64,000 nucleotides of DNA from Streptomyces sp. NBC_01707 (GTDB taxonomy: Bacteria > Actinomycetota > Actinomycetes > Streptomycetales > Streptomycetaceae). Position numbers and translations under genes: made by a program. Of the stretch, positions 1-64,000 are shown piece after piece. How positions within the stretch are numbered: the stretch's first letter is position 1; every line of letters starts with the position of its first letter. The notes beneath the pieces are model-generated. The model did no database searches. It was given only the letters and a program-made list of their open reading frames with translations, and had not been told where the DNA came from. The stretch is from positions 1 to 64,000 of the forward strand of contig NZ_CP109191.1 of the NCBI RefSeq assembly GCF_041438805.1, read 5' to 3'.

Positions 1-3000
1 GGCGTTCGACGCGGGCGCGGGTGTACAGGTCCATGGCGTCGGTGAGGAGGTCCCACTCCTCGCTGTCGAGGCCTTGGGGCCGCGGCCCGAGGACATCGGG
101 ACCGGCCTGGGGGTGGCGGCGCCGGTAGTCGCTGATCGCCGTGAGCAGCTTGGTGTAGGTGAGCTGCTCGTCCTCGTCGTCCTCACCCGGGGCGGTGATC
201 TCCTCCATCCACGCCTGTGGCGCGGTGTCCCCGGCAAGGACGGCGGCCAAGGCGCGGCGGGCGAGGCGCGCGTCGAGAGCCGTGTACTTGAGCGGGGCGA
301 TGCCGCCGGGGTCGCGCAGCGCGGGGTGGTCGGGCAGCGCCCCGGAGTCGGGCGGGGTGTTCAGGTGGTTGAGGGCGGCTTCGAGGACGACCGAGGCGGG
401 CGCGTCGGGGGACGGCAGCTGCACCGGGCGGCGGCGCCCGGTCAGCGCACGGACCCGCATCTCGAGGTCGTCCCAGGCGGTCGCGTCGTCCGGGCCGGCC
501 GGCCGGGGACCCAGACCCGGCACCGCAGTGATGGCATGGCGGGTACGCCACAGCTCCACCAGGGCACAGGTCATGGACCAGGCCGTGCGGCGCAGCGGCG
601 CCGTGTGGGGTGGCGGTGGTCCGAGTGATCGGGCCCAGGCGGGCGGGGCGGCAGCCAGTGTGTGACCACGGTCGGCCAGCGAACGGGCCAGGATGCGGTG
701 GCGCTCGGCAAGATGGTGGCGCCAGTGCTCAGGCGTTGCCCGGTGGGTGAGGGCGTGCCGGTCGGCGACCCAGTCGGGTATCTCACCGCGGTGGTCGGGA
801 CGGTGGGCAAGGTGGTTCGGGAGCCGGTCGCGCAGGCGGAGCTCGGCGGCGATCTTCTCGACGACGCCATTGGCGCGGGCGAGCTTGGTCTTCGCGCGGT
901 GCAGGCGCTGCGCGGTCGTCACGCGGTACCGGGCGACCGTGTGGCGGGTGACGGCCAGGGACTGGGTGCGGGTGGGCGGGCGATGGGCGCTTGGTTCGCG
1001 CTGGAAGTCCTCCCTCGCCTGGTCGCGCCAGCGCAGGTTGCGGCGTAGCTGTGACTCGTGGGTGAGGGCTGCGATCATCTGCCGGGCCGCCGGTGACAGA
1101 GCAGCTCTCCTGGCCTGGGCCCGGCGGATCTGGGTGCGGATGGTGGCGATCTGGGCGGCGAGTTCGCTGCGGGTCAAGGGTCCCAGCGGGCGGTCGGGCC
1201 ACGCGGGATGGGTGTGGCCGGACCGGGTGGTGACGGGGGTAGGCAGCTGGGTGACAGCGGCGTCGGCTGCCTTCAGCTCTTCGCGCGCGGCGGCCCGGTG
1301 GTCGGCTGCGAGACGGGCCAGGGTGTCGAGTTGGTGCAGCGAGAGTCGGGCCAACGGCCGGGTGCGGCCCTCCTTTTGGAGCGTGGCTGCGTCGGCCAGG
1401 CGTTCGCGCAGCCGCCAGGTCAGGACTGCGGCCATGTCGTCGGCGTCCGCGAAACCACGCCGGTAGGCGGTGCGCTGAAGGAGGCGGGGCAGGTCGAACC
1501 CGGCGCGTTCGGCGTCGCTCAGCGCGCGGATCAGTGCCGGGTAGGCGTCGGCGGCCATGAACGCGGCGGCCCGGTCGGCGCCGAGAACGGTTTCGAGGAC
1601 GCCGGTCAGGCGGGCGGTCGTGGCGCGCTCGGCGACGTCGGCGAACTCCGCGCACAGTTGACCGGGGGCGCTGATCTCTCTTTGCAGGGCGGCGATCGAC
1701 TCGGTCGCCGACAGCTGGGCGCTGCGCCGGGCGGCGATGGAGGCCAGCACGTCATCGAGCCGGTCGCCGTCCTCGAGGGCGACGTAGAGCCGGTTGGTGC
1801 GGGCACCGCGCGTCAGCTGCACGTAGACGCCTTCACGGTTGGAGCGCGTCGACGCCAGTGCGTGGGAGGTGTCCACGGTCATGCCCTGGGCGCGGTGGAT
1901 CGTGGAAGCGTAGCCGAGCTCGCACTGGGCGGCGACGTAGTCGGCGGGCAGCCGGATCCGGCCGCGGTGCCCGGTGTGCCGGACCACGACGTCACCGTTG
2001 GCGGTGATGGCTTGGATGGTCCAGGTGTCGCCGTTCTTCACGAAGTCCCGGCCACCGCGCAGGGTCATGCGGCGCCGGTTGAGGCGGGTGACGATGACGT
2101 CGCCGACGTGGGCGTGCTGCCGGGCGCGCAGGGCGACCGCACGGCGGGTGTCGACGTCACCGGCGGCGATGTGCCAGGCCTGGGCGCGCTGATTGAGGGC
2201 GGTGACCGTCGCCGTATCGGCCGCGGTCATGAGCGCGTTGATGCCTTTACCGCAGTCTTTGGCCCAGGCGTCGAAGACCGCGTCGCACATCGCGTCGTAG
2301 CTTCCGGCGACGATCCGCCCCTTGTCCCGGTACCACGTGAACGCGTCGCGGTGATTGTCGCCGTCGCGCAGACCGAGGGAGGCGTCGGCTTCGCCGGGGG
2401 TGCGGAAGCGGTGCAGCCGGTCGAGCTCGACCGCGCCGCCCGCCCGGGCGATGAGCCGCAGCGCTCCCCCGGCCTCGACAGCGGCGAGCTGGTGCGGGTC
2501 GCCGAGCAGCCGCACCACGGCACCGACGGCCGCTGCGTCGGTGAGGATCCGGTCCAGCAGCAGCGTCCCGGCCATGCCCGCCTCGTCGACCAGGACCACG
2601 TCCCCGGGGCGCAGCTGGAAGTCCTTGCCGACCTCCTTGCCGTCGGCCGCGCGGCCGCGCTGATGAAGCCAGGAATGCATCGTGTGGGCGCGCCGGTTCA
2701 GGTCCGCGCCGAGAACCTTCGCGGCACGGGACGACGGTGCGAGCGGTATCAACCGGCCTCCCGAGGCGTCCATCGCCCGGGCCACGAGCCGCATCGCCGT
2801 CGTCTTCCCGGCACCGGCGGGTCCGAGACCGGCGAGCAGCAGCCGGTCCGACAATGCAAACGAGCGGGCCAGTTCACGCTGCCCGGCATCCATCGGACCG
2901 CGATGCAGGGCGGCGACCCGTTCGAAGGTGCCGCGTCCCACGGGCGGGATGACGTGGGTGCGAGCGGCGGCCAGCAGCCGGTTCTCAGCGGCCAACAGCG

Positions 3001-4567
3001 AGTGGGTGGTGTAGGCGGCGGACCCGATCGGCCGGTAGACACTGCTGCCGTCCGCGCGGACCAGGTCGGGGTGGGTGGGGTTGATCTCGGGTGGGGTGAT
3101 GTCCAGGCAGTCGCCGTGGACGAGGGCCCGGTCAGTGATCTGTTCGGCCAGGTCGTGCGGGGCGGTGGCACCGCCGTAGGTGCGCATCAGGTAGCGGCGG
3201 GCCTCGGCCAGGATGTGGCGGCGGCGGAAGGTGGTGCGGCGTTCGCTGACCGCGGCAAGCACCTCCGCGGCCGCCGCCTCGGGATCGACGCCCGTGTGGG
3301 GGTGCTGCTCTGTGGCGGCGGCCTGCGCGGTGGCGAGCAGGTTGTCGACGGTTGCCCGGCTGGTCGCGGCGATCGCCCGGGTCCGCCAGGTGGCCAGGAG
3401 GTCGTCGAGAGAGCGGGCCTTGCCTTTGCGTGGGCGGGTCAACAGGGTCGCGCGGCCCTGCAGGCGCGGCCGCATGGACGGGCCCGGCTCCCGTCCGTAA
3501 CGGCGCCGGTAATCGTCGAACAAGGTCTCCGCCATGGTCCGCACAGCGGTGGCCCGCTGCGAGAACTCCGACCGGATCCGGCGGTCGATGCCGACGATTC
3601 TCATCACCGGACGCTGTCCCGGGGTGACCTCGACTTCCTCGGCGACCAGGCCCAGGCGGGCGCAGACCAACTCGAGGGCCCGCTGGTTGAACAGCTCACT
3701 GGCCGCGACCACTTCCCGCAGCAGCAGCCTCGAGTCGAGGTTGCGCCACCGCCCGTCCGGCCCTTTGACGCGGGGGCTGATGACCACGTGCTCGTGGAGC
3801 ATCGGGTCTCCGGCGCGCGATTCGTAGTGGAGGTAGACCGTCGCCAGCAGGCCCGGTACGGCCCGCTGCTGGGCGATTCCGCCTGGCCCGGTACGTACCG
3901 CGAGGGCGTTCTCCTCCAGCCAGGCCACCGTCTCTGCGCGGGCCTGGGCCAGGACTTCCAGGACGATCCGCCGCACCTCGGGGCTGCCCAGGGCGAACAG
4001 GAGGGACAACTCTTCGGAGGCAAAGGTCAGGTCGAAGCCGGTCCGGGCGTGACGCTGGGGGCCGGTACGGACGGCCAGGAAACGGCCGAGTTCGGCGCCA
4101 TCAACGGGCGGACGGTGGTACTCGGCCTCGAACACGCGCGCCGCAGACCGCATCCGCAAGTGCCGTGTCTCCGCCTTCGTCAGCGGCCGGCACAACTCCT
4201 CGACAGCGTGCTGCAGAACCTCCTCGATCTCCTCGTCCAACGGCGAGAGCTCGGACAGTCGCGGAACAGCCGGGCCGAGCCTCGCCGCCCTGAAAGCCTG
4301 CTTCGACGTGCCACCGTCACCCAGCACCCGGGCCACAATCTCCACCGCGTCCGGGTGCATACCCAAGCCGAACAGCGCACCCATCTGCGGCTCACTCACC
4401 ACACCCGACAACCCCAGCACCCCGGCCGCCCGGCCGTGCCACACCCCCGGAGGAACACCAGGCTCACCCGAGGACACAGTCACCCCACTACCCCGAGCAC
4501 CATCACCCGCCGCGATACTGCGCCGGTAATAGGAGTAGTTCCTCGCCGTAAGCCCCTTCGCCGTCAT
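1..4567 (-). CDS. MobF-family conjugative relaxase with RecD-like helicase domain (3' end outside window)
   Basis: Likely nicks the plasmid at oriT, stays bound to the cut strand and unwinds it for transfer. The start ATG is at 4567 (MTAKGLTARNYSYYRR); the frame is open to base 1, about 1,520 codons, so the C-terminus is missing. Tyr11, Tyr13 and Tyr14 are candidates for the nicking tyrosine. A TrwC-like stretch (GFDLTFASEE, then DPMLHEHVVI near residues 250-262) supplies the metal-binding histidines. A RecD-like Walker A (GPAGAGKTT, near residue 585) and a DEAGMAG Walker B follow, then an Arg/Ala-rich helical C-terminal region. Long antisense frames on the plus strand have the same codon phase and are shadows. 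Fits with the TraB-like translocase at the right end of the window. Confidence 0.9.
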   Translation of the reverse strand, partial: MTAKGLTARNYSYYRRSIAAGDGARGSGVTVSSGEPGVPPGVWHGRAAGVLGLSGVVSEPQMGALFGLGMHPDAVEIVARVLGDGGTSKQAFRAARLGPAVPRLSELSPLDEEIEEVLQHAVEELCRPLTKAETRHLRMRSAARVFEAEYHRPPVDGAELGRFLAVRTGPQRHARTGFDLTFASEELSLLFALGSPEVRRIVLEVLAQARAETVAWLEENALAVRTGPGGIAQQRAVPGLLATVYLHYESRAGDPMLHEHVVISPRVKGPDGRWRNLDSRLLLREVVAASELFNQRALELVCARLGLVAEEVEVTPGQRPVMRIVGIDRRIRSEFSQRATAVRTMAETLFDDYRRRYGREPGPSMRPRLQGRATLLTRPRKGKARSLDDLLATWRTRAIAATSRATVDNLLATAQAAATEQHPHTGVDPEAAAAEVLAAVSERRTTFRRRHILAEARRYLMRTYGGATAPHDLAEQITDRALVHGDCLDITPPEINPTHPDLVRADGSSVYRPIGSAAYTTHSLLAAENRLLAAARTHVIPPVGRGTFERVAALHRGPMDAGQRELARSFALSDRLLLAGLGPAGAGKTTAMRLVARAMDASGGRLIPLAPSSRAAKVLGADLNRRAHTMHSWLHQRGRAADGKEVGKDFQLRPGDVVLVDEAGMAGTLLLDRILTDAAAVGAVVRLLGDPHQLAAVEAGGALRLIARAGGAVELDRLHRFRTPGEADASLGLRDGDNHRDAFTWYRDKGRIVAGSYDAMCDAVFDAWAKDCGKGINALMTAADTATVTALNQRAQAWHIAAGDVDTRRAVALRARQHAHVGDVIVTRLNRRRMTLRGGRDFVKNGDTWTIQAITANGDVVVRHTGHRGRIRLPADYVAAQCELGYASTIHRAQGMTVDTSHALASTRSNREGVYVQLTRGARTNRLYVALEDGDRLDDVLASIAARRSAQLSATESIAALQREISAPGQLCAEFADVAERATTARLTGVLETVLGADRAAAFMAADAYPALIRALSDAERAGFDLPRLLQRTAYRRGFADADDMAAVLTWRLRERLADAATLQKEGRTRPLARLSLHQLDTLARLAADHRAAAREELKAADAAVTQLPTPVTTRSGHTHPAWPDRPLGPLTRSELAAQIATIRTQIRRAQARRAALSPAARQMIAALTHESQLRRNLRWRDQAREDFQREPSAHRPPTRTQSLAVTRHTVARYRVTTAQRLHRAKTKLARANGVVEKIAAELRLRDRLPNHLAHRPDHRGEIPDWVADRHALTHRATPEHWRHHLAERHRILARSLADRGHTLAAAPPAWARSLGPPPPHTAPLRRTAWSMTCALVELWRTRHAITAVPGLGPRPAGPDDATAWDDLEMRVRALTGRRRPVQLPSPDAPASVVLEAALNHLNTPPDSGALPDHPALRDPGGIAPLKYTALDARLARRALAAVLAGDTAPQAWMEEITAPGEDDEDEQLTYTKLLTAISDYRRRHPQAGPDVLGPRPQGLDSEEWDLLTDAMDLYTRARVER

Positions 4568-5119
4568 CCCCACAACACCAGCCGAACACCCCACACCAGA
4601 CACACCCGCGCCCAGAACCGGAACCTCCCAAAGCCTCGGAAACAACCTACGAACACCTCCCGCCACCCGGGAAAGCCCGCTTCCTGAGCGGGCAGCGGCA
4701 AAAAGTGCCAGAGGTGTGTCCCACAACCAGCCCCACCACCCGCAGACCACCCCACCCCCATTCACAGCTGTCCAGCACCCGGCGTGCCGCCCAGACGCAG
4801 CACCCCACCACCCCGACCCACCCTCACGCTCACCCACCGGCACACACCCACCGGCACACACCCGACAGACAACCCCCGCCACCACCCGCACATACAGCGA
4901 CGACACCGACCCCCGTCCCCGGTCCACCGCCAACAACCGACGCGCCACCCAACTGACAGCGCCACCACCACGTCCCCCACGACCTGATCTACCCCGACGA
5001 GATCCCACCCGGCGCGCTCGCCCTCCAGCCCGAGGGCGGTGAGCACCCACGGGGCCGCGGCCTGCCAGCGTTCGCCGGACAGCAGCTTGACGCGCGGTCG
5101 CCCCACCGGTCCGCGCCAC
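4568..5119. other. Intergenic region upstream of the relaxase, with short repeats
   Basis: No convincing gene. The plus strand is C- and A-rich. A 14-bp unit (CACCCACCGGCACA) occurs twice in tandem at 4831-4858, and a small stem (GCCCGCT/AGCGGGC) lies near 4674-4692. The position just upstream of a relaxase gene makes this a place to look for oriT or the relaxase promoter, but no nick site can be named from sequence alone. A minus-strand frame ending at 4762 is possible but unsupported. Confidence 0.4.
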
Positions 5120-5341
5120 TGTGACCGAGAACGGTAGGTGGCGGATCGCGCTTGCTCCGGTGCAGGTCAGAGGCGTTCGGAGAAAGCTGGTTGGCAGATC
5201 ACGAGAAGGATTGTTGGCAGACCATGCCACCTTCGGCCCCGACCGTGAGCACGTCACCGCAGGTGGGCGCGCTAGTCCTCGGTGTGACCGAAGGATCCGC
5301 CAACAATCCTTCTCGCCCGCCACCTAAAGATCTCGGTCACA
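5120..5341. mobile_element. 222-bp MITE-like element with terminal inverted repeats
   Basis: The ends match as inverted repeats: the left begins TGTGACCGAGAACGGTAGG and the right, read inward on the other strand, begins TGTGACCGAGATCTTTAGG; both then run into TGGCGG. A second, perfect 16-bp inverted pair lies inside (GAGAAGGATTGTTGGC at 5203-5218, complement at 5299-5314). No transposase is encoded. This looks like a non-autonomous element or the fused ends of a deleted IS. No clear target duplication was identified. The parent family was not recognised. Confidence 0.6.
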
Positions 5342-5583
5342 GCCGCATGCGTACCCGTCCCGCCGCCGCTGCAGCCACCGGTGCAGCCGCTCCAGCACGC
5401 AGAACGTATGCGCGGGCCTTGTTCACCGCCCCGAGCCGGTCCACCGGGTCGGCGAAAACCAGCCGCCGGCACGACCCGGTCACCAAGTCCCGAGCTACCT
5501 CGGCCGCAACCACCCTCTTCAGTGCTGTAGCGGGCAACCAGCTCGCGACGCCACTCCGGGCTCGAGGTGTGGTCAGCAGGCAC
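5342..5583 (-). pseudogene. Possible gene remnant of unknown function
   Basis: On the minus strand one frame reads like coding sequence (RLVFADPVDRLGAVNKARAY) up to the MITE-like element, while the upstream part reads better in another frame (SSPEWRRELVARYST). This suggests a short gene broken by a frameshift and by the element at 5341. The family is not recognised. It could also be non-coding. Confidence 0.22.
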
Positions 5584-5611
5584 ATGGCCGATGCTGCGGG
5601 CATACCCGTGC

Positions 5612-5647
5612 GGCCCCTGTCCGCGGTCTCCACCGCGGACAGGGGCC
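5612..5647 (-). terminator. Strong stem-loop terminator of the first subtilase gene
   Basis: A perfect 16-bp stem (GGCCCCTGTCCGCGGT, 5612-5627; complement 5632-5647) with a 4-nt loop lies 24 bases past the stop codon at 5671 of the minus-strand protease gene. There is no long U-run, which is common in high-GC actinomycetes. Confidence 0.8.
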
Positions 5648-5670
5648 CTTTCGTCAGCCTCCCGCCGTCG

Positions 5671-8600
5671 CTACTTCAGGCCGAAGGCGCGGATCACGGT
5701 CTGGCTCACGCTGTTCCCCTTCGTGTCCCGCGCCGTCGTGCGCAGGCTCGCGAAGCGGGCCCGGGACGGCGCGTCGAGCTGCGCCTTCCAGGCGCCGCCC
5801 GACTGCCTCAGTGTCGTCCGGCGCCACGTCACACCGTCGTCGTAGGAGACTTCCACCGTCGCCGTGCGTATCGCGCCCGCGCCCGCCGCTCCCTTCAGGT
5901 GCGACGGGGTGACCGTCAGCCCGGTCCGCCGGTGCGCCTTGCCGGACAGGTCGGTGGCCACCGCATAGTCGAGCTGCACCAGCGGGAGAGGCGTGAGAAC
6001 CGCGTAGTCCTTGGTGCTGGAGGTGAACCCCCACTCGGTGCGCGTACGGGTCGAATACGGCCGGTCCGGCAGGCTCCGCTTGCCCTCGACCACCATCCGG
6101 TAGGGCAGCGGGTCCGGTGACACGTTTTCGACGGTGACGATCCGCTCGTTGACGTCCTCGCCGAGCAGCTCGTCGCCCTGGTAGAGCGAGATCTTCGAGG
6201 TGTCGCTGTCCGCCCAGACGACACCCGCGTGACCGTCGGCGTCGCCCCAGGCCGGTACGACGGACGTGCTGATGACGTCGCCAGCCCGGAAGGGGGCCTG
6301 CCAGCTGATGCCGTCGTTGAGCAGTCGCGGGCGCTGGACGGGTGAGAACCAGCTCTCGCCGGTGGTGCTGCGCGGCTGGTACGAACGCGCCAGGCCCCGC
6401 TGGCCCAGGTCGCTCATGCCGGCGCCGGAGACCCAGCGGACGCCGGTGTCTGCCGTGACCCACGACGTCAGCGTGCCCTGGGTCGCAACCGGCGTGGAGT
6501 TGCTGAGCATGGGGCCGTTGAAGATGGCGGACACGTCATCGCGGTACTGGCGGGCCTCGCCCTGCTTGGTGTCGCGGAACGACTCGTCGATCCGCGCCAG
6601 TTCACCCGAGCCGGGACGGTAGGACGGGTCGCGCGGGATAGCTCCGTCGTGATGGCGGACGAGGTCATAGAGGTAGCGCGGATGCGGGTGCGAGACCACC
6701 TTCAGCGTCGCGGTGCCGGTCTTGCGGAGCCGGCTGAGCAGCCGAGTGCTGTCGTCGGTGCCGAGCGAGGCCGTCGGCAGCGGGGCGGTGTCGGGAAGGT
6801 CGGCCCAGGGGTCAAACTTTCCGTAGCCGTCGTTCAGGATCAGCAGTTGCCTGGCGCCGGCCTTCGCCGCCGCCGCGGCCTGGTCCGGGGCGGGCACGGT
6901 GTCGTTACGGCGGACGACCGCCACCTGGCCCCGCACCTTCAGCTTGCGGAAGTCCGCGCCCGAGCCGTTGCCGGCCCAGACGGCCCGGTAGGTGCCGGTG
7001 CCCTCGGGCAGCGCGCGGGACAGGCTCTGGATGACGACGTCGTCGTAGGTCTGCGAGCCGGAGGAGAACGTCAGCGGGGGCTGGATCTGCCGCCAGCGGG
7101 TCGCGAAGGTGTACGAGCCCTTCGTCACCTTCGGCGTCGGGGTCACCCAGAGGCTGTCGTACCGCCAGTACTCGGGCATGTAGCTGTCCATGAACGGGAA
7201 CAGGTCGCCGTTGGTGCGGTACTGGTCCACTCGCATGAACTGGTTGGCGGTCGGCTGCGGGGTATAGGCGGCTGCCTTGCGCAGGTTCGCGGCGTCGAAG
7301 CGGACGGTGCGGTCGGCGTCGAGGTCGATCTGCGGCGCGGAGAACATGGCGAAGCCCAGCGTGTGCGTGCCGTCGATCCCTGGCACGGCGGTGTTCATCC
7401 ACGCCGAGTAGGTGCTTGGGGGCAGGCGCAGGCTCATGCGGCCCGAGGCGTCGATCTCATACATCTTGGGCGCGGTGTTGCGCTCGATGTCCTTCAGGAC
7501 GAGCGTGCCGGGCAGGGCGTCCCCGTGGCGGTCCTTCGCCGTGACGGACAGCGTGACCCGGCGGCCCTCCTTGTTCACGCCGACCGGCGTGCGGGTGAGG
7601 ACCGTGCCGTCGGCGCGGGTGGCGGTGAGCCGACTGGAGTAGGCGGCATTGTCCTCCGCCGCGTCGAGGTGGGTGATCACGCCGACGGTGGCGGTGCCGC
7701 GCGCGGGCACGCTCAGCCGCGAGTCGGTGAGGGTGAACACACCTTCGGGCAGCTGGTCCTGGCTCAGGGACAGGTCCACGGTGACCGGCTCGGACCCGGT
7801 GTTCGTGTAGGTGACGTCCTTGCGGACGGTCTGGCCCGGCGTGTACGGGTAGTGGGCCTGGGCGAACGCGGACCCGGAGGCGAACAGTGTGGCCTTCACA
7901 GCGGCGGCGATGTCGAGCCGGCCGCTGCCGGCCTCGAAGGGGCTGAACCGCTGGGTGCTCGCGGTGGTGCTGACCAGGGCGTCCTTGAGCTGCTGCCCCG
8001 TCCAGTCCGGGTGCTTGGCGGCCAGCAGGGCCGCCGCGCCCGCGACGTGCGGTGTCGCCATGGAGGTACCGCTCATCGTCTGATAGGCGCCCTCACCCTC
8101 CGCCGCGTACTGCGAGCGGGCCGCCAGCACGTTCACACCCGGGGCGGTCAGATCGGGCTTGATGGCGTTGTCGCCCACGCGGGGGCCGCGGCTGGAGAAC
8201 TCCGCCAGCTGATCCACGCCCTTCCCCGGACCGTTCACCGCGCCGACCGTCAGCGCGGCATCCGCCGCTCCCGGGGCGCCCACACTGTACGCCTCAGGAC
8301 CGGAGTTGCCGGCCGCGATGACGAACAGCGTTCCGGTCTCCTCACTGAGCCGGTTCACCGCCTGGCTCAACGGGTCGGTGCCATCGGTGGGCCCGCCCCC
8401 CAGGCTCATACTGACAACCTTGGCGTGCTGGTCCCGGGCCGCCCACTCCATCCCCGCCAAAATCCAGGAGTCCTGACCACTGCCGTCGTTGTCCAGCACC
8501 TTGCCTATGTGCAGCCCCGCGCCCGGGGCGACACCCTTCTCCTTGCCGCCGGACGCCGCCCCGGTACCGGCGACAGTCGAGGCGACATGGGTGCCGTGAC

Positions 8601-9438
8601 CCTGCCGGTCGGTGACGTCCTGCCCCGGCACGAAACTCTCCGTGGCCACGATGCGGCCGGCGAAGTCCGGGTGCGCGGCGTCGATCCCGGTGTCCAGCAC
8701 CGCAACGTCCACGCCCTGCCCGGTGTCCCCGCCCGCCCAGACCTCGGGAGCCCCGATCTGCGCGGTGGTATCGGACAGCGTGGCCGTGACCTTCCCGTCC
8801 AGCCACACCTTCGCGACCCCGCCCGCCAGCGTTCCACGGGACGCGCCACCAGCAGTCCGCGCCCTCGCGAAGGATGCCGGAGTGCCGCTGAGGGAGGACC
8901 AGAAGTCCGCCGCCTGCGCGTGCTTGGCCGATATCGCCGCGCCCTGGATGCTGCTCAGGGCCAGGGTCGTGCCGGCGCCCTCGGGGACCTTCATGTTGCG
9001 GGAGCGGGCCGCAGCGTCGGTGTACGTGACGATCAACGGCAGATGGTCACTGCGCGCGTCGTCGTAGCCGTCCGCGAGCAGCTCGGTCACGTTGAACAGG
9101 TGCTCGTCCAGTGCCCCGGACGCGATAAAGGGCAACGCCACGTCGGGATACACATAGATGTCATCACCGACCGACATCACGTGCGCGCCACCGGTCCTGC
9201 CCTGCGGATCGGCCACCGACGTGACCGAATGCCTGCCGCCGTTCCCGGTCACCGTGACCTTGTCACCGGTGATCAGCGTGACGGTACGCACAATCGCAGG
9301 ACCGGCGGCGGAAGTCGCCGTCGGGAACGGGGGCGTCGGAGTGGTGTCGGCCGACGCGGTAGGGCCGGTGGCCGTCAGCACCACCAGCGCGGCGACAGCG
9401 GCTGTCAACCCGCGTCTGCGGGACGGAGGCATACGCAA
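5671..9438 (-). CDS. Secreted S8-family (subtilisin-like) serine peptidase, 1,255 aa
   Basis: Extracellular endopeptidase. Start TTG at 9438 or ATG at 9432; a GAGG box lies just upstream. A signal peptide with Arg-rich n-region, hydrophobic core and ASA cut site ends near residue 30. The catalytic triad is visible: Asp249 (VAVLDTGID), His281 (GHGTHVAS) and Ser459 (GTSMATPHVAG), with oxyanion Asn378 (AAGNSG). Residues about 35-230 resemble a propeptide. The ~750 residues after the catalytic domain include a PA-like segment (QLLILNDGYG) probably inserted in beta-sandwich domains, and the protein ends VIRAFGLK. A close paralogue with the same layout is at 13196-16912. The gene is divergent from the TrmB/LuxR regulator at 10047, which may control it. 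Confidence 0.93.
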   Translation of the reverse strand: MRMPPSRRRGLTAAVAALVVLTATGPTASADTTPTPPFPTATSAAGPAIVRTVTLITGDKVTVTGNGGRHSVTSVADPQGRTGGAHVMSVGDDIYVYPDVALPFIASGALDEHLFNVTELLADGYDDARSDHLPLIVTYTDAAARSRNMKVPEGAGTTLALSSIQGAAISAKHAQAADFWSSLSGTPASFARARTAGGASRGTLAGGVAKVWLDGKVTATLSDTTAQIGAPEVWAGGDTGQGVDVAVLDTGIDAAHPDFAGRIVATESFVPGQDVTDRQGHGTHVASTVAGTGAASGGKEKGVAPGAGLHIGKVLDNDGSGQDSWILAGMEWAARDQHAKVVSMSLGGGPTDGTDPLSQAVNRLSEETGTLFVIAAGNSGPEAYSVGAPGAADAALTVGAVNGPGKGVDQLAEFSSRGPRVGDNAIKPDLTAPGVNVLAARSQYAAEGEGAYQTMSGTSMATPHVAGAAALLAAKHPDWTGQQLKDALVSTTASTQRFSPFEAGSGRLDIAAAVKATLFASGSAFAQAHYPYTPGQTVRKDVTYTNTGSEPVTVDLSLSQDQLPEGVFTLTDSRLSVPARGTATVGVITHLDAAEDNAAYSSRLTATRADGTVLTRTPVGVNKEGRRVTLSVTAKDRHGDALPGTLVLKDIERNTAPKMYEIDASGRMSLRLPPSTYSAWMNTAVPGIDGTHTLGFAMFSAPQIDLDADRTVRFDAANLRKAAAYTPQPTANQFMRVDQYRTNGDLFPFMDSYMPEYWRYDSLWVTPTPKVTKGSYTFATRWRQIQPPLTFSSGSQTYDDVVIQSLSRALPEGTGTYRAVWAGNGSGADFRKLKVRGQVAVVRRNDTVPAPDQAAAAAKAGARQLLILNDGYGKFDPWADLPDTAPLPTASLGTDDSTRLLSRLRKTGTATLKVVSHPHPRYLYDLVRHHDGAIPRDPSYRPGSGELARIDESFRDTKQGEARQYRDDVSAIFNGPMLSNSTPVATQGTLTSWVTADTGVRWVSGAGMSDLGQRGLARSYQPRSTTGESWFSPVQRPRLLNDGISWQAPFRAGDVISTSVVPAWGDADGHAGVVWADSDTSKISLYQGDELLGEDVNERIVTVENVSPDPLPYRMVVEGKRSLPDRPYSTRTRTEWGFTSSTKDYAVLTPLPLVQLDYAVATDLSGKAHRRTGLTVTPSHLKGAAGAGAIRTATVEVSYDDGVTWRRTTLRQSGGAWKAQLDAPSRARFASLRTTARDTKGNSVSQTVIRAFGLK

Positions 9439-10046
9439 GGGAACCTCATGAACTAGAGGGGCAGCGGTCCTTGGCAGTCAGCCATCCGTTCGCATCACTG
9501 TAAAGTCAGCTCTTTGACACTTCTGTGCCACGTCACCAAGCGGACAAGGCGCAAGTCGGCGCAATGATCTCCAAGCAGGACATACTGCAGGGCGCGAGGA
9601 GTTGCTGGATTCACAAGGAAGCCCAACCACGCAAGCAGGCCGCCGCTGTCTTGCGCGGTACGGCCGGGTAGCCTCACCCATATGCTGCGCCCGAGCCAGA
9701 ACCCTCAACGGCCGCAACGTGCAGTTCACATGACTCTTTGACGAATCGCCAATCAACCTTCTTGACTTCGTCGAAAGCCCGGCTGGACGTTGCGAGCAGG
9801 CATGATGTGCCGGATATTCAACCCGTATGCCAGCGGCCCGGCGTCCTACCCCTGGGCTCTTTCCTGGTAGCCGGAGTGGTGCGTCACATCGATCGAAGAC
9901 GTCGTCCTTTGCGGCGGCGCGAGAGCAGCAGATCGAGGGACCCCAACTGGAGTCAACCGACGACCGGGGCCCCTTCCTCTGGCCGTCACCACGGCTTGTA
10001 CTTTCCTGATCGATATCACACGGGCAGAGGCCAGAGGTGGAGAGCA
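9439..10046. other. Divergent intergenic region between subtilase and regulator
   Basis: 608 bases with no convincing gene. It must hold the divergent promoters of the protease gene and the regulator. CTCTTTGAC occurs twice (near 9511 and 9733), a possible operator half-site; this is weak. The plus frame that continues upstream of the regulator start has no supporting ribosome site. Confidence 0.4.
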
Positions 10047-11051
10047 ATGATGGAAAACGACGCACCTTTGGAGTTGGTCGGACTCGATACAGAGGCTGAG
10101 GCTATCTATCGCCATCTTCTGGTGCGCGGTGGTGGGACTGTCGACGAGATAGTGGCGGCATTCGGAGTGAGCTTCGAGCACGCGTTGGCGTTGCTCGAAC
10201 GTCTCCACCACTCCGGGTTGGTCAGCCGCAGATCCTCGGGGGCGTTCCTCACGGTGGATCCCCGCCACGCGCTGCGGACACTGGTGGAGTCACGCGAGCG
10301 TCAGCTGGCTGCCGTCCGAGATGCGGCGGGGCCGCTGGGTGCGATCTTCGACGACGCCAGGCGGTCCAGTACGACCGAACCCGCCACCAGGACCATCAGC
10401 GGTCCGGAGGCGGTCGGCGACTGCTACTACCGCTTGAAGCAGGCTGCCCAATCCGAGATCTGCGCCATGGACCGCCCTCCGTTCCTACTGGCTCCGAATG
10501 GACCACTCGACGAGGCGGCGGTCCGGCGCGGGGTGCGGGTGCGTGTCGTCTACGCGGCTGCCAGTTTCGATGCCGAAGGCGGCTGGCAGGCACTGGGCAG
10601 CCTCGTGTCGCGTGGGGAAGAAGCCAGGGTCGTGCCGGCACTGCCCATCAAATTGGCAATGGCCGACCGGTCGGCCGCGATGGTGTCGCTGAGCTTGTCA
10701 GCCGACAGTAGCGAGTGCCTCTACACCGAAGCACCCCCCTTGCTGAAGGCATTGACCGAACTCTTCGAGCATTACTGGACCACTGCGCCCTCACTGACTG
10801 GGGACCCCGACTCCGAGTCGTTGCCGGCACCAGGACCGCCCGCCCAAGGCGACCAGACCCGCAAGCCCACGGACGAAGAACGGAACCTGCTCACGCTCTT
10901 TGCTGCTGGGGTCAAGGACGACGCCATTGCCCGCCAGTTCGGGATTTCGACACGGACACTGCGGCGGCGGATCCAAAACCTTTACGCAGAGCTGGGGACC
11001 ACCAACCGGTTCGGAGCTGGTCTCGCGGCAGCTAGACGCAACTGGGTTTGA
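10047..11051 (+). CDS. TrmB-type / LuxR-type helix-turn-helix transcriptional regulator
   Basis: Cytoplasmic DNA-binding regulator, 334 aa. The start ATG at 10047 was chosen because AGGTGGAG lies just before it; the frame is open further upstream but without such a site. An N-terminal TrmB-like winged helix (about residues 10-75: AIYRHLLVRGGGTVDEIVAA), a middle sensor-like domain, and a C-terminal LuxR-type HTH (about 275-334: IARQFGISTRTLRRRIQNLY) are present. No receiver domain is visible, so it is not a classical response regulator. It sits between two paralogous secreted subtilases, which suggests (inference) that it controls protease expression. Confidence 0.85.
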   Translation: MMENDAPLELVGLDTEAEAIYRHLLVRGGGTVDEIVAAFGVSFEHALALLERLHHSGLVSRRSSGAFLTVDPRHALRTLVESRERQLAAVRDAAGPLGAIFDDARRSSTTEPATRTISGPEAVGDCYYRLKQAAQSEICAMDRPPFLLAPNGPLDEAAVRRGVRVRVVYAAASFDAEGGWQALGSLVSRGEEARVVPALPIKLAMADRSAAMVSLSLSADSSECLYTEAPPLLKALTELFEHYWTTAPSLTGDPDSESLPAPGPPAQGDQTRKPTDEERNLLTLFAAGVKDDAIARQFGISTRTLRRRIQNLYAELGTTNRFGAGLAAARRNWV

Positions 11052-11844
11052 GTGTCCCGGCCCCGTTCGGAGCATGCGGGATTTCCCACGAGCCGACGAC
11101 TCCCTCGGCCCCGATCGCGCCGGACCAGCCGTTCGGACAAGTCATGCTGAATATCGACCGTGCCAACCGCTGCTGGTTTCAGTCCTACTGAGACGACCGG
11201 CCCGGTGCGGGCTTCGGCTGACACTGGCCGTACGAAAGGCGTTCGACGAGTCATACTTCCTGACTAGCCTCGCTGTTTCACTTGGTGTGGGGCCGGGGTC
11301 TGTGCGGTAACGCGAAAGTGCCTTCTGAGCTGGGACGATGAACCTTGTCGAGGGGTTTTGTCGGTCCAGGCGGAAGGCACTTTCTGCGTGCAGGGTATCT
11401 CTGCTGACGATGCCGGGGTCCGATGCCACCGGGCTGAGCAGCGCGTACTCCACCGCGTTGGGGCTACTTCGGACACGAAGCACCGGCCACGCCCCGGGCC
11501 GGGATCGCCACCGATCTCGCGGTGATGCTCGCGGATGGCGGCGGGGCCATCCCGGATCTGGCTTTGTGCTGCGAGACCAGGATGAAGTGTTCGGCCCGAT
11601 CGCCTCGACACCGACGGCCTGGCGGCTGCTCGCCGACGTCGACGAGACCCGGACTCGCTCGGCTGCGAACGGCCCGCGCCCAGGCACGAGAGGTCGCCTG
11701 GCTGCAGGCCGCCGAGGCCCGCTCCGGTATACCGGCGGTGAAGGCCGGTGGACGGGAGCTTCCTGGCCTGGTCTTGGACATCGACGCCACGCTGGTGACC
11801 TACCACTCCGAGAAGCACCAAGCCGCACCCACCTATAAGACCGT

Positions 11845-11975
11845 GTCCTACATGGTGAGGCTGGGTAGTGCTCCTCAGCATGGGGCAGGGGACGTGGAGT
11901 TGGATTGTTCCGGACGGGCTGTGGGAGATCGCCAAGCCGTTGATTCCGGCGGATCGGGTGCGGGCCGCAGGGTGG
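11845..11975 (+). pseudogene. 5' fragment of an IS5-family transposase lodged in IS1380
   Basis: Within the broken IS1380 transposase, about 130 bp encode the start of an IS5-like transposase (VPDGLWEIAKPLIPADRVR), preceded by its likely left end. Only the N-terminus is present. The reading frame of neither IS is intact. A C-terminal remnant of the same family lies at 18966-19230. Confidence 0.6.
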
Positions 11976-12273
11976 ACGGAACACTGCGTGCCGGCGCCGA
12001 GATCGCCGAGCTGACCGGCGTGGTCGACCTTGCCGGCTATCTGGACGGCACCCGCATCATCGTGCGCCGCGAGCGCCCGCACCCCGGCGCCCAACTGTCC
12101 CTGTCCGACCAGGACGAGGGCCTGCGGCACCAGGTCTTCCTCACCGACACGCCGTTCGCCAGCGAGGGCTCCACCCAGTTCCTGGAGGTCCGTCACCGCG
12201 GGCATGCCACCGTCGAGGCCCACATCCGGTGCGGCAAGACCACCGGCTTCGGCCGCTTCCCCTCCCGCCATTT

Positions 12274-12307
12274 CCTGGTCAACGCCGCTTCTTGGTCAAC
12301 GCCGCTT
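12274..12307. repeat. 17-bp tandem duplication in the IS1380 transposase
   Basis: CCTGGTCAACGCCGCTT (12274-12290) is followed directly by CTTGGTCAACGCCGCTT (12291-12307). Because 17 is not a multiple of 3, it shifts the transposase frame. It looks like a replication-slippage event. Confidence 0.8.
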
Positions 12308-12696
12308 GGCTCGAACTCAGCCTCGCGGCGATCGACCTCCTCGTCTGGATCCGCGTCCTCCTGCTGGACGGCGATCTGGCCACCGCCGAACCCAAGAAAC
12401 TGCGCTACCGAATCCTGCACGTCGCCGGCCGGATCACCCGCGGCGGCCGCCGTCTGCGCTTGCGGATATCGGCGACCTGGCCCTGCAGACATGAACTCGC
12501 TGCCGCATTCCACCGCCTGGCCGCCCTGCCTCGCCCCGCCAACTGAACGACCGCCCTCTGACCACCCGCGACCCGAAGGACCTTGGAGAACCCGGCGCAC
12601 CGCGCCGGGCCCCTACCATGCCCGTCGACCGACACCGCTCCAAACAACCCCGCTCAGCCACCCAGCAGCCTCAACTGAAACGGCGAGGCTAGTAGG

Positions 12697-13195
12697 TCCT
12701 GCGGAATGGATTTACCCTGTTTCGCCGCCTTATGCCTCGCATCACGGCCAAAGTTGACACTCACGCAATACGGGATGGCATTTATCTTCTAACGGGCCTC
12801 ATAGGGGGCCCGTATGGTGAGGCAACGCCAAAAGGCGCCCCTTCGCCTTCTAATTGGATAATTCCATCTAGAAGTGTCGCAAAATGGTGAGAATATGCGC
12901 ATTTTAGGGATGTAGCGAGACCCGCTAGTTCGTGAGGGCGTCTTCTATAGCTTCTGCGGTGGCAGTTCCCGCAGCTCGATCCCTCATCTATGTCGGCTCG
13001 CTGCGCCCCGAGGGGACCGGGAGTCAAAATTTATCTGCGCTCGTCGGGCTTCACCATTCCGGCCGCGCCTATTTGAACTGCGCGGTTCACCCCGCTCTTT
13101 GCCCCTTTCTCAGCTGAAGCTGCCTTACCCATCGGTCGAGCCAGAGTCGCCTCTTCGATGCGGATCAATTCTCGTACTTATTCCGGAGTCTTTGC
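12697..13195. other. Intergenic region with the promoter of the second subtilase
   Basis: About 500 bases without a gene, and noticeably more AT-rich than the surroundings (for example TCTAATTGGATAATTCC near 12849). A GGGCC...GGCCC motif lies near 12795-12812. The ribosome site CGGAG at about 13181 precedes ATG 13196. The lower GC suggests that part of this DNA has another origin. Confidence 0.4.
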
Positions 13196-16100
13196 ATGTC
13201 TAATGTTCCCGTTCCCAAACCCGGATTGATCGCGCTCGGCGTGGTCGCCGCCCTGGCACTCGGAATCGTACCGGCTACCGCCGCCATATCTGAGGACTCG
13301 GCCGGTTCCGCGCCGACAGTCGCACAACGGTCATCCAACGGGGGCGGCACGCACACCGTCACTCTGATCACCGGGGACAAGGTCACCATCGGCACCGCGT
13401 CCGACGGCACCGTCGTCCGGTCCTTTCAAGGCGCGAACGGCACCACCACCGGTTTCCACCGGGCGGTCATTGACGGGGCAACGTACGTCTACCCTGATGC
13501 CGCCCTTCCCTACGTCGGTGCCGGAAGGCTCGACAAGCAGCTGTTCAACGTGACGCGGTTGATCGCCGATGGCTATGACGACGCGCACGCCTCGAAGCTG
13601 CCGCTGATCGTCAGTTACACCGATACGGCCGCCAAGTCCCGCACCTTTCCGAAGGTGGCGGGCTCGAGCGACGTTCGTCGACTGGATAGCATCCAGGGCG
13701 CGGCACTGGCGCAGAACCGCAAGGAGGCTCCGGTGTTCTGGTCGGCGCTGACCGGTGGCTCCGGTGTAGCGGCCCGGTCGGCGTCGCAGGGTGTCTTCGC
13801 TAACGGTGTCGCCAAGGTGTGGCTCGACGGGAAGGTGAAGGTCGATCTGGCTGAATCGACTGCGCAGGTCAGCGCGCAGAAGGTCTGGGCGGAGGGGAAC
13901 ACCGGGAAGGGCGTCAAGGTCGCGGTGCTCGACACTGGCGTGGACGCCGAGCACCCCGACCTCGCCGGTCAGATCGATGACAGTGTCAGCTTCGTACCGG
14001 GACCGGATGAGGGGGATCCTGCCGACTACGCGGGTCATGGAACTCACGTTGCCTCGACGATCGCCGGTACTGGCAGCGCCTCCGACGGCAAGGAGCGGGG
14101 TGTCGCTCCCGGCGTCCGTCTGGACATCGGCAAGGTCCTCAACAGCGAGGGCAGCGGCCAGGAGTCCTGGATCATCGCAGGCATGGAATGGGCTGCCCGG
14201 GACGAGCAGGCCAGGATTGTCAGTATGAGCCTGGGCGGCGGTGGCGACCACACCGACCCGATGAGCCAGGCGGTGGACCAGCTCAGCCGCGAGACCGGTG
14301 CATTGTTCGTCATAGCGGCGGGCAACAGTGGCCCGCACTCCATCGGCAGCCCCGGTGCCGCCGACTCCGCGCTGACCGTGGGCGCCGTGGACTCCGCTGA
14401 TCAGCTCGCCAACTTCTCCAGTCAGGGCCCGCGTGACGGCGACGCCGGGTTGAAGCCCGAGATCACCGCGCCGGGGGTCGACATCCTGGCGGCCCGCTCC
14501 CACTACGTCCGCGGCTCGGGTTACTACACCACGATGAGCGGCACGTCGATGGCGACGCCGCACGTCGCGGGCGCCGCCGCGCTGCTGGCCGCCGCGCACC
14601 CCGACTGGACCGGCCAGCAGCTGAAGGAGGCCCTGGTCAGCAGCGCCAAGGCCACCCCGGCGTACACCCCGTACCAGGCGGGCGCCGGACGGCTGGACGC
14701 GGCTGCGGCTGTGCACGCCTCGGTCTTCGCGACCGTCAGTGCCTACTCCGGCTTCCATACCTGGCCCGCCAAACCTGGCGAGACCGACGTGAAAAATGTG
14801 GCGTACACCAACGTCGGCGACGCGCCCGTCAGTCTGGACCTGGCGATCGACGGCACCCTCCCACCCGGACTCTTCACCCTCTCCGCCACGCGCGTCACCG
14901 TCCCCCCGCACGGCGACGCTTCGGTCAACCTGACCGCGCATCTGGACCGACTTCCGGTCGACCAGGACGTCAGCGCCTTCATTACCGGCACGGATAGCGC
15001 CAAGACGGTCCGTACCCGGACCATGATCGGTGGCCACCGGGAGGGACAGCGACAGAACGTCAATATCGTCGCGAAGGACCGCTCGGGCGAACCTCTGGCC
15101 GGCCAGGTCGTCGTGACCGGGGAAAGCATCTGGACCACCGTCAACCTTGAGGCCGACGGCACCGGTACCGCACGCCTGCCCGTGGGCACCTACAGCGGGT
15201 GGCTCACCGCCGACGTCCGGGGTGCAGGCGGACCCCACTCGCTGGGCATGGCGCTGCTGGCCTTCAACGACGTCCAGTTGGACCAGGACAGAACCGTCAC
15301 CCTCGACGGACGCAAGGCCCGGCAAATCCTGACCCGCGTCCCGCAGCAGGCCACCCCGGTCGAAACACGCATTGACATCCGGCGGACCTTCCCCACCAGT
15401 ACCTTCGAAACCACCAATCTGCCCAACACGGCCTACGACAGCGTCTGGGCCCTGCCAACGGGCAAGAAGGTCACCAACGGCGAGTTCGAGATCGGTGCGC
15501 GCTTCCGCCTTGAGCAGCCAGCACTGACCCTGGGCACGAAGTCCACCCTCTACGCCGACCCGCTGGTCAAGCGGGCGGCCAAGCCGCTGCCAGCCGGCAC
15601 CCGGACCCTGGCCGCGGTGTACGCCGGCGACGGCACGAGCGAGGACCTGGCTCGCCACCACGTACGCGGCAAGGCCGTGGTGGTGCACGCCGACAATAGC
15701 CGACTGATTCAGGCGCAGGCCGAGGCCGCGGCGGCCGCGGGCGCGCAGCTGCTCGTGGTCGTCAACGACGGTGTCGGCCGGCTCGACCCGTGGGACGAGA
15801 ACGCCTGGAGCCCCGAGAGCCCCGCCCCGCTGACGGTGGCGACGCTCAACGCGGACCAGGGTGCCGACCTGATCGCCTCGATCCGGCGCGGCTCCAGCAC
15901 TCTGAAGGTCACTTCGCATCCCACCACCGACTACCTCTACGACGTGGTGCACCACTGGACCGGTGCAGCCCCGGCCGACCCGACCTGGAGCGTGCAGAAG
16001 CGCGACCTGGCCCGGGTCGACGTCTCCTTCCGCAACTTCCGTCCGGGCAAGGCTCTGGAATACCGCGCCGACATCTGGCGTGGTTGGGCCGTGGGCAATC

Positions 16101-16912
16101 AAGTCCCGGCCCCCGCCCAAGGTGAACGGACGGACTGGGTCACCAGCGAAGCCGACTGGACGAACGATGCCTACATCGTTGGCGAGACCGGGCAGCACTC
16201 GAACAGCACCCTGCACTACCCTGCGGGAAAGACCGGCAAGGTCAGCTGGTTCGGGCCGATCCAGCGCCCCCGCATGGGCCCCGTCGACTTCCAGCCCGTC
16301 CGCTACCTCGACACCGTGTACATCCCCGCGCCCGGATGGGGAGACTCCGGCTCCGGCCACGTCGGCGAAGCGAGGAACAACTTCGACGTCAAGGACTGGA
16401 TGGCCCTCTACCAGGGCGACCGCCAGCTCAAATGGGGCAACTCCGAGTTCCTGCCGGTGCCCGAGCTTGCCCCGGAGCGCCTGCCCTATCGGCTCGTCGT
16501 CGACAACGACCGCGGCGCTTGGACCAACCCGTACTCGACGCACACGCTCACCGAGTGGAACTTCACGTCCGCGGCCAGCGGTGAGGACGCTGCCGACTCC
16601 CTCCCGCTGATCCAGCTCGACTACGGGGTGGAGACCGACAAAACCGGCCGGGCCGACCGGCACGCCAGACTGATCATCAGTGCCTCGCACCTGCCCGGTA
16701 CGACCGCCGCCATCGGCAAGCCCTCGCTCGAGGTCTCCTACGACGACGGCAAGACCTGGCAGCGAGCCGACCTAAACCGCTCTGGTGACGGATGGCAGAC
16801 GGGCCTGCACGCCTCCAAGTCCGCGAGCTTCGCCACGCTCCGGGTCACCGCCCGCGACAACGCCGGCAACAGCGTGTCTCAGACCATCACCCGGGCCTTC
16901 GGTCTGCGCTGA
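13196..16912 (+). CDS. Secreted S8-family (subtilisin-like) serine peptidase, 1,238 aa
   Basis: Extracellular endopeptidase, paralogue of the one at 5671-9438. ATG 13196 follows CGGAG at a good distance. Signal peptide residues 1-30 (hydrophobic core IALGVVAALALGIV, cut after ATA). Triad: Asp246 (VAVLDTGVD), His281 (GHGTHVAS), Ser451 (GTSMATPHVAG); oxyanion Asn377. The pro-region shares the YVYPDAALP / LFNVTRLIADGYDDA stretch with the paralogue, and the C-terminal arm again has a PA-like segment (LLVVVNDGVGRLDPW) and the ending ITRAFGLR. A strong hairpin 24 bases downstream ends the transcript. The two genes are in opposite orientation with the regulator and an IS between them, suggesting an old duplication. 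Confidence 0.93.
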   Translation: MSNVPVPKPGLIALGVVAALALGIVPATAAISEDSAGSAPTVAQRSSNGGGTHTVTLITGDKVTIGTASDGTVVRSFQGANGTTTGFHRAVIDGATYVYPDAALPYVGAGRLDKQLFNVTRLIADGYDDAHASKLPLIVSYTDTAAKSRTFPKVAGSSDVRRLDSIQGAALAQNRKEAPVFWSALTGGSGVAARSASQGVFANGVAKVWLDGKVKVDLAESTAQVSAQKVWAEGNTGKGVKVAVLDTGVDAEHPDLAGQIDDSVSFVPGPDEGDPADYAGHGTHVASTIAGTGSASDGKERGVAPGVRLDIGKVLNSEGSGQESWIIAGMEWAARDEQARIVSMSLGGGGDHTDPMSQAVDQLSRETGALFVIAAGNSGPHSIGSPGAADSALTVGAVDSADQLANFSSQGPRDGDAGLKPEITAPGVDILAARSHYVRGSGYYTTMSGTSMATPHVAGAAALLAAAHPDWTGQQLKEALVSSAKATPAYTPYQAGAGRLDAAAAVHASVFATVSAYSGFHTWPAKPGETDVKNVAYTNVGDAPVSLDLAIDGTLPPGLFTLSATRVTVPPHGDASVNLTAHLDRLPVDQDVSAFITGTDSAKTVRTRTMIGGHREGQRQNVNIVAKDRSGEPLAGQVVVTGESIWTTVNLEADGTGTARLPVGTYSGWLTADVRGAGGPHSLGMALLAFNDVQLDQDRTVTLDGRKARQILTRVPQQATPVETRIDIRRTFPTSTFETTNLPNTAYDSVWALPTGKKVTNGEFEIGARFRLEQPALTLGTKSTLYADPLVKRAAKPLPAGTRTLAAVYAGDGTSEDLARHHVRGKAVVVHADNSRLIQAQAEAAAAAGAQLLVVVNDGVGRLDPWDENAWSPESPAPLTVATLNADQGADLIASIRRGSSTLKVTSHPTTDYLYDVVHHWTGAAPADPTWSVQKRDLARVDVSFRNFRPGKALEYRADIWRGWAVGNQVPAPAQGERTDWVTSEADWTNDAYIVGETGQHSNSTLHYPAGKTGKVSWFGPIQRPRMGPVDFQPVRYLDTVYIPAPGWGDSGSGHVGEARNNFDVKDWMALYQGDRQLKWGNSEFLPVPELAPERLPYRLVVDNDRGAWTNPYSTHTLTEWNFTSAASGEDAADSLPLIQLDYGVETDKTGRADRHARLIISASHLPGTTAAIGKPSLEVSYDDGKTWQRADLNRSGDGWQTGLHASKSASFATLRVTARDNAGNSVSQTITRAFGLR

Positions 16913-16935
16913 CGACTATGGCATGAGCGCTTACT

Positions 16936-16964
16936 GGGCGGGGCCGCAACCAGCGGCCCCGCCC
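16936..16964 (+). terminator. Stem-loop terminator after the second subtilase
   Basis: A perfect 12-bp stem (GGGCGGGGCCGC, 16936-16947; complement 16953-16964) with a 5-nt loop, 24 bases after the stop codon. Confidence 0.75.
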
Positions 16965-17548
16965 TCCGCGTTCAGACCACCCACCGACCAGCCGATCACC
17001 CACGCAAACACACGAAAAACAAGACACAGAACACCCGCCACCCCATCCCAATAGCAACAGCCCCCTCCACGAGAAGCAGCCCACCCCACACTGGCCGGAC
17101 AACAGCAGCCGCTTGGTCACGCCCATGACCGCGAACCTGCCCCATGACCAGGCACCCAGCATCCCATCCCACTGACGCCCACCCGAGGCACCAATACGCC
17201 CAGTCACATCCGTGCGGCTCGGGGATGCGATCACGCAGCGGCGTGAGGCCGGGCTGCCGGTTGCTCTACCGTCGGCGCCCTCACCGAGAACGCCGCGACG
17301 CGCTGGAGCCATCGCCTCCTCCTGGTGCCCCACCTGGCCCATGACCTGGCAACGCAGCTACCGCCTGTGCCGCAGACTCATCGAAAACGGCCAGCCGCTC
17401 CCGACCGCCCCGGGGCAGACCACGGTCCAGAGCGAGGACCTCGGCGCGCCATCTCCTCCGGGGCCCGGTCCAGCTCGATCCCGGCGGTGTCCAGCCCGGC
17501 CGCGGTCAGGATGCGGACCTCTTGCGTGCCTTTGGTGCGGCCGCCGTC
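16965..17548. other. Gene-poor stretch
   Basis: No gene recognised on either strand. The minus strand from about 17548 downward continues in frame with the IS3 orfA remnant but no longer resembles the family. Nothing else is visible. Confidence 0.4.
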
Positions 17549-17641
17549 CAGGACGGCGGCGACCGACCTGATCCTCGCATCGGGCCGCGACTCGTATAGC
17601 GCGACCGCGTCCGCCTTGAACTCCGGCGGGTAGTTCTTCAT
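17549..17641 (-). pseudogene. IS3-family OrfA N-terminal remnant
   Basis: From ATG 17641 the minus strand encodes MKNYPPEFKADAVALYESRP followed by an HTH-like RIRSVAAVL, the typical start of an actinobacterial IS3 OrfA. After about 31 codons the similarity stops, so only the first helix-turn-helix part remains. Confidence 0.65.
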
Positions 17642-17793
17642 GACCACGAGATGTCCGTTCTCAGATCCCAGTCCAGTGTCTCGTGTTTCCAACATCAGGG
17701 GTCAAGGCCCCATGAGGAGCTGACCCGTTGTGTTGACCCTGCTGGAACACCTCTCTGACCGCTTCCTGACATCGCCTGACTAGTGTCCCGCGC

Positions 17794-18906
17794 ATGCGAA
17801 TGCCTCACTACCGCTCATGCGGTCACCAGGACAGCACTGTCAGGAGCCTCCGGTATGCGATCGGCATTTCCGTCGCAATGTCGGCGGCCGTCGTCGCACT
17901 GGTCACACCCGCCACGGCCGCGAACGCCGCACAGCCCAATCTGTCATTCACCAGTGGCGCCAGCACGGCGGGACTCGACACCATCACCACCCATGCTGGT
18001 GCTACGACCGCACGTGAGCGCAATCGGATCGGCGCCTACTGGACCCCCGAGCGGATGAAACTGGCGGGCGCCATGGTCCCCGAGATCACCCCCGTGCCCG
18101 AGGACGACAACACGCCGAACGACCCGCGGCCGCTTCCCGCGAACACGCCGGACTCCGGAAGCGTGTGGACACACGGCGGGGCAGTGAACAGGAACATCGG
18201 CCGCCTGTTCTTCACATTCGACGACGGCTACGACGCTAGCTGCACCGCGACCGTCGTCACCAGCGCCAACCGCAGTACTGTCATCACGGCGGCACACTGC
18301 CTGAGAGGTGTCGGATCGCCTTCCGCCGACGGCACCTGGAACCACAACTTCTACTTCGTGCCCGGCTATCGCAACGGAACAAAACCGCTCGGCGGCTTCA
18401 GCGCCAGGACCATGGCCACCTCATCCCGCTGGAACGCGGATCCGGACACCACGGAATCGTCGGACGTCGCAGCCGCCGGCTACGACACGGGACTCCTCGT
18501 GGCGAACCCCGCTGCCGACGGTCACCCGGTCACAGATACCACCGGAAGCCAGCAAATCGGGTTCGACCAGCCCGTCGAGGACGAATTCGTCCACACCTTC
18601 GGGTACCCGAACTATGGACTCAACATCCCCAGCGACAAGTACGTCGGATCTCGCATGATCCACTGCGCGGGCACGAGCCACCCCGGCCCCAACGCCCCCC
18701 TGCTGTGGGGTGAGACTTGCGACATGTCAGCCGGGTCGAGCGGTGGCCCTCACCTGGCCAACTTCGACACCCTCACCGGCACCGGCACCGTCGTGGGCAT
18801 CACTACCACCGACCAGGATCTCGCGGGCGGGCAGACCCCCACGCTCTACGCCACGCGCTTCGGTGACAGCGCCCACCGTCTCTACAACTGGGCCCAGTCG
18901 AGCTAA
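17794..18906 (+). CDS. Secreted trypsin/V8-like (S1 fold) serine peptidase
   Basis: 370 aa, probably exported. A long n-region and hydrophobic segment (residues 20-45, IGISVAMSAAVVALVTPATA) form the signal peptide. Catalytic His168 (ITAAHC), Asp231 (YDTGLL) and Ser316 (AGSSGGPH) are in the right order and spacing; a Cys pair at 150/169 fits a disulfide next to the His. The fold class is like glutamyl endopeptidases. No ribosome-binding site is visible before ATG 17794; TAGTGT 7 bases upstream could be a -10 box of a leaderless transcript, which is speculative. It is the third secreted protease gene in a 13-kb stretch. Confidence 0.88.
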   Translation: MRMPHYRSCGHQDSTVRSLRYAIGISVAMSAAVVALVTPATAANAAQPNLSFTSGASTAGLDTITTHAGATTARERNRIGAYWTPERMKLAGAMVPEITPVPEDDNTPNDPRPLPANTPDSGSVWTHGGAVNRNIGRLFFTFDDGYDASCTATVVTSANRSTVITAAHCLRGVGSPSADGTWNHNFYFVPGYRNGTKPLGGFSARTMATSSRWNADPDTTESSDVAAAGYDTGLLVANPAADGHPVTDTTGSQQIGFDQPVEDEFVHTFGYPNYGLNIPSDKYVGSRMIHCAGTSHPGPNAPLLWGETCDMSAGSSGGPHLANFDTLTGTGTVVGITTTDQDLAGGQTPTLYATRFGDSAHRLYNWAQSS

Positions 18907-18918
18907 TCTCCGCTCCTA

Positions 18919-18949
18919 GCGGCCCTCACCCGGCACGGATGGGGGCCGC
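18919..18949 (+). terminator. Stem-loop after the S1-type protease
   Basis: GCGGCCC (18919-18925) pairs with GGGCCGC (18943-18949), 12 bases after the stop codon. Seven base pairs with a longish loop; a plausible weak terminator. Confidence 0.5.
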
Positions 18950-18965
18950 ATACTCAGACGTCATC

Positions 18966-19230
18966 TCATCGGGCGAGTCTGCGGTAGCAGATGAGGGTGC
19001 AGGCGATGCTGGTGAAGGCCAGGATGTGCTCGGCGTTGCGCTCGTAGCGGCGGTGCAGTCGCCGGCATCCGGCGAGCCAGGACATCGTGGGTCTACGGTC
19101 CACTGGTGACGGCCCAGCCGCGCCGAGGACTCGATGCCCCTGCGGGCGACGCGGTGGCCGATACCGCGAACGAGAGCGCGGCCGCCGACCACGTCCGGCC
19201 GTCGGCGCCGAGCTTGGCCGTCTCGCCGAT
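18966..19230 (-). pseudogene. C-terminal remnant of an IS5-family transposase
   Basis: The minus strand ends with a typical IS5 C-terminus (RRLHRRYERNAEHILAFTS, then a TGA at 18966-18968). Upstream it is read from another frame (IGHRVARRGIESSARLGRHQ), so at least one frameshift is present near 19105 and the N-terminal two thirds are missing. Confidence 0.65.
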
Positions 19231-19385
19231 CCTGAATCTGTCCGGGGTGGGTGACGGGGTGAAGCTCTTCGTAAGGCTGGCTCACTTCGTCTCGGCGGCC
19301 TGCCCGGCGGTCGGCTCTCCTGTACTGCTGGAGGAGCGGCCGGTAGTCAGTCCTGCGGCAAGCAGACAGGCAACCCAGGTGCACA

Positions 19386-20543
19386 CCGACCGGGAAGCCG
19401 GTCAAGATCACGCGCGGGACGTTGGACCGGTGGTTCAAGCTCTGGCGGGAGGGCGGCTTCGACGCGCTCCTGCCGCCGACCAGGCAGGTCACCCCGCGCA
19501 CGCCGGAGGAAGTCCTGGACCTAGCAGTGGCCTTGAAGCGGGAGAATCCGAGCAGGTCGACCGCGCAGGTGGTGCGGATCCTGCAGCAGCACCTGGGCTG
19601 GGGCCCGTCCTACCGCACCGTCCACCGGCCCCTTCAGCGCCTGGAACTGCTGCCCCGCCCCGACGGGCAGGCGCCGGAGGTGTTCGGCCGGTTCGAGGCC
19701 ACACGCCCGAACGAACTCTGAGTCGGGGATGCCCTCCACTGGCCGAAGATCGCAGGTCACAAGGCCTATCTCTTCGCTTTCGTCGACGACCACAGCCGGG
19801 CGGTGGTCGGGCACCGCTGGGGCAGCGCCGAGGACAGCGTCCGCCTGGCGGCGGCGATTCGGCCGGCACTGGCTGCCCGTGGCGTCCCCGAGGGCGTCTA
19901 CGTCGACAACGACGCCGCGTTCGTGGACTCCGCCCTGCTCTGAGCATGCGCGAGGCTCGGGATCAAGCTGATCCACTCGACGTCGGGGCGCCCGCAGGGC
20001 AGGAGCAAGAACGAACCCCTTTTCCGCATTGTCCGGGAACAGTTCCTGGTCGAGGTCGACACGGAGAAGGTCACCGACCTGGCCATGCTCAATCGCCTCT
20101 TCACGGCCTGGGTCGAACAGGCCTACCACCGGCGGGCGCACTCCGAGACCGGCCAGCAGCCGCTGGAGCGGTGGATGCTGCGCGAGGTCGCCAAGACCGC
20201 CACGGTCTCACTCCAGTCCAACACCTACAACGTCGACGCCTCGCTGGTCGGCCGACAGGTCGAACTCGTCTTCGACCTCTTCCACCTGCCCGACATCGAT
20301 GTCCCCTTCGGCGGCCGCTCGTTCGGCAGGGCCATCCCGCACCAGATCACCCCGCACGCGCACCCCAAGGCCAAGCCCGAGACCCCCGTCGCGGCCACGC
20401 CGGCGCCGACCGGGATCGACTACCTCCGCCTGATCGACACCGAGCGCACCAAGGAACTCGGGCAGCGGATCAACTACGAGGTCTTCCTGCCCGGCCAGGC
20501 CCAAACGACCGAAGCCGTCGACCTGACCGAGGAGGGCTTGTGA
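19386..20543 (+). pseudogene. DDE transposase (Mu/TniA-like), inactivated by two stop codons
   Basis: One frame reads as a single protein from about 19386 to TGA 20541-20543: an N-terminal HTH region (RGTLDRWFKLWREGGF), a DDE core (FAFVDDHSRAVVGHRW, EGVYVDNDAAF, SGRPQGRSK) and a Mu-type C-terminal beta-barrel region. It is interrupted by TGA at 19719-19721 (where relatives would have Trp) and TGA at 19941-19943 (where CGA is expected). Both are single transitions. The last codons overlap the next small gene by GTGA. Confidence 0.75.
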
Positions 20544-20755
20544 CCAGCGGCAACTCGGTCCGGGACCGGCTCGACGAGCTCGACGACCAGGAGACGTCGG
20601 CCCGCCTGCTGCTGGAGCGGAGGCTGCGGCTGGCCGGCCGCAGGCTCGACCACCACCGGGCCACCGGCCCGGCCTTGCGGCTCGCGGTCCGCTTCCACCG
20701 GCGGGCCGAACACGACACAGCAATCGCCCACTTGGAGAGGACGGACGGACGTTGA
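20540..20755 (+). CDS. Small transposon-associated protein of unknown function
   Basis: 71 aa from GTG 20540, overlapping the transposase stop (GTGA) and overlapping the ATPase start at 20752 (TTGA). It is rich in Arg, Leu and Asp (DRLDELDDQETSARLLLERR) and is probably helical. The tight coupling shows it belongs to the same transposon operon. No function recognised; since both neighbours are broken, it is probably no longer useful. Confidence 0.55.
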   Translation: MTSGNSVRDRLDELDDQETSARLLLERRLRLAGRRLDHHRATGPALRLAVRFHRRAEHDTAIAHLERTDGR

Positions 20756-20960
20756 TAGACAAACTGAGCTCGCACTGGGGCTTCCCGCGCATGCCCTTCG
20801 GCAAGGACCTGGCCCCTCGATGCTGCACCGGCACTCCGCCCACGCGCAGGCCGTCGCCCGCATCACCTGGTGCATCGGCGAACGCGCACTGGGGGGTGAT
20901 CGCCGACGAGGTCGGCGCGGGCAAGACCGTCGCTGCCTCAGCTGGACCACCCCCGCCACG
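20752..20960 (+). pseudogene. Transposon AAA ATPase (ExeA/TniB-like), frameshifted fragment
   Basis: From TTG 20752 the start reads MIDKLSSHWGFPRMPFGKDL, then shifts frame (LHRHSAHAQAVARITWCIGE) and shifts back at the Walker A region (DEVGAGKTVA, near 20908). Similarity ends soon after. It is the ATPase partner of the broken transposase and lacks most of its domain. Confidence 0.6.
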
Positions 20961-21271
20961 CTGACCAGGCAGGATCTGTCAGAGCCGCTGCTTGACATCA
21001 ATAGGGGCATCAAGCTGGCCGTGCGCTACGAGGCGACCGCTGATCGCAGCCATCAACGAGTGGCTTTGGCCACCGCCTTCACAAAGATCGGCGGGGCAGC
21101 GGTGCCTGATGCCGACCGCCGCGTGTGGCGCCTGATCGCGGCTGGCGGTGTCGTATGCGCGCGGGACGTTCCTCCGGTGGCGGGTGATGGCAGGGGCGGC
21201 CCGCGCTGTAGGCGACCATCGGCGAGAATGGGGAATATTGTCACAGTGGCGGCAGTCGCCAACACGGAGAA
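20961..21271. other. Region without a recognised gene
   Basis: Open reading is possible on the plus strand but no family is recognised; the sequence probably includes the end of the decayed transposon and the promoter of the OsmC-like gene. Nothing else stands out. Confidence 0.35.
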
Positions 21272-21736
21272 ATGGGATCGGTTGTGTCTGGCAGAGAGCA
21301 CGAGGTCAGCGTGTCTCGGACTGGTTCACATGAGTTCCTGGGCCGCAACTCCAGGGGCGCGACGGTGCGGCTTGGCTTCGCGGATGCCGAGGAGGCTTTC
21401 ACTCCAGGCGAGTTGCTCCAGATTGCACTCGCGGGCTGCATGTCGTTGACCGTCGAGGAACTCGTCACACGACGTGCCGGGGAAGACGCGGCTCTCGAGG
21501 CAACGGCGGGATCCTGGCACGCGCCGGGTGTCCGCGAGTACCAGAGGATCTGGGTCGATTTGGACGTCGACCTGTCCTTTCTCGACACCGTCACCCGTGA
21601 GCGGGTGGTTGCGGCGATGCGCAGGGCAGTGGAAGGCCAGTGCACGGCGCACCGCACGCTGGAGAAGGGTGCCGAGATAGCTCTCGCCGTCGAGACCGAC
21701 CGCGCCTCGAACACTGCGCCGCAGACGCTGCCGTAG
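21272..21736 (+). CDS. OsmC/Ohr-family protein
   Basis: About 150 aa, cytoplasmic. OsmC-family proteins reduce organic hydroperoxides with two cysteines; both are visible, in LAGCMSLTVEEL (about residue 54) and GQCTAHRTLEKG (about residue 125). The RTGSHEFLGRNSRGATVRLG start fits the family. ATG 21272 has GGAGAA only 4 bases upstream; GTG 21284 is an alternative. The flanks are transposon debris, so it looks like an intact survivor or cargo gene. Confidence 0.8.
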   Translation: MGSVVSGREHEVSVSRTGSHEFLGRNSRGATVRLGFADAEEAFTPGELLQIALAGCMSLTVEELVTRRAGEDAALEATAGSWHAPGVREYQRIWVDLDVDLSFLDTVTRERVVAAMRRAVEGQCTAHRTLEKGAEIALAVETDRASNTAPQTLP

Positions 21737-21797
21737 ACCGAGTCGGGTGGGCACCTGTGCGCGCAGTGAACAGGTGAGACTTTCGCTTCGCAACAGG

Positions 21798-22014
21798 CCC
21801 TGGACGTGATGAAGCATGCCAGCGCCTGCCGGTTGCCGTCCTCGCCCAGGCGAGCCGCCATCGGCTCCACCAACTTGCGTCTGCCGTCCAGCAGCAACCC
21901 GCGTACACACGCCTGCCCCCAGCGCCGCTGAGCCGCACAGAAGAACCCGTCGATCAACCCCGCCGCGAACGCCTCCAAGTCCTCCCAGACTTCGCTCATC
22001 TCCTCAGGTGTCAC
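21798..22014 (-). pseudogene. N-terminal remnant of an IS701-family transposase
   Basis: From GTG 22014: VTPEEMSEVWEDLEAFAAGL and then GLLLDGRRKLVEPMAARLGE, the characteristic IS701 start. The match ends after QALACFIT at about 21798, leaving roughly 72 codons; the DDE domain is missing. Confidence 0.7.
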
Positions 22015-22080
22015 GCCAACTCAGCGACACCCACGAGCAAGCAGACACGCCCCTCACGAGTGAAGATGACAAAGCCCTAC

Positions 22081-23031
22081 TAGTGCTGGATTCCTCGAAC
22101 GATGTACGTATATCCGCGTCGCATTCGTCGGGTTGGCGATGCCGGTCTGCTCGAGATCCATGGTTTCGCGCGGGAGTTGAGTTGGCTGGTTGCGAGGGTG
22201 GTGGCGTATGCGATGTCGTCGGGGTTGGCGAAGGAGCAGCCGGCGGGTGGGGCGACTTTGCGGAAGATGCGCCACCAGCCTTCCTCGAGGTTGAGCCAGC
22301 AGGCGTCGACGGGGATGAAGGCGTGATGGGTGCGGGGACGTCCTCGAGCCAACTCCAGGTGGACAGGCTGTTGTGGCTGGACAAGTGTCGGTGACGATCC
22401 AGACCTCACCGGTCGGGTTGGCGTCCCCGACCTGTTGCAGAAACCGCTGGTAGAAGACGCTTTACGTGAGGACGCGGTCATGGTGAGGGCCTGGCCGTCG
22501 GTCGGCCGCAGGTCGCCGTAGACCCAGGTCCTCTCCGGTCCGCGGCTGTAGGCGAGTACCGCCTTGAGCCGGTGCCCGTCGGGTGACCAGGCGGGGCGGG
22601 CGGGAAGGCCCGGGAGCTCGTCGGCGCAGATCACCGTCACGTCGTCGCGCGGCTGGGTGTAGAGGCCGATGATCCTCGTCCTTTTGGGACGAAGTCCGGG
22701 TCCTTCGACCGCATCAGGACCGGGTACGGCGCCAGCGCACGCCCTCGGCGAGCAGGATGCGACGGTGTAGCCAGCAGCGAACCGTCTTCTGACTGCAGCC
22801 CAGCTCCACCGCGATCGCCGGCACCCGCAACCCCGACCAGCTCACTCGATCATCCGGGCCCGCATCACCACGTCCCGTGGCGCCTTCCGCGCCCGCCGAC
22901 CAACGACGGCCCGATCGTCCCCGTCACCCTCCGGTCGTGCCCATAAAACCATCGCCCAGCACCCGCCCCCGAGCACCCTCAACTACCCCACCACCAGGAC
23001 ATATACCCAGCCAAAGAGGAATCCAGCACTA
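22081..23031 (-). mobile_element. IS630-family element with degenerate transposase
   Basis: A perfect 16-bp terminal inverted repeat (TAGTGCTGGATTCCTC at 22081-22096 and its complement at 23016-23031) starts with TA, the usual IS630/mariner target. The transposase on the minus strand is broken: an HTH part near 22850-22720, a DDE part (CADELPGLPARPAWSPDGHR, SRGPERTWVYGDLRPTDGQA) and a C-terminal part (HHAFIPVDACWLNLEEGWWR), joined across several frameshifts. The element can no longer encode its transposase. Confidence 0.8.
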
Positions 23032-23035
23032 GGCC

Positions 23036-23390
23036 ATGGCCATGAGATATGCGCAGGGTGGTCTCACACCGCAGGGTCAGGCCGCTCGAAAGCGCGTGCG
23101 AATACTCGCTGCCGAAGGCTTTGCGCGAGGCGAGAAGAACGCAGTGATCGCGAGGGATCTCCGGCTCAGTGTGCGGTCGGTGGAGCGCTGGCGCCGGTCC
23201 CGGCGCGGGGGCGGGGGCGGGTTGCAGGCCTTGCGGTGTTCGGGTCCGGCGAGGCGACCGAAGGTCAACGACAGCGACTTCGCGTTGCTAGAGAGGCTTT
23301 TGCTGCAAGAGGCGAAGGCTCACGGATGGCCGGACGAGCGCTGGACGCTGTACCGGATCCATGTGCTGATCGCGAACCGTCTACTTAGTC
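23036..23390 (+). pseudogene. Second IS630-family transposase, N-terminal fragment
   Basis: From about 23042 the plus strand reads MRYAQGGLTPQGQAARKRVR, then an HTH (KNAVIARDLRLSVRSVERWR) and WPDERWTLYRIHVL, typical of another IS630 transposase N-terminus. Similarity ends near 23390, before the DDE domain. It abuts the right end of the IS630 element at 23031, so two IS630 relatives lie head to head. Confidence 0.7.
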
Positions 23391-23545
23391 TAAACACTCG
23401 AACGAAACGCTCTCCGACGGGAGAACCCACTCCAACCTGGCGAATAGAAACAGGCATTTCGCACACATCGGGTTGAAAATTGATTTGATGCTTGTTGACT
23501 GCCTTGTATGAAACAGTAGGCACGCAAATTATATGGGAGGGCACC

Positions 23546-23575
23546 TTGACGTTGCTATCTTGAGCGGGCCAGATC
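23546..23575 (+). promoter_or_regulatory. Candidate promoter of the small secreted protein gene
   Basis: TTGACG (23546) and CAGATC (23570) are 18 bases apart, 27 bases before a strong AAGGAGG ribosome site. Reasonable but unproven sigma-70-type match. Confidence 0.35.
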
Positions 23576-23601
23576 AAAGCTTTCCGATTTAAGGAGGATT
23601 C

Positions 23602-23946
23602 ATGTCTAAGCGCAGAGTGTTCGCCGCCATCTCCCTGGCCGTGATGGCCACAGCCGGAATGGCAACGAGTGCGAGTGCGACCACTGGGTCAATTACGACT
23701 CAGGCAATGGCATCTGCCAATGTTGCTTCACCGGCGGACGAATCCTACCGAACCGTGAACTGGGTTTATTATAACACCTACAACGATAAGCCAACATGCG
23801 AAGTTGTGGGTCAAAATGCCGTACGCGATGGCTTGGCTAACCTCCACGAATGCAGGAAGAACCCGAACCCCGCAAAGGGGTACGATCTCTGGTTTGGATA
23901 CAATAATGCCGGTTGCGGCATATATTGCCGCGAGGACGGGCACTAG
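23602..23946 (+). CDS. Small secreted protein with four cysteines, function unknown
   Basis: 114 aa from ATG 23602, preceded by a near-perfect TTAAGGAGG. Signal peptide residues 1-26 (KRR, hydrophobic AAISLAVMATAGMA, cut ASA). The mature part has Cys66, Cys84, Cys105 and Cys109, so two disulfides are possible, and is rich in Tyr, Trp and Asn (VNWVYYNTYN, YDLWFGYNN). The region has clearly lower GC than its neighbours, suggesting separate transfer. The family is not recognised; a small extracellular effector or inhibitor is conceivable but not shown. Confidence 0.7.
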   Translation: MSKRRVFAAISLAVMATAGMATSASATTGSITTQAMASANVASPADESYRTVNWVYYNTYNDKPTCEVVGQNAVRDGLANLHECRKNPNPAKGYDLWFGYNNAGCGIYCREDGH

Positions 23947-23957
23947 AATCATCCGTA

Positions 23958-23986
23958 ACGGCATGCTAGAACCTCTGGCATGCCGT
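23958..23986 (+). terminator. Stem-loop after the small secreted protein gene
   Basis: ACGGCATGC (23958-23966) pairs with GCATGCCGT (23978-23986), 11 bases after the stop codon, followed by ATTG. Plausible terminator. Confidence 0.6.
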
Positions 23987-24095
23987 ATTGGCGGGTGACT
24001 TAAGCAGTCTACGTTCCGCAGTCGCCCGCGTTCCTGACGGCACTTGAACGGCGTTCTGAGTCGAGCGATTCGATACGTCTGCTTCGCGGGAAAAG

Positions 24096-24143
24096 GCCCT
24101 CTTGATAACTTCCGGACGTCGTCCAGCACGTTATCAAGAGGGC
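24096..24143. repeat. Perfect 14-bp inverted repeat
   Basis: GCCCTCTTGATAAC (24096-24109) and GTTATCAAGAGGGC (24130-24143) with a 20-nt loop. It lies between a secreted protein gene and a decayed dnaB, and could be a bidirectional terminator or the end of a lost element. Confidence 0.6.
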
Positions 24144-24202
24144 TTGTCTACACGTCCGTCGCGCTTGCCGATTTCATTCGTCCACCCCTGCGTGTGACTG
24201 CC

Positions 24203-24475
24203 TCACACCACAGCTTGGGGAACGCGTACAACCGGCCAGATCGCCAACCTTTGCAGATCGAGCAACTGCACCGCATGGAGGAGTAGTGCCCCCTGGAAGC
24301 CGACGCTGATGGTGACCGTGGGCCCGTTGCGGTGCTTGCCGATGATGAGGTCGGCTTCGCCGGAGCGCAGTGATTCCTTCTCGTAGGCGTCCTCTCGGTG
24401 CAGCATGACGACCATGTCGGCGTAGTTTTCGATGGCGCCGGATTCGCGGAGGTCGGAGACCACCGGCTTCTTGCC
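24203..24475 (-). pseudogene. C-terminal remnant of replicative helicase DnaB
   Basis: The minus strand encodes the DnaB C-terminal motif region: VVSDLRESGAIENYADMVVM, LHREDAYEKE, GEADLIIGKHRNGPTVTISV, then a frameshift into GFQGHYSSM. The Walker A part and the N-terminal domain are missing. It is probably a leftover of a phage or integrative element, not the host helicase. Confidence 0.7.
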
Positions 24476-24699
24476 AGTTTGAGGTCCTGATTCTCAGGCG
24501 GCGTTGCCTCGTCCCGCTCCCGTGCCGGTCGTCCGTGGGCGCACCACACCAGGAGGTACTCCTCGGCCCACGGCATACGGAAGTCGAACTCGAGTTGCTC
24601 ACAGCCCGGACTTCGAGCTCGTAACAAAGATCACCCTGCCCGACACTTTGACACCGCCTCCGGGCCCTTAACTTCGCGGCATTATGCGATCGCCGCCCA

Positions 24700-25135
24700 A
24701 ACCCAACTCCGTCTCGCCCGACCGCTTGCCACCGACCTGACGGCCGTGGGAAAAGCTGGCGCTGCCGCACAAGGTCACCTCGGCCCGGGCCGGCGTGAGT
24801 TTCGGACCTCCGCACGACGACCGGCTCACCAACCGGTGCTCCGAAACCCCACCCGCCCAGGTCCGGGCACCTCCCGGCTCGAAGAACCGACTCCCTGTCA
24901 CCCGCCACGACGTGGGCATAGTTCTCGCCACCGGCGAGGCATACGCCCGGCCCCGCCCACCACCAGAATGGCACGTGAACCGGCGTGGCAGGCTCCGCCC
25001 TGAGGGCGCCCCTGGGGGCACCGACGTACTTGTCCCCGAGCAGCACGAACATGGACCGGACGGTTTGAGGACGCGCGCCCACTCCGCGGTGCACTCCCTC
25101 ATCGCCTCCAGGTACGCCCTCGGGCCATGAGTGTG
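24700..25135 (-). pseudogene. DNA methyltransferase remnant
   Basis: On the minus strand HGPRAYLEAMRECTAEWARV then (after a frameshift) MFVLLGDKYVGAP match the N-terminal half of phage/plasmid site-specific DNA methyltransferases. Downstream the frame decays (multiple shifts, last recognisable part near 24720). The catalytic NPPF/DPPY-type motif is not visible in the remaining part. Confidence 0.5.
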
Positions 25136-25161
25136 ACCGCCCTGGACGCGGACGCCTCGTG

Positions 25162-26430
25162 TCACTGGGTGGGGGTCGTTGTCTGCTCCTTCTCGGCGGC
25201 GTCCAGTTCGGTCAGCCAACGGCTGGGCAGTTCCGCCGCGCCCGGCAGAGCTCCGTCAGCCACGAAATGCAGCGTGGTCGTGCCGCCGTAGGAGCACGAG
25301 AGCACCGACAGGGGATGGTTGGCAGGGAGCACGGTGAACATCCGTACTCCAGTCACCGGCGCGTCTTCATGCCGCAAGGGCTGGTGGAAGGCCACGTGAG
25401 AGGTGTCCACCGGTGCGCGGTGCGGTGCCGTCAGCATCTTCGCCGCGGCGTAGAAGGTCCCGGCCGGTGTGCGCTCCATCAGCAGTCTCGTGGCACGACG
25501 GATCGACGGCTGCCGCAGGACATCGGTTACCTCCACCACGGCCGCCAGCCGTTGTCGGGTCTCTGAGAGATGGGCCGGCAGCATTAGCGGGCCGAAGGAG
25601 AAGAGGTTTCCGGGCCGGGCGCTCTCCGCGGCGTGCCGACCGTCCACCATGACCATGGCGCTCAGTGGCTGGTCCGCGCCGCGTGACCAGTTGTCGAACG
25701 CCCACGTGCGCAGTGCACCCGCGAGGACCGCCAGAGAAGCGTCGTTACTGCTGCCGCCGGCCTCCGAAGCCACAGCGCGCAGCCGCTCCGTCGGGACGCT
25801 CGCCCACCCGCGCACAAGTTCGCCTGTCAGTGGTACGTCCGGATCGTTCCACACCCCCGCTCGCGACAGCATGCCCGACTGGTTTCTGAGCACACGGGCG
25901 AAAGCGGCCACGGTGGCGGGCCTGGGTGCCAAAGCTTTCGGCACCTCGGCGCCGAGCAGGCCGTACAGGGTGTTGCGGACCGCCACACCGTCGTGGGTGA
26001 CGTGCGACGCCCGGTAGCAGAGCGTGTGACAGCCGGGTGAATCGCCGCGCAGGAGCCACAGGTCCCAGGGAGGGCCGTCCTGGGTCAGCGGCTGGTTGAT
26101 CAGCGCGTCGACAGCCGCAGCTGCCCCGCCGGGCGCCACCACCATCTCCCTAACGCGGACGGTAAGATCGGGATGTAGCTCATGCACCCAGCGGGCCCGC
26201 AGCTTCGGCCCTTCAAGCCGGTGCGTGAGCACGGGCAGCCGGGACAGGCACGTAGCTACTCGCTCTCGCAACCGCTCCACCGGCGGCGCGTCCCCTGCCA
26301 CGTCGAGGACGGCGCCGATGGTGAGCGACATGGACGGCCAGTCACGTGTTACTGCGTCCATGCTCAGATCCATGGGGGTCGGCCGGAAGGCCGCCGCCGG
26401 GGAGAGAAACCCACTTTCCCTACCAGACAC
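25162..26430 (-). CDS. WS/DGAT-like (wax ester synthase / diacylglycerol acyltransferase) acyltransferase
   Basis: 422 aa from GTG 26430, with AGGGA upstream; ATG at residue 20 is an alternative start. WS/DGAT enzymes transfer acyl groups from CoA to alcohols or diacylglycerol. The condensation-type motif is present as SHVTHDG (about residue 142-148), where the family has HHxxxDG, so the first His is replaced by Ser but the second catalytic-type His and the Asp-Gly are kept. A later NLFSFGPLMLP / LSCSYGG region fits the C-terminal half. No membrane segment. Substrate unknown. Both flanks are remnants, and it has no operon partner. Confidence 0.7.
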   Translation of the reverse strand: MSGRESGFLSPAAAFRPTPMDLSMDAVTRDWPSMSLTIGAVLDVAGDAPPVERLRERVATCLSRLPVLTHRLEGPKLRARWVHELHPDLTVRVREMVVAPGGAAAAVDALINQPLTQDGPPWDLWLLRGDSPGCHTLCYRASHVTHDGVAVRNTLYGLLGAEVPKALAPRPATVAAFARVLRNQSGMLSRAGVWNDPDVPLTGELVRGWASVPTERLRAVASEAGGSSNDASLAVLAGALRTWAFDNWSRGADQPLSAMVMVDGRHAAESARPGNLFSFGPLMLPAHLSETRQRLAAVVEVTDVLRQPSIRRATRLLMERTPAGTFYAAAKMLTAPHRAPVDTSHVAFHQPLRHEDAPVTGVRMFTVLPANHPLSVLSCSYGGTTTLHFVADGALPGAAELPSRWLTELDAAEKEQTTTPTQ

Positions 26431-26984
26431 AGATTTTCCCTACCGATTCGTTCCTACACGATCTGCGATGTGGCCGATCGGAGGCTTGTCTGGGGGACTA
26501 GGGGCTCACTGCCCCCGCGGAGCGCGCTGAACCGGCCCCGCGCGCCAAGTCAGCCACGACGTCGTCGGTCCGCCCTTGCGGATTCATCCCGCCGGACGGC
26601 GCCCTCATCCAGCACCTCACCGCAATCTCGCCGTTGCGCCGAGACGGCACCCGTGCTGGCTGACTTGCTCGGTCTCGCCCAAGCTAACAACGACGAAGTG
26701 GCCTCTATAGAATTTACCTGCCAATCACTTCTTGAGGCCCTTCCGTTTCGTACGGGCAGTCAGTGAGCCCCACCGTGCCCTGCGGAAAATCCGTCACGAC
26801 CCAAGCCGTACGAGGGCGTACTCGACGGGCGAACGGTTTGCGGGGTTGGTGCGAGTTCTCGGGACAAAACGCTCTTTTTCTGGTCGTTTCAGAATGAGGT
26901 GCGGGGTCGTCTCAAGCAGATGATGCTGCAGGCGAGTTGGAGCGGTGTGAGGGAGGTCGGCACGTAGCCCGTCCGCCGGTGCGG
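26431..26984. other. Gene-poor stretch
   Basis: No gene supported on either strand. One plus-strand tail ending at 26766 (LADLLGLAQANNDEVASIEF) looks protein-like but has no start or family. Probably a remnant plus the promoter region of the acyltransferase. Confidence 0.35.
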
Positions 26985-27141
26985 GTGCAGATGACCTCCA
27001 GGTCCTGAAGGCGGATGGTGAGGGAAGTGCCCGACCACAGGCAGACCTCTTCCCCGCACTGACCACAAGGTCGTGCGCGGCAAGGACACGGCGCAGGGCT
27101 GCGGAGGTGGTGATATCGCGCGCCAGTGCGCGGCTCTTCAA
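26985..27141 (-). pseudogene. Small HTH regulator remnant downstream of the integrase
   Basis: From TTG 27141 (overlapping the integrase stop as TTGA): KSRALARDITTSAALRRVLA then, after a one-base loss near 27060, LWSGTSLTIRLQDLEVICT. This is the usual small Cro/C1-like protein found after actinobacterial integrase genes. The frame then decays. Confidence 0.55.
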
Positions 27142-27357
27142 CTCTCAGCGCATCGGAGCGTCTCCCCCACGCCTACGCCGAGGCGGTCGGCAACCCGGGT
27201 GTTCGCCCACACCCACGCCTGCTCGTTTCGCACGTGCATGTAGCCGGTCATGGCGGCCAGCCACTCATGCCCGAGCAGCTCCTGGATCGCTTTCAGATCC
27301 ACGCCCCCGCTCATACAGGGACGAGGCGCAAAAGTGCCGCAGGCCGTGCCGGGTCAA
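27138..27357 (-). pseudogene. C-terminal remnant of a tyrosine recombinase (phage/ICE integrase)
   Basis: The minus strand carries the catalytic end of a tyrosine integrase: LTRHGLRHFCASSLYERG (H-x-x-R), then after a +1 shift in a G run VDLKAIQELLGHEWLAAM (the LGH histidine) and TGYMHVRN with the nucleophilic Tyr, ending with TGA at 27138. The rest of the enzyme is missing. No att site was recognised nearby and there is no tRNA gene. Confidence 0.75.
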
Positions 27358-27986
27358 CCGGCCCGTCCACACAGGCAGATGGGCCTAAAACCCTCTGGCT
27401 CGCGCTGACGCCACCAACCCGGCACTCCTGATACGCCTCACGCCAGCCCACCCGCCAACACGTCCAACGCCACCACCAGACGATGCTCTCCCGACGACCC
27501 GGACCCCACCGGACCAACCCCCGCTCCCAGCACCGCCGCACACACGGCACTGACCTCAGAACCACTGAGACAAAGTCCCGAACCACGCGGTCCGTTGAGA
27601 AAGGCGGCCGAGACAGAACACCAACGCAGAATCGGCGAACCCAGCCATCTGACCAGGAAGAGTGCTGCTGCCCAGCCCAAACACACACCGGACCTTTAGA
27701 CCCAGACACCCACCCCGCAGGCCCGCCACGCCCCCCAGTCGGAGCACAAAACCCCAGACCCCCCGAACACGGCACTCACCCCCTCCTCCCGTCTCAACGA
27801 ATCATCAACACACCAGGTCAGCTACCACCCCGCACACCAACTACCCCGTCCAACACACGCGGAGGGTTCCTGTCGCAGGTCTCTCGCGGAATTGTCAGTG
27901 ATCGGTAACGGATGGATCCGGTGGCCGCCGCCTTCCGTCTGCAGGGGGGAACGAGATCAACGGAACGACAAGGATCGGGGCGGACG
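27358..27986. other. Gene-poor, C- and A-rich stretch
   Basis: No coding region supported. The upstream part of the integrase gene is not found here. The last 100 bases must include the promoter of the deacetylase gene. Confidence 0.4.
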
Positions 27987-28763
27987 ATGGTACGGCGCGG
28001 CGGACGAGGGTGGTACGGCCAGGTGGCCGCAGCGGCATTGGGGGTCACCGCGGTGGCCGTGGCCGCGTCGTTGTGGACCTCCCCGGTCGGTCCCGCCGAC
28101 CGGACAGCCGGCGCCTCGGCGCACCCTGCGGCGCCCGGCGCGGCCCCGCAGGCAGCCGCGGTGTCCGCGGAGATCGCGCACGTCTCGGACCGGGGCGCCC
28201 AGGGCATCAACATCACCATCGACGACGGGCCGGACCCGGTCTGGACGCCGCAAGTGCTCCAGGTACTCGAGGAGTACGGCGTCACGGCCACGTTCTGCAT
28301 GATCGGCCCGCAGGCTCAGGCGCATCCGGACCTTGTCAGAGCGGTGGTAGCGGCCGGGCACCGGCTGTGCAACCACACGGTGGCGCACGACGTCACCATG
28401 GACCACAAGTCCGAGGCCTACCAGTCCCAGCAGATCCTCGACGCGGATCGCATGATCACCGAGGCTTCGGGGGGCGTGGAGCCGCTCTATTACCGCGCCC
28501 CGGGCGGTGCCTTCACCCCGTACAGCAGGAAGCTCGCCGCTTCGCACGGCATGCGGCCGCTCGGCTGGAACGTCGACTCGAAGGACTTCGAACGCCCCGG
28601 CACGTCCGCCGTCGTCGCCACCGTCAAGGACGAGATATCTAACGGGCCGACCATCCTCTTCCACGATGCCGGCGGCGACCGCTCCCAGACCGTGACCGCC
28701 CTGCGCGAGGTGCTGCCCTGGCTCAAGGCACAGGGATACTCCTTCGGCTTCCCGGTGCGGTGA
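27987..28763 (+). CDS. Polysaccharide deacetylase (CE4, NodB homology), exported
   Basis: 258 aa from ATG 27987, preceded by GGGGCGG; an upstream in-frame start at 27912 is less likely. Residues 1-55 hold an Arg-rich n-region and a hydrophobic segment (VAAAALGVTAVAVAASLW): a signal peptide or anchor. All CE4 motifs are visible: TIDDGPD (motif 1, Asp base and metal Asp), NHTVAHD (metal His pair), RAPGGAF (motif 3), DSKDF (motif 4, Phe in place of the usual Trp), LFHDAGG (motif 5 His). It should remove N-acetyl groups from chitin- or peptidoglycan-like polymers outside the cell. No operon partner. Confidence 0.9.
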   Translation: MVRRGGRGWYGQVAAAALGVTAVAVAASLWTSPVGPADRTAGASAHPAAPGAAPQAAAVSAEIAHVSDRGAQGINITIDDGPDPVWTPQVLQVLEEYGVTATFCMIGPQAQAHPDLVRAVVAAGHRLCNHTVAHDVTMDHKSEAYQSQQILDADRMITEASGGVEPLYYRAPGGAFTPYSRKLAASHGMRPLGWNVDSKDFERPGTSAVVATVKDEISNGPTILFHDAGGDRSQTVTALREVLPWLKAQGYSFGFPVR

Positions 28764-28859
28764 GCCCGGCCCGTCAGCCCGGTGCGCGGCCCCTCGGACA
28801 AATGTTGCGGACCGCCCAGCGATGGCCGCAGATGGATAGTGTGCGCGGTGCGGCTGGGA

Positions 28860-28960
28860 GGCCGGATGCCCAGAGCCAGCGGGAAGTGTAGATGTCAGGG
28901 CGGGCACCGCGCGCGGTGACGTGTGTGATGTCGGTCAGCCATGTGTGATCAGCGGGTGTC
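28860..28960 (-). pseudogene. Possible IS3/IS481-type transposase fragment
   Basis: A minus-strand stretch TPADHTWLTDITHVTARGAR resembles the first Asp motif of the DDE domain in IS3-like OrfB proteins (W-x-x-D-I-T). Only about 33 codons are recognisable. Low certainty. Confidence 0.35.
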
Positions 28961-29009
28961 CTGGTCGCAGCTGCGACTCGGTCCATGACTACACCGTTTA
29001 CGTCGAGCG

Positions 29010-29924
29010 CAAGATTTCCACGCGGTCGTCTCGGTGTCGCGGAGCAAGAGCTCGCCGAGAAGTGCTCGTACGCCGCCCGGAAGCGGATCACCTACGCCGA
29101 CCAGGCAGATTTCCAGCACGGGGGATGCGTCTGAGTACTCGCCAGCCGTAGACGGTCAGCGGCCAATACCCGCCGGCCTCAGCGACGCCCCGGCACGCTG
29201 GGGTAGATATGGCGCGGCCCAAGCCGGATTCCACCGCCAGTGCCCGCCTCCCGAGGGCGCACCCTCTTCCCGGTGCTCCTGGTGGCGGCGTTCGTCCTGG
29301 GCCGCACGCTCCTGGCGATGTTGGTCTTCGTAGCGGGAAGTCTGCTCAATGGTGAAAGCAGAGACCGGCAGAGCTCCGATGCTGCACTGAACACCACTCA
29401 CCCCGCCCGATGGGCGGACCAAAGCGAGTCAGCAGGGGGCCAACGAGGTGACGAATCCGCCGCCGACTCGCGCGTCACAGCTCGGGCACCCCACACGGCA
29501 AGGAGAGTGAGTCAGCAGCGCCCAGGCCGACCCTGTATGGCGCCAGCCCCTGTAGCTCTCGGGACGGCGCCGTGTCACCGCCCTCCCGAGAGCTACGACA
29601 CCCACGACCGGCAGGCGGACGACCTTCGCCAGCCGTACCGCCGACCGGCCGTGGTGAGCCACCGAGAAGACCCACCATGGCCCGGGCTACAGCCCGATAG
29701 CGAGTTCCACTCATCACGCCCATCCGCAGATGACCGACAGGCAAGTGCCTGGCAGTGGCAACGGTGTCGCGTCCTCGTTGATCGGACTCGTCCCAGGGAG
29801 TGCACCTGGCGTTAGGCCATGGCGCAGCACAAGGGGCTCTGCAAGCGCCTCCGTAACGAACTCAGGGCCCACGGAGAGCGCCTGGGAGAAGGGCGGATGT
29901 GAAACCCGGCATGCGGGCAGCGCC
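29010..29924. other. Gene-poor stretch with one inverted repeat
   Basis: No supported gene. A plus-strand frame near 29240 holds a hydrophobic run (TLFPVLLVAAFVLGRTLLAM) that could be a membrane segment, but it lacks a ribosome site and the rest is not protein-like. A 13-bp inverted repeat lies at 29552-29596. Confidence 0.35.
29552..29596. repeat. 13-bp inverted repeat (stem-loop)
   Basis: GTAGCTCTCGGGA (29552-29564) pairs perfectly with TCCCGAGAGCTAC (29584-29596), loop 19 nt. It could be a terminator or the ends of a lost element; no gene ends directly before it. Confidence 0.55.
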
Positions 29925-30077
29925 TCAAGAACTCGGAGGCAGATCGAGCGTGACCTCGCCAGCAGTGGTCTTGAGAGTGAGAACGCTCTCTCCGCGGCCG
30001 ATAGCACGATCGATTTTTTTGATCTCTGCCCATGTAAAGCCGAGCCGGCGGTACTTGTTCCGCTGCTTCGGCCGCAT
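29925..30077 (-). CDS. Small basic protein, unknown
   Basis: 50 aa from ATG 30077, supported by GGAGGAT at 30087-30093, nine bases upstream. Sequence begins MRPKQRNKYRRLGFTWAEIK and ends LDLPPSS; an upstream ATG at 30110 is possible. Charged, no membrane segment, family not recognised. Same strand as and downstream of the Gabija-like pair. Confidence 0.5.
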   Translation of the reverse strand: MRPKQRNKYRRLGFTWAEIKKIDRAIGRGESVLTLKTTAGEVTLDLPPSS

Positions 30078-30138
30078 GTGCTGGATATCCTCCTTCGAGG
30101 TTGTGGTCATACCCGGATGCCACGAACGGGCCGAACCG

Positions 30139-30423
30139 CTAGTCATCTTGGGAATCAGGTCCATCCTTCACCCAGAGCGGTTGTGCGTTGTCCGCGTAGT
30201 GTTCTCGATCCCGCGATCGGAGCGGGGCATCCGTCGGAGGAATGAGCGCTGTAGCAGGCTGGGGTGCTGGGACCTGAACTATCCTGTGCCGCGGCTTGAG
30301 CTCGAGGCCAGCCACGAGGTAGTCGGGGACCTCACCAGCGACGATGCGAGCGGCACGATCGCGGGCAGCTGCTTTAGCCGCAGCCTTCCTTGCCCGCTTG
30401 ACCTCGCGAGACTCCTTCGGCAT
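30139..30423 (-). CDS. Small Lys/Arg/Ala-rich protein, unknown
   Basis: 94 aa from ATG 30423 (MPKESREVKRARKAAAKAAA). The first 35 residues form a strongly basic helix, which suggests nucleic-acid binding (inference). No clear ribosome site. The frame is coding-like for about 20 codons upstream of the ATG until a stop near 30480. It overlaps the end of the 30374-30700 frame and continues the same-strand series behind the helicase. Confidence 0.45.
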   Translation of the reverse strand: MPKESREVKRARKAAAKAAARDRAARIVAGEVPDYLVAGLELKPRHRIVQVPAPQPATALIPPTDAPLRSRDREHYADNAQPLWVKDGPDSQDD

Positions 30424-30700
30424 CTGCGTAGCGTATGCCGATCCAACCGCTCGCGAAACGAACTTTTGTAGCTCGACTTCTCACGTCGCTCGCACTTCCC
30501 TTGCCCAGGCTCCCACAGGATCCTCCGCCTTGTACCTGCGATCGGCTCCACGTAACCTGCGGGAGATCCTCTGCGGTGGGCCTGAACTCATAGCCAGTGT
30601 CATCGAAGAGCGCCATGCCATTCACGACGGGCGCACCCTCCTTCACCGGGTGGAGCATGCAGGCAAACGCTATGGGCTGCTCCTCCCACCAGAACATCAC
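30374..30700 (-). CDS. Uncertain small protein directly after the UvrD-like helicase
   Basis: This frame is in the same phase as the helicase gene and lies immediately after its TGA (30761-30763): the stretch between also reads like protein (AFNEWFASGRGGPAGKVMFW). From ATG 30700 the first ~45 codons are coding-like (ALFDDTGYEFRPTAEDLPQV), later ones less so. Either a separate small gene with a poor start, the remains of a longer helicase C-terminus cut off by a stop codon, or chance. No family recognised. Confidence 0.35.
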   Translation of the reverse strand: MMFWWEEQPIAFACMLHPVKEGAPVVNGMALFDDTGYEFRPTAEDLPQVTWSRSQVQGGGSCGSLGKGSASDVRSRATKVRFASGWIGIRYADAEGVSRGQAGKEGCG

Positions 30701-30760
30701 CTTGCCCGCGGGCCCGCCCCGGCCGGATGCGAACCACTCGTTGAACGCCTTCGGAAGCGG

Positions 30761-32248
30761 TCACGGCGCTTCGCCCGCGATGGCCAAGGTCGTCCACCTA
30801 GCTCGCGTGAGGGCGACGTAGAGTTTGCGGTGGTCTTCGTTGCCGGAATTAAGCCCATGACTCAAGGCCCCCTGCTCGGCGCTGCTGAGGCACACTCCGA
30901 CACGGTCCCACTCGCGGCCCTTGGCCTGATGGGCGGTGAGCCCAGGGATCAGCTGAGCTGCCGGTATGCGGAGCCGAGCACGGAGTTGCTCCAGACGAAC
31001 GCGGTGAGTCTTGTGGTGTCGGGGGATTTGGCGGTCGCTTTCCTCCCCAATGACGGTCTTGAGACTGGTCAAGATCTCGTCGATGTCTCTCGTGCCTGCA
31101 AGGTCGTCGAGAAGGGTGCCCAAGCTTGGGCGCAGGCGACCCAGCGCTTGGCTTTCGATATCAAGCGTGGTCAGGGCGTCGTTGTGGAAGGTGGCGTTGC
31201 CGCCAAAGGTTCGCTGGGTAAGTTCGCTGAGCAGAAGAGTGCACGCTGCTTCCTGGGCTTGTCCCTTGAAGCTTTTGTAGGCAAGGGGCAGGACGTGGGG
31301 TCCGGTGTCCCAGAGTTGGTTCCACTGCAGGGCGAGGAGGACGTCCACGTCTTCGGCGTGCCCTTGTGGCAGGCTTACCTCTTCTCCGGCTCGTAGCCGG
31401 TGTGCCAACTGGGACTGGTCTTCGCTCTTCCATCGGAAGGATGTGGGAAGGTCCCGCTGGACGAGGTTGGCTTCCTCAACAAGGGCTGGAACCTGGTCGG
31501 GGCGGGCCCCTCGGAAGCCATACAGTGCCTGCCATGGGTCGCCGACCACGGTGATGTCCAGTCCCGCGTCGGCAGCGAGCCGGACCAAAGCCAGGTCGAG
31601 CGCATTGGCATCGAATATCTCATCGACGATGAGCGCACGGACGGTCTGGGCAAGGCGCGCGAGTAGGACGTCGCGCGTACTGCTGTTGGCCAGAGCCATC
31701 TCCAAAAGGCGCCGGACCTCTTGATGGGTGCACCAGCCCCCAGCCAGAGCCTCGTTGAGGTCTGCCAGGGTAGGTCGGTTGTCCTTGTCGGCCGAGCGTG
31801 CCCCCCTTGCAACGACCTGGTCGCCGTCCAACGTGAGGATGGGTCCCCAGTTGCTCCACGTGGTGGGTAACAGCACTCGCCAGTGATCGATGACGGTGAG
31901 CGAGCGATGGCCCGCAGGCCAGTTCACGTGTCCAGTGCTCAGCAGGTGTGTGAGCAGATCGCAGACAATGGTGTCCAGGGTGACGATGCGGTGCGGCCAC
32001 GCCAGGGCCGCGGGCCCCCATTGGCTGAGCACGCGGCTGCGGAGTTCGGTCGTTGCCGAGCGGGTGAAGCTGACCGCGATGATGGCGCGTGGATCGTTGC
32101 CACTGCGGAACCGCTGAATGCCGAAGCGCTGGGCGGCCACAGTGGTCTTGCCGGACCCGGGGGCCGCTTCGATATACAGCCGGCGGTGGGGCGTCCCAGC
32201 TGCGATCAACTGCTCCCGGGTGAGGGGTCCCCTGCCCGAGGGGCTCAC
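30761..32248 (-). CDS. gajB: UvrD/Rep-like SF1 helicase, GajB-like (Gabija)
   Basis: 495 aa from GTG 32248, whose first base is shared with the gajA stop (TAGTG), so the two are translationally coupled. SF1A motifs are all visible: Walker A AAPGSGKTTVA (about residue 28), DE box VDEIFDAN, motif III VVGDPWQALYGFRGA, the TSFR motif, AHQAKGREWDRV and LYVALTRARWT. In Gabija the helicase-like subunit works with the GajA nuclease against phage DNA; GajB proteins are about 500 aa, as here. Adjacent OLD and UvrD genes define class 2 OLD loci. A generic repair helicase is unlikely given this partner. Confidence 0.8.
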   Translation of the reverse strand: MSPSGRGPLTREQLIAAGTPHRRLYIEAAPGSGKTTVAAQRFGIQRFRSGNDPRAIIAVSFTRSATTELRSRVLSQWGPAALAWPHRIVTLDTIVCDLLTHLLSTGHVNWPAGHRSLTVIDHWRVLLPTTWSNWGPILTLDGDQVVARGARSADKDNRPTLADLNEALAGGWCTHQEVRRLLEMALANSSTRDVLLARLAQTVRALIVDEIFDANALDLALVRLAADAGLDITVVGDPWQALYGFRGARPDQVPALVEEANLVQRDLPTSFRWKSEDQSQLAHRLRAGEEVSLPQGHAEDVDVLLALQWNQLWDTGPHVLPLAYKSFKGQAQEAACTLLLSELTQRTFGGNATFHNDALTTLDIESQALGRLRPSLGTLLDDLAGTRDIDEILTSLKTVIGEESDRQIPRHHKTHRVRLEQLRARLRIPAAQLIPGLTAHQAKGREWDRVGVCLSSAEQGALSHGLNSGNEDHRKLYVALTRARWTTLAIAGEAP

Positions 32249-34389
32249 TACCGCTCCCCCGGTTCCGATACGCCGGTGGCTGAGTCAACTTCGCTAGTCG
32301 GTACGGCTGCCGTAGGCCAATGTCCTGCAGGGTCAGCGTCGTCGGGCACAAAGGAAGCTGCAGGCCAGAGCCCGCCAGCACCCATCGGTGCTGCGGTAGC
32401 AACCTGATCACCAGCCGACGTCGGGTCCAGAGGCCAGGTGAGTGCGGCGGGCCCAACGGCGCCCTCGGCTCTCTCGTGGGCTTCATCGACCTCCCCGTCA
32501 CCGCCAGTCTTAGCCGCAGGCTGCGGGTGAAGGAATTCGAAGAGTTCCCTGAGATGCCCTGGAACGTGAACCGTCTGACCACCTTCAACGGCCTCTGCGA
32601 GGCATGCGGCAAGAGAATCGGCGAACGCCGCCTTCTCCGCAGAGAGCGGCCCTGCCTTCGTAGCGGGCGACGTCTTCGTGGCCACGCGTGCGCTCTTGAA
32701 CAGGTCGTGTACTGCTTCCGGGGTCACCTGATCGGGGACCGTAGCATCGATCGCAGTCAGGGCAGTAGATATGAGGAGCTCATTGCCGTCCACAATGGAT
32801 GGCTCCAGTGTCGGGTGGCTAATGAAGGCCCGTACGACGTCGGGATCGTGATCCTTGACCCACTTCGGAGCAGAGTATCCCTGGTCGAAAGGCTTGTCGC
32901 TGTCGGTCAGCACGGCCAACCTTGTACAGAGTTCCTCGCCTTTCGTGGCGAGAAGCCGGGAAGTCCAGGCTCCGACCTTGGATCCGACATAGACGATGCT
33001 CAAAGCCTCGATAAAGGCGCGCTTCGCAGGGTCGTCCGCTGCCCAGGCACGGCCGAAGTCACGGAGGATAGCGGCTTCGGTGACCCCTTCCACCACCACA
33101 AGCCGTTCGGCGAACAGGGCAGCGGAGCGGCTGGCATCCATGTGAATGCGAGCCATGCGCAGCGTACGATCGCGATCCTTCATCTGGATTGCGGCGATCG
33201 GTCGGCAGACACGGCGGCCAGCTCCCGTGTGCCGCAGCACTACGAGATCTTCCGGATTGCAGGAGGCGATGATGTCGGTGGCGTGGCTGGAGAGCACGAT
33301 CTGCAGTTCTGGGCGATCCCGGACGGACTTGCGTAGGTAGCGCACGAGGGCGTGCTGCAGCTGGGGGTGGAGGTGAGCTTCTGGCTCCTCGATGACGATG
33401 GTGGCGTGGAATGCTGTGCGGGGAAAAAAGGAGTCTGCCTCGGACTCGGCCTCGGCTTCGGCCTGGGTGAGGCCTTCCAGCGCTCGCTGTTCCTCCTCCG
33501 CCTCCGTCATGTCATCGGGCTTGGGGTGCGTCTCTGACTGCGGTGCGCCTTCTGGGGCGGCGCGCTGGGTGGAGTCGGGGATTGCGGCCAAGGTCACAGC
33601 GATATGCAGCAGGTTGACATAGCCCAGGCCCGAGACCTCTAGCGGGCGGGCTGTGGTACGGCCTTCCATGACGGCCAACATCATCTCCAGGACCCGGGCG
33701 AGGTAGGAGTCGTCGATCACCTGACCGCGGACGTAGGGCCACTGCTGCTGCACACCCGAGGTGAGTGCGAAGAGATGTGCGCCGATGCGTTCTTCAATCG
33801 CTTGGATAAGGCCGTCCTTGGCCAGGTCCTCCAGGAGACGAGAAGCCTGCACCCGCAGCGGCACCAGACTGCGGGTGCCGTCCAGCCGTTCCTGCTCGGC
33901 ACGCAGCAGCTCAATCAGGATGCGGGCCTCACGACGCGCCAGCTCATCCAGAGGGTTGCGCCAAGCCGGAAGATAGATGAATTTGAACGGATCCGTGCCC
34001 AGCCCTGGGTTCTGGGCTTCGCTCCCCTTAACTCGGGACCGGATGGTGCCGAGGTCGCGTTCCAGGACAGCTCCCCATTTCTGGGCGGTGCCCTCACCGG
34101 TTTGGTGCAGGGAGTTTTGCAGCGATCTGCCCAGCGGCCCTTCGTGGCCCGCGGAGTCCTCAAAGGTGTATTGCACCTCGACGCTTGCTTCCCTCCCGAG
34201 AGCGGCGGCGCCCTGTCGTGGCAGCAGAGGGAAGCGGCTGGTGTGCGCCAGATATAGGGCGTCGGTGACAGTGGTCTTGCCCGCGCCATTCGCGCCGATC
34301 AACACGCTGAAGCGCCCCGGCAACGGGCAGTCAATCTCCCCCTCGGCGCTTGCTCTCAGTCCGGATACCCTCACGCGGCTCAGATACAC
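32248..34389 (-). CDS. gajA: OLD-family ATPase with TOPRIM nuclease domain, GajA-like (Gabija)
   Basis: 713 aa. GTG 34389 was chosen because AAGGGGAGA lies 6-7 bases before it; TTG 34407 is in frame but falls within that site. The ABC-type ATPase domain has Walker [10 protein letters not shown] (32-40), a GLGYVNLL signature-like motif (about 255), Walker [14 protein letters not shown] (about 331-343) and an H-switch SSHATD (about 367). The TOPRIM domain has [12 protein letters not shown] (catalytic Glu, about 431) and VLTDSDKPF (Asp-x-Asp, about 493-501). An acidic insertion (about 275-325) sits between signature and Walker B, and the last ~90 residues are a Pro/Ala/Gly-rich tail. GajA nicks specific DNA when nucleotide levels fall. 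Predicted anti-phage function. Confidence 0.8.
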
Positions 34390-34761
34390 AAAATCTCCCC
34401 TTTGCAAGCCCTAAACCTGCACAGCTTAGCCATCAACGGCTTGGAGCGGTAACCGCCGACGGAACATCGGCGCCTAGCGAAAGAGCGCGCGGGCGGGGCG
34501 AGTAGCAGCGTTTGCTCGTTCGTCCGGCCCGTCGCCGGGGCGTACAGGACGGGGCGGCCTGGGCGCCGAGCTCACCGCGAAAGTGTCTGCGCCAGCTCCG
34601 CCGCTAGCACCGGCCGTTGGAAGCCTTCGACCCTCAGGAACTGGCGGTCGCAACCCGCCTCGCCGATGCAGGTGACCGGCTCCTGGCCGACGCGCTCACC
34701 CGTGCCTGCACCAATGGACACCTAGTCCCATCCGCGATCCACGACTAGTTGACGGAACATC
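34390..34761. other. Region upstream of the Gabija-like pair, with a gene-tail remnant
   Basis: Holds the promoter of the gajA-gajB pair. A plus-strand tail ending with TAG at 34746-34748 (EAFDPQELAVATRLADAGDR) is coding-like over about 45 codons but is closed upstream by a stop near 34610, so it is a remnant of an unknown gene. Confidence 0.35.
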
Positions 34762-35133
34762 TCAAAACGGAATGGCCCTGATGCGTGGACCTAGACGTCG
34801 CGCCCACGCCCGATGGCAGTGACGTCGTATCCAAGGGGATCTGCCGGCTGGCTTCTGCGTGCCTTCGTTGCCTGCCCCCCTACAGCGCACGGTGCCCAGC
34901 GGGAGGCAGCCTTGGTCCAGGCGGGGGAAGAGGTGAGTGGGCAGGGTGTCCCGGAACTCGAACTCCGGAGACGTGTGGCCCCCGTTCACTGTGCCGTCCT
35001 CACGGACAGTGCGGACGTGCTCGGACTCGCGGCGACCGGCACTGCAAACGGGTACTGTCGGATGGTTGGCAGGAGTGTTCAAGCGTAGTTGTCTGCCGCA
35101 CCGTTCCGGGTCAGTGTCCGTGGTGGTGTCCAT
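34762..35133 (-). CDS. Hypothetical protein (doubtful)
   Basis: A minus-strand frame from ATG 35133 (MDTTTDTDPERCGRQLRLNT) with GC-rich third positions. About 123 aa, hydrophilic, no motif and no ribosome site recognised. Kept because codon use is plausible; it may be a remnant. Confidence 0.3.
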   Translation of the reverse strand: MDTTTDTDPERCGRQLRLNTPANHPTVPVCSAGRRESEHVRTVREDGTVNGGHTSPEFEFRDTLPTHLFPRLDQGCLPLGTVRCRGAGNEGTQKPAGRSPWIRRHCHRAWARRLGPRIRAIPF

Positions 35134-35429
35134 CCAGAGCGTGGACCGGCGTTCGCCCTGTCGGGCCACCGCATGGGCAAGCAGAACCTATGCGCGCTGG
35201 TTCCGGCCACGTTTCTACTGCGGAGATCCCTCGGGCCATCGGCAGCAATCGCGAGCGGTTCGGCGGAAGATTGCACGCCTGCAAGCGGGCACGAGAGCGG
35301 CTATCCTCGGCGCGCGTGCCTGGTTGCGGGCGCCCGAGGGGCCGAGGGCCCGCATGCTCGGTACGTCTCGCACGTGCGAGGTTTGCGCCCCCACTGGGTA
35401 GGTAGCGCGTTGCCGTTCTACTTAGTCGT

Positions 35430-35831
35430 CTACAGGGGGAGTTGTATCCCAAGTTCCTGCATCGCGGTCGAGGGCGGTCCACCCTCAGAACGCTCCGTCT
35501 TGAAGCCTTTCACTCGCGCCGCGAGGGTGCGCGGATCGACCGCTTCGGCCGGAGCGCCCTTGGCGTACAAACCGTCTGGCTCCGAGTCGCGGTCATGGGG
35601 CAGGAGCCAGAAAACACGGCGTCGAAAAGTGCCGGAAGAGCGGGAGGACTTGGCCGTGGGACCGAGGAGGGCATAGCCGACCATGCGACCGTCACGATAG
35701 TAGGCGGGTTTGCCCTTCCGCGTCGGAAGGCGGTCGAGGCTTTGGCGCACGTAGTCGAGATCGTCGATGCCTTCCAGCCAGACGAGGTCTACTTCGTGGC
35801 TGATCTCGTCCTCGGTGATCAGGGAGCTCAT
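35430..35831 (-). CDS. Small protein coupled to the SF3 helicase gene, unknown
   Basis: 133 aa from ATG 35831, overlapping the helicase stop (ATGA). Begins MSSLITEDEISHEVDLVWLE; mixed alpha/beta composition, no membrane segment, no motif recognised. Its position as third gene behind Prim-Pol and helicase suggests a replication accessory role (inference). Confidence 0.7.
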   Translation of the reverse strand: MSSLITEDEISHEVDLVWLEGIDDLDYVRQSLDRLPTRKGKPAYYRDGRMVGYALLGPTAKSSRSSGTFRRRVFWLLPHDRDSEPDGLYAKGAPAEAVDPRTLAARVKGFKTERSEGGPPSTAMQELGIQLPL

Positions 35832-37354
35832 GGGCGGGCGTCCCTTTCCTCATCGGTGAGCAGTCCGATTCCCGGGTAGTGCTTGCGCTGATTGGACAGG
35901 ATCATCTCCTTGGGCGACTTCAGCCCCACGAGTTCACGAGTGCGGGCGGCAAACGCCCTGGAGGACATGGCTGGTGCTCCTTCATTGTGGCACCAGGCCT
36001 TGTACACCGCGTAGAGGGCGGTCTGCTCGGCGCGCAGTTCGGCGGCCATGATGCACGCTTCTTCGTAGAAACGACCGGTGTGGTCTTCGGTCTCCGCGTA
36101 GGCGGTGGTGGCGATGCGGACTCGCTCGGGACCGGTGAGATCGCGGTCGCCGGCGAGGTAGCGGCGGGCACCGTCGATGAGCCAGCCGAGGATGCCTGGC
36201 CCCTCCTCGGTGACCAGGATGTCGGCAAGGTTGTCGATCTTCCGGTCGTCAGGAACGACGCGTTCGAAGGGGATCAGGCACATACGGCGCCAGAACGCGA
36301 AGCCTCCGGTACCGACTTCGGGGCGGTGGTTGCCCAGGAGCCACAATTTGTGCGTGGGCTGGAAGCTGAAGAAGTCCTGGCGCATGCGGCGTGCCTTGAT
36401 GCGGTCTCCGCCAGTGAGCAGTTTGACGCGGGCCTCGTCGAACTTGTCGCCTGGTTTGACCTCGGAGCACACGATGACGCGCCGACCGTGGAGTTCAGCA
36501 AGGTCGGTTGGGTGGCCCTCGTAGGGGCGGGCCATGAGGAAGCCTGGGGGCGCCGCGTCAGCGTAGTCGCCGAGCAGCTTCATCAGGACGTCCAGCAGTA
36601 CGGATTTGCCGTTCTTTCCGGAACCGAAGAGGAAGGGAAGGACCTGTGCACCGACGTCACCGGTGACGGAGTATCCCAGCAGCAGCTGGAGATAGCTGAT
36701 CATTTCACGGCCTTCGGTGTCGTCGCCGAAGGTGTCGGTCAGGAAACGCTCCCAGCGGGGGGCAGGGACGTGCTGGGGGCCGACGCTGGTGGAGCGCGAG
36801 TGGAAGTCCTTGTTTGGGTCGGGTGTCTTCAGGAGAGCTGTACGCAGGTCGACGATTCCGTCGGGCGTGCACAGGGCGTAGGGGTCGGCGTCGAGGAGGG
36901 CCGCGTTTAGGACCATTCCGGGAGCGGATTTGGCTTGGGTCAGCATGGCGTTGATCCCGGTGGTGGATAGCGCACGCCGCCGGTGTTGGTTCAGGGCGGT
37001 GCTGGTGAAGACACCACGGGGGTCGTGCCCCGCGATGTTCTCAGCGAGGTCGCCCGCCGCCCACAGCACAGTGTCGTCCTCGTCGATCTGCCAGCGGGTG
37101 GTGTCCCAGCGATACCAGCCGATGCCGGGGACGTGCCGGTAGTCGTTGGCGTACAGCCGGACGAACAGCTTGGCATTGCCGCGGTCGGAAAGGGTGTCAG
37201 GTAGAAGTCCGGCCTCGGTCGCGGGGCCAGACGCGGCTCGCTTCGCGTCGGACTGAGTCGGCAGAGGAACCGTGGAGCCTTGAGCACGGATCTGGGCGGC
37301 CACGGCCTCGGCGTTGAAATCGAAGAGCGTTTCGTTGCTTCCCGGCGTCGTCAT
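35828..37354 (-). CDS. Phage/plasmid primase-helicase, P4/D5 type (SF3 helicase)
   Basis: 508 aa, from ATG 37354, which overlaps the Prim-Pol stop (ATGA). D5-like N-terminal region (about 55-230), then an SF3 helicase: Walker A FGSGKNGKSVLLDV (243-256), Walker B-like VIVCSEVKPGDKF, and motif C KLWLLGNHRPEV with its Asn. Such proteins form a hexamer that unwinds the origin. Together with the upstream Prim-Pol and the nearby iterons it forms the replication module of the element. Confidence 0.9.
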   Translation of the reverse strand: MTTPGSNETLFDFNAEAVAAQIRAQGSTVPLPTQSDAKRAASGPATEAGLLPDTLSDRGNAKLFVRLYANDYRHVPGIGWYRWDTTRWQIDEDDTVLWAAGDLAENIAGHDPRGVFTSTALNQHRRRALSTTGINAMLTQAKSAPGMVLNAALLDADPYALCTPDGIVDLRTALLKTPDPNKDFHSRSTSVGPQHVPAPRWERFLTDTFGDDTEGREMISYLQLLLGYSVTGDVGAQVLPFLFGSGKNGKSVLLDVLMKLLGDYADAAPPGFLMARPYEGHPTDLAELHGRRVIVCSEVKPGDKFDEARVKLLTGGDRIKARRMRQDFFSFQPTHKLWLLGNHRPEVGTGGFAFWRRMCLIPFERVVPDDRKIDNLADILVTEEGPGILGWLIDGARRYLAGDRDLTGPERVRIATTAYAETEDHTGRFYEEACIMAAELRAEQTALYAVYKAWCHNEGAPAMSSRAFAARTRELVGLKSPKEMILSNQRKHYPGIGLLTDEERDARP

Positions 37355-38463
37355 GGGCGGCCTCCATGGGGGTGGAGGGGGTGCTTGAGGCCTGCGGCCA
37401 GTCCGCTGCTAATGATCAGCTCGATGCGGCGTTCCTGGCCCGGGCGAGCGGCAATGGCAGTGTGGGTCAGCAGGCGGGCCGCTTCGCCCTCGGGCAGGCG
37501 CCCGGCCGCGACCAGGCCGCCCAGTGTGTAGGCGGCCCGGTTGAGCGTGTCGGAGAAACCAGCTCCTTCGCTGACTTCTCCACAGGCATGGACGGGGGCC
37601 AGGACGGCCGTGAGGAGGCGCTGGATGCGGTCGCCGCCGCCGCCCGCCGCCAGGACGGCCTGCTGGGCACGGGGGGGCACCGGCCGGGGGGCGGGGATAT
37701 GAGGGGCGGGCAGGTGTCCGGTGCGCTCGAGTTCCTGGGCAAGCCAGCCTGGGAGGAGGGCAGGTTCGCGGGTGTCCCCGAGGACGGTGTAGGTGCCGTG
37801 TTCGGTGGTCGTGCCGGGGGCAACGATGTAACCGCCGTGGGCGCGAACATCAACCTGCCAGGCGAGGGCACGGCTGGAGCTGGACCCGGAGGAGCACTGC
37901 CAGCGGCGATTGTCCGAGGCTCGGTACCAGACGTGGAGGCCTCCGGATGGAGTCCTCACTCGCAGGGTCGCCTGGTCGTCCGCGGGACATGGCTGGCCCC
38001 TGAGGGCGGCCAGGACGGCGAGCGTGTGGAAGCCGTTGGCCAGTCCCGTGAGGTCTACGTGGTCGGCGATGGGGATTCCCGGCAGGATACGGTCGCGGCT
38101 GGGGGGCTGAGTCTGGTGGGCATCGATGTCGATGACGACGAGGCTTGCAGGGCCGCAGGCGACAGCGACTCCGAAGTCCGGCCTCGAACCCCACCATTGG
38201 CTGATGCGGCGCTGGTCGAGGGTGGCGGCATGGAATCCGTGGCACCAGCGGTCTGCGGCTAGACAGGGGCACTGTGTGGGGCTGTGTCGAGTCGCACGAC
38301 ACGACGCGCAGTTGGCGGCCGGTGTCTTGCGCCCTGGAGCAAGCGGATGCACCGGCCAGCCCCGGCGCGCGCACCAGCTGGCGGTGGCCAACGAGAGAGG
38401 GACTGAAGCCGCAGGCGACTGGGAGCGTGAGTCGCTGGTGGAAAAGCCCAGCTCAGCAGACAC
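37351..38463 (-). CDS. Bifunctional DNA primase/polymerase (Prim-Pol, AEP superfamily)
   Basis: 370 aa; GTG 38463 was chosen since AGGGGG lies 8 bases before it (GTG 38469 is also in frame). N-terminal Prim-Pol domain: VVIDIDAH (catalytic Asp pair), RTPSGGLHVWYR (the S-x-H/GG-x-H region) and VDVRAHGGYIVAPGT (third motif). An N-terminal Cys/His cluster (CASCRATRHSPTQCPC) could bind zinc. It should make primers and start DNA synthesis at the plasmid origin. First gene of a three-gene operon with ATGA overlaps, reading away from the iteron field. Confidence 0.88.
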   Translation of the reverse strand: MSAELGFSTSDSRSQSPAASVPLSLATASWCARRGWPVHPLAPGRKTPAANCASCRATRHSPTQCPCLAADRWCHGFHAATLDQRRISQWWGSRPDFGVAVACGPASLVVIDIDAHQTQPPSRDRILPGIPIADHVDLTGLANGFHTLAVLAALRGQPCPADDQATLRVRTPSGGLHVWYRASDNRRWQCSSGSSSSRALAWQVDVRAHGGYIVAPGTTTEHGTYTVLGDTREPALLPGWLAQELERTGHLPAPHIPAPRPVPPRAQQAVLAAGGGGDRIQRLLTAVLAPVHACGEVSEGAGFSDTLNRAAYTLGGLVAAGRLPEGEAARLLTHTAIAARPGQERRIELIISSGLAAGLKHPLHPHGGRP

Positions 38464-38476
38464 CTGCACCCCCTAT

Positions 38477-39202
38477 CAGCGACCGAAGCGACTCAACGAC
38501 GGACACAGACTAGCGAACGTGAGCGCTGAGGGCGTGGAGCACATGCGAAACAACGTGGGTGCCGTGTCGATTACGGCGTCGTCGTCGGGGCCAGCGCCGG
38601 CGACGCTGGCGGGATCAGCGACTGGAGAGGAGGGGCCAGCGACCGTCACTCCTTCGACCGATGTTTTGGGTGTCATAGAAAACCACAGGTCAGAGGCATG
38701 GTCTCGACCAAACAGCGACTGAAGCGACTGAAGCTCTCTATATATGACGCACACGCGCACACATGGATGTCCTCCTATATGGGAACCTTGAGTCGCTTCA
38801 GTCGCTACTTCGTCACTGCAACCCATCTGACCAGGGGTTTTCTCAGCGACTGAAGAGCTACTGAAGTCCTCTTGAGTAGCCTTCGCTTCAGTCGCTGTAC
38901 GGTTTTTGGAGCAGCGACTCAAGCGACCGATAGCGACTGAAGCGACTCAACTCCGCCGCCCGCCGCAGGCAGTCCTCTGTCCTGAGCATCCCGCGCGAAC
39001 GATTCGAACTTTCAGTCGCTTCAGTCGCTTGTCACTGAGGTTCCCCCGGCTGATCTGGGCTTATGCAGGCCGTAACCCGCAGCGACTGAGAGCCGGACAG
39101 TGAAGGGCGACTGAACCAGAGACAAGTTTCAGTCCGCTCCCTGGTCCGACCTCTCTTGAGTCGCTGACCGTTCGGTCGCTGACCGTTCGGTCGCTGACTG
39201 CT
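38477..39202. repeat. Iteron field, candidate replication origin
   Basis: About 19 copies of AGCGACTGA (or its complement TCAGTCGCT, with one- or two-base variants such as AGCGACCGA and AGCGACTCA) in both orientations, often as direct pairs (AGCGACTGAAGCGACTGA at 38714-38731; TTCAGTCGCTTCAGTCGCT at 39011-39029). The last copies lie in a tandem GACCGTTCGGTCGCT unit (39166-39195). An AT-richer stretch (CTCTATATATGACG, near 38735) lies between clusters. No gene is inside. Iterons beside Prim-Pol/helicase genes are typical of plasmid origins and are probably bound by a plasmid initiator. Confidence 0.8.
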
Positions 39203-39227
39203 GGTCTGGCCCACTACGGTTGCGCGG

Positions 39228-39683
39228 ATGAGGGGCGACCGTTTGCGCGTGCTGTGGCTCCGTGGGCCGTCGGGTGTCGGGAAGTCCTCGGTCGGCTGGG
39301 AGATGTTCACACAGCTGAGTCGGATGGGTGTCAGGACAGGGTTTGTCGACAGCGACCAGATCAGTCTGTTCCTCCCGGAACCGGAGGGTGGCACCCATCG
39401 ACTCCGGGCTCGGAATCTCGCTGCGACGTGGCCCAATTTCCGTGCGGCCGGTATGCAGTGCCTGATCCTGTGCGGCTATGTCGACACCCTCGCGGAGGTA
39501 CGCGAATACACGGAACTGCTTCCGGACGCCGCATTCAAGCTGTGCCGGCTGCGCGCCGAGCCCGCCGAGATCAAGCGCCGGTTCATCGTGAGGCCTGCGG
39601 CGTTCTGGTGCCGCAGGGTTCGGGGTGCTGGTGTCCACTCAGTTTGGGGGCTGGGAGGTGTACCACCCGGAACACATCCGTGA
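39228..39683 (+). CDS. P-loop kinase-like NTPase, probably C-terminally truncated
   Basis: 151 aa from ATG 39228. N-terminus with Walker A (RVLWLRGPSGVGKSSVGWEM, residues 7-26) and GFVDSDQ like AAA/kinase proteins of Streptomyces that resemble phosphotransferases. After the conserved LCRLRAEPAEIKRRF (about 107-121) the sequence changes (CRRVRGAGVHSVWGLGG), where relatives continue with a lid helix, so the C-terminal third looks lost. No ribosome site; TACGGT 7 bases upstream might serve a leaderless transcript. It may be a pseudogene. Confidence 0.5.
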   Translation: MRGDRLRVLWLRGPSGVGKSSVGWEMFTQLSRMGVRTGFVDSDQISLFLPEPEGGTHRLRARNLAATWPNFRAAGMQCLILCGYVDTLAEVREYTELLPDAAFKLCRLRAEPAEIKRRFIVRPAAFWCRRVRGAGVHSVWGLGGVPPGTHP

Positions 39684-40320
39684 GGCCGCGCCTCCGGGAC
39701 GCGGTCGGCACTCGGGCTGGCATCGTCGACGTCTCATGGCCGTGGACATTGGCACCACCGGGAACCGGTACGGCGTCGACCGGATCCTGGGCGCGGCGCT
39801 ACGCACCACCGACGGAACCGGCCGGTGCTGGTTGATTGACCCTGGCCCGGGCCGACTGTCCGTCGCACCTTGCAAGCGCCACGGCATCACAGTGGAGCAG
39901 GCACGGGCTGAGGGAAGACCTGCCGCTCAAGCCTTGGATGAGGTGGCAACCGTACTTGCCGGCCACTTGGCGACCAAAGAGCCGCTGGTGGCATGGCATG
40001 CTCCCTTCGTTCTGACCATCCTGGAAGCCGAGCTGCTACGGCACGATCTCGCGCCCCTCGCCGATCGCGTCCCCAACGGCCTGGCGCCGATCTGTGATCC
40101 TCTCGTATTGGACCGGCACGCTGACCCTTTCCGCTCTGGCGGGCGTGCGCTAGAGACCGTCACCGAGTGGTACGGCATCGTGCACGATTGTCCTGGTGAT
40201 CCGCGGAGTGACGCCGAAGCCGCACTCGTTCTCGCCTACGTCATTGGGGCCTGCCTGCTATCCGCCCATCGGAAGGCTGTCGCGGCCGGCCCTGCACCGC
40301 GAACAGGTTCAATGGCATGA
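39625..40320 (+). CDS. DnaQ-like 3'-5' exonuclease homologue with altered catalytic residues
   Basis: Fold relatives remove nucleotides from DNA 3' ends using four acidic residues and a His/Tyr. Here the start is uncertain: the recognisable part begins at WHRRRLMAVDIGTTG, with ATG 39736 inside it. Exo I reads VDIGTTG where relatives have FDLETTG (Glu to Gly); Exo II reads AWHAPFVLTIL where relatives have an Asp after Phe (Asp to Val); the Exo III region HDCPGDPRSDAEAA is kept. Two of the metal ligands are therefore missing and activity is unlikely. It overlaps the end of the kinase-like gene. Confidence 0.6.
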   Translation: MLVSTQFGGWEVYHPEHIREAAPPGRGRHSGWHRRRLMAVDIGTTGNRYGVDRILGAALRTTDGTGRCWLIDPGPGRLSVAPCKRHGITVEQARAEGRPAAQALDEVATVLAGHLATKEPLVAWHAPFVLTILEAELLRHDLAPLADRVPNGLAPICDPLVLDRHADPFRSGGRALETVTEWYGIVHDCPGDPRSDAEAALVLAYVIGACLLSAHRKAVAAGPAPRTGSMA

Positions 40321-40423
40321 GCAGCACGTCCAGGAGGCCGAGGCACGGAAGCCTGGCAGGGAGAAAGACACCCATTGGCCCCTTGGAACAGTCCAGGCGT
40401 TGCCTTGGCAAGATCACGACGCT

Positions 40424-40674
40424 TCATGGGGCAGCACCGGGGCGCGACCATGGCGTCTTGGCGCTCTCCCTGATCACCGGGTCGGTCAGCAGCCCGGTCT
40501 CTTCAGCGACTTCTCGTAGGACGGCATGTCTCAAGTCTCCGCCAGGCTGGACGCCCGCCCGCGGGGGACCTGAGTACCGGCCTCTGGAATGCCCAGGTGG
40601 TCGAATACGAGGAGCTCGGGAATGGTGGAATGCCGGATCGCGTACGCGGCGACATGGATTCTGGGAGTGGCCAT
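40424..40674 (-). pseudogene. Nudix hydrolase N-terminal half, frameshifted
   Basis: From ATG 40674: MATPRIHVAAYAIRHSTIPE and LLVFDHLGIPEAGTQVPRG, then a frameshift into GVQPGGDLRHAVLREVAEET, the Nudix box (REVAEETG kept; the box Glu before it is Gly). The frame ends soon after at 40424 with unrelated residues. The C-terminal half is missing. Confidence 0.65.
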
Positions 40675-40847
40675 CCCGACATCCTCTGCCATCCCCAACT
40701 CTTGTTGCTGGCCTGTGGGGTTGGTGTGGGGCCAAATTCAGCGACTGAGGAAGTTCCTGGGCCGCGGGCAGGCTGGGCGCGGACTGTAAATCTGCCGGCC
40801 GCAGCGAATCAGCGTCGCGCCTTCGGTGTGCGTGTGCCAAGGGCGCC

Positions 40848-41009
40848 GGCAGCCAGGTCGCCGAGCTGAGTACGGTGTTCAAGCTGATCGAGTCCGCGCA
40901 GGCCAGCTGGCGGGCAGTAAACGCACCCCACCTGGTTTCCCTGGTCCAGGCCGGTGCCTGCTTCGAGTACGGACAGGTGATTGAGTGGCCGGAAGGGATC
41001 GCGGCATGA
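40848..41009 (+). pseudogene. C-terminal remnant of an IS256-family transposase
   Basis: The last ~50 codons read FKLIESAQASWRAVNAPHLV and then VQAGACFEYGQVIEWPEG before TGA 41007-41009, the usual IS256 tail. Nothing of the DDE domain is left. The stop overlaps the start of the next gene (ATGA). Confidence 0.65.
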
Positions 41010-41485
41010 CCAGCCCTCACCTCGACGAGGAGCCTGCCGAGCATCGGCGCTTCGTCCGCTACCTGCAGGCCCTGGAGGCCGTCGCCGAGACGGATGAGGT
41101 TGCCCTGGTGGCCGCCGTTTTGTGCGACCAGGACGCGACGATGGCGGACAGCGCGGTAGGCCGGCATCTGGACCGCCGGGCCGCCGACCTGCTGACCGAC
41201 GCCAAGTTCACGGCCTGGGCCCAAACCCTGACCGAAGTGATCGCGGATCGAGACTTCCTCACCCTCCGTCTGCGCGAGTGGACCCTGCTCAGAACCATTG
41301 CCCTGGGCGAGCCATGGACTGCTGAAGAGCTCACTGGAGCAACCGACTGGTTCCAGCGCATGGCCGCCACCACGCAGATCGCGTCCTCACCCGAGGCCCT
41401 CAGGCTGCTGGCCGAACGTGGAAGAACACGCCGCGTCCGAAACGCAGCAAGCCAGCAGCTGAGGCACCGGGACCAGCTCATCTGA
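41006..41485 (+). CDS. Hypothetical protein, 159 aa
   Basis: ATG 41006 is preceded by GAAGGGA at a suitable distance. Soluble, largely helical by composition (FVRYLQALEAVAETDEVALV; LREWTLLRTIALGEPW). It resembles hypothetical proteins frequent in Streptomyces plasmids but no family or function is recognised. The start lies on the IS256 remnant, so its original upstream region has been replaced. Confidence 0.65.
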   Translation: MTSPHLDEEPAEHRRFVRYLQALEAVAETDEVALVAAVLCDQDATMADSAVGRHLDRRAADLLTDAKFTAWAQTLTEVIADRDFLTLRLREWTLLRTIALGEPWTAEELTGATDWFQRMAATTQIASSPEALRLLAERGRTRRVRNAASQQLRHRDQLI

Positions 41486-41742
41486 CTGATCCAGGTCTTG
41501 ACGATGCCTCGTGTGCGAACCTCCCGCTCATCCGTCACGCGGGCCCTCTACGAGTCGAATGACGGCAGTCTCTGACGGCAACGTCGGCAGACCGAAGCGG
41601 CCTTGATTGCATCTGGAGGTACACACTGCACCGCGCCATAAGCCCGCCACCCAGGCGAGCAGATAGCGCGCTCGAACTTACAAAGCAGATGTCGCTCCGG
41701 TTGGCTGGAGCGAGACGTGTACAGCAGTCAATGATGGCCTGC

Positions 41743-42005
41743 TCAATTCCCCCGTACCCGGTTTGCAGACTCCAAGATCGCGGCCCAAGGAAGCGCCCGA
41801 TCGGCCGGGCCCTGACGCGGTTCGTCCAGTAGCCAGACGTCAGTCCCGTAGACCAGTTTCACGCCTGCCTTTCGCAGAGTTTCGACGTGTCCCTCCCACG
41901 CCGGGTGCCGCGTATGTGCCGAGTTGATCCGAGGGGACACCACTACCGGGACGTCGATCGTGCCCAGCGCTTCGCCTACTTGTGTCAGGGCTTGGTTGTA
42001 CGGTG
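41743..42005 (-). pseudogene. C-terminal part of a flavoprotein (PPC decarboxylase-like)
   Basis: About 86 codons (NQALTQVGEALGTIDVPVVV, TRHPAWEGHVETLRKAGVKL, PWAAILESANRV) match the C-terminal half of actinobacterial flavoproteins related to phosphopantothenoylcysteine decarboxylase. The N-terminal FMN-binding part with its catalytic His is absent; upstream sequence in the frame is unrelated. Confidence 0.6.
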
Positions 42006-42115
42006 GCGCGCTCCACCTTGACGCCCTGAACCACGCCCGCCCCACGATGTGTTGGCCGGAGGGGGACGGGATGGGAGCTGGGGGGTGGGAGTTGTCGGCC
42101 AGTTGAACGTTCATT

Positions 42116-42325
42116 TCAGGCGGCCTTACTTTCGCCGTGGCCAGCTTCGCGGGGCCGCGGCGGGGCGGTGTCGCTGGGTGGTTGTCGCTCACTGATGAGG
42201 TGGTCCAGCTCCAGCCGCTCGTAGCACTCATCACACCGATAGGTGCCGTCGCCCAGGCGGTACACGTCCCTGATCGGGTGTAAGCACTCACATTCTGCGC
42301 ATACGTGCTCCAGAGGTGACGTCAT
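42116..42325 (-). CDS. Small zinc-ribbon-like protein
   Basis: 69 aa from ATG 42325. Two CxxC pairs (CAEC at 9-12, CDEC near 31-34) with a Cys between (ECLHPIRDVYRLGDGTYRCD) should bind one zinc ion. The C-terminal tail is polar and Pro-rich. Such small proteins are common on actinobacterial plasmids and phages; partner unknown. Confidence 0.65.
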   Translation of the reverse strand: MTSPLEHVCAECECLHPIRDVYRLGDGTYRCDECYERLELDHLISERQPPSDTAPPRPREAGHGESKAA

Positions 42326-42601
42326 ATGCTCGACGGTCGGCCCATGGCCAAAGCATCAGAAGGTCGCCCATGGGGTCGCACGGGCGCGTTAGGTCAGCTC
42401 ATCGACAGTCCAAGCGCAGAAGTACCGTCGAATCTCCTGCGCGACAGGCCCCACCTTGGCCCGGCTACTCGCCCCGCGACGAGGCTGTCTGAAGCTCGAA
42501 CTCCTCCGGACCGCATCCTCGCGTGATAGACGGCCCATGAGGCAGTCGGGGCACGGCCCCGGAGTTCTGTCGGGACGGTAAAGGTTGAGAGGCTGCTCAG
42601 C
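42326..42601. other. Short gene-free interval
   Basis: No gene or clear signal is seen between the zinc-ribbon gene and the permease; both are on the minus strand, so this is downstream of the permease and holds its putative 3' untranslated region and the promoter of the small gene. Confidence 0.3.
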
Positions 42602-43387
42602 TCAGCTCAGTGCGTTGATCGCATAGACCGTGCCTAGCCCGGCGGCCAAAGTTCCAAGGAGCAAGCGGAGGAGGGTCTCGGGCATTCGCGACTGGAGGCG
42701 GGTGCCGAGGTAGCTCCCCACGAGGCCGCCCAGACCGCAAGCCAGGCCGAGAAGCCAGTCGGGGGCGATGCTGCCGCTGTGGTTCAGGGACAGTAGGGCG
42801 TAGGTCGAGGCGCCAACCAGCGAGGTGGCGAAGGTGGAGGCGAGTGCGGCTGGGGCGACCTGGGAGACGGGGACGCCGCGGCCGACCAGGATGGGGCCGA
42901 GGATCGAACCGCCGCCGATGCCATAGATGCCGCCCACGATCCCGACCGCGAGCGCCAGGGAGGTGACCGTCCGGGGCGCAGGCTGAGGGTGTTGAGTCCC
43001 CGGAGGCTTCGGGCGGAGGGTCGTGATGATGAGCCAGGTTCCGAGCGGCAGCATGAGAGCGGCGACCAGGAAGCGGAAGACGTTCGGGCCCGGAAGGGCG
43101 AACACGCGGATGACCGCTCTGAGAATCACGCCGGGCAGCGTGCCCAGCACCAGACGGCGCACGAGCGGTCCGCCGAGGGCGCCGTCGCGTCGATAGCGCA
43201 GCAGTGCGCCGGGCCCCGCCACCACGTTGTAGAGCAGGTTGGTCGGTGTTGCGGCCGGGTTGGGCACGGCGAAGATGCTGAGTTGTACGGGGAGCAGGAA
43301 CACCGCCCCGGACACTCCAACCGGCGAGGTCACCGCAGCGATCAGCATCCCGACCGCGAGGCCGGCCGCGACCAGTTCCCACTCCAC
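42602..43387 (-). CDS. TSUP (TauE/SafE) family membrane permease
   Basis: 261 aa from GTG 43387. About eight membrane segments by hydrophobicity, arranged as two halves, each starting with a conserved region: SPVGVSGAVFLLPVQL (first half) and GIVGGIYGIGGGSILGPIL (second half), the TSUP duplicated motif. The family exports sulfite, sulfoacetate or related anions, or takes up sulfur compounds; the substrate here cannot be told. It is monocistronic. Confidence 0.85.
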   Translation of the reverse strand: MEWELVAAGLAVGMLIAAVTSPVGVSGAVFLLPVQLSIFAVPNPAATPTNLLYNVVAGPGALLRYRRDGALGGPLVRRLVLGTLPGVILRAVIRVFALPGPNVFRFLVAALMLPLGTWLIITTLRPKPPGTQHPQPAPRTVTSLALAVGIVGGIYGIGGGSILGPILVGRGVPVSQVAPAALASTFATSLVGASTYALLSLNHSGSIAPDWLLGLACGLGGLVGSYLGTRLQSRMPETLLRLLLGTLAAGLGTVYAINALS

Positions 43388-43633
43388 CTGATGCCCCCCG
43401 CGCCTGAGACTGTCCCGCTCGCGACCTGCGACAGACTAGGTGCGACGGCGCGGTCGACCTCCACGGCGGAGCCGGGCCGCCCCCCGTCGTCCGCTGCACC
43501 AACTGCGGTCGCACCTGGACGCGGGAGAGTGACTGATATGTGACCTCTCCGGGCGTCACATTTGGCCAGACCGGCCCCATAACTAAGGGGTACGGCCGAC
43601 CACGCCGGACAGTTCCCAGCCCTTGGAGTACGC

Positions 43634-43825
43634 GTGTCTTACGCAGATGATCCGCAGCGTCTTGCCCGTCTTCTCCGCGACCTCGCCCAGGCTTTGGAAG
43701 ATGCCGGGGTGAACGCATCCGGAGCCACCAACGAGCGGCACCTGATGGACGACGCACGCAGCGCAGCTCGCGACCTCGAAGGCCCCGACGCCGGAAGGAA
43801 GCCTGGTCGCTTCGCTGGCTTCTGA
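43634..43825 (+). CDS. Small hypothetical protein, 63 aa
   Basis: GTG 43634 (SYADDPQRLARLLRDLAQAL) preceded by GGAG five bases upstream. Amphipathic helices, acidic; no motif. Followed by the 43905 gene on the same strand, with the pair ending at the 44245 terminator. Confidence 0.6.
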   Translation: MSYADDPQRLARLLRDLAQALEDAGVNASGATNERHLMDDARSAARDLEGPDAGRKPGRFAGF

Positions 43826-43904
43826 GATCCGCCGGAGGAGCGTTGTCAGCCCCGTGCCTTAGGCTTTGAATAGGCGCGGGGCCTGAACGTCCTAGGAGGA
43901 CGAC

Positions 43905-44243
43905 GTGCACCACGCCCGTGCGAACGCCGCGAAGTTCATCAGCCGCCAACACGGCGAGCCATACGACACGCTGCTCGGCGGTGAAGAAGCCCACCACCTC
44001 CTCGCTACCGCCCACGCAGACCGTGTTTGCCCTTCGACAGGCCACCGAATCCCATGGACAGACTGCTACGACTCAGCTGACCTGTACCCGCTGGCCTGGA
44101 AAGCCCGGCTTCTGCTCGACGCGAGCGGCATAGCGCTCTCACCCGCTGAGCACCTGACCGGCGAAGATCGACAGCGCGCGGTCGCAGCGGGGCAGCTGGC
44201 TGAGCGCATTGCACGAGAGGCCCGGACTCTTCGCGTCGACTGA
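43905..44243 (+). CDS. Hypothetical protein, 112 aa
   Basis: GTG 43905 with a perfect AGGAGG upstream. Soluble; residues 40-70 contain a Cys pair (CPSTGHRIPWTDC) and a YDSADLYPLAWKAR stretch. Seen as a plasmid-type hypothetical protein, no function assignable. It ends one base before an 18-bp perfect terminator stem. Confidence 0.7.
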   Translation: MHHARANAAKFISRQHGEPYDTLLGGEEAHHLLATAHADRVCPSTGHRIPWTDCYDSADLYPLAWKARLLLDASGIALSPAEHLTGEDRQRAVAAGQLAERIAREARTLRVD

Positions 44244-44244
44244 T

Positions 44245-44284
44245 TGTGCAGGGGCGGGCCTGAGCACAGGCCCGCCCCTGCACA
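44245..44284. terminator. Bidirectional 18-bp perfect stem-loop terminator
   Basis: TGTGCAGGGGCGGGCCTG (44245-44262) and its exact complement (44267-44284) with a 4-nt loop. It lies between converging genes ending at 44243 (plus) and 44289 (minus), with As before and after, and can serve both. Confidence 0.85.
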
Positions 44285-44288
44285 AGGT

Positions 44289-44819
44289 TCAGCCGATACG
44301 GGGCGGGACGCGAAGCGGCACCGGCTGGTCCTGCCCCTCCCAGACGAAACGCAGCACTGGCGGAATCGGGGACCCCATGGAAGCCGCCATCATGAACTCG
44401 CTCACCTCCCCGGGCTCAAGCGTGATGTCGCCTTCCAAGCCCCGTGCCATCGCAGTGGGTAGCTCGGTGCAACGAATCTGCCGCGCAGCTGCGGTGCCCG
44501 AATTGATGAGCTGCCACACTGCCTTCCTGCTGTGCTCGATGCTGAGCTCAGGACGTGGTCGGTTGGCCTCCGCCTGGGCTGATCGTCGAGCATCGGCCTC
44601 CCGTCGCTGGTCAGCCAATGTCTCTTCAGCGGCGATCGCTGATCGCTCTGCCGCATCGCCTGATCGCCGGGCCTCTGCTCGTGACTCCCGTGCTTCCTCC
44701 ACCGAGGCCTCGGCGGCGTCCGCTGATCGTTTCCCATCCCCGCGTGCCTTGATGCTGATCCACAAGGCCCCACCCGACAACGCAAATGCAGCCCATGCGG
44801 GCGCGTCTCCCCAGTCCAT
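44289..44819 (-). CDS. Membrane-anchored coiled-coil protein, unknown
   Basis: 176 aa from ATG 44819. One N-terminal hydrophobic segment (WAAFALSGGALWISI, residues 9-23), then a long Ala/Arg/Glu-rich coiled coil (about 28-90), then a beta-rich C-terminal domain (ELSIEHSRKAVWQLINSGTA). The layout (anchor, coiled coil, small beta domain) recurs in Streptomyces hypothetical proteins of unknown role. Confidence 0.7.
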   Translation of the reverse strand: MDWGDAPAWAAFALSGGALWISIKARGDGKRSADAAEASVEEARESRAEARRSGDAAERSAIAAEETLADQRREADARRSAQAEANRPRPELSIEHSRKAVWQLINSGTAAARQIRCTELPTAMARGLEGDITLEPGEVSEFMMAASMGSPIPPVLRFVWEGQDQPVPLRVPPRIG

Positions 44820-44841
44820 GTCGGGACACTACTGGCGTGCG

Positions 44842-45054
44842 TTAGGCCGCGTGCCATTGGTGGGCGCGGCCTCCTCGCCACTCCACCATCTGCGGATCAT
44901 CGATTATCCTCTCCGCGTCCGGCAGCCCGGCACGGCTGAGGAATTCCACCAAGTCGTGATCGTCGTGGGCGAGGCCGAGGATGTGCCCGTACGCGGTGAC
45001 CCGGCGGCCGCCGGTGGGGGACGCTGGGTGCACGACTATCGGGGCTGAGCGCAT
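44842..45054 (-). CDS. Small hypothetical protein, 70 aa
   Basis: From ATG 45054; contains RVTAYGHILGLAHDDHDLVE and FLSRAGLPDAERIIDDP. Conserved-looking and soluble, family name not known to me. 22 bases upstream of the coiled-coil gene and probably cotranscribed with it. Confidence 0.65.
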   Translation of the reverse strand: MRSAPIVVHPASPTGGRRVTAYGHILGLAHDDHDLVEFLSRAGLPDAERIIDDPQMVEWRGGRAHQWHAA

Positions 45055-45080
45055 GCCTTCAGGATGCGGCGGCTCGGGGG

Positions 45081-45340
45081 TCAGAGCACGCTGAGCTGGG
45101 TGTCAGGCTGGCACCTTTGGCAGGTCAGAGCGGTGTCCCCGGCCACCAGGCTCAGCGCCTGCTCGCGAGAGATGCCCTTGACCCGTGGCCCGGCTGGCCG
45201 ACACCAGCCCTGATGCACTGCGACGATCCGGCGCCCGCACCGATCCCCTGCTCGACCACCCAGTCCGGGGGCGGGGGCAGAGGCTGGCGTGCAGCGAGCT
45301 CGGCCAGGAAAGGATCAGTCACTTCGACAGCGTTGCACAT
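45081..45340 (-). pseudogene. DUF6233-like protein, frameshifted
   Basis: Begins MCNAVEVTDPFLAELAARQP and PPPPDWVVEQGIGAG, then loses one base and continues as RRIVAVHQGWCRPAGPRVKG and DTALTCQRCQPDTQLSVL, ending at TGA 45081-45083. The two halves together match the C-terminal part of DUF6233 proteins, common in Streptomyces accessory DNA and of unknown function. Confidence 0.6.
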
Positions 45341-45618
45341 CTGCCATGGTGGACAGCAGCGAATGACGGCCTGTTCAGTTCCCCGATGGCAGTTCCTCAG
45401 GCACATCGCGCAGCAGTGTGCTGCGTGAGTAGAAACGTTCTCTACGGGTTCAAGGCTCCTCGACGGTGTCTGTGACCCAACCAAGCGGTGCTCCAGCATG
45501 CGTGGCCAAGGGCTCCGCGGAAACTGGGTGGAGAACGACCGGCGGACTTGGCGCACTCCCCCATGCCCCTGTCAGGGGAGCCGGGCGGGATGCCCTGAGG
45601 CGCGGTCATACAAGGCAG

Positions 45619-45656
45619 CGGCCCCACCTCCCGCCGACAGGCGGGAGGTGGGGCCG
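45619..45656 (-). terminator. 17-bp stem-loop terminator of the parAB operon
   Basis: CGGCCCCACCTCCCGCC (45619-45635) pairs perfectly with 45640-45656, loop 4 nt, 13 bases beyond the parB stop codon on the minus strand. Confidence 0.85.
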
Positions 45657-45668
45657 TGACGCCGATTT

Positions 45669-46757
45669 CTACTTCCTTCCGGCTGCTGAGGCTTGCTCAG
45701 CTCGCATCCTCTTTGTCTCTTCGATTTTGTAGTCCACCAGCAGCTCGGTGAGCTTCCGCCTTGTCGGGGCATCGAGCTCAGCAATGATCAGCTGCGACAG
45801 AGCCCCAGGATCAAGGGATGGCAGCCGGATCGCAGTGCCAGCGGCCTCTCGCGGCTTCGGCAGATCGCTCCCAGCTGTCTCGTCAGAAGCGGACCCATTC
45901 ATTACGGCGTAATGATCGGGAGACGGCGCGTCTTCCCCTACCGGCTTGGACGGCCCGCTCAAGAGGTTCTCGGCGGGCGGAGTCTGGGAGGGCTGCCTGT
46001 GACTGCTTGCGACACGCTGCTTTGCGCGAGCCTTCTTGTCTGCGGCTTCCTGCGCTTCCCTTTCCTTGAGCAGCCGCAGGTGCACCTCCTGCTCTTCGGC
46101 CTTCTTCTTGCCGACTCGCCTTAGAAGCGCTGCGGATTCCTCACCGGACTGCAGCCTCTGCTTCAGCTCGGGGGTCAGGGTGAGGAGTGCGAGCCTCTGG
46201 GACACCCATCCCTGGGAGCGGTGGAGTCGGGCCGCGAGCGCCTCCTGTGTGCCGTGGACCTTCAGTAGTTGGTCGAGGGCTTTGGCTTCGTCGAGGTGGT
46301 CGAGGTCCTGGCGGTGGATGTTGGCGACGAGGGCCGATTCCAGTATTTCGTCGGGGTTGCTGCCGAGGTCGTCGTCGAGCATGACCTTGATGTCGGTGAG
46401 GCCGGCTTCCCGAGACGCGGCGAGACGGGAGTTGCCGTCGATGACGACGTACTTGGTGTCCGGCTCAAGGTCGTGCTCTCGCTCGGGGTTGCCCTCGAGG
46501 TAGGCGAACCGGCCCATGATGCTGATCGCGGTCTTCTGACCGTGGTCGCGAAGACTGGCGCTGAGGTCGGTCAGGTCGCCGAGTTCCGACCGTGGGTTGT
46601 CCGGGTTCAGACTGATGAGGTCAACAGGCAGCTTGACGGGGGGCGGTGCTCCCTCCGTCGGGGCGCTGGTGTTGGCGTTGATCGCGGCGCGGCGTGCGCT
46701 AATGGTCTGTGTCTGTCCGAACGACGCACCGGCGCCGAGCCTGTCTGCCTTGCTCAT
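45669..46757 (-). CDS. parB: ParB-family partition protein
   Basis: 362 aa, ATG 46757 overlapping the parA stop (ATGA). The N-terminal tail would stimulate ParA; the ParB/Spo0J nuclease-like fold follows (LISLNPDNPRSELGDLTDLS, about 46-65; VIDGNSRLAASREAGL), then the HTH (EALAARLHRSQGWVSQRLAL) that should bind parS, a charged linker, and a C-terminal dimer region. CTP-binding motif residues (GNSRLAA for the usual GERRLRA) are partly changed, as in other plasmid ParBs. Candidate parS sites lie at 48055 and 48916, and one core within this gene at 45901. Confidence 0.9.
   Translation of the reverse strand: MSKADRLGAGASFGQTQTISARRAAINANTSAPTEGAPPPVKLPVDLISLNPDNPRSELGDLTDLSASLRDHGQKTAISIMGRFAYLEGNPEREHDLEPDTKYVVIDGNSRLAASREAGLTDIKVMLDDDLGSNPDEILESALVANIHRQDLDHLDEAKALDQLLKVHGTQEALAARLHRSQGWVSQRLALLTLTPELKQRLQSGEESAALLRRVGKKKAEEQEVHLRLLKEREAQEAADKKARAKQRVASSHRQPSQTPPAENLLSGPSKPVGEDAPSPDHYAVMNGSASDETAGSDLPKPREAAGTAIRLPSLDPGALSQLIIAELDAPTRRKLTELLVDYKIEETKRMRAEQASAAGRK
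45901..45913. promoter_or_regulatory. Partial parS-like site inside parB
   Basis: ATTACGGCGTAAT, the 13-bp core of the palindrome seen at 48055 and 48916 (read on the other strand). May be chance or a weak extra binding site. Confidence 0.4.
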
Positions 46758-47995
46758 GAGATCTCCCGGGCCAGGGCCCGCATTCCGACGGACTGGTCAC
46801 AGCGGGGCGAGTACGCCAGCAGGGGTTGCTTCACGCGCACGGCCTCCTTCTGCTCCTTGAGGTCTCCGATGACTCCGACTACTCGGGGATCCTTTATGTC
46901 CATCCACGACTCGAGGGATGACGTGGCGATGTATCCACGTCGGGCGTCGTAGTGGTTCACGACAATGCCGAGGTAGTCGAGTTCGAGGTGCATGTCGTTG
47001 CGCAGGTCTTCGATCTGCGAGGTGAGAAGTCCGTAGGCGTCGGCGGAGCTGTCTTCAGCCTGGACGACGACAAGTACACCGGAGTTTCCGGGGGCCTCTC
47101 CGGGGCGGCGGCGCCCGTAGTACGCGGCGGCGTCCATGCTCAGGCCGAGGCTGGGCGGGCAGTCGATGAGGACTGCGTCGTAATCGTCCTCGACAGCGGT
47201 GAGTGCCCTTTCCAGTGCTGCCTCTCGGGCGCGGACGCCGGAGAGCTTGACGTCCAGGAGGAATGCGTCGGTGCACGCGGGCAGGAGGTGCAGGCGGTCA
47301 CCGAACCGGGCGTCCTCTATCGGCACGATGAGGTCACGCAGTTGACCCTTGGCCTCGCCCGACATGTGCTTGGTGAGGCTGTCGCCCTCGAGCGGCAGAG
47401 GTTCCTGGCCAAGCTGTTTGGTGAGGTGGCACTGGGGGTCGAAGTCGACCAAGAGAACCCTCATGCCAAGGCCCGGCAGGTCCTCGTAGTCGAGGGGAGA
47501 GTCATCGTCATCCTCGGACAGGGCGGCTGCGAAGTGCTTGGAGATCCGCACGGGGTGGAGCTGATTGGCGTCTTCAGCCAGGGCCTCACCTGTGCCGGCG
47601 GTGATGGCGGTCTTGCCGACGCCGCCCTTCTGGTTGCAGACGACGATCCGCTTGGGGTGCTCGGGGCGTACCACGGTGGGAGCCGGGTTGGTCTCGAGCC
47701 ACATCTGCACTGATTGAGCGAGGCCTTGGATGATGGAGACTCCGCGGGAGGCGCAGTCGGCACGGAAGTTGTCCCATTGGCCTGCGGGGAGGAAGGTGGC
47801 GAAGGACTTGGCGCCGGAAGTGTCGATGGGGGCGAGGTTGGACCCGAGCCCGCGCCAGGCCTCGATGCCGGCTTCGACGGCGTGCTGAATGTCGATGCCG
47901 TGCTGGGCGGCCCGGATCTTCAGGTCCAGCTGTAGTGCGACGGGGATCTTTGAGACGACCTTCTCGCGGTCGCCGCCTGGGGATGACGAACTCAT
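46754..47995 (-). CDS. parA: ParA-family partition ATPase (with parB)
   Basis: 413 aa; ATG 47995 chosen (MSSSSPGGDREKVV) since upstream in-frame sequence has no coding character. An N-terminal ~110-residue extension (possibly DNA binding, as in type Ia ParA) precedes the deviant Walker A KGGVGKT (123-129), Walker A' MRVLLVDFDPQCHLTK and Walker B YDAVLIDCPPSLG. It positions the plasmid by ATP-dependent DNA binding. In operon with parB; the first candidate parS site lies 60 bases upstream of its start, so autoregulation is likely. Confidence 0.92.
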   Translation of the reverse strand: MSSSSPGGDREKVVSKIPVALQLDLKIRAAQHGIDIQHAVEAGIEAWRGLGSNLAPIDTSGAKSFATFLPAGQWDNFRADCASRGVSIIQGLAQSVQMWLETNPAPTVVRPEHPKRIVVCNQKGGVGKTAITAGTGEALAEDANQLHPVRISKHFAAALSEDDDDSPLDYEDLPGLGMRVLLVDFDPQCHLTKQLGQEPLPLEGDSLTKHMSGEAKGQLRDLIVPIEDARFGDRLHLLPACTDAFLLDVKLSGVRAREAALERALTAVEDDYDAVLIDCPPSLGLSMDAAAYYGRRRPGEAPGNSGVLVVVQAEDSSADAYGLLTSQIEDLRNDMHLELDYLGIVVNHYDARRGYIATSSLESWMDIKDPRVVGVIGDLKEQKEAVRVKQPLLAYSPRCDQSVGMRALAREIS

Positions 47996-48054
47996 GGAAG
48001 ATACCTTACTAACGTACGCGATCAGACGCAGCATCAACACGCTAGCTTCGCCAA

Positions 48055-48071
48055 GTATTACGCCGTAATAC
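48055..48071. promoter_or_regulatory. Candidate parS / operator site 1
   Basis: GTATTACGCCGTAATAC: 8-bp arms around a central C, in the parA upstream region. The same 17 bases, plus CAA before them, recur at 48916. Confidence 0.7.
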
Positions 48072-48341
48072 CGACTCGTTCCGTGCTCGTGCCTCGTCTC
48101 GTAATGACGCGTGCTCCCCACCCGTGAAGTCTGTGCATCGCGGCTTTCCCTAGGCAGCCATGAAGGCGTGCCGGTCATGCCCGGGCAAGTGATGTAGTAC
48201 TTCGGCCTTCTCGGGGCGCGGCGGTACAGCACCACTCCCCCGGCATCCAACGAGACGGCTCTATCGGCCGCCGCTCGGCGCCGGCCGATGCCAGCAAGAG
48301 GTATGCGTGGGGATCGCGGCCAGGACTGCGACTGCTGCCAG
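48072..48341. other. Gene-free interval between parAB and a DUF1963 remnant
   Basis: No gene seen. It likely includes the parAB promoter (TTGATGCTGC and TACTAA-like hexamers lie between 48000 and 48040 on the minus strand, unproven). Confidence 0.3.
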
Positions 48342-48710
48342 CTACGGTGACTCAGAGAACGATGCCCTGATCTCGCGGGGGCGTATTGCATCGCCCTGGT
48401 CCACGAGTTGCCCCAGCTGAGTTGCTGCGTGGGCCTGTCGGCTGGGTCGAGCCTGCACCACCGGAATGAAGGACAAGGTCCCCCCGATCGGGAGCATGAT
48501 GTCCACAGCGCCCGCAGGCAGCATGGCGCAGTCCACTGAGGCAATGAACGAAAGCGGCCCGTGGCCTTCCCACGACGGCCACTCCACATCCGCCGACAGT
48601 TGCGGCAATCCGCCGATGTGGCCCACGGCTATGTCTGCCGTCGTGGCCACCTCGAGGCGGACATTCGGACGGAGCAGGCCGACCCATAGCTCTGCGACAT
48701 CGAACGGCAA
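48342..48710 (-). pseudogene. YwqG/DUF1963-like protein fragment
   Basis: Minus-strand frame with LPFDVAELWVGLLRPNVRLE, then HIGGLPQLSADVEWPSWEGH and GPLSFIASVDCAMLP, matching the N-terminal half of the DUF1963 family (function unknown). After GGTLSFI the sequence no longer fits, and the start is not resolved, so it is truncated. Confidence 0.5.
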
Positions 48711-48915
48711 GTACTGGTGAGAGAGGGGCGTAGGTCTTCGTAGGATCCATGTGTCACGCGCTTGATCAGGCCCCGGTCCACTGACAGCCGCTCCCCCAAC
48801 TCCACCGCTGCGAGCGAATCAGCTGACGAACGCCAAGCGATCTTCAACGGCTCGCCGCATCGCTGGTCGGGTCCACTTGTGAACAGCTCACCCTTATCTG
48901 GGACTAGGCCATCAA

Positions 48916-48932
48916 GTATTACGCCGTAATAC
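48916..48932. promoter_or_regulatory. Candidate parS / operator site 2
   Basis: Exact second copy of GTATTACGCCGTAATAC, 861 bases from site 1 and 333 bases upstream of the second parA-like gene. The shared sequence extends to CAA on the left. Confidence 0.7.
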
Positions 48933-49144
48933 TCACCCGCCTCGTGAGCGCGACCTCGTAGTGTCAGGACGTGCGCTGGGCCTCAGCAGGCGGTGTCACA
49001 AGGCAACGCGCAGTTGTTGGACCCCGCCTGAGTCCGTCTGTTGCGTCGGCTGGCCCCACCTCACGCTGCCAACTACCCGCATGCCGATGGCCCAGTGCAG
49101 GCGAAGCGTTGGTTGGCCCCTTGGGGCAATGGGGATGTGCTTCA

Positions 49145-49164
49145 GACTCCCCAATTGGGGAGTC
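49145..49164. promoter_or_regulatory. Perfect 20-bp palindrome upstream of the second parA-like gene
   Basis: GACTCCCCAATTGGGGAGTC, perfectly self-complementary, 101 bases before the GTG at 49265. Probably an operator or centromere-like site bound by a dimer; different from the GTATTAC sites. Confidence 0.65.
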
Positions 49165-49264
49165 CACCCTCGATAACCCTTCATGGACGGATTCCGGTGT
49201 GCCACGATGCGGGTGCCGCGCCTGTTCGGACGCGGATGTGGGGTACGCAAGGAGGCCGGTTGCG

Positions 49265-50197
49265 GTGCTCAACGATCCCTTGGAACTGATCGACCCGGCA
49301 GTGAACAGCGTCGTGATCGGCACAGGCAAGGGCGGCGTCGGCAAAAGCACTATCGCCGCACATCTGGCCGGTGCTTCGGCAGCAGAGGGCCGGCGCACCC
49401 TGCTGATCTGCCTGACAAGCCAGGATGATGACGACCTCGGCATCAAGCGATATGGCAGAGGCATTCAGCCCGTGGGACCGTCCGTCATAAACGGACAGGG
49501 CCTGTATCGCGCTGTCTACGACCGCTCTCCGCTTCTGCCTGTCCGTGAAGTGCGCCCCAACCTGGACGTCGTGCCGGGCGGCGAGACAGTGGGCGAACTG
49601 ATCCAGCTGCTGATGCACCGGATGATGTCCGAAGGCGCCGGTGTGGCACTCTCCCTGGCTCGCTCACTGGCACCCATCGCCGGCTGGTACGACCAGATCG
49701 TCATCGACAGTGCTCCCGAGAACGACTCGCTTGAGCAACTGGCCGTCGCAGCGGCCCGTGTCCTGGTGGTGCCCACCCGGTCGGATGACTCCTCTATCCA
49801 CGGCATGGAACGCATCTCCCGCAACTTCAAGATGGTGCGCCGCCAGGTGAACCCGCACCTGCGCGTCGGAGGCGCCTTCCTCTATGCGTCCAACCCGACC
49901 GCCACGTCGATGCACGCTGAAGTGAAGGAGGACATCCGCGCAGTACTCGGAAGTACGACCCCGATCCTCTCGACCGTGGTCGGCTACCGGGAGAAGCCCG
50001 CCCGCAACTCCCGCAAGAAGGGCCTGTTGTTCTCCGAGTACGCGGAGCTTCTGCCGATGAGCGCCAAGGGGTACGACGTGGCTGCAGGCCGCGCGAAGGT
50101 CGCGGACGTCGTACCCGACGCCATCGTGGGCCTGGCCGATGACATGCGGTCCTTGACCACCGAGATCTTCGAGCACTGCAGGAAGGCAACAGGCTGA
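49265..50197 (+). CDS. ParA-like ATPase (second)
   Basis: 310 aa. GTG 49265 is preceded by AAGGAGG nine bases upstream, which decides the start. Deviant Walker A TGKGGVGKSTIAAHL (20-34), Walker A'-like RTLLICLTSQDDDDLG and Walker B DQIVIDSAPENDSL. No N-terminal extension (type Ib-like). Couples by TGATG to the next gene, which is presumably its partner. It shares only the family fold with the parAB ATPase; role likely partition or positioning of another cargo. Confidence 0.85.
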   Translation: MLNDPLELIDPAVNSVVIGTGKGGVGKSTIAAHLAGASAAEGRRTLLICLTSQDDDDLGIKRYGRGIQPVGPSVINGQGLYRAVYDRSPLLPVREVRPNLDVVPGGETVGELIQLLMHRMMSEGAGVALSLARSLAPIAGWYDQIVIDSAPENDSLEQLAVAAARVLVVPTRSDDSSIHGMERISRNFKMVRRQVNPHLRVGGAFLYASNPTATSMHAEVKEDIRAVLGSTTPILSTVVGYREKPARNSRKKGLLFSEYAELLPMSAKGYDVAAGRAKVADVVPDAIVGLADDMRSLTTEIFEHCRKATG

Positions 50198-51135
50198 TGG
50201 GCAGCGACCTGTTCAGCGATGACGAGCCGGGAGCGCCCCAGACCACGGGCACCGGCCTGATGGGGCGCGGCTACCCGGGCGTCGTCCAAGACGCAAGCGT
50301 GGTCATCAAGGCACCGGTCGGCACGACTCTGGAGTCGATTCCACTCCCCCGCCCCCCAGCAGGCGAAGGAGCACTCAGCTCCGATGAGGAGGAGACCTTC
50401 GAGGCGTGCAAGGCAGGGGTCGACAATCTCCACAAGGCTTTCTGGATCGCCGGCAAGGCTCTGGAAACGATGAAGACCGGCAACCTGCACCGGAACTCCG
50501 GTGTGCCGAACTTCGCAGACTTCATCTGGATCAACTGGGAGATCTCCGAGTCGCACTCCCAGCGGCTGATGGCCGAGTGGCGCATTGGAGAGGCTCTCGC
50601 CAGTCTCGGCTGGCGGCCCCGGGAGTCCCAGGTGCGTGAGCTGACGTCCGTCGCTAAGAGCAACGGCGAAGACGCAGCGGTGGCCGTCTACGACACCCTG
50701 GCCCGCGAGGGAAGACGGGTGACGAGCAGCGCGTTGAAGGATGTGGTGAAGCAACTGCCGGCCATTGCCTCAGGCGCTTCTCCTGCAGAGGTCGTGCGTG
50801 TGGTCCGCGGGATCCTTGAGCTCTCGGAGCCTCTCGCAGCAGGCGGGACCGGCAACGGTGCGAAGCAGCCGGGCCACGACGCGGCTGCCTCCTCGGCAAA
50901 TGCATCCGAGGAGCACGGTCGAAGCGAGAAGCCTGACCCGACCGAGTCAGAAGACGTGCGCCGGCTCATGCAGAGCCTCGCCCTTGTCGCGGATGCAGCG
51001 AAGGCGATCAACCGCCCAGTGGTCCGCCGCGCCATCGATGAACACCCCGAAGCCGCCATGCTGGTCATGAAGGAGATCGAGACGACGCTCGGGAAGATCG
51101 GGCGGGCAATTGCCGTGCGCAAGCCAGCCGGATGA
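50197..51135 (+). CDS. Partner protein of the second ParA (ParB-like in role)
   Basis: 312 aa from ATG 50197 (overlapping the ParA stop by one base). Acidic N-terminus; central region 80-170 with a helix-turn-helix-like stretch (SWRLM-type helices: EISESHSQRLMAEWRIGEAL, then RESQVRELTSVAKSNG), and an Ala/Ser-rich linker with a C-terminal helical domain. No typical ParB nuclease-like motif is visible. Position and length suggest a DNA-binding adaptor for the second ParA (inference). Confidence 0.65.
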   Translation: MGSDLFSDDEPGAPQTTGTGLMGRGYPGVVQDASVVIKAPVGTTLESIPLPRPPAGEGALSSDEEETFEACKAGVDNLHKAFWIAGKALETMKTGNLHRNSGVPNFADFIWINWEISESHSQRLMAEWRIGEALASLGWRPRESQVRELTSVAKSNGEDAAVAVYDTLAREGRRVTSSALKDVVKQLPAIASGASPAEVVRVVRGILELSEPLAAGGTGNGAKQPGHDAAASSANASEEHGRSEKPDPTESEDVRRLMQSLALVADAAKAINRPVVRRAIDEHPEAAMLVMKEIETTLGKIGRAIAVRKPAG

Positions 51136-51150
51136 CATCTCGTACCGAGG

Positions 51151-51180
51151 AAGGGGCGGCCCATTTTGAGGCCGCCCCTT
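51151..51180. terminator. Bidirectional stem-loop between converging genes
   Basis: AAGGGGCGGCC (51151-51161) pairs with GGCCGCCCCTT (51170-51180), loop 8 nt. Lies between genes ending at 51135 (plus) and 51185 (minus) and serves both. Confidence 0.8.
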
Positions 51181-51184
51181 CTAT

Positions 51185-51922
51185 TTACGCCTGGCCGGTA
51201 CTTCTCCTGCGTGCGGCCTCCGGCAAGGGCGGCAGGAAGGCATCCAGAGCGCTGTTGAGGAAATCAGAACGGTTCGGGAACGCGTACGCCGAGGCAAGGG
51301 CGTCGATGACTGCCAGCTCGCGACTGGATGGACGGAAGCTCTGCTGACGGCTGTCCTTGACCGACCCCCGGGCCGTACGCCGGGTCGGCACCTCACCGAA
51401 CAGGCCGTCCGGATCGCTGTCCTCCTCCTGCGCCGGCTGCCTCCGGTGCCGCAGGGCGTCGCGCAGGGACACGAACAAGTCGTGCTTCTTGGCGTGGAGC
51501 ACAGCGCGACGCACCACCACAGCGTTCGTCGGTTCATGCCCCGTCGTCATCTTCTGCGTGAGCTGGTAGTGCGCGAACCGCTTCCGCACATCGGAACTCA
51601 CCATGATCGTGCACTGGCCGGCCTCTTGCCCCCTCTCCCCCAGCTGCGGCACCTGCACCTCGACGACGACTGCCGGTTCCGCAGAGCGTCCACCCGGGTT
51701 GGCAACGGCGGGCAGCGCGGGCTCGGGCGCGTGCTCAACAGCGTTTGCACTAGTCGGGGCCGGAGTGGGGGCTGCTTCAGGACCGGGTGTATCCGTGGTG
51801 GGAGCCCGTCGCCGGACGGGAGGGGCTTGGAAGGCGTTGCTGGCCGCGGAGGCGAAGGCCTTGAGCCCGTCGTCGTCGGGAAGCCCACCCCGCTTCCTGG
51901 GCGTTTTGGTGGTCTCGGTCAT
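51185..51922 (-). CDS. Partner protein of the third ParA, with ribbon-helix-helix-like C-terminus
   Basis: 245 aa from ATG 51922, overlapping the ParA stop (ATGA). Residues 1-100 are Pro/Ala-rich and disordered; a middle helical region (VSSDVRKRFAHYQLTQKMTT, about 105-124) and the C-terminal REDVIDA-type stretch (SSRELAVIDALASAYAFPNR, SDFLNSALDAFLPPL) look like ribbon-helix-helix or antitoxin-like DNA-binding segments. Likely centromere-binding adaptor of the third ParA (inference). Confidence 0.65.
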   Translation of the reverse strand: MTETTKTPRKRGGLPDDDGLKAFASAASNAFQAPPVRRRAPTTDTPGPEAAPTPAPTSANAVEHAPEPALPAVANPGGRSAEPAVVVEVQVPQLGERGQEAGQCTIMVSSDVRKRFAHYQLTQKMTTGHEPTNAVVVRRAVLHAKKHDLFVSLRDALRHRRQPAQEEDSDPDGLFGEVPTRRTARGSVKDSRQQSFRPSSRELAVIDALASAYAFPNRSDFLNSALDAFLPPLPEAARRRSTGQA

Positions 51923-52911
51923 GCCGCCTCATTCTCCGTTCCGGTATCGCGGTCGAGCGTGATTTTCGCCTGCATGATCTCGATGGCCAGCGACTGGTAG
52001 TCCCCCGCGAGTGCCTTCACCGAACGTCGAAGGCTGGGTTCAATTGCTTTGCTGGCCCTCATCTCGTGGGCGACACGGCCGGCCATCCGGCAGGCCACTG
52101 CTGCCGCCTCGACGTGGCGGATCGTCTGGCTAAAGACGGGGGCCGCGCCATTGAGATCCTCTTCCAGTTGCTCCTTGATCTTGGCTTGAACATTGGTGGC
52201 CCTCGCGTTGGTGGCGAAAATGACAACGCCGAGCAGCCGCAGCATCGGGTTGAGGACGCGAGCCTGGCCGAACCGTCTGGCGACCGTGCGCAGCCCCTTG
52301 CGCGAGGAGGGGTCGGACTTGGAGGGGATGAGAACCAGGTCCCCCGCTGCGAGTGCTTGGAGCTGTAGGGGTTCCGACCCGGGGGCTACGTCCAAGATGA
52401 TCACGTCGTAGTCGTCGCGGACGACGTCGATCGCTGCGGCGTACATACCCATCCAGGCGTTCTGGTCTTCAGCATTGTCGTAGCGCGAGGCGAGACGGCG
52501 CTGGCAGTACAGCTCTTCGACGACGTCCTCGAGAACACCTCCGCCCGGCACGACAAACAGGCCTGGGCGTGCCTCGCCGGTTGGGGTGAGTGGCTTGCCG
52601 TCGAGGATTGCGGCGGCCTGGGCCTCGCCGTCGTCGGCGAGCACGGTTCCGGTAGTTCCGAGGTCCTCGCCGTTGTTGCCTTGCTCGTCCATCTCCATGA
52701 GCAGGACTCGTAGCCCGATTCCGGACCAGGCCGCACCCAGGGCTGCGGACAGGGAGCTCTTGCCGACGCCGCCCTTGCCATTGACGACCACGAATACCTT
52801 GGCCTGGTGTACACCCTCCGACATGAGCTGAAGGCGCCGCTGCACTGCACGTTTCACCTCGATCAGATCAATGGCCGGGAGCGAGTGGACAGCGACGGGC
52901 ACAGGGATCAC
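51919..52911 (-). CDS. ParA-like ATPase (third)
   Basis: Up to 330 aa from GTG 52911; GTG 52902 is the better start because AAGG lies 8 bases before it. Deviant Walker A NGKGGVGKSSLSAAL (44-58), Walker A' LRVLLMEMDEQGNNGEDLG and Walker B YDVIILDVAPGSEPL. The N-terminal ~35 residues are a short basic helix (VKRAVQRRLQLM). Couples with the 51922 gene by ATGA overlap. Opposite in direction to the second ParA cassette, with the two 3' ends meeting at 51151-51180. Confidence 0.85.
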   Translation of the reverse strand: MIPVPVAVHSLPAIDLIEVKRAVQRRLQLMSEGVHQAKVFVVVNGKGGVGKSSLSAALGAAWSGIGLRVLLMEMDEQGNNGEDLGTTGTVLADDGEAQAAAILDGKPLTPTGEARPGLFVVPGGGVLEDVVEELYCQRRLASRYDNAEDQNAWMGMYAAAIDVVRDDYDVIILDVAPGSEPLQLQALAAGDLVLIPSKSDPSSRKGLRTVARRFGQARVLNPMLRLLGVVIFATNARATNVQAKIKEQLEEDLNGAAPVFSQTIRHVEAAAVACRMAGRVAHEMRASKAIEPSLRRSVKALAGDYQSLAIEIMQAKITLDRDTGTENEAA

Positions 52912-54035
52912 CTTCAGTCATAAAATGGACATCATGTGATCATCGACGGTACGGGTGTCGTGAGTGCTCTCTGGTGGGACACGCACGTCGTGAAGTGCTG
53001 CAGTGTCGGTGTCCACCTGGTTGGAGGCAGAGGCTGCCATTGCGTCCGACGCCATTGCGTGCGCGACGCCGAGTGCCACATATGGGGCAATACATAGTGA
53101 TGCGGCTAGCACGTCACATAGGGGAATGTGTCGACCTTCAATCGAAGAGACCACGCTCGTGGCCAGTTGCAGGGTCGGGGTACCCGCCCACCGGGGGAGT
53201 CGCTTCACTCATATGCCGCGTTCGGCGTCTCGCCCGGAGGGGCTAAACCGCCTGTGTGCCCGCCTGGCGGCCTGGGAGCGGCTTCGGTGTCGCGCCATAC
53301 CAACCACGCTGAGATAGGCCGCGTACGGCACCATTCTGCAAGTCGCTTTTCTGACGGGAAGTGAGCTTTTCCCGGTTGCACACAGCCACTGCTGTCTGTT
53401 TCAACGGATGGACCGGTCGCGGGTGACCTTGACCAACTGATCGCCAGACCAGCGGGGGAGTGGAACCTCGCTCGACGTTGGAACAGGCTTCCACCGGGAG
53501 CGGCCACCGTCCAGCCCGCCCGAGCGCTTTGCACAGCACCGGATATGGAACGGGGGAGTAGAGGCCGTTCAGAGACCACGACTCACCGCCGCTCGTGCGG
53601 AGGGGACCCGAGGGCATTCTTGGGCAGACAGCACGGGTGCAGTCCTCGGCGGCTTTGAGTGCCGCGGATTCTCGTGGCCCACACGTTCTCGCCTGTGCGG
53701 GTGGACCTCACTTCTCCCCTCATGTGGCCTGACCTCCACGCAGCGAACGCCGGGCCGTCCTGCTGCATAGGCCAACGCGAGGAGGTGTTCGACGGAGCGG
53801 CCGTCAGCACATTCTTCATAGCCGCGTGAGGCAGCTGGCGCCGTCGCAGCGGACCGTACCGCCTGCGCGTCGAGTGAGCCCCGCGCTCGGTTCCGTCTCG
53901 CGGCCCTCGCGGCCGCGGAACCGATCACGAACCCCACGAGACGGCTACGCAACCACTGACGAACCAACACCCGCTATGCGACAGCGACACTGCGCGCGAT
54001 CACGGAACACCTTGCGCCGACGCTTGGTTACGCGT
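52912..54035. other. Gene-poor 1.1-kb region
   Basis: No gene could be supported. A minus frame ending at 52918, just before the third ParA gene, lacks GC-rich third positions and is more likely its promoter region. A minus frame near 53583-53819 (MKNVLTAAPSNTSSRW) is doubtful. Nothing else stands out. Confidence 0.35.
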
Positions 54036-55120
54036 TCAGCAGGACCGGTCGATGTCAAGGACGCCCACGTCGTTGCCGCAGACGAACAGCACGTACGTGT
54101 ACTCGCCGTCCTCGTCCTCGTCGGTTGGGTCCGCCGGCGGCCACTCGGTAGGCAAGTACCCGTTCACTGCGACGAGCGCGCCGCCCATCCGACCCTCGAT
54201 GACGTCGACCAGGTCATCGACGAGATGAGTCACGACGTGGCTGGCCGGAACCTCGGGCATCTCGTCGATGCCGCTCCACGAGCCGTCCCAGATGTCGACG
54301 AGGGAGAGCCGGGCGTCGTTGTGGAGCGACTTCCGCAGTTCGGTGAACGTGATCGGGCGAAACGTCGGCTCTTCGTCGGCGTACTCCTCGGCATCCTCGC
54401 GGTGGCCGACCACCAGCGGGTGGCGGTGGCGAGGCGGTCGTCGTCCCGTGTGTCGCTTTCGGGAAGCGTGCCGATCCGGAACCGGAAGTCGACGGAGTTG
54501 TTGTTGTTCACCATAAGGAGGTTGCTCAGAAGCGTGGCGAGGCAGGCAATCCGGGTACGGATGGCACCGTCAGCACCGTCGTCCGCGATCACCGGCGGCT
54601 GCCGCACCGAAGGCGCCGGCGCGAGGGTGATCCGCACCGTGCCGAAGTAATCCCGGTGCAACAGGTGCAGGGCTGGGTCATCATCGGTCGTGGCGAGGCG
54701 GAGAAGGTCGCCCTTCCGGCCGGTTGTCTCGTCCGCGAAGTACCGCACCAACGACGTCCGACGCGCGTCGTGGACGTGAGCCGCCCCGGCGATGAGCGAG
54801 ACCAGTCCCTCGAGCGGCGTGGAGTGGTCCTCCTTCGACAACATGCTGGCGTACGGGACAGCGCCCGTGACCCCCGGCAGGTCCGCGACCGCGGCAAGGT
54901 GCTCGGGCGAAGCCGGCCATGGCTCGTCGCGGCGTTCACCGGTCTTGTGGAGCACGAGCGTCGACGCCCACCCGGGTGTGGATTCCAGTGACCACGCGGC
55001 GAGCAACCACAGGGCCGAGACGAGTACCCACTGTGAGTTCGACGGCCGACGGTCATCGGGTCGGGCCGCCGGATCCGGCTCCTGGTGCCACGCGTCGTTG
55101 AAGGCCGTGGCCAGCTCCAC
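54036..55120 (-). pseudogene. ~360-residue protein of unknown function, split by a frameshift
   Basis: From GTG 55120 (VELATAFNDAWHQEPDPAAR, with GGAGG eight bases upstream) the frame runs to about 54420 (GTLPESDTRDDDRLATAT), then must shift by one base to continue as VGHREDAEEYADEEPTFRPI through LSLVDIWDGSWSGIDEMPEV to the end at 54036. The two halves together look like one soluble acidic protein. No family recognised. A single indel, real or from sequencing, breaks it. Confidence 0.6.
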
Positions 55121-55450
55121 CCAAACCACCTCCGTCACGGCCCGGGCGCGTCGACTCCCACGCAGCCGACCGGTGCCACGAAATCGCGGCAACCATACCC
55201 AACCTCCGCCACCCCGTCAGCACCGAGACCAACCGTCACTCCCTGACCCCGGATGTTGCATCTCTCCCCGTAGCCGAACGACGCCGACGTTTCCAAGAGC
55301 CGGATGCGCTGATGCCAACGCACGTCGCTTCACCGGTCCAAGCAGACGTGAGCACAGCATTTTGCACTCCTCGATGCTGCACTGGGCTGAACGTGCCGCT
55401 GATTGCACCCGAGGCAGGCCCCGAACAGTCGCGCTAGTGGGGCCGTCGGT
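55121..55450. other. Gene-free interval before the CRISPR-like remnant
   Basis: No gene seen; no cas gene or AT-rich leader is recognised before the first repeat-like unit at 55451. Confidence 0.35.
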
Positions 55451-55657
55451 GACTTCCCCGCTCGCGCGGAGGTGAACCGATGGGTCAGACTCCAGCTTCA
55501 GTTGAGGGTTCGTCTCCGCGCGAGCGGAGGTGTGTCCACGAGAGTGGTCCGGATGCCAGTCCGGGCCGCGTGCTCTCCGCGCGAGCGAAGGAGCCGGGGT
55601 GGGGGAGTGGTCACTCCTTCTTCAGTGAGTACTCTCCGCGCAAGCGGAGTCGCACCT
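55451..55657. CRISPR. Degenerate CRISPR remnant, four repeat-like units (type I-E-like)
   Basis: Four 29-nt units at 55451-55479, 55509-55537, 55570-55598 and 55629-55657, separated by 29, 32 and 30 nt. The shared hairpin core is CTCCGCGCGAGCGGAGG (units 2 and 3; unit 4 has CTCCGCGCAAGCGGAGT; unit 1 has CCCCGCTCGCGCGGAGG and the tail GTGAACCG). Streptomyces type I-E repeats have the same design, a GC palindrome and a ~61-nt period. The repeats have diverged and no cas genes are in the window, so the array is probably dead. Confidence 0.55.
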
Positions 55658-55926
55658 CATGCCCGCCCCAGCCGCCAGGCCCGGCCGAGTGCGCCCGCGG
55701 TCACACACGGAGCCCCGTCCAGGCACGCGGGACAGGTGGTGGTGTGGCTGAGAAGCACTCGGTATGAGGTGTCACTCGTGCCCGTGCTCCGGCACCGGGG
55801 GCACTGACAGTCCGGGAATGCGCTCCGCGGATCCACTGTGCTGGCCGGCGTGACCGCAGCCTCCGGCCGTAATACGCGCGTGAGCCCGTCCCTGGTCACC
55901 TGGTACACCTTGATCGTCATGGTCAT
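55657..55926 (-). CDS. Small Cys-rich protein, unknown
   Basis: 89 aa from ATG 55926 (MTMTIKVYQVTRDGLTRVLR), with a GC-rich Shine-Dalgarno-like GGGGGC upstream. Cysteines at CQCPRC and CPACLDGAPC could bind zinc. The last codons touch the CRISPR-like remnant. Divergent from the 56120 cluster. Confidence 0.5.
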   Translation of the reverse strand: MTMTIKVYQVTRDGLTRVLRPEAAVTPASTVDPRSAFPDCQCPRCRSTGTSDTSYRVLLSHTTTCPACLDGAPCVTAGALGRAWRLGRA

Positions 55927-56119
55927 GGGTATGCCCCCGCCGTCGGTCGGTGAATACCGCTGACCGTAGGGAGCGTTCGTGCGTGCGCGCCAACGATGTG
56001 CGTAGATGTGCATATATTCCCTCGACGGGTAGAGATGGCCGGGACACGCCCTTGACCGAACCCGCCTAGCCCGTCAGGTTGATGCACATCAGTGCACCGA
56101 ACTCACGCCGGAGGCAGCA

Positions 56120-56374
56120 ATGAAATTAGAGTTCATCGGGATCGACCCAGACACGGGGCAGAGTGGCTCGCCCACTGTGTGGGTCGACGCTGAGACGCGA
56201 GACATCGTCATGCAGAGCTACAAGGCTGACGAGGCGACGCTCGAAGAGTGCTCCCACAGCACCGCCCCTGGCCACGCGCACGGCATCCCGGACCACGAGA
56301 CCGTCGTGCGCATCCCAGCCCGCATGGTGCCCGCATTGAGGAAGGCCTGCGATGCCGCCGAACGTCGCCTTTGA
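56120..56374 (+). CDS. Small hypothetical protein of the DUF6879/XRE cluster
   Basis: 84 aa from ATG 56120, preceded by CCGGAGGCAGCA. Contains VWVDAETRDIVMQSYKADEA and VVRIPARMVPALRKACDAAE. Recurs in Streptomyces next to DUF397/DUF6879 and XRE genes (established context); function unknown. Overlaps the next start by 23 bases. Confidence 0.75.
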   Translation: MKLEFIGIDPDTGQSGSPTVWVDAETRDIVMQSYKADEATLEECSHSTAPGHAHGIPDHETVVRIPARMVPALRKACDAAERRL

Positions 56375-56882
56375 CGAACTCCTCGAAGCGGCCCAGCACT
56401 CCGCGGTGCACCTCGAAATGCGAGATGTCTACGGGGTCGGGGACGAGGCTGACGACTTCGAGCTCTGGCGGCGCACGGGCGACCGTGACGCCGACCCGGC
56501 ATCCGCGTACTGGGCTCCGTGGGTCGACCTCATCCGGGCCGCTACCGCCCGCGGCGTCACCGTGCGCCGGGCTCGCGTCGTCTCGGAGCCGGTCACCGAC
56601 TACATCCGGTACGAGCACGCGGGCACCCCGGTCAACATCCATGCCGGGGAACAAGTTCGGTGGCTACCCCGCCGTCACACTTCCGACCTCATGCTGCCCG
56701 GCAACGACCTGTGGATCTTCGATGGGCAGTCGGTCCTCTTCAACCACTTCACCGGCGAGGGCAACTGGGCCGAGCCGGGCCTTGAACTCCGCACCGAGTC
56801 CCACATTGTGAAACAGTGCGCCGACGCCTTCGACGCCGTGTGGGACCGGGCCGTACCGCACGATCAGTACAACCTCCTCTGA
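56352..56882 (+). CDS. DUF6879 family protein
   Basis: 176 aa from ATG 56352. Family motifs: SEPVTDYIRYEHAGTPVNIH, AGEQVRWLPRRHTSDLMLPG, NDLWIFDGQSVLFNHFTGEG and an AVWDRAVPH end. DUF6879 proteins are found beside XRE-DUF5753 regulators in many actinomycetes; a toxin-antitoxin-like or developmental switch role has been proposed for such pairs (Scr1-type annotation), unproven here. Located between its small neighbour and the regulator gene, likely one operon. Confidence 0.85.
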   Translation: MPPNVAFDELLEAAQHSAVHLEMRDVYGVGDEADDFELWRRTGDRDADPASAYWAPWVDLIRAATARGVTVRRARVVSEPVTDYIRYEHAGTPVNIHAGEQVRWLPRRHTSDLMLPGNDLWIFDGQSVLFNHFTGEGNWAEPGLELRTESHIVKQCADAFDAVWDRAVPHDQYNLL

Positions 56883-56901
56883 CAGGAAGCACCGCACCAG
56901 C

Positions 56902-57753
56902 ATGTCCATCTCACCGTCGTCCTCGGCCCAGGCCGCCCGCGAAGGCGTGGCTAGGCAGCTCCGCGAGCTCCGGCAGGACGCCGGCCTGACCGTGACCCAG
57001 CTGGCCGCCAAGTGCGGCTGGCACCACGCGAAAACGTCCCGGATCGAGAACGCGAAAACACCGCCCTCCATCCGGGATATTCGCGACTGGTGCGCTACCT
57101 GCCAGGCGCCAGCCAGAGCAGACGACCTGATCGCAGCATCCCGGCACGCCGAGACGCTCTACACCGAGTGGCGACGCCGGGTCCGCACCGGGCTGCGGCA
57201 ACTCCAGGACAGCTACGTGCAGCTGTACAGGTCGACGGGGGTGTTCCGGGTGTACTCGCCCTCGCTCGTGCCTGGCCTCGTACAGACCGAGGGCTACGCC
57301 AACGCCGTCCTCAGCACGAACGCACGGCTCCTCGATATTCCCGACGACGGAGCGGAGGCGGCCGCGGCCCGGATCGAACGCTCCCAGGTCATCCGGGAGC
57401 CGGGACACCGGTGTTTGCTCCTCGTCGAGGAGTCGGTGCTGTACTTCCAGCTCGGCACCGCCGAGTCGGCGGCGGCCCAGCTCGGGCACCTGCTGTCCGT
57501 CGGGGCGCTACCCGCGGTGTCACTGGGCATCATCCCGATGGCGACGCGGGAGCGGGCGCTCTGGCCGCAAGAGACCTTCCACGTCTACGACGACACTCTT
57601 GTCTCAGTGGAGCTCCTGTCCGCGCAGGTGAACATCACGCAGCCGAGCGAAATCGAGCTCTACCTAAAGGCGTTCGAGCAGCTGCGGAGCATGGCTGTGT
57701 ACGGCGCGGATGCGCGCGCCCTGATCGTGAGGGCGATCGACGCATTGGGCTGA
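56902..57753 (+). CDS. XRE-family HTH regulator with DUF5753 domain
   Basis: 283 aa from ATG 56902. HTH_31-like N-terminus (VARQLRELRQDAGLTVTQLA, KCGWHHAKTSRIENAKTPPS, residues 16-58), then the DUF5753 ligand/partner domain (about 95-275: SLVPGLVQTEGYANAVLSTN, LGIIPMATRERALWPQETFH). Members are cytoplasmic regulators, sometimes called antitoxin-like. Cotranscribed with the DUF6879 gene (20-bp gap). Confidence 0.88.
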   Translation: MSISPSSSAQAAREGVARQLRELRQDAGLTVTQLAAKCGWHHAKTSRIENAKTPPSIRDIRDWCATCQAPARADDLIAASRHAETLYTEWRRRVRTGLRQLQDSYVQLYRSTGVFRVYSPSLVPGLVQTEGYANAVLSTNARLLDIPDDGAEAAAARIERSQVIREPGHRCLLLVEESVLYFQLGTAESAAAQLGHLLSVGALPAVSLGIIPMATRERALWPQETFHVYDDTLVSVELLSAQVNITQPSEIELYLKAFEQLRSMAVYGADARALIVRAIDALG

Positions 57754-58374
57754 CCGTGGTTGAGGATTTCGCGCTGCTCGCCGACAGTCCCTTCGCGTAG
57801 ACGTCGTGATCCCACCTACCGGATCGAAGCCCGGGCGGAGAAGAATTCCTCCCCGTACCTGCGGGGAGGTTCGGGCGCGCGCCTGGGGCAGACGCCTTCT
57901 TTCGGGCTGGTTGTGGACTCCCAGCATTCGGCTTCTGGACGAGGTGATGCTGCCCAGGGGTACCGGTGGGATCAAGGGGGCGTATAGGCGCGACCGCCGG
58001 AGCGTCGATAGAGGGATATCTGGTCCGACCACCGGGTGAGGATGTGGAAGAGTGAGCGGTGCCCGGGGTGGTCGGCTGGTGTATGGCGCCGGATACGGAA
58101 CGGCCACCCCAGGCATCCTCTTGTCCAGGCATGGTCGTCGTTGCGGCGGCGTTTGGGCTAGCCATCAGACACGAGCCGGGCCCCGCCGGGGTGCTTGGTG
58201 TTCAGGTCTTCGGCACAGTCCCCGAGCTGCTCGACATCGAGACCGCCCAGCCACCGCGGACACCCTCGCCACTCTCCACGACGACCTGCATCAGATGGCC
58301 CAAGCTTTCGGTCAATCCGACGATGCTGCCCCGGCTGGACGAGTTGGAGCTACCGCCGCTGGCGACCACCGGTC
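57754..58374. other. Gene-poor stretch downstream of the regulator
   Basis: No gene recognised apart from the hairpin at 57848-57869. Frames that run through here into 60.2 kb on the plus strand are antisense to the TROVE gene and are rejected. Confidence 0.4.
57848..57869 (+). terminator. Stem-loop after the XRE gene (alternatively a lone CRISPR-like repeat)
   Basis: CCTCCCC (57848-57854) pairs with GGGGAGG (57863-57869), loop GTACCTGC. It works as a terminator 95 bases past the regulator; the sequence also resembles actinobacterial type I-E repeats with a CCTGCGGGGA core. Only one copy is present. Confidence 0.45.
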
Positions 58375-58560
58375 GCACGCACAGTCTCCTGGCTCGTCCA
58401 CCACGGCAACCGCAAACTCCGCTACCGCGGCACCATCGCCAACAACATCTGGCTCCACACCCGTGCCGCTGCGCTCCGCCGACTGATCAACCTCGGACTC
58501 ACCCGCACAGACGGAGCCTGGACGATCAACCCAGCCACCGCATGGACCGAGGGGCCGCCC
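58375..58560 (+). pseudogene. C-terminal remnant of a DDE transposase
   Basis: HHGNRKLRYRGTIANNIWLH and TRAAALRRLINLGLTRTDGA match the C-terminal end of IS1182/IS4-type transposases. Only ~50 codons remain; the family assignment is tentative. Confidence 0.45.
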
Positions 58561-58604
58561 GGCTTACGGCCGGACAACCCCTCACCAAGATCTTCATGAG
58601 TCTT

Positions 58605-60227
58605 CTAGTGTCTTTCGGATCCGGCCAGCTCAGCGGCCCCCGGCCAAGCGGCCTCGCGGCCGGCCTCGATGAGGCCGACCATCCGGAACGCGGCGTCCGT
58701 GAGGCCGCCGAAGGTGTGCCGGTGGGGGCCCGTGGGGCCGTGGGCGGGCCGGTACCCCGCCAGGTTCCACGTGTAGACCGGAATATCGGCTGGAACCGGT
58801 TCGGCCGGCCCGCCCCCGCCGGGGCCGTGGGGGGCGGCCTGCTCGTCGGTGACGATCAGGACCCGGTCGTGCTCCCGGTAATGAGACCGCACCGCCTTCG
58901 TCGTGTGGGTGCCTCCGAGAGTGTGGAACCGTTTCAGCACCTCGAGCACCGAATCGCCCGGCTCGAACGGCACCTCTGCGCTGCGCCAGCCGAACTCCAC
59001 CAGATCCGCCTGCTCGGCACGCATGGCCAGCATGGTCCCGAACACAGCCGCCGCGTCCGCCCGAGTCAGCTTGGACCGCTCGGAGACGGTGTCCCAGAAC
59101 ATGGAGTCGGACCGGTCCACCAGGATCAGAGTCCGGCCGGGCAAGGACGGTACGTTGGCCAGGGAGTGGCCCAGTGCCCGTTCCAGCGCGACCGCCCAGC
59201 GCTGCGACGGCGCGTGCTGGTGGGCAGCCAGGTAGCGGAAGGGGAACTGCCGGGACCGGGCGACCTCGAAGGCGTCCCAGAGCCGTGCGGCGACCCGGGC
59301 CGCGACTTCGTCCGAGACCCCCGCCTCGTCGAAGTTCCGCAGGTTCCGCAGGAGCGCCATCGGCGCCATCGTGGGAATCACCGCTTCCCAGACGGCGGCG
59401 TCCATCGGTCCGTGGAGCCAGCCCGCCAGGGCCTCCCACGTCATGCCCGCCGCGGCCAGCCGCTCGGAGCCGCCCGGCCCGGACACCACCGCCGACCGCT
59501 CGTCTGCAGCCAACTCCATCAGTGCCCGGTGGGCGGTCAACACGTGGTCGGAGGCTGGCGGAACCGCCTGCTCTGGGTGGTGGCGGCGGTCCAGGACGTA
59601 CCGGAAGAGCGCGCCCTGCCAGGGCTTGTCCGGGTCGGGGAAGGCGTGCACCAGGTTGAGCACGTCACCGAAGCGGAAGTCCTTGGACACGGTGTCGTAC
59701 TTGAGCAGGGAACGGGACGTGTACAGCCGGCGTACGCCGTCGGCAATGCCCCGCTTCACGGGCTGGGGCACGTTCCGCCCGTACTCCGAGATCCAGTGGG
59801 CGAGCAGCTCGCCGGGCTCGTCGGCGCGCTGGAGCACCGAGTCGATCACGGACCGGTTGGACGGGCCTCCGGACGCGCCAGCCTCGAGCCGGGCCCGCAC
59901 GTACGCGGCGGCACCCACCAGGGACGCCGTGCGCATGTTGCCCTCGCTGCGAAGCCAGCGCAGCAGGCCGGCCGTCCACACGGGGTCCTGGACAGCGAGT
60001 TCACCGACGAGACGGGCGTACCGGTCGTCCCGCTCCTCACCACTTTCGTAAAAGGTTCGCTGGGAGACGAAGTTGCCGACCGCAAGGAGGAAGAGCTCCT
60101 CGCGGGGCTCCCGGGCGAAGGCCGGGCCGCCCTCATAGGTGCGGAAGTCCGGCCTGGCGGGCCCATGATGGAGCAGTGGTGGGGGCAGGGAGCGGGCGGC
60201 CGCTGAGACGTGCGGGGCCACGAGCAT
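58605..60227 (-). CDS. TROVE domain protein (Ro60 / Rsr orthologue)
   Basis: 540 aa from ATG 60227 (no clear ribosome site). The ring of HEAT-like repeats (about residues 40-340: EELFLLAVGNFVSQRTFYES, LLRWLRSEGNMRTASLVGAA, WQGALFRYVLDRRHHPEQAV) is followed by a von Willebrand A domain with the MIDAS motif DRSDSMFWD (about 375). Ro60 proteins bind misfolded RNAs and Y RNAs and work with exoribonuclease in RNA quality control; bacterial homologues (Rsr) are established in Deinococcus and Salmonella. No Y RNA or RtcB gene was recognised beside it. Confidence 0.88.
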   Translation of the reverse strand: MLVAPHVSAAARSLPPPLLHHGPARPDFRTYEGGPAFAREPREELFLLAVGNFVSQRTFYESGEERDDRYARLVGELAVQDPVWTAGLLRWLRSEGNMRTASLVGAAAYVRARLEAGASGGPSNRSVIDSVLQRADEPGELLAHWISEYGRNVPQPVKRGIADGVRRLYTSRSLLKYDTVSKDFRFGDVLNLVHAFPDPDKPWQGALFRYVLDRRHHPEQAVPPASDHVLTAHRALMELAADERSAVVSGPGGSERLAAAGMTWEALAGWLHGPMDAAVWEAVIPTMAPMALLRNLRNFDEAGVSDEVAARVAARLWDAFEVARSRQFPFRYLAAHQHAPSQRWAVALERALGHSLANVPSLPGRTLILVDRSDSMFWDTVSERSKLTRADAAAVFGTMLAMRAEQADLVEFGWRSAEVPFEPGDSVLEVLKRFHTLGGTHTTKAVRSHYREHDRVLIVTDEQAAPHGPGGGGPAEPVPADIPVYTWNLAGYRPAHGPTGPHRHTFGGLTDAAFRMVGLIEAGREAAWPGAAELAGSERH

Positions 60228-60821
60228 CTCGGGCCAGATCTTGGAGACGCGTGGGGTGTAACGAGGCAGCGAATTCCCCCGGATTCAAAGGATTGGACGG
60301 CCCCGGCAAAAGGTTCGATGGGGCGAAGACGCCCGCGCCTGCCGAGATCAAAGAGGGCGGCGGCGTCACTTGGTTGTCAGAAGGAAGTAGCCGCAGCCGA
60401 GCGCATCGGAGGCGCGGTCGCGATGCCAACGTACAAGGGCCACGGGGTCACACACCAACGATTAACGCGGGCCCGTTCTCGGACTCCGACACGGGCGCCG
60501 TGGGTCCAGGGAGGGAGGGCCATGCAGGGCACACAAGCAGGGTTCTTGCGGGCACCGCCTGCGGGTCGTGCCAGGTGAGGGTGGTCGTACCGGTGAGCCG
60601 GGGGGCATGGTGTGGGTCATGGCCCAGTAGACGCGGGAGACGGAGGAGGCCGGCTGGTGTTGGTAGTCGCGGACTAGGCGCCGGTTCAGTATCAGGATCC
60701 CGTCGGTCTGCTCGACCCTCCATCGTTTCGGCTGGGGGGACGATTTCCTTGTCCTGCGGGTTGGCCTTCTCCGTCCGGCTCGCGCGGGATGCGCGGGCCG
60801 GACGGGCAGCGGTCAGGCTGG
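60228..60821. other. Region between TROVE and the transfer genes; no Y RNA recognised
   Basis: 594 bases with no gene supported. Since TROVE genes often neighbour Y RNA genes, both strands were read for a tRNA-like T-arm next to a Ro-binding stem; GGTTCGATGGGGC near 60312 has a T-loop but its stem does not pair. The promoter of the TROVE gene lies here. Confidence 0.4.
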
Positions 60822-61547
60822 TCAGTTGGCGGAGCGGAGCTCGCGTCCGTTGATCTCTACGCGTTCGACGACGGGCTGGGGGAGGTGGATGTTGGGGCGG
60901 ACGTGGACGGGCGGGGTCTGGATGTCGTTGTGGACGTGGACAAAGGAGGAGGGGCGCAGGGTCAGGCCACGCAGGGCGAGGGTAGAGACGGCGGCCCAGG
61001 TGAGGGCGGCGAGGCCGGTTGCGAGGGCGCGGCCGGTGGCTGGGGAGGCGGTCCAGATCATTCCGGTGGTGCAAGCCCCCCACATGGCCCAGGTGAGGCG
61101 GGCGCCGGTGGCGCGCAGCCACCAGCTGGCGATGAATGAGGCCGTGCCGAAGAGTTGCCAGGCGGTGTAGGCGGTGGTCGCGGAGACGGGGAGCTTGGCG
61201 GTGTGTGTCTGGAGGTAGTCCCGGACGGGCTGGTGCATCGTGGCGATCAGCCCGGTTCCTTGCGAATGCCATTCGGCGGCGCGTACGGCGCCGATGAGTG
61301 CGGTGATGCCCCACCAGGTGGCCCAGAGGATCAAGGCTGTGCCGGTCACGATGATGAGGGCCTTGAGCCAGGTGGCCATGCCCCTCCAGCCGTAGGTGGG
61401 GGCGTCGAGGATGTCCTCGATGCGGTCACTGGCCCAGTCGACCGCCGGGTCGGCAAATCGCTGCCACCCGGTGGGCGGCGGTGGTGCGGTGGGCTGTTCG
61501 TTGTCGTCGCGGCGCTTCTGCTCGGGGAAGGGGACGGTGTTGTTCAT
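60822..61547 (-). CDS. Plasmid-transfer-associated membrane protein
   Basis: 241 aa; ATG 61547 has AAGGAGG 11 bases upstream, which decides the start. Cytoplasmic N-terminus of ~55 residues, then hydrophobic segments (LKALIIVTGTALILWATWWG; ATTAYTAWQLFGTASFIASW; LTWAMWGACTTGMIWTA; ALATGLAALTWAAVSTLAL) and a C-terminal beta-rich tail (FVHVHNDIQTPPVHVRPNIH). It resembles spread or transfer membrane proteins of Streptomyces conjugative elements by layout only. Operon with the next two genes and the TraB-like translocase. Confidence 0.7.
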   Translation of the reverse strand: MNNTVPFPEQKRRDDNEQPTAPPPPTGWQRFADPAVDWASDRIEDILDAPTYGWRGMATWLKALIIVTGTALILWATWWGITALIGAVRAAEWHSQGTGLIATMHQPVRDYLQTHTAKLPVSATTAYTAWQLFGTASFIASWWLRATGARLTWAMWGACTTGMIWTASPATGRALATGLAALTWAAVSTLALRGLTLRPSSFVHVHNDIQTPPVHVRPNIHLPQPVVERVEINGRELRSAN

Positions 61548-61570
61548 GGGCTGCTGCCTCCTTGGGTCGG

Positions 61571-61810
61571 TCAGTGCGAGGGCGTCGGGCGGGGTGCGGG
61601 GTTGACCGTGCTGTCGGTGCCAGGGTTGACGGGCGCGGTGTGTGCTGGCCGAGGCGTGTCGGTGCGGGGCGCGGCGTCGCTGCTGTGGGTGCCGAGGTAG
61701 ATGCCGCCGATGAGGCCGAGGACCAGGAGGGCTTTGTGGCGGTTGGCCCTCCACCAGGTCGGTGGGGCGGGCTCGGTGAGGACACCTATGACGGCGGGCG
61801 CTTTCGCCAA
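61571..61810 (-). CDS. Small single-pass membrane protein of the transfer operon
   Basis: 79 aa from TTG 61810 with AAGGAGA upstream. One membrane segment (KALLVLGLIGGIYLG, residues 26-40) and a Pro/Thr-rich tail outside. 23 bases upstream of the larger membrane protein gene. Confidence 0.65.
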   Translation of the reverse strand: MAKAPAVIGVLTEPAPPTWWRANRHKALLVLGLIGGIYLGTHSSDAAPRTDTPRPAHTAPVNPGTDSTVNPAPRPTPSH

Positions 61811-61957
61811 AACGGCTGCTCTCCTTGTGGGTTGTCCGCATCCGCAGGGATGGCTGCGGAAGGGGGATTGTGTGAGGCCGGTCGGCCTGTCCGGGCCCCG
61901 GAGCCGCCGCGGTGCGCGGGGATCCGGGGCCCGGGCAGATCGGCGGGCGTTGGGGAG

Positions 61958-62560
61958 TTACTGCTTGTTGCGGTCGCCGACTTGGATGTTGACGTCGCCG
62001 CTGCGGCCGATGAGGCGGTTGCCGCCGGTATTGATCCGCGGGGCGAACACCATCGGCTGCGCGTTCTGGCCGGGGGACTCGGCCGCGCTGGGTCCGGCCG
62101 TGGACAGCAAGTAGCGGCCGACGAGGCCGAAGCCGAAGAAGATGACGGCCAGCGTGAGCGTGACCTTCCAGACCATCTCGAGCAGGTCCACGAGTCCTCC
62201 CAGAGCGGGTGCGGCGATACGCAGGGCGATCGCGCTTCCCAGTGCCATGAGCGTGAGGCTGCCGGCCACCGCGCAGATGGCCTTGGCCCAGCCGGGTATC
62301 GCCTCGCGCGGCGCCCCGGCAGGGGGAATGACCTCCAGCCGGGGCTCTACGGGCTTGCCCCAGGCGGTCCGCCCGTCCGGCAGGACGACAGGAACGGCTC
62401 CGGGCACCGGGACCGGGTAGAGCGTCAGGTCCGGCGCGGCAGGCAGCGGCGCGGAGAGCGGGCCCTGCGGTACGGGCTGCAGGACGGTGGCCGTGGTGTG
62501 GCGGACAGGGATGTAGGAGCCGACTGTCTGGTCGGCCTGGAGGTCTTTCTCGTAGCTCAT
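61958..62560 (-). CDS. Membrane protein of the transfer operon
   Basis: 200 aa from ATG 62560. Pro-rich cytoplasmic N-terminus (~85 residues), two membrane segments (AICAVAGSLTLMALGSAIAL; VTLTLAVIFFGFGLVGRYLL) and a polar tail (NRLIGRSGDVNIQVGDRNKQ). Conserved layout in Streptomyces conjugative elements; exact role unknown. Confidence 0.65.
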   Translation of the reverse strand: MSYEKDLQADQTVGSYIPVRHTTATVLQPVPQGPLSAPLPAAPDLTLYPVPVPGAVPVVLPDGRTAWGKPVEPRLEVIPPAGAPREAIPGWAKAICAVAGSLTLMALGSAIALRIAAPALGGLVDLLEMVWKVTLTLAVIFFGFGLVGRYLLSTAGPSAAESPGQNAQPMVFAPRINTGGNRLIGRSGDVNIQVGDRNKQ

Positions 62561-62687
62561 CAGGGACTCCAGATAGCGGCGCGGTCGGTTCGGGGTCGGG
62601 GGGCTTCGGCGGATTTGCCAAGCCCCCGCGACCCGTTGTGCGCCGGGTGGCGGGGGCTCAGTGGAGCCGCCGAACCGCTGCTCAGGG

Positions 62688-64000
62688 TCAGGCCGCGTCA
62701 GCGACTACCGGCGCCCACGTACCGTGGGCGAGTGCTTCGACTTCTCCCTTCTTCGCGGCACGGGTGAGGGTCGAGGAGACGGTGGACAGCGGGATGCCTA
62801 GCCGGTCGGCGATGAGGCCGGTGGTGGTGATCCGCTGGGTGGCGACGAAGGCGAGGATCTGTGTCTTCTTCGTGCCGGAGGCGGGCTTGGCCTCGGCCTG
62901 GATCAGGGCCGTGAGTTCGCTGACCGGTGTCTGGCGCTGCTTGACCACAGGCGGCACCGTCGCGGTGCCGGCCTTGGCGGTGGCTTCCTCGCCGTCGTCG
63001 TTGACGCCCGGTACCGGCGGCTCTTCACCGGCCCGGCGGGCTGCCAGGCGGTCACGCCACTGGGTGTAGAGCGGGCCGATGTTCTCGCCCGCGCCCGGGG
63101 TGAGTTCGGCGATCGTGTCGGCTTTCTTCGCCCAGCGGGTGGCGACTTCCTTCGCTTCGGGGGACCATCCGCGGAAGACTGCGGCTCGTTCCTGGACGCC
63201 CTTCATGTAGCCGAGACCGGAGGTGGGCACGCCGATCTCGTCCGGCCACACGGCGGGGATGTCGTTGGGGTCGGCGGGGAGATTGATGACGTAGCCGGCT
63301 GACCGTTCCGTGGTGCGCAGGGCGATGTTGTTGCCCGCGGTGAGTGGCTGGCGGAGCTTGGAGCTGCCGAGGGATTCCAGGGTCGGCAGGTGGGTGCCGA
63401 GGCGGAGTTTGATGCCGCACTTGCGGCCCAGGATCGCGATGCGGACGGCGAGTTCGATGGCTTCGTCGCCGTAGGCGCCCCAGACGTCTTGCCACTCGTC
63501 GATGGTGACGGCGAGCAGCGGGTCTTCTCCGGGTTCCCAGTCGGTCTCGCCGTACATGGTGTCGCCGTCGGCGTCGACCCAGGTGGATACGGCGCTGTTT
63601 TTGGAGCGGCGGTCGAGCTCGGTGTTGGCGGCGATCAGCATGCCCATGCACTCGTCGGGGCCGCAGGCGAAGTAGTCCAGGTAGTCCTGCCAGAAGCCGA
63701 AGCTTTTGCCGTACTGGGGGTCGCCGCCCCAGGAGACGACGAGGCCGGATTGCTTCTCGATTGCGAAGAGGGATCGGAAGATCGCGGACTTTCCGGCGCC
63801 GGTGGAGCCGGAGATGTGGGAGTGGACGGCGCCCCAGCCTGGGCGCCACATCTGGTACATCGCCGGGGTGCCGTCGATGTACCAGCCGATCGTGGCGATC
63901 CCGGTCTTCTTGTCCAGGACCTGCGGGCCGGGAAAGACGGGCACTGCCTTGAGCGGGTTGCGCTGGTAGACCTGCAGGCGGGCCAGGGCTGCGTTGCCGG
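62688..64000 (-). CDS. FtsK/SpoIIIE-type DNA translocase, TraB-like (5' end outside window)
   Basis: The frame is open to the right edge of the window; at least 437 codons are present and the N-terminus is missing. The pump domain has Walker A SGSTGAGKSAIF and Walker B-like LLAVTIDEWQDVW; then a linker and a C-terminal winged-helix-like domain (RITTTGLIADRLGIPLSTVS) as in the gamma domain that recognises plasmid sequences. In Streptomyces, such proteins form a ring that moves double-stranded plasmid DNA between cells. The presence of a MobF relaxase at the left side makes a two-component transfer system possible. Confidence 0.88.
   Translation of the reverse strand, partial: GNAALARLQVYQRNPLKAVPVFPGPQVLDKKTGIATIGWYIDGTPAMYQMWRPGWGAVHSHISGSTGAGKSAIFRSLFAIEKQSGLVVSWGGDPQYGKSFGFWQDYLDYFACGPDECMGMLIAANTELDRRSKNSAVSTWVDADGDTMYGETDWEPGEDPLLAVTIDEWQDVWGAYGDEAIELAVRIAILGRKCGIKLRLGTHLPTLESLGSSKLRQPLTAGNNIALRTTERSAGYVINLPADPNDIPAVWPDEIGVPTSGLGYMKGVQERAAVFRGWSPEAKEVATRWAKKADTIAELTPGAGENIGPLYTQWRDRLAARRAGEEPPVPGVNDDGEEATAKAGTATVPPVVKQRQTPVSELTALIQAEAKPASGTKKTQILAFVATQRITTTGLIADRLGIPLSTVSSTLTRAAKKGEVEALAHGTWAPVVADAA

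Follow-up and report, generated by a model that had tools for sequence, protein, structure and literature searches.

Do the adjoining genes for an OLD-family ATPase and a UvrD-like helicase near one end of a Streptomyces contig form a Gabija anti-phage system, and do the departures of both proteins from the solved systems bear on how it works? We addressed these questions in bases 1-64000 of a 312,363-bp contig of Streptomyces sp. NBC_01707; "the window" refers to this whole 64,000-base stretch. An earlier note, made from the letters of the window, had read the pair as a Gabija-like gajA-gajB. Profile matches, the predicted GajA fold, the Toprim residues and the adjacent GajB-type helicase bore out this reading, and we consider it highly likely that gajAB is a Gabija-type nuclease-helicase anti-phage defence operon on a linear Streptomyces plasmid.

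Two genuine genes joined by a one-base overlap

Both open reading frames lie on the minus strand:

32248..34389, minus strand: gajA, class 2 OLD nuclease (ABC ATPase plus Toprim), 713 aa from GTG 34389
30761..32248, minus strand: gajB, SF1A UvrD/Rep-like helicase, 495 aa

The gajA stop codon (TAG, at 32248) and the gajB start codon (GTG 32248) share a single base in the junction TAGTG, confirming the overlap between an OLD ATPase gene and a UvrD-like helicase gene that had been noticed earlier. GGGGGAG directly precedes the gajB start. The longest gajA frame opens at TTG 34407. We favour GTG 34389 as the start, because AAAGGGGAG lies directly upstream of it and because 12 of 19 homologues in the alignment share this start position. 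GajA residue numbers are nevertheless counted from TTG 34407 (719-aa form).

Among the candidates scored, 1115 GajA relatives and 1017 GajB relatives were found at E≤1e-3, the best 120 of each being listed. Comparison with a 71%-identical copy in another genome (G172) located 150, 111 and 315 differences at codon positions 1, 2 and 3 of gajA, and 86, 87 and 241 at those of gajB. Since protein relatives exist and the differences fall mostly at position 3, both frames are real genes, and chance reading frames were ruled out. A sigma-70 promoter scan found no site (0 versus 0.5 in shuffled sequences), and terminator-like sites did not clearly exceed background (5 versus 2.8 in shuffles, sd 1.8).

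GajA has the fold and the Toprim residues of the Gabija nuclease

Profile searches, proposed by the earlier note as a check, matched PADLOC GajA (E 1.3e-48) and PADLOC GajB (E 3.3e-41) to the respective proteins. For GajA, 17 PADLOC GajA models preceded the first AriAB and Old models. Pfam identified AAA_15 (E 1.1e-15) in GajA, and its OLD-like Toprim model matched weakly, with 19.9 bits, below the cut-off of 23.2. No NCBIfam model reached its cut-off for either protein. The best single-sequence match of GajA in the PDB was a class 1 OLD nuclease (6p74, E 1.4e-10).

The predicted fold of GajA matched GajA structures over residues 7-631, at an identity of only 15-17% across the fold alignments; the model used supersedes a poorer one built from 20 sequences (pLDDT 66.8). 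The ABC motifs (Walker A, G38-T46; signature, S259-G262; Walker B, E340-E341; H375) are all conserved, as are the Toprim residues E440, G441, D502, D504, E535 and K592. We compared these columns with 80 other loci, the best 80 of 425 from a profile scan of genome contigs, comprising 18 loci of the same branch (L002-L019, 38-61% identity) and 62 distant ones. The columns of E440, D502 and D504 were kept in 80, 79 and 77 of the 80, respectively. GajA thus carries the catalytic Glu and the DxD that characterise Gabija. The accessible text of PMC10781630 gives E379, D432, D434 and G409 as the Toprim residues of Bacillus cereus GajA (BcGajA); our sequence alignment of the two proteins spans the Toprim Glu only, with an uncertain placement of the invariant Gly.

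These results bear on a reading in which a non-Gabija ABC ATPase (RecF/SMC-like, PtuA or a retron effector) stands beside a helicase gene by chance. SMC heads did tie with GajA on fold Z for the predicted model. However, SMC and PtuA matches end near residue 404-447, whereas the GajA matches span 7-631, the Toprim residues are conserved, GajA models outrank AriAB and Old in PADLOC, and a GajB-type helicase gene follows directly. SMC/RecF-type ATPases have no Toprim domain; here both the Toprim fold and its residues are present. The earlier assignment to OLD/TOPRIM over a RecF/SMC-like family therefore stands, a RecF/SMC-only protein was ruled out, and chance adjacency is hardly credible. The PADLOC match and the fold over 7-631 instead indicate ABC ATPase plus Toprim, the GajA type of OLD protein.

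GajB is a UvrD-like helicase with an aromatic motif II

GajB matched UvrD-helicase (E 7.9e-24) and UvrD_C (E 7.6e-8) in Pfam. When a profile of 20 GajB relatives was searched against solved structures, GajB chains (best E 5.4e-16) and UvrD (E 9.3e-22) were recovered, and a GajB piece from a distant locus, searched as a check, matched GajB too. Profiles for both proteins, together with the predicted fold and Toprim residues of GajA, identify a Gabija locus. Since PADLOC models for GajA and GajB already match the pair, it is a Gabija variant rather than a new system.

One motif departs from the canonical form:

31610..31624, minus strand: GajB motif II, residues 209-213, DEIFD instead of DExQD

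The claim that all Walker, TOPRIM and SF1 motifs are present was hence correct for the Walker and Toprim motifs, which are conserved, but not for motif II of GajB. In alignment, DEIFD faces DEFQD of UvrD and DEYQD of BcGajB; the DEXQD-box described for BcGajB is a typical, not a defining, feature of Gabija. The Gln of BcGajB is Q165 when counted along the aligned 499-residue chain with five added residues assumed. The Gln is replaced by Phe or Tyr in 120 of 120 GajB sequences (the window protein and 119 homologues 47-79% identical to it, the best listed of 1017); one homologue escaped the scoring pattern, and reading its whole sequence gave DEIFD. Motif II is likewise aromatic in 18/18 branch loci (14 Phe, 4 Tyr), whereas all 56 distant loci with a helicase ORF have DExQD. 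In the remaining 6 of the 62 distant loci no helicase ORF was found, and in one of those scored (L031) the helicase sits upstream of gajA. Four distant Streptomyces loci (L020, L023, L025 and L035) combine a short GajA spacing, described below, with DEAQD, so the motif II difference tracks the branch and not the genus.

An acidic helix precedes Walker B of GajA

Two further elements distinguish GajA:

33430..33573, minus strand: branch-specific insert, residues 279-326 (from spacing, column conservation and pLDDT)
32251..32490, minus strand: disordered, acidic, proline-rich C-terminal tail, residues about 640-719 (from pLDDT and length variation)

From signature G262 to Walker B E341 the window protein counts 79 residues. 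This spacing is 66-95 residues in 18/18 branch loci versus 26-39 in 61 of 62 distant GajA loci, which rules out the insert as an artefact of the window protein. The exception, distant locus L053, has a spacing of 88 and an insert without resemblance by eye, yet its helicase reads DEYQD; a long insert need not accompany the motif II change. Measured from the end of the signature-helix motif to Walker B, the stretch is 51-81 residues long in 116 GajA sequences (the window protein and listed homologues), with a median net charge of about -11. These lengths come from 116 of 120 sequences, the best listed of 1115, four having been dropped because the pattern failed; DSFF is present in 112 of the 116.

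The insert has two halves. Its linker (residues 279-300) is not conserved and has a block pLDDT of 61-65. Its acidic helix (residues 302-325) has a block pLDDT of 85-89 and leads into DSFF (325-328) and the Walker B strand; A318, D325 and S326-F327-F328 are invariant in 20/20 aligned GajA sequences. The acidic insertion of about 50 residues reported earlier is therefore present, but it is branch-wide rather than peculiar to this protein, and only half of it is disordered. The disordered tail was described correctly: the last predicted helix covers residues 617-626, pLDDT is below 50 almost throughout 645-719, and disorder is predicted from about 640. Residues 630-719 include 15 D/E, 3 K/R and 11 P, and the tail varies from 0 to 148 residues across the 116 sequences.

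Insert and motif II change mark a branch of co-travelling genes

In 18/18 branch loci gajA is followed on its own strand by a gajB match, which begins at most about 300 bases past the gajA match (the latter excluding the tail). Distances among GajA and among GajB proteins from 24 loci were strongly correlated (Mantel r 0.913, 0/999 permutations as high), indicating that both genes travel together. The insert-bearing sequences of the branch form a single group in the tree (bipartition support 1.0, 73 versus 30 sequences).

The pairing of insert and motif II change may thus be a historical accident. By sequence, each change may have arisen once, independently of the other, leaving a working Gabija of unaltered mechanism in which both are neutral shared inheritance. 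This account rivals only the regulatory part of our interpretation, and the single group and the lack of conservation in the linker agree with it. The helix half, however, has been kept, with A318 and D325-S-F-F in 20/20 sequences, and an aromatic motif II in 120/120 proteins argues for a retained function; nor is the combination a genus habit, given the four Streptomyces loci of short form with DEAQD. We regard neutral inheritance as quite plausible, if somewhat short of probable. Alternatively, insert and motif II change may be coupled. This proposal draws on two published observations on the B. cereus proteins: the GajB DEXQD-box adjoins the GajA ATPase domain in the solved GajAB complex (available sections of PMC10781630), and the BcGajB substitutions D162A and E163A partially relieve the inhibition by ATP/GTP of nuclease activity on supercoiled DNA (PMC10822852, portions available).

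DNA similarity between the window and a 19-kb stretch around the G172 copy is confined to the two genes, except for a 76-base match at window 17.1 kb; this is the pattern of a mobile cassette. Within the genus the distribution of the branch is sparse, with 9 positives in a sample of 295 genomes, including the own genome, one split copy (gajA, in G094) and one fragment (of gajA, in G114). In a 396-genome sample of the phylum only the own copy was detected at E≤1e-60. Scanning genome contigs with a single sequence gave no relative, but the profile scan recovered the branch from other actinobacteria as well as from bins whose labels, taken as given, are Dehalococcoidia and Rhodospirillales. gajB appears broken or split in three branch loci (L003, L008 and L013). 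In one of these (L008, 9868-14023, Glycomyces xiaoerkulensis) about 3 kb intervenes within the gajB match, suggesting an interrupted pair. A search of 50,697 phage records gave no match at E≤1e-10, and 53 viral contigs encoding relatives never exceeded 35% identity in the best segment, ruling out a phage-borne origin.

The pair very probably lies on a linear replicon

The contig ends in an inverted repeat:

59..8886, no strand assigned: left arm of the terminal inverted repeat; the final 8,828 bases of the contig match it at 100% identity in inverted orientation

The same contig carries a gene for the telomere-protecting terminal protein Tpg (116437-116979; NF047541, 300.9 bits against a cut-off of 90). 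Because of the 8.8-kb inverted terminal repeat and its own Tpg gene, the contig bearing gajAB is, judged by its sequence, very probably a linear plasmid; a circular one was rejected since its ends match in inverted and not direct orientation.

The closeness of gajAB to the end of this Tpg-encoding plasmid (about 31-34 kb) raises the possibility of an OLD-helicase module serving plasmid biology (plasmid competition or linear replicon ends) rather than phage defence. Another branch copy, in Streptomyces sp. NBC_00015, is on a 708,592-bp linear plasmid about 64 kb from an end; the G172 copy lies about 36 kb from a contig start; and Gabija in Pseudomonas acts on plasmid DNA too, according to the part of PMC12407980 available. 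Yet a terminal position is no rule, since the copies in G110 and G246 are deep inside chromosome-size contigs, and a match was found in only 1 of 72,556 plasmid records. Furthermore, 28 branch loci contained no match at E≤1e-5 to any of seven neighbouring ORFs (some perhaps not genes); 17 of these loci offer at least 8.6 kb and 11 only 3.3-5.1 kb, the latter being little informative, and the 28 include two same-genome pairs (L082/L093 and L088/L090). A role in plasmid biology is accordingly improbable, and defence against phage remains our preferred reading. The unmatched neighbours also excluded a three-gene system with the primase, helicase or DUF6009 gene upstream. Nine neighbouring ORFs searched against PADLOC gave no match at E≤1e-3, so among these nine a wider defence island was not seen.

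Several other features of the replicon were observed. A compact minus-strand run upstream of gajA (35430-38469) encodes a Prim-Pol primase, a P4-family D5-like helicase (TIGR01613, above cut-off) and DUF6009; it looks like a replication module of the plasmid or of an integrated element. The left terminal repeat contains a gene for a MobF/TrwC-type relaxase-helicase, whose frame runs from 5323 and is still open at the contig start, and most of one subtilase gene that crosses the inner edge of the repeat. Lying inside an identical repeat, both genes occur for the most part at either end of the plasmid. The window has two subtilase (S8) genes of large size (5671-9438 and 13196-16912), which are about 74% identical in DNA over 0.87 kb. 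A 7-kb stretch (45669-52911) has three genes for ParA-type ATPases and one for a ParB-like protein, which seems redundant for one plasmid. An 86-residue ORF (24203-24463) matches no more than the final part of the DnaB helicase C-terminal domain and is probably a gene remnant. The plasmid also has a TROVE/VWA (Ro60-like) gene (58605-60227); Ro60 proteins bind small Y RNAs. On the own chromosome, two adjoining large frames (1173 and 1518 residues) with PDDEXK_1 domains would, by sequence, fit an AdnAB-type end-processing enzyme.

Comparison with known systems and a proposed mechanism

The closest likeness is to Gabija of Bacillus cereus VD045 (GajAB; PDB 8sm3, 8x5i and 8jqb), with gajA followed directly by gajB. 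Its GajA likewise comprises an ABC ATPase with a dimerisation insert plus Toprim, and its GajB is alike in length (494 residues in chain 8j4t_G versus 495) and in helicase Walker A and C-terminal motifs. The B. cereus GajA has 578 residues against 713 here, where the acidic helix and the disordered tail of about 80 residues are additional, and the GajB proteins differ in motif II (DEYQD versus DEIFD). The class 1 OLD nuclease of Thermus scotoductus (6p74) shares the ABC ATPase plus Toprim; class 1 OLD proteins stand alone, according to the passages available of PMC10568477, whereas in the window a helicase gene follows directly. The retron-Eco8 effector, a class 3 OLD protein (9lpa), differs from the window pair, which has a helicase partner, and no reverse transcriptase was found among 28 window ORFs scanned against Pfam. 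In the portions of the open-access literature available to us we found no description of a Gabija branch with an aromatic motif II and the insert.

For gajAB of the window we infer complex formation, defence, a trigger and a role of the insert along the following lines. As in solved relatives, a GajA tetramer would form with GajB docked on it, giving the 4:4 complex typical of Gabija, and the helicase ATPase of GajB and the ABC ATPase of GajA would sense DNA and nucleotide state. The trigger would be either a drop in the nucleotide pool or the presence of linear DNA ends that the host end-processing nuclease does not occupy. Once triggered, the Toprim site of GajA would cut DNA, halting phage replication or circularisation, so that GajA would be the DNA cutter and GajB would control the timing. 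With an acidic helix before Walker B and an aromatic motif II, regulation in the branch probably differs in detail, and the two changes could leave part of the canonical mechanism modified or lost.

To any particular role of the insert we give much less weight than to the identification as Gabija. One doubtful but specific proposal is that the acidic GajA helix reaches the 1A domain of GajB at the aromatic motif II, such that activation would depend on contact or DNA ends more than on nucleotide level. If true, Gabija on a protein-capped linear replicon could patrol uncapped linear DNA while sparing its own plasmid.

How Gabija distinguishes phage DNA from the cell's own is disputed: one view, in the sections available of PMC10822852, holds that nucleotide depletion is the trigger, and another, in those of PMC12407980, linear ends without RecBCD. 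The branch described here is a natural test case, in which the altered GajB motif is the one whose first two residues (D162 and E163) affect nucleotide inhibition, and a new element lies beside Walker B of GajA. Since the window copy is carried by a linear replicon, for which DNA ends are ordinary, a laboratory Streptomyces would allow the DNA-end model to be tested directly.
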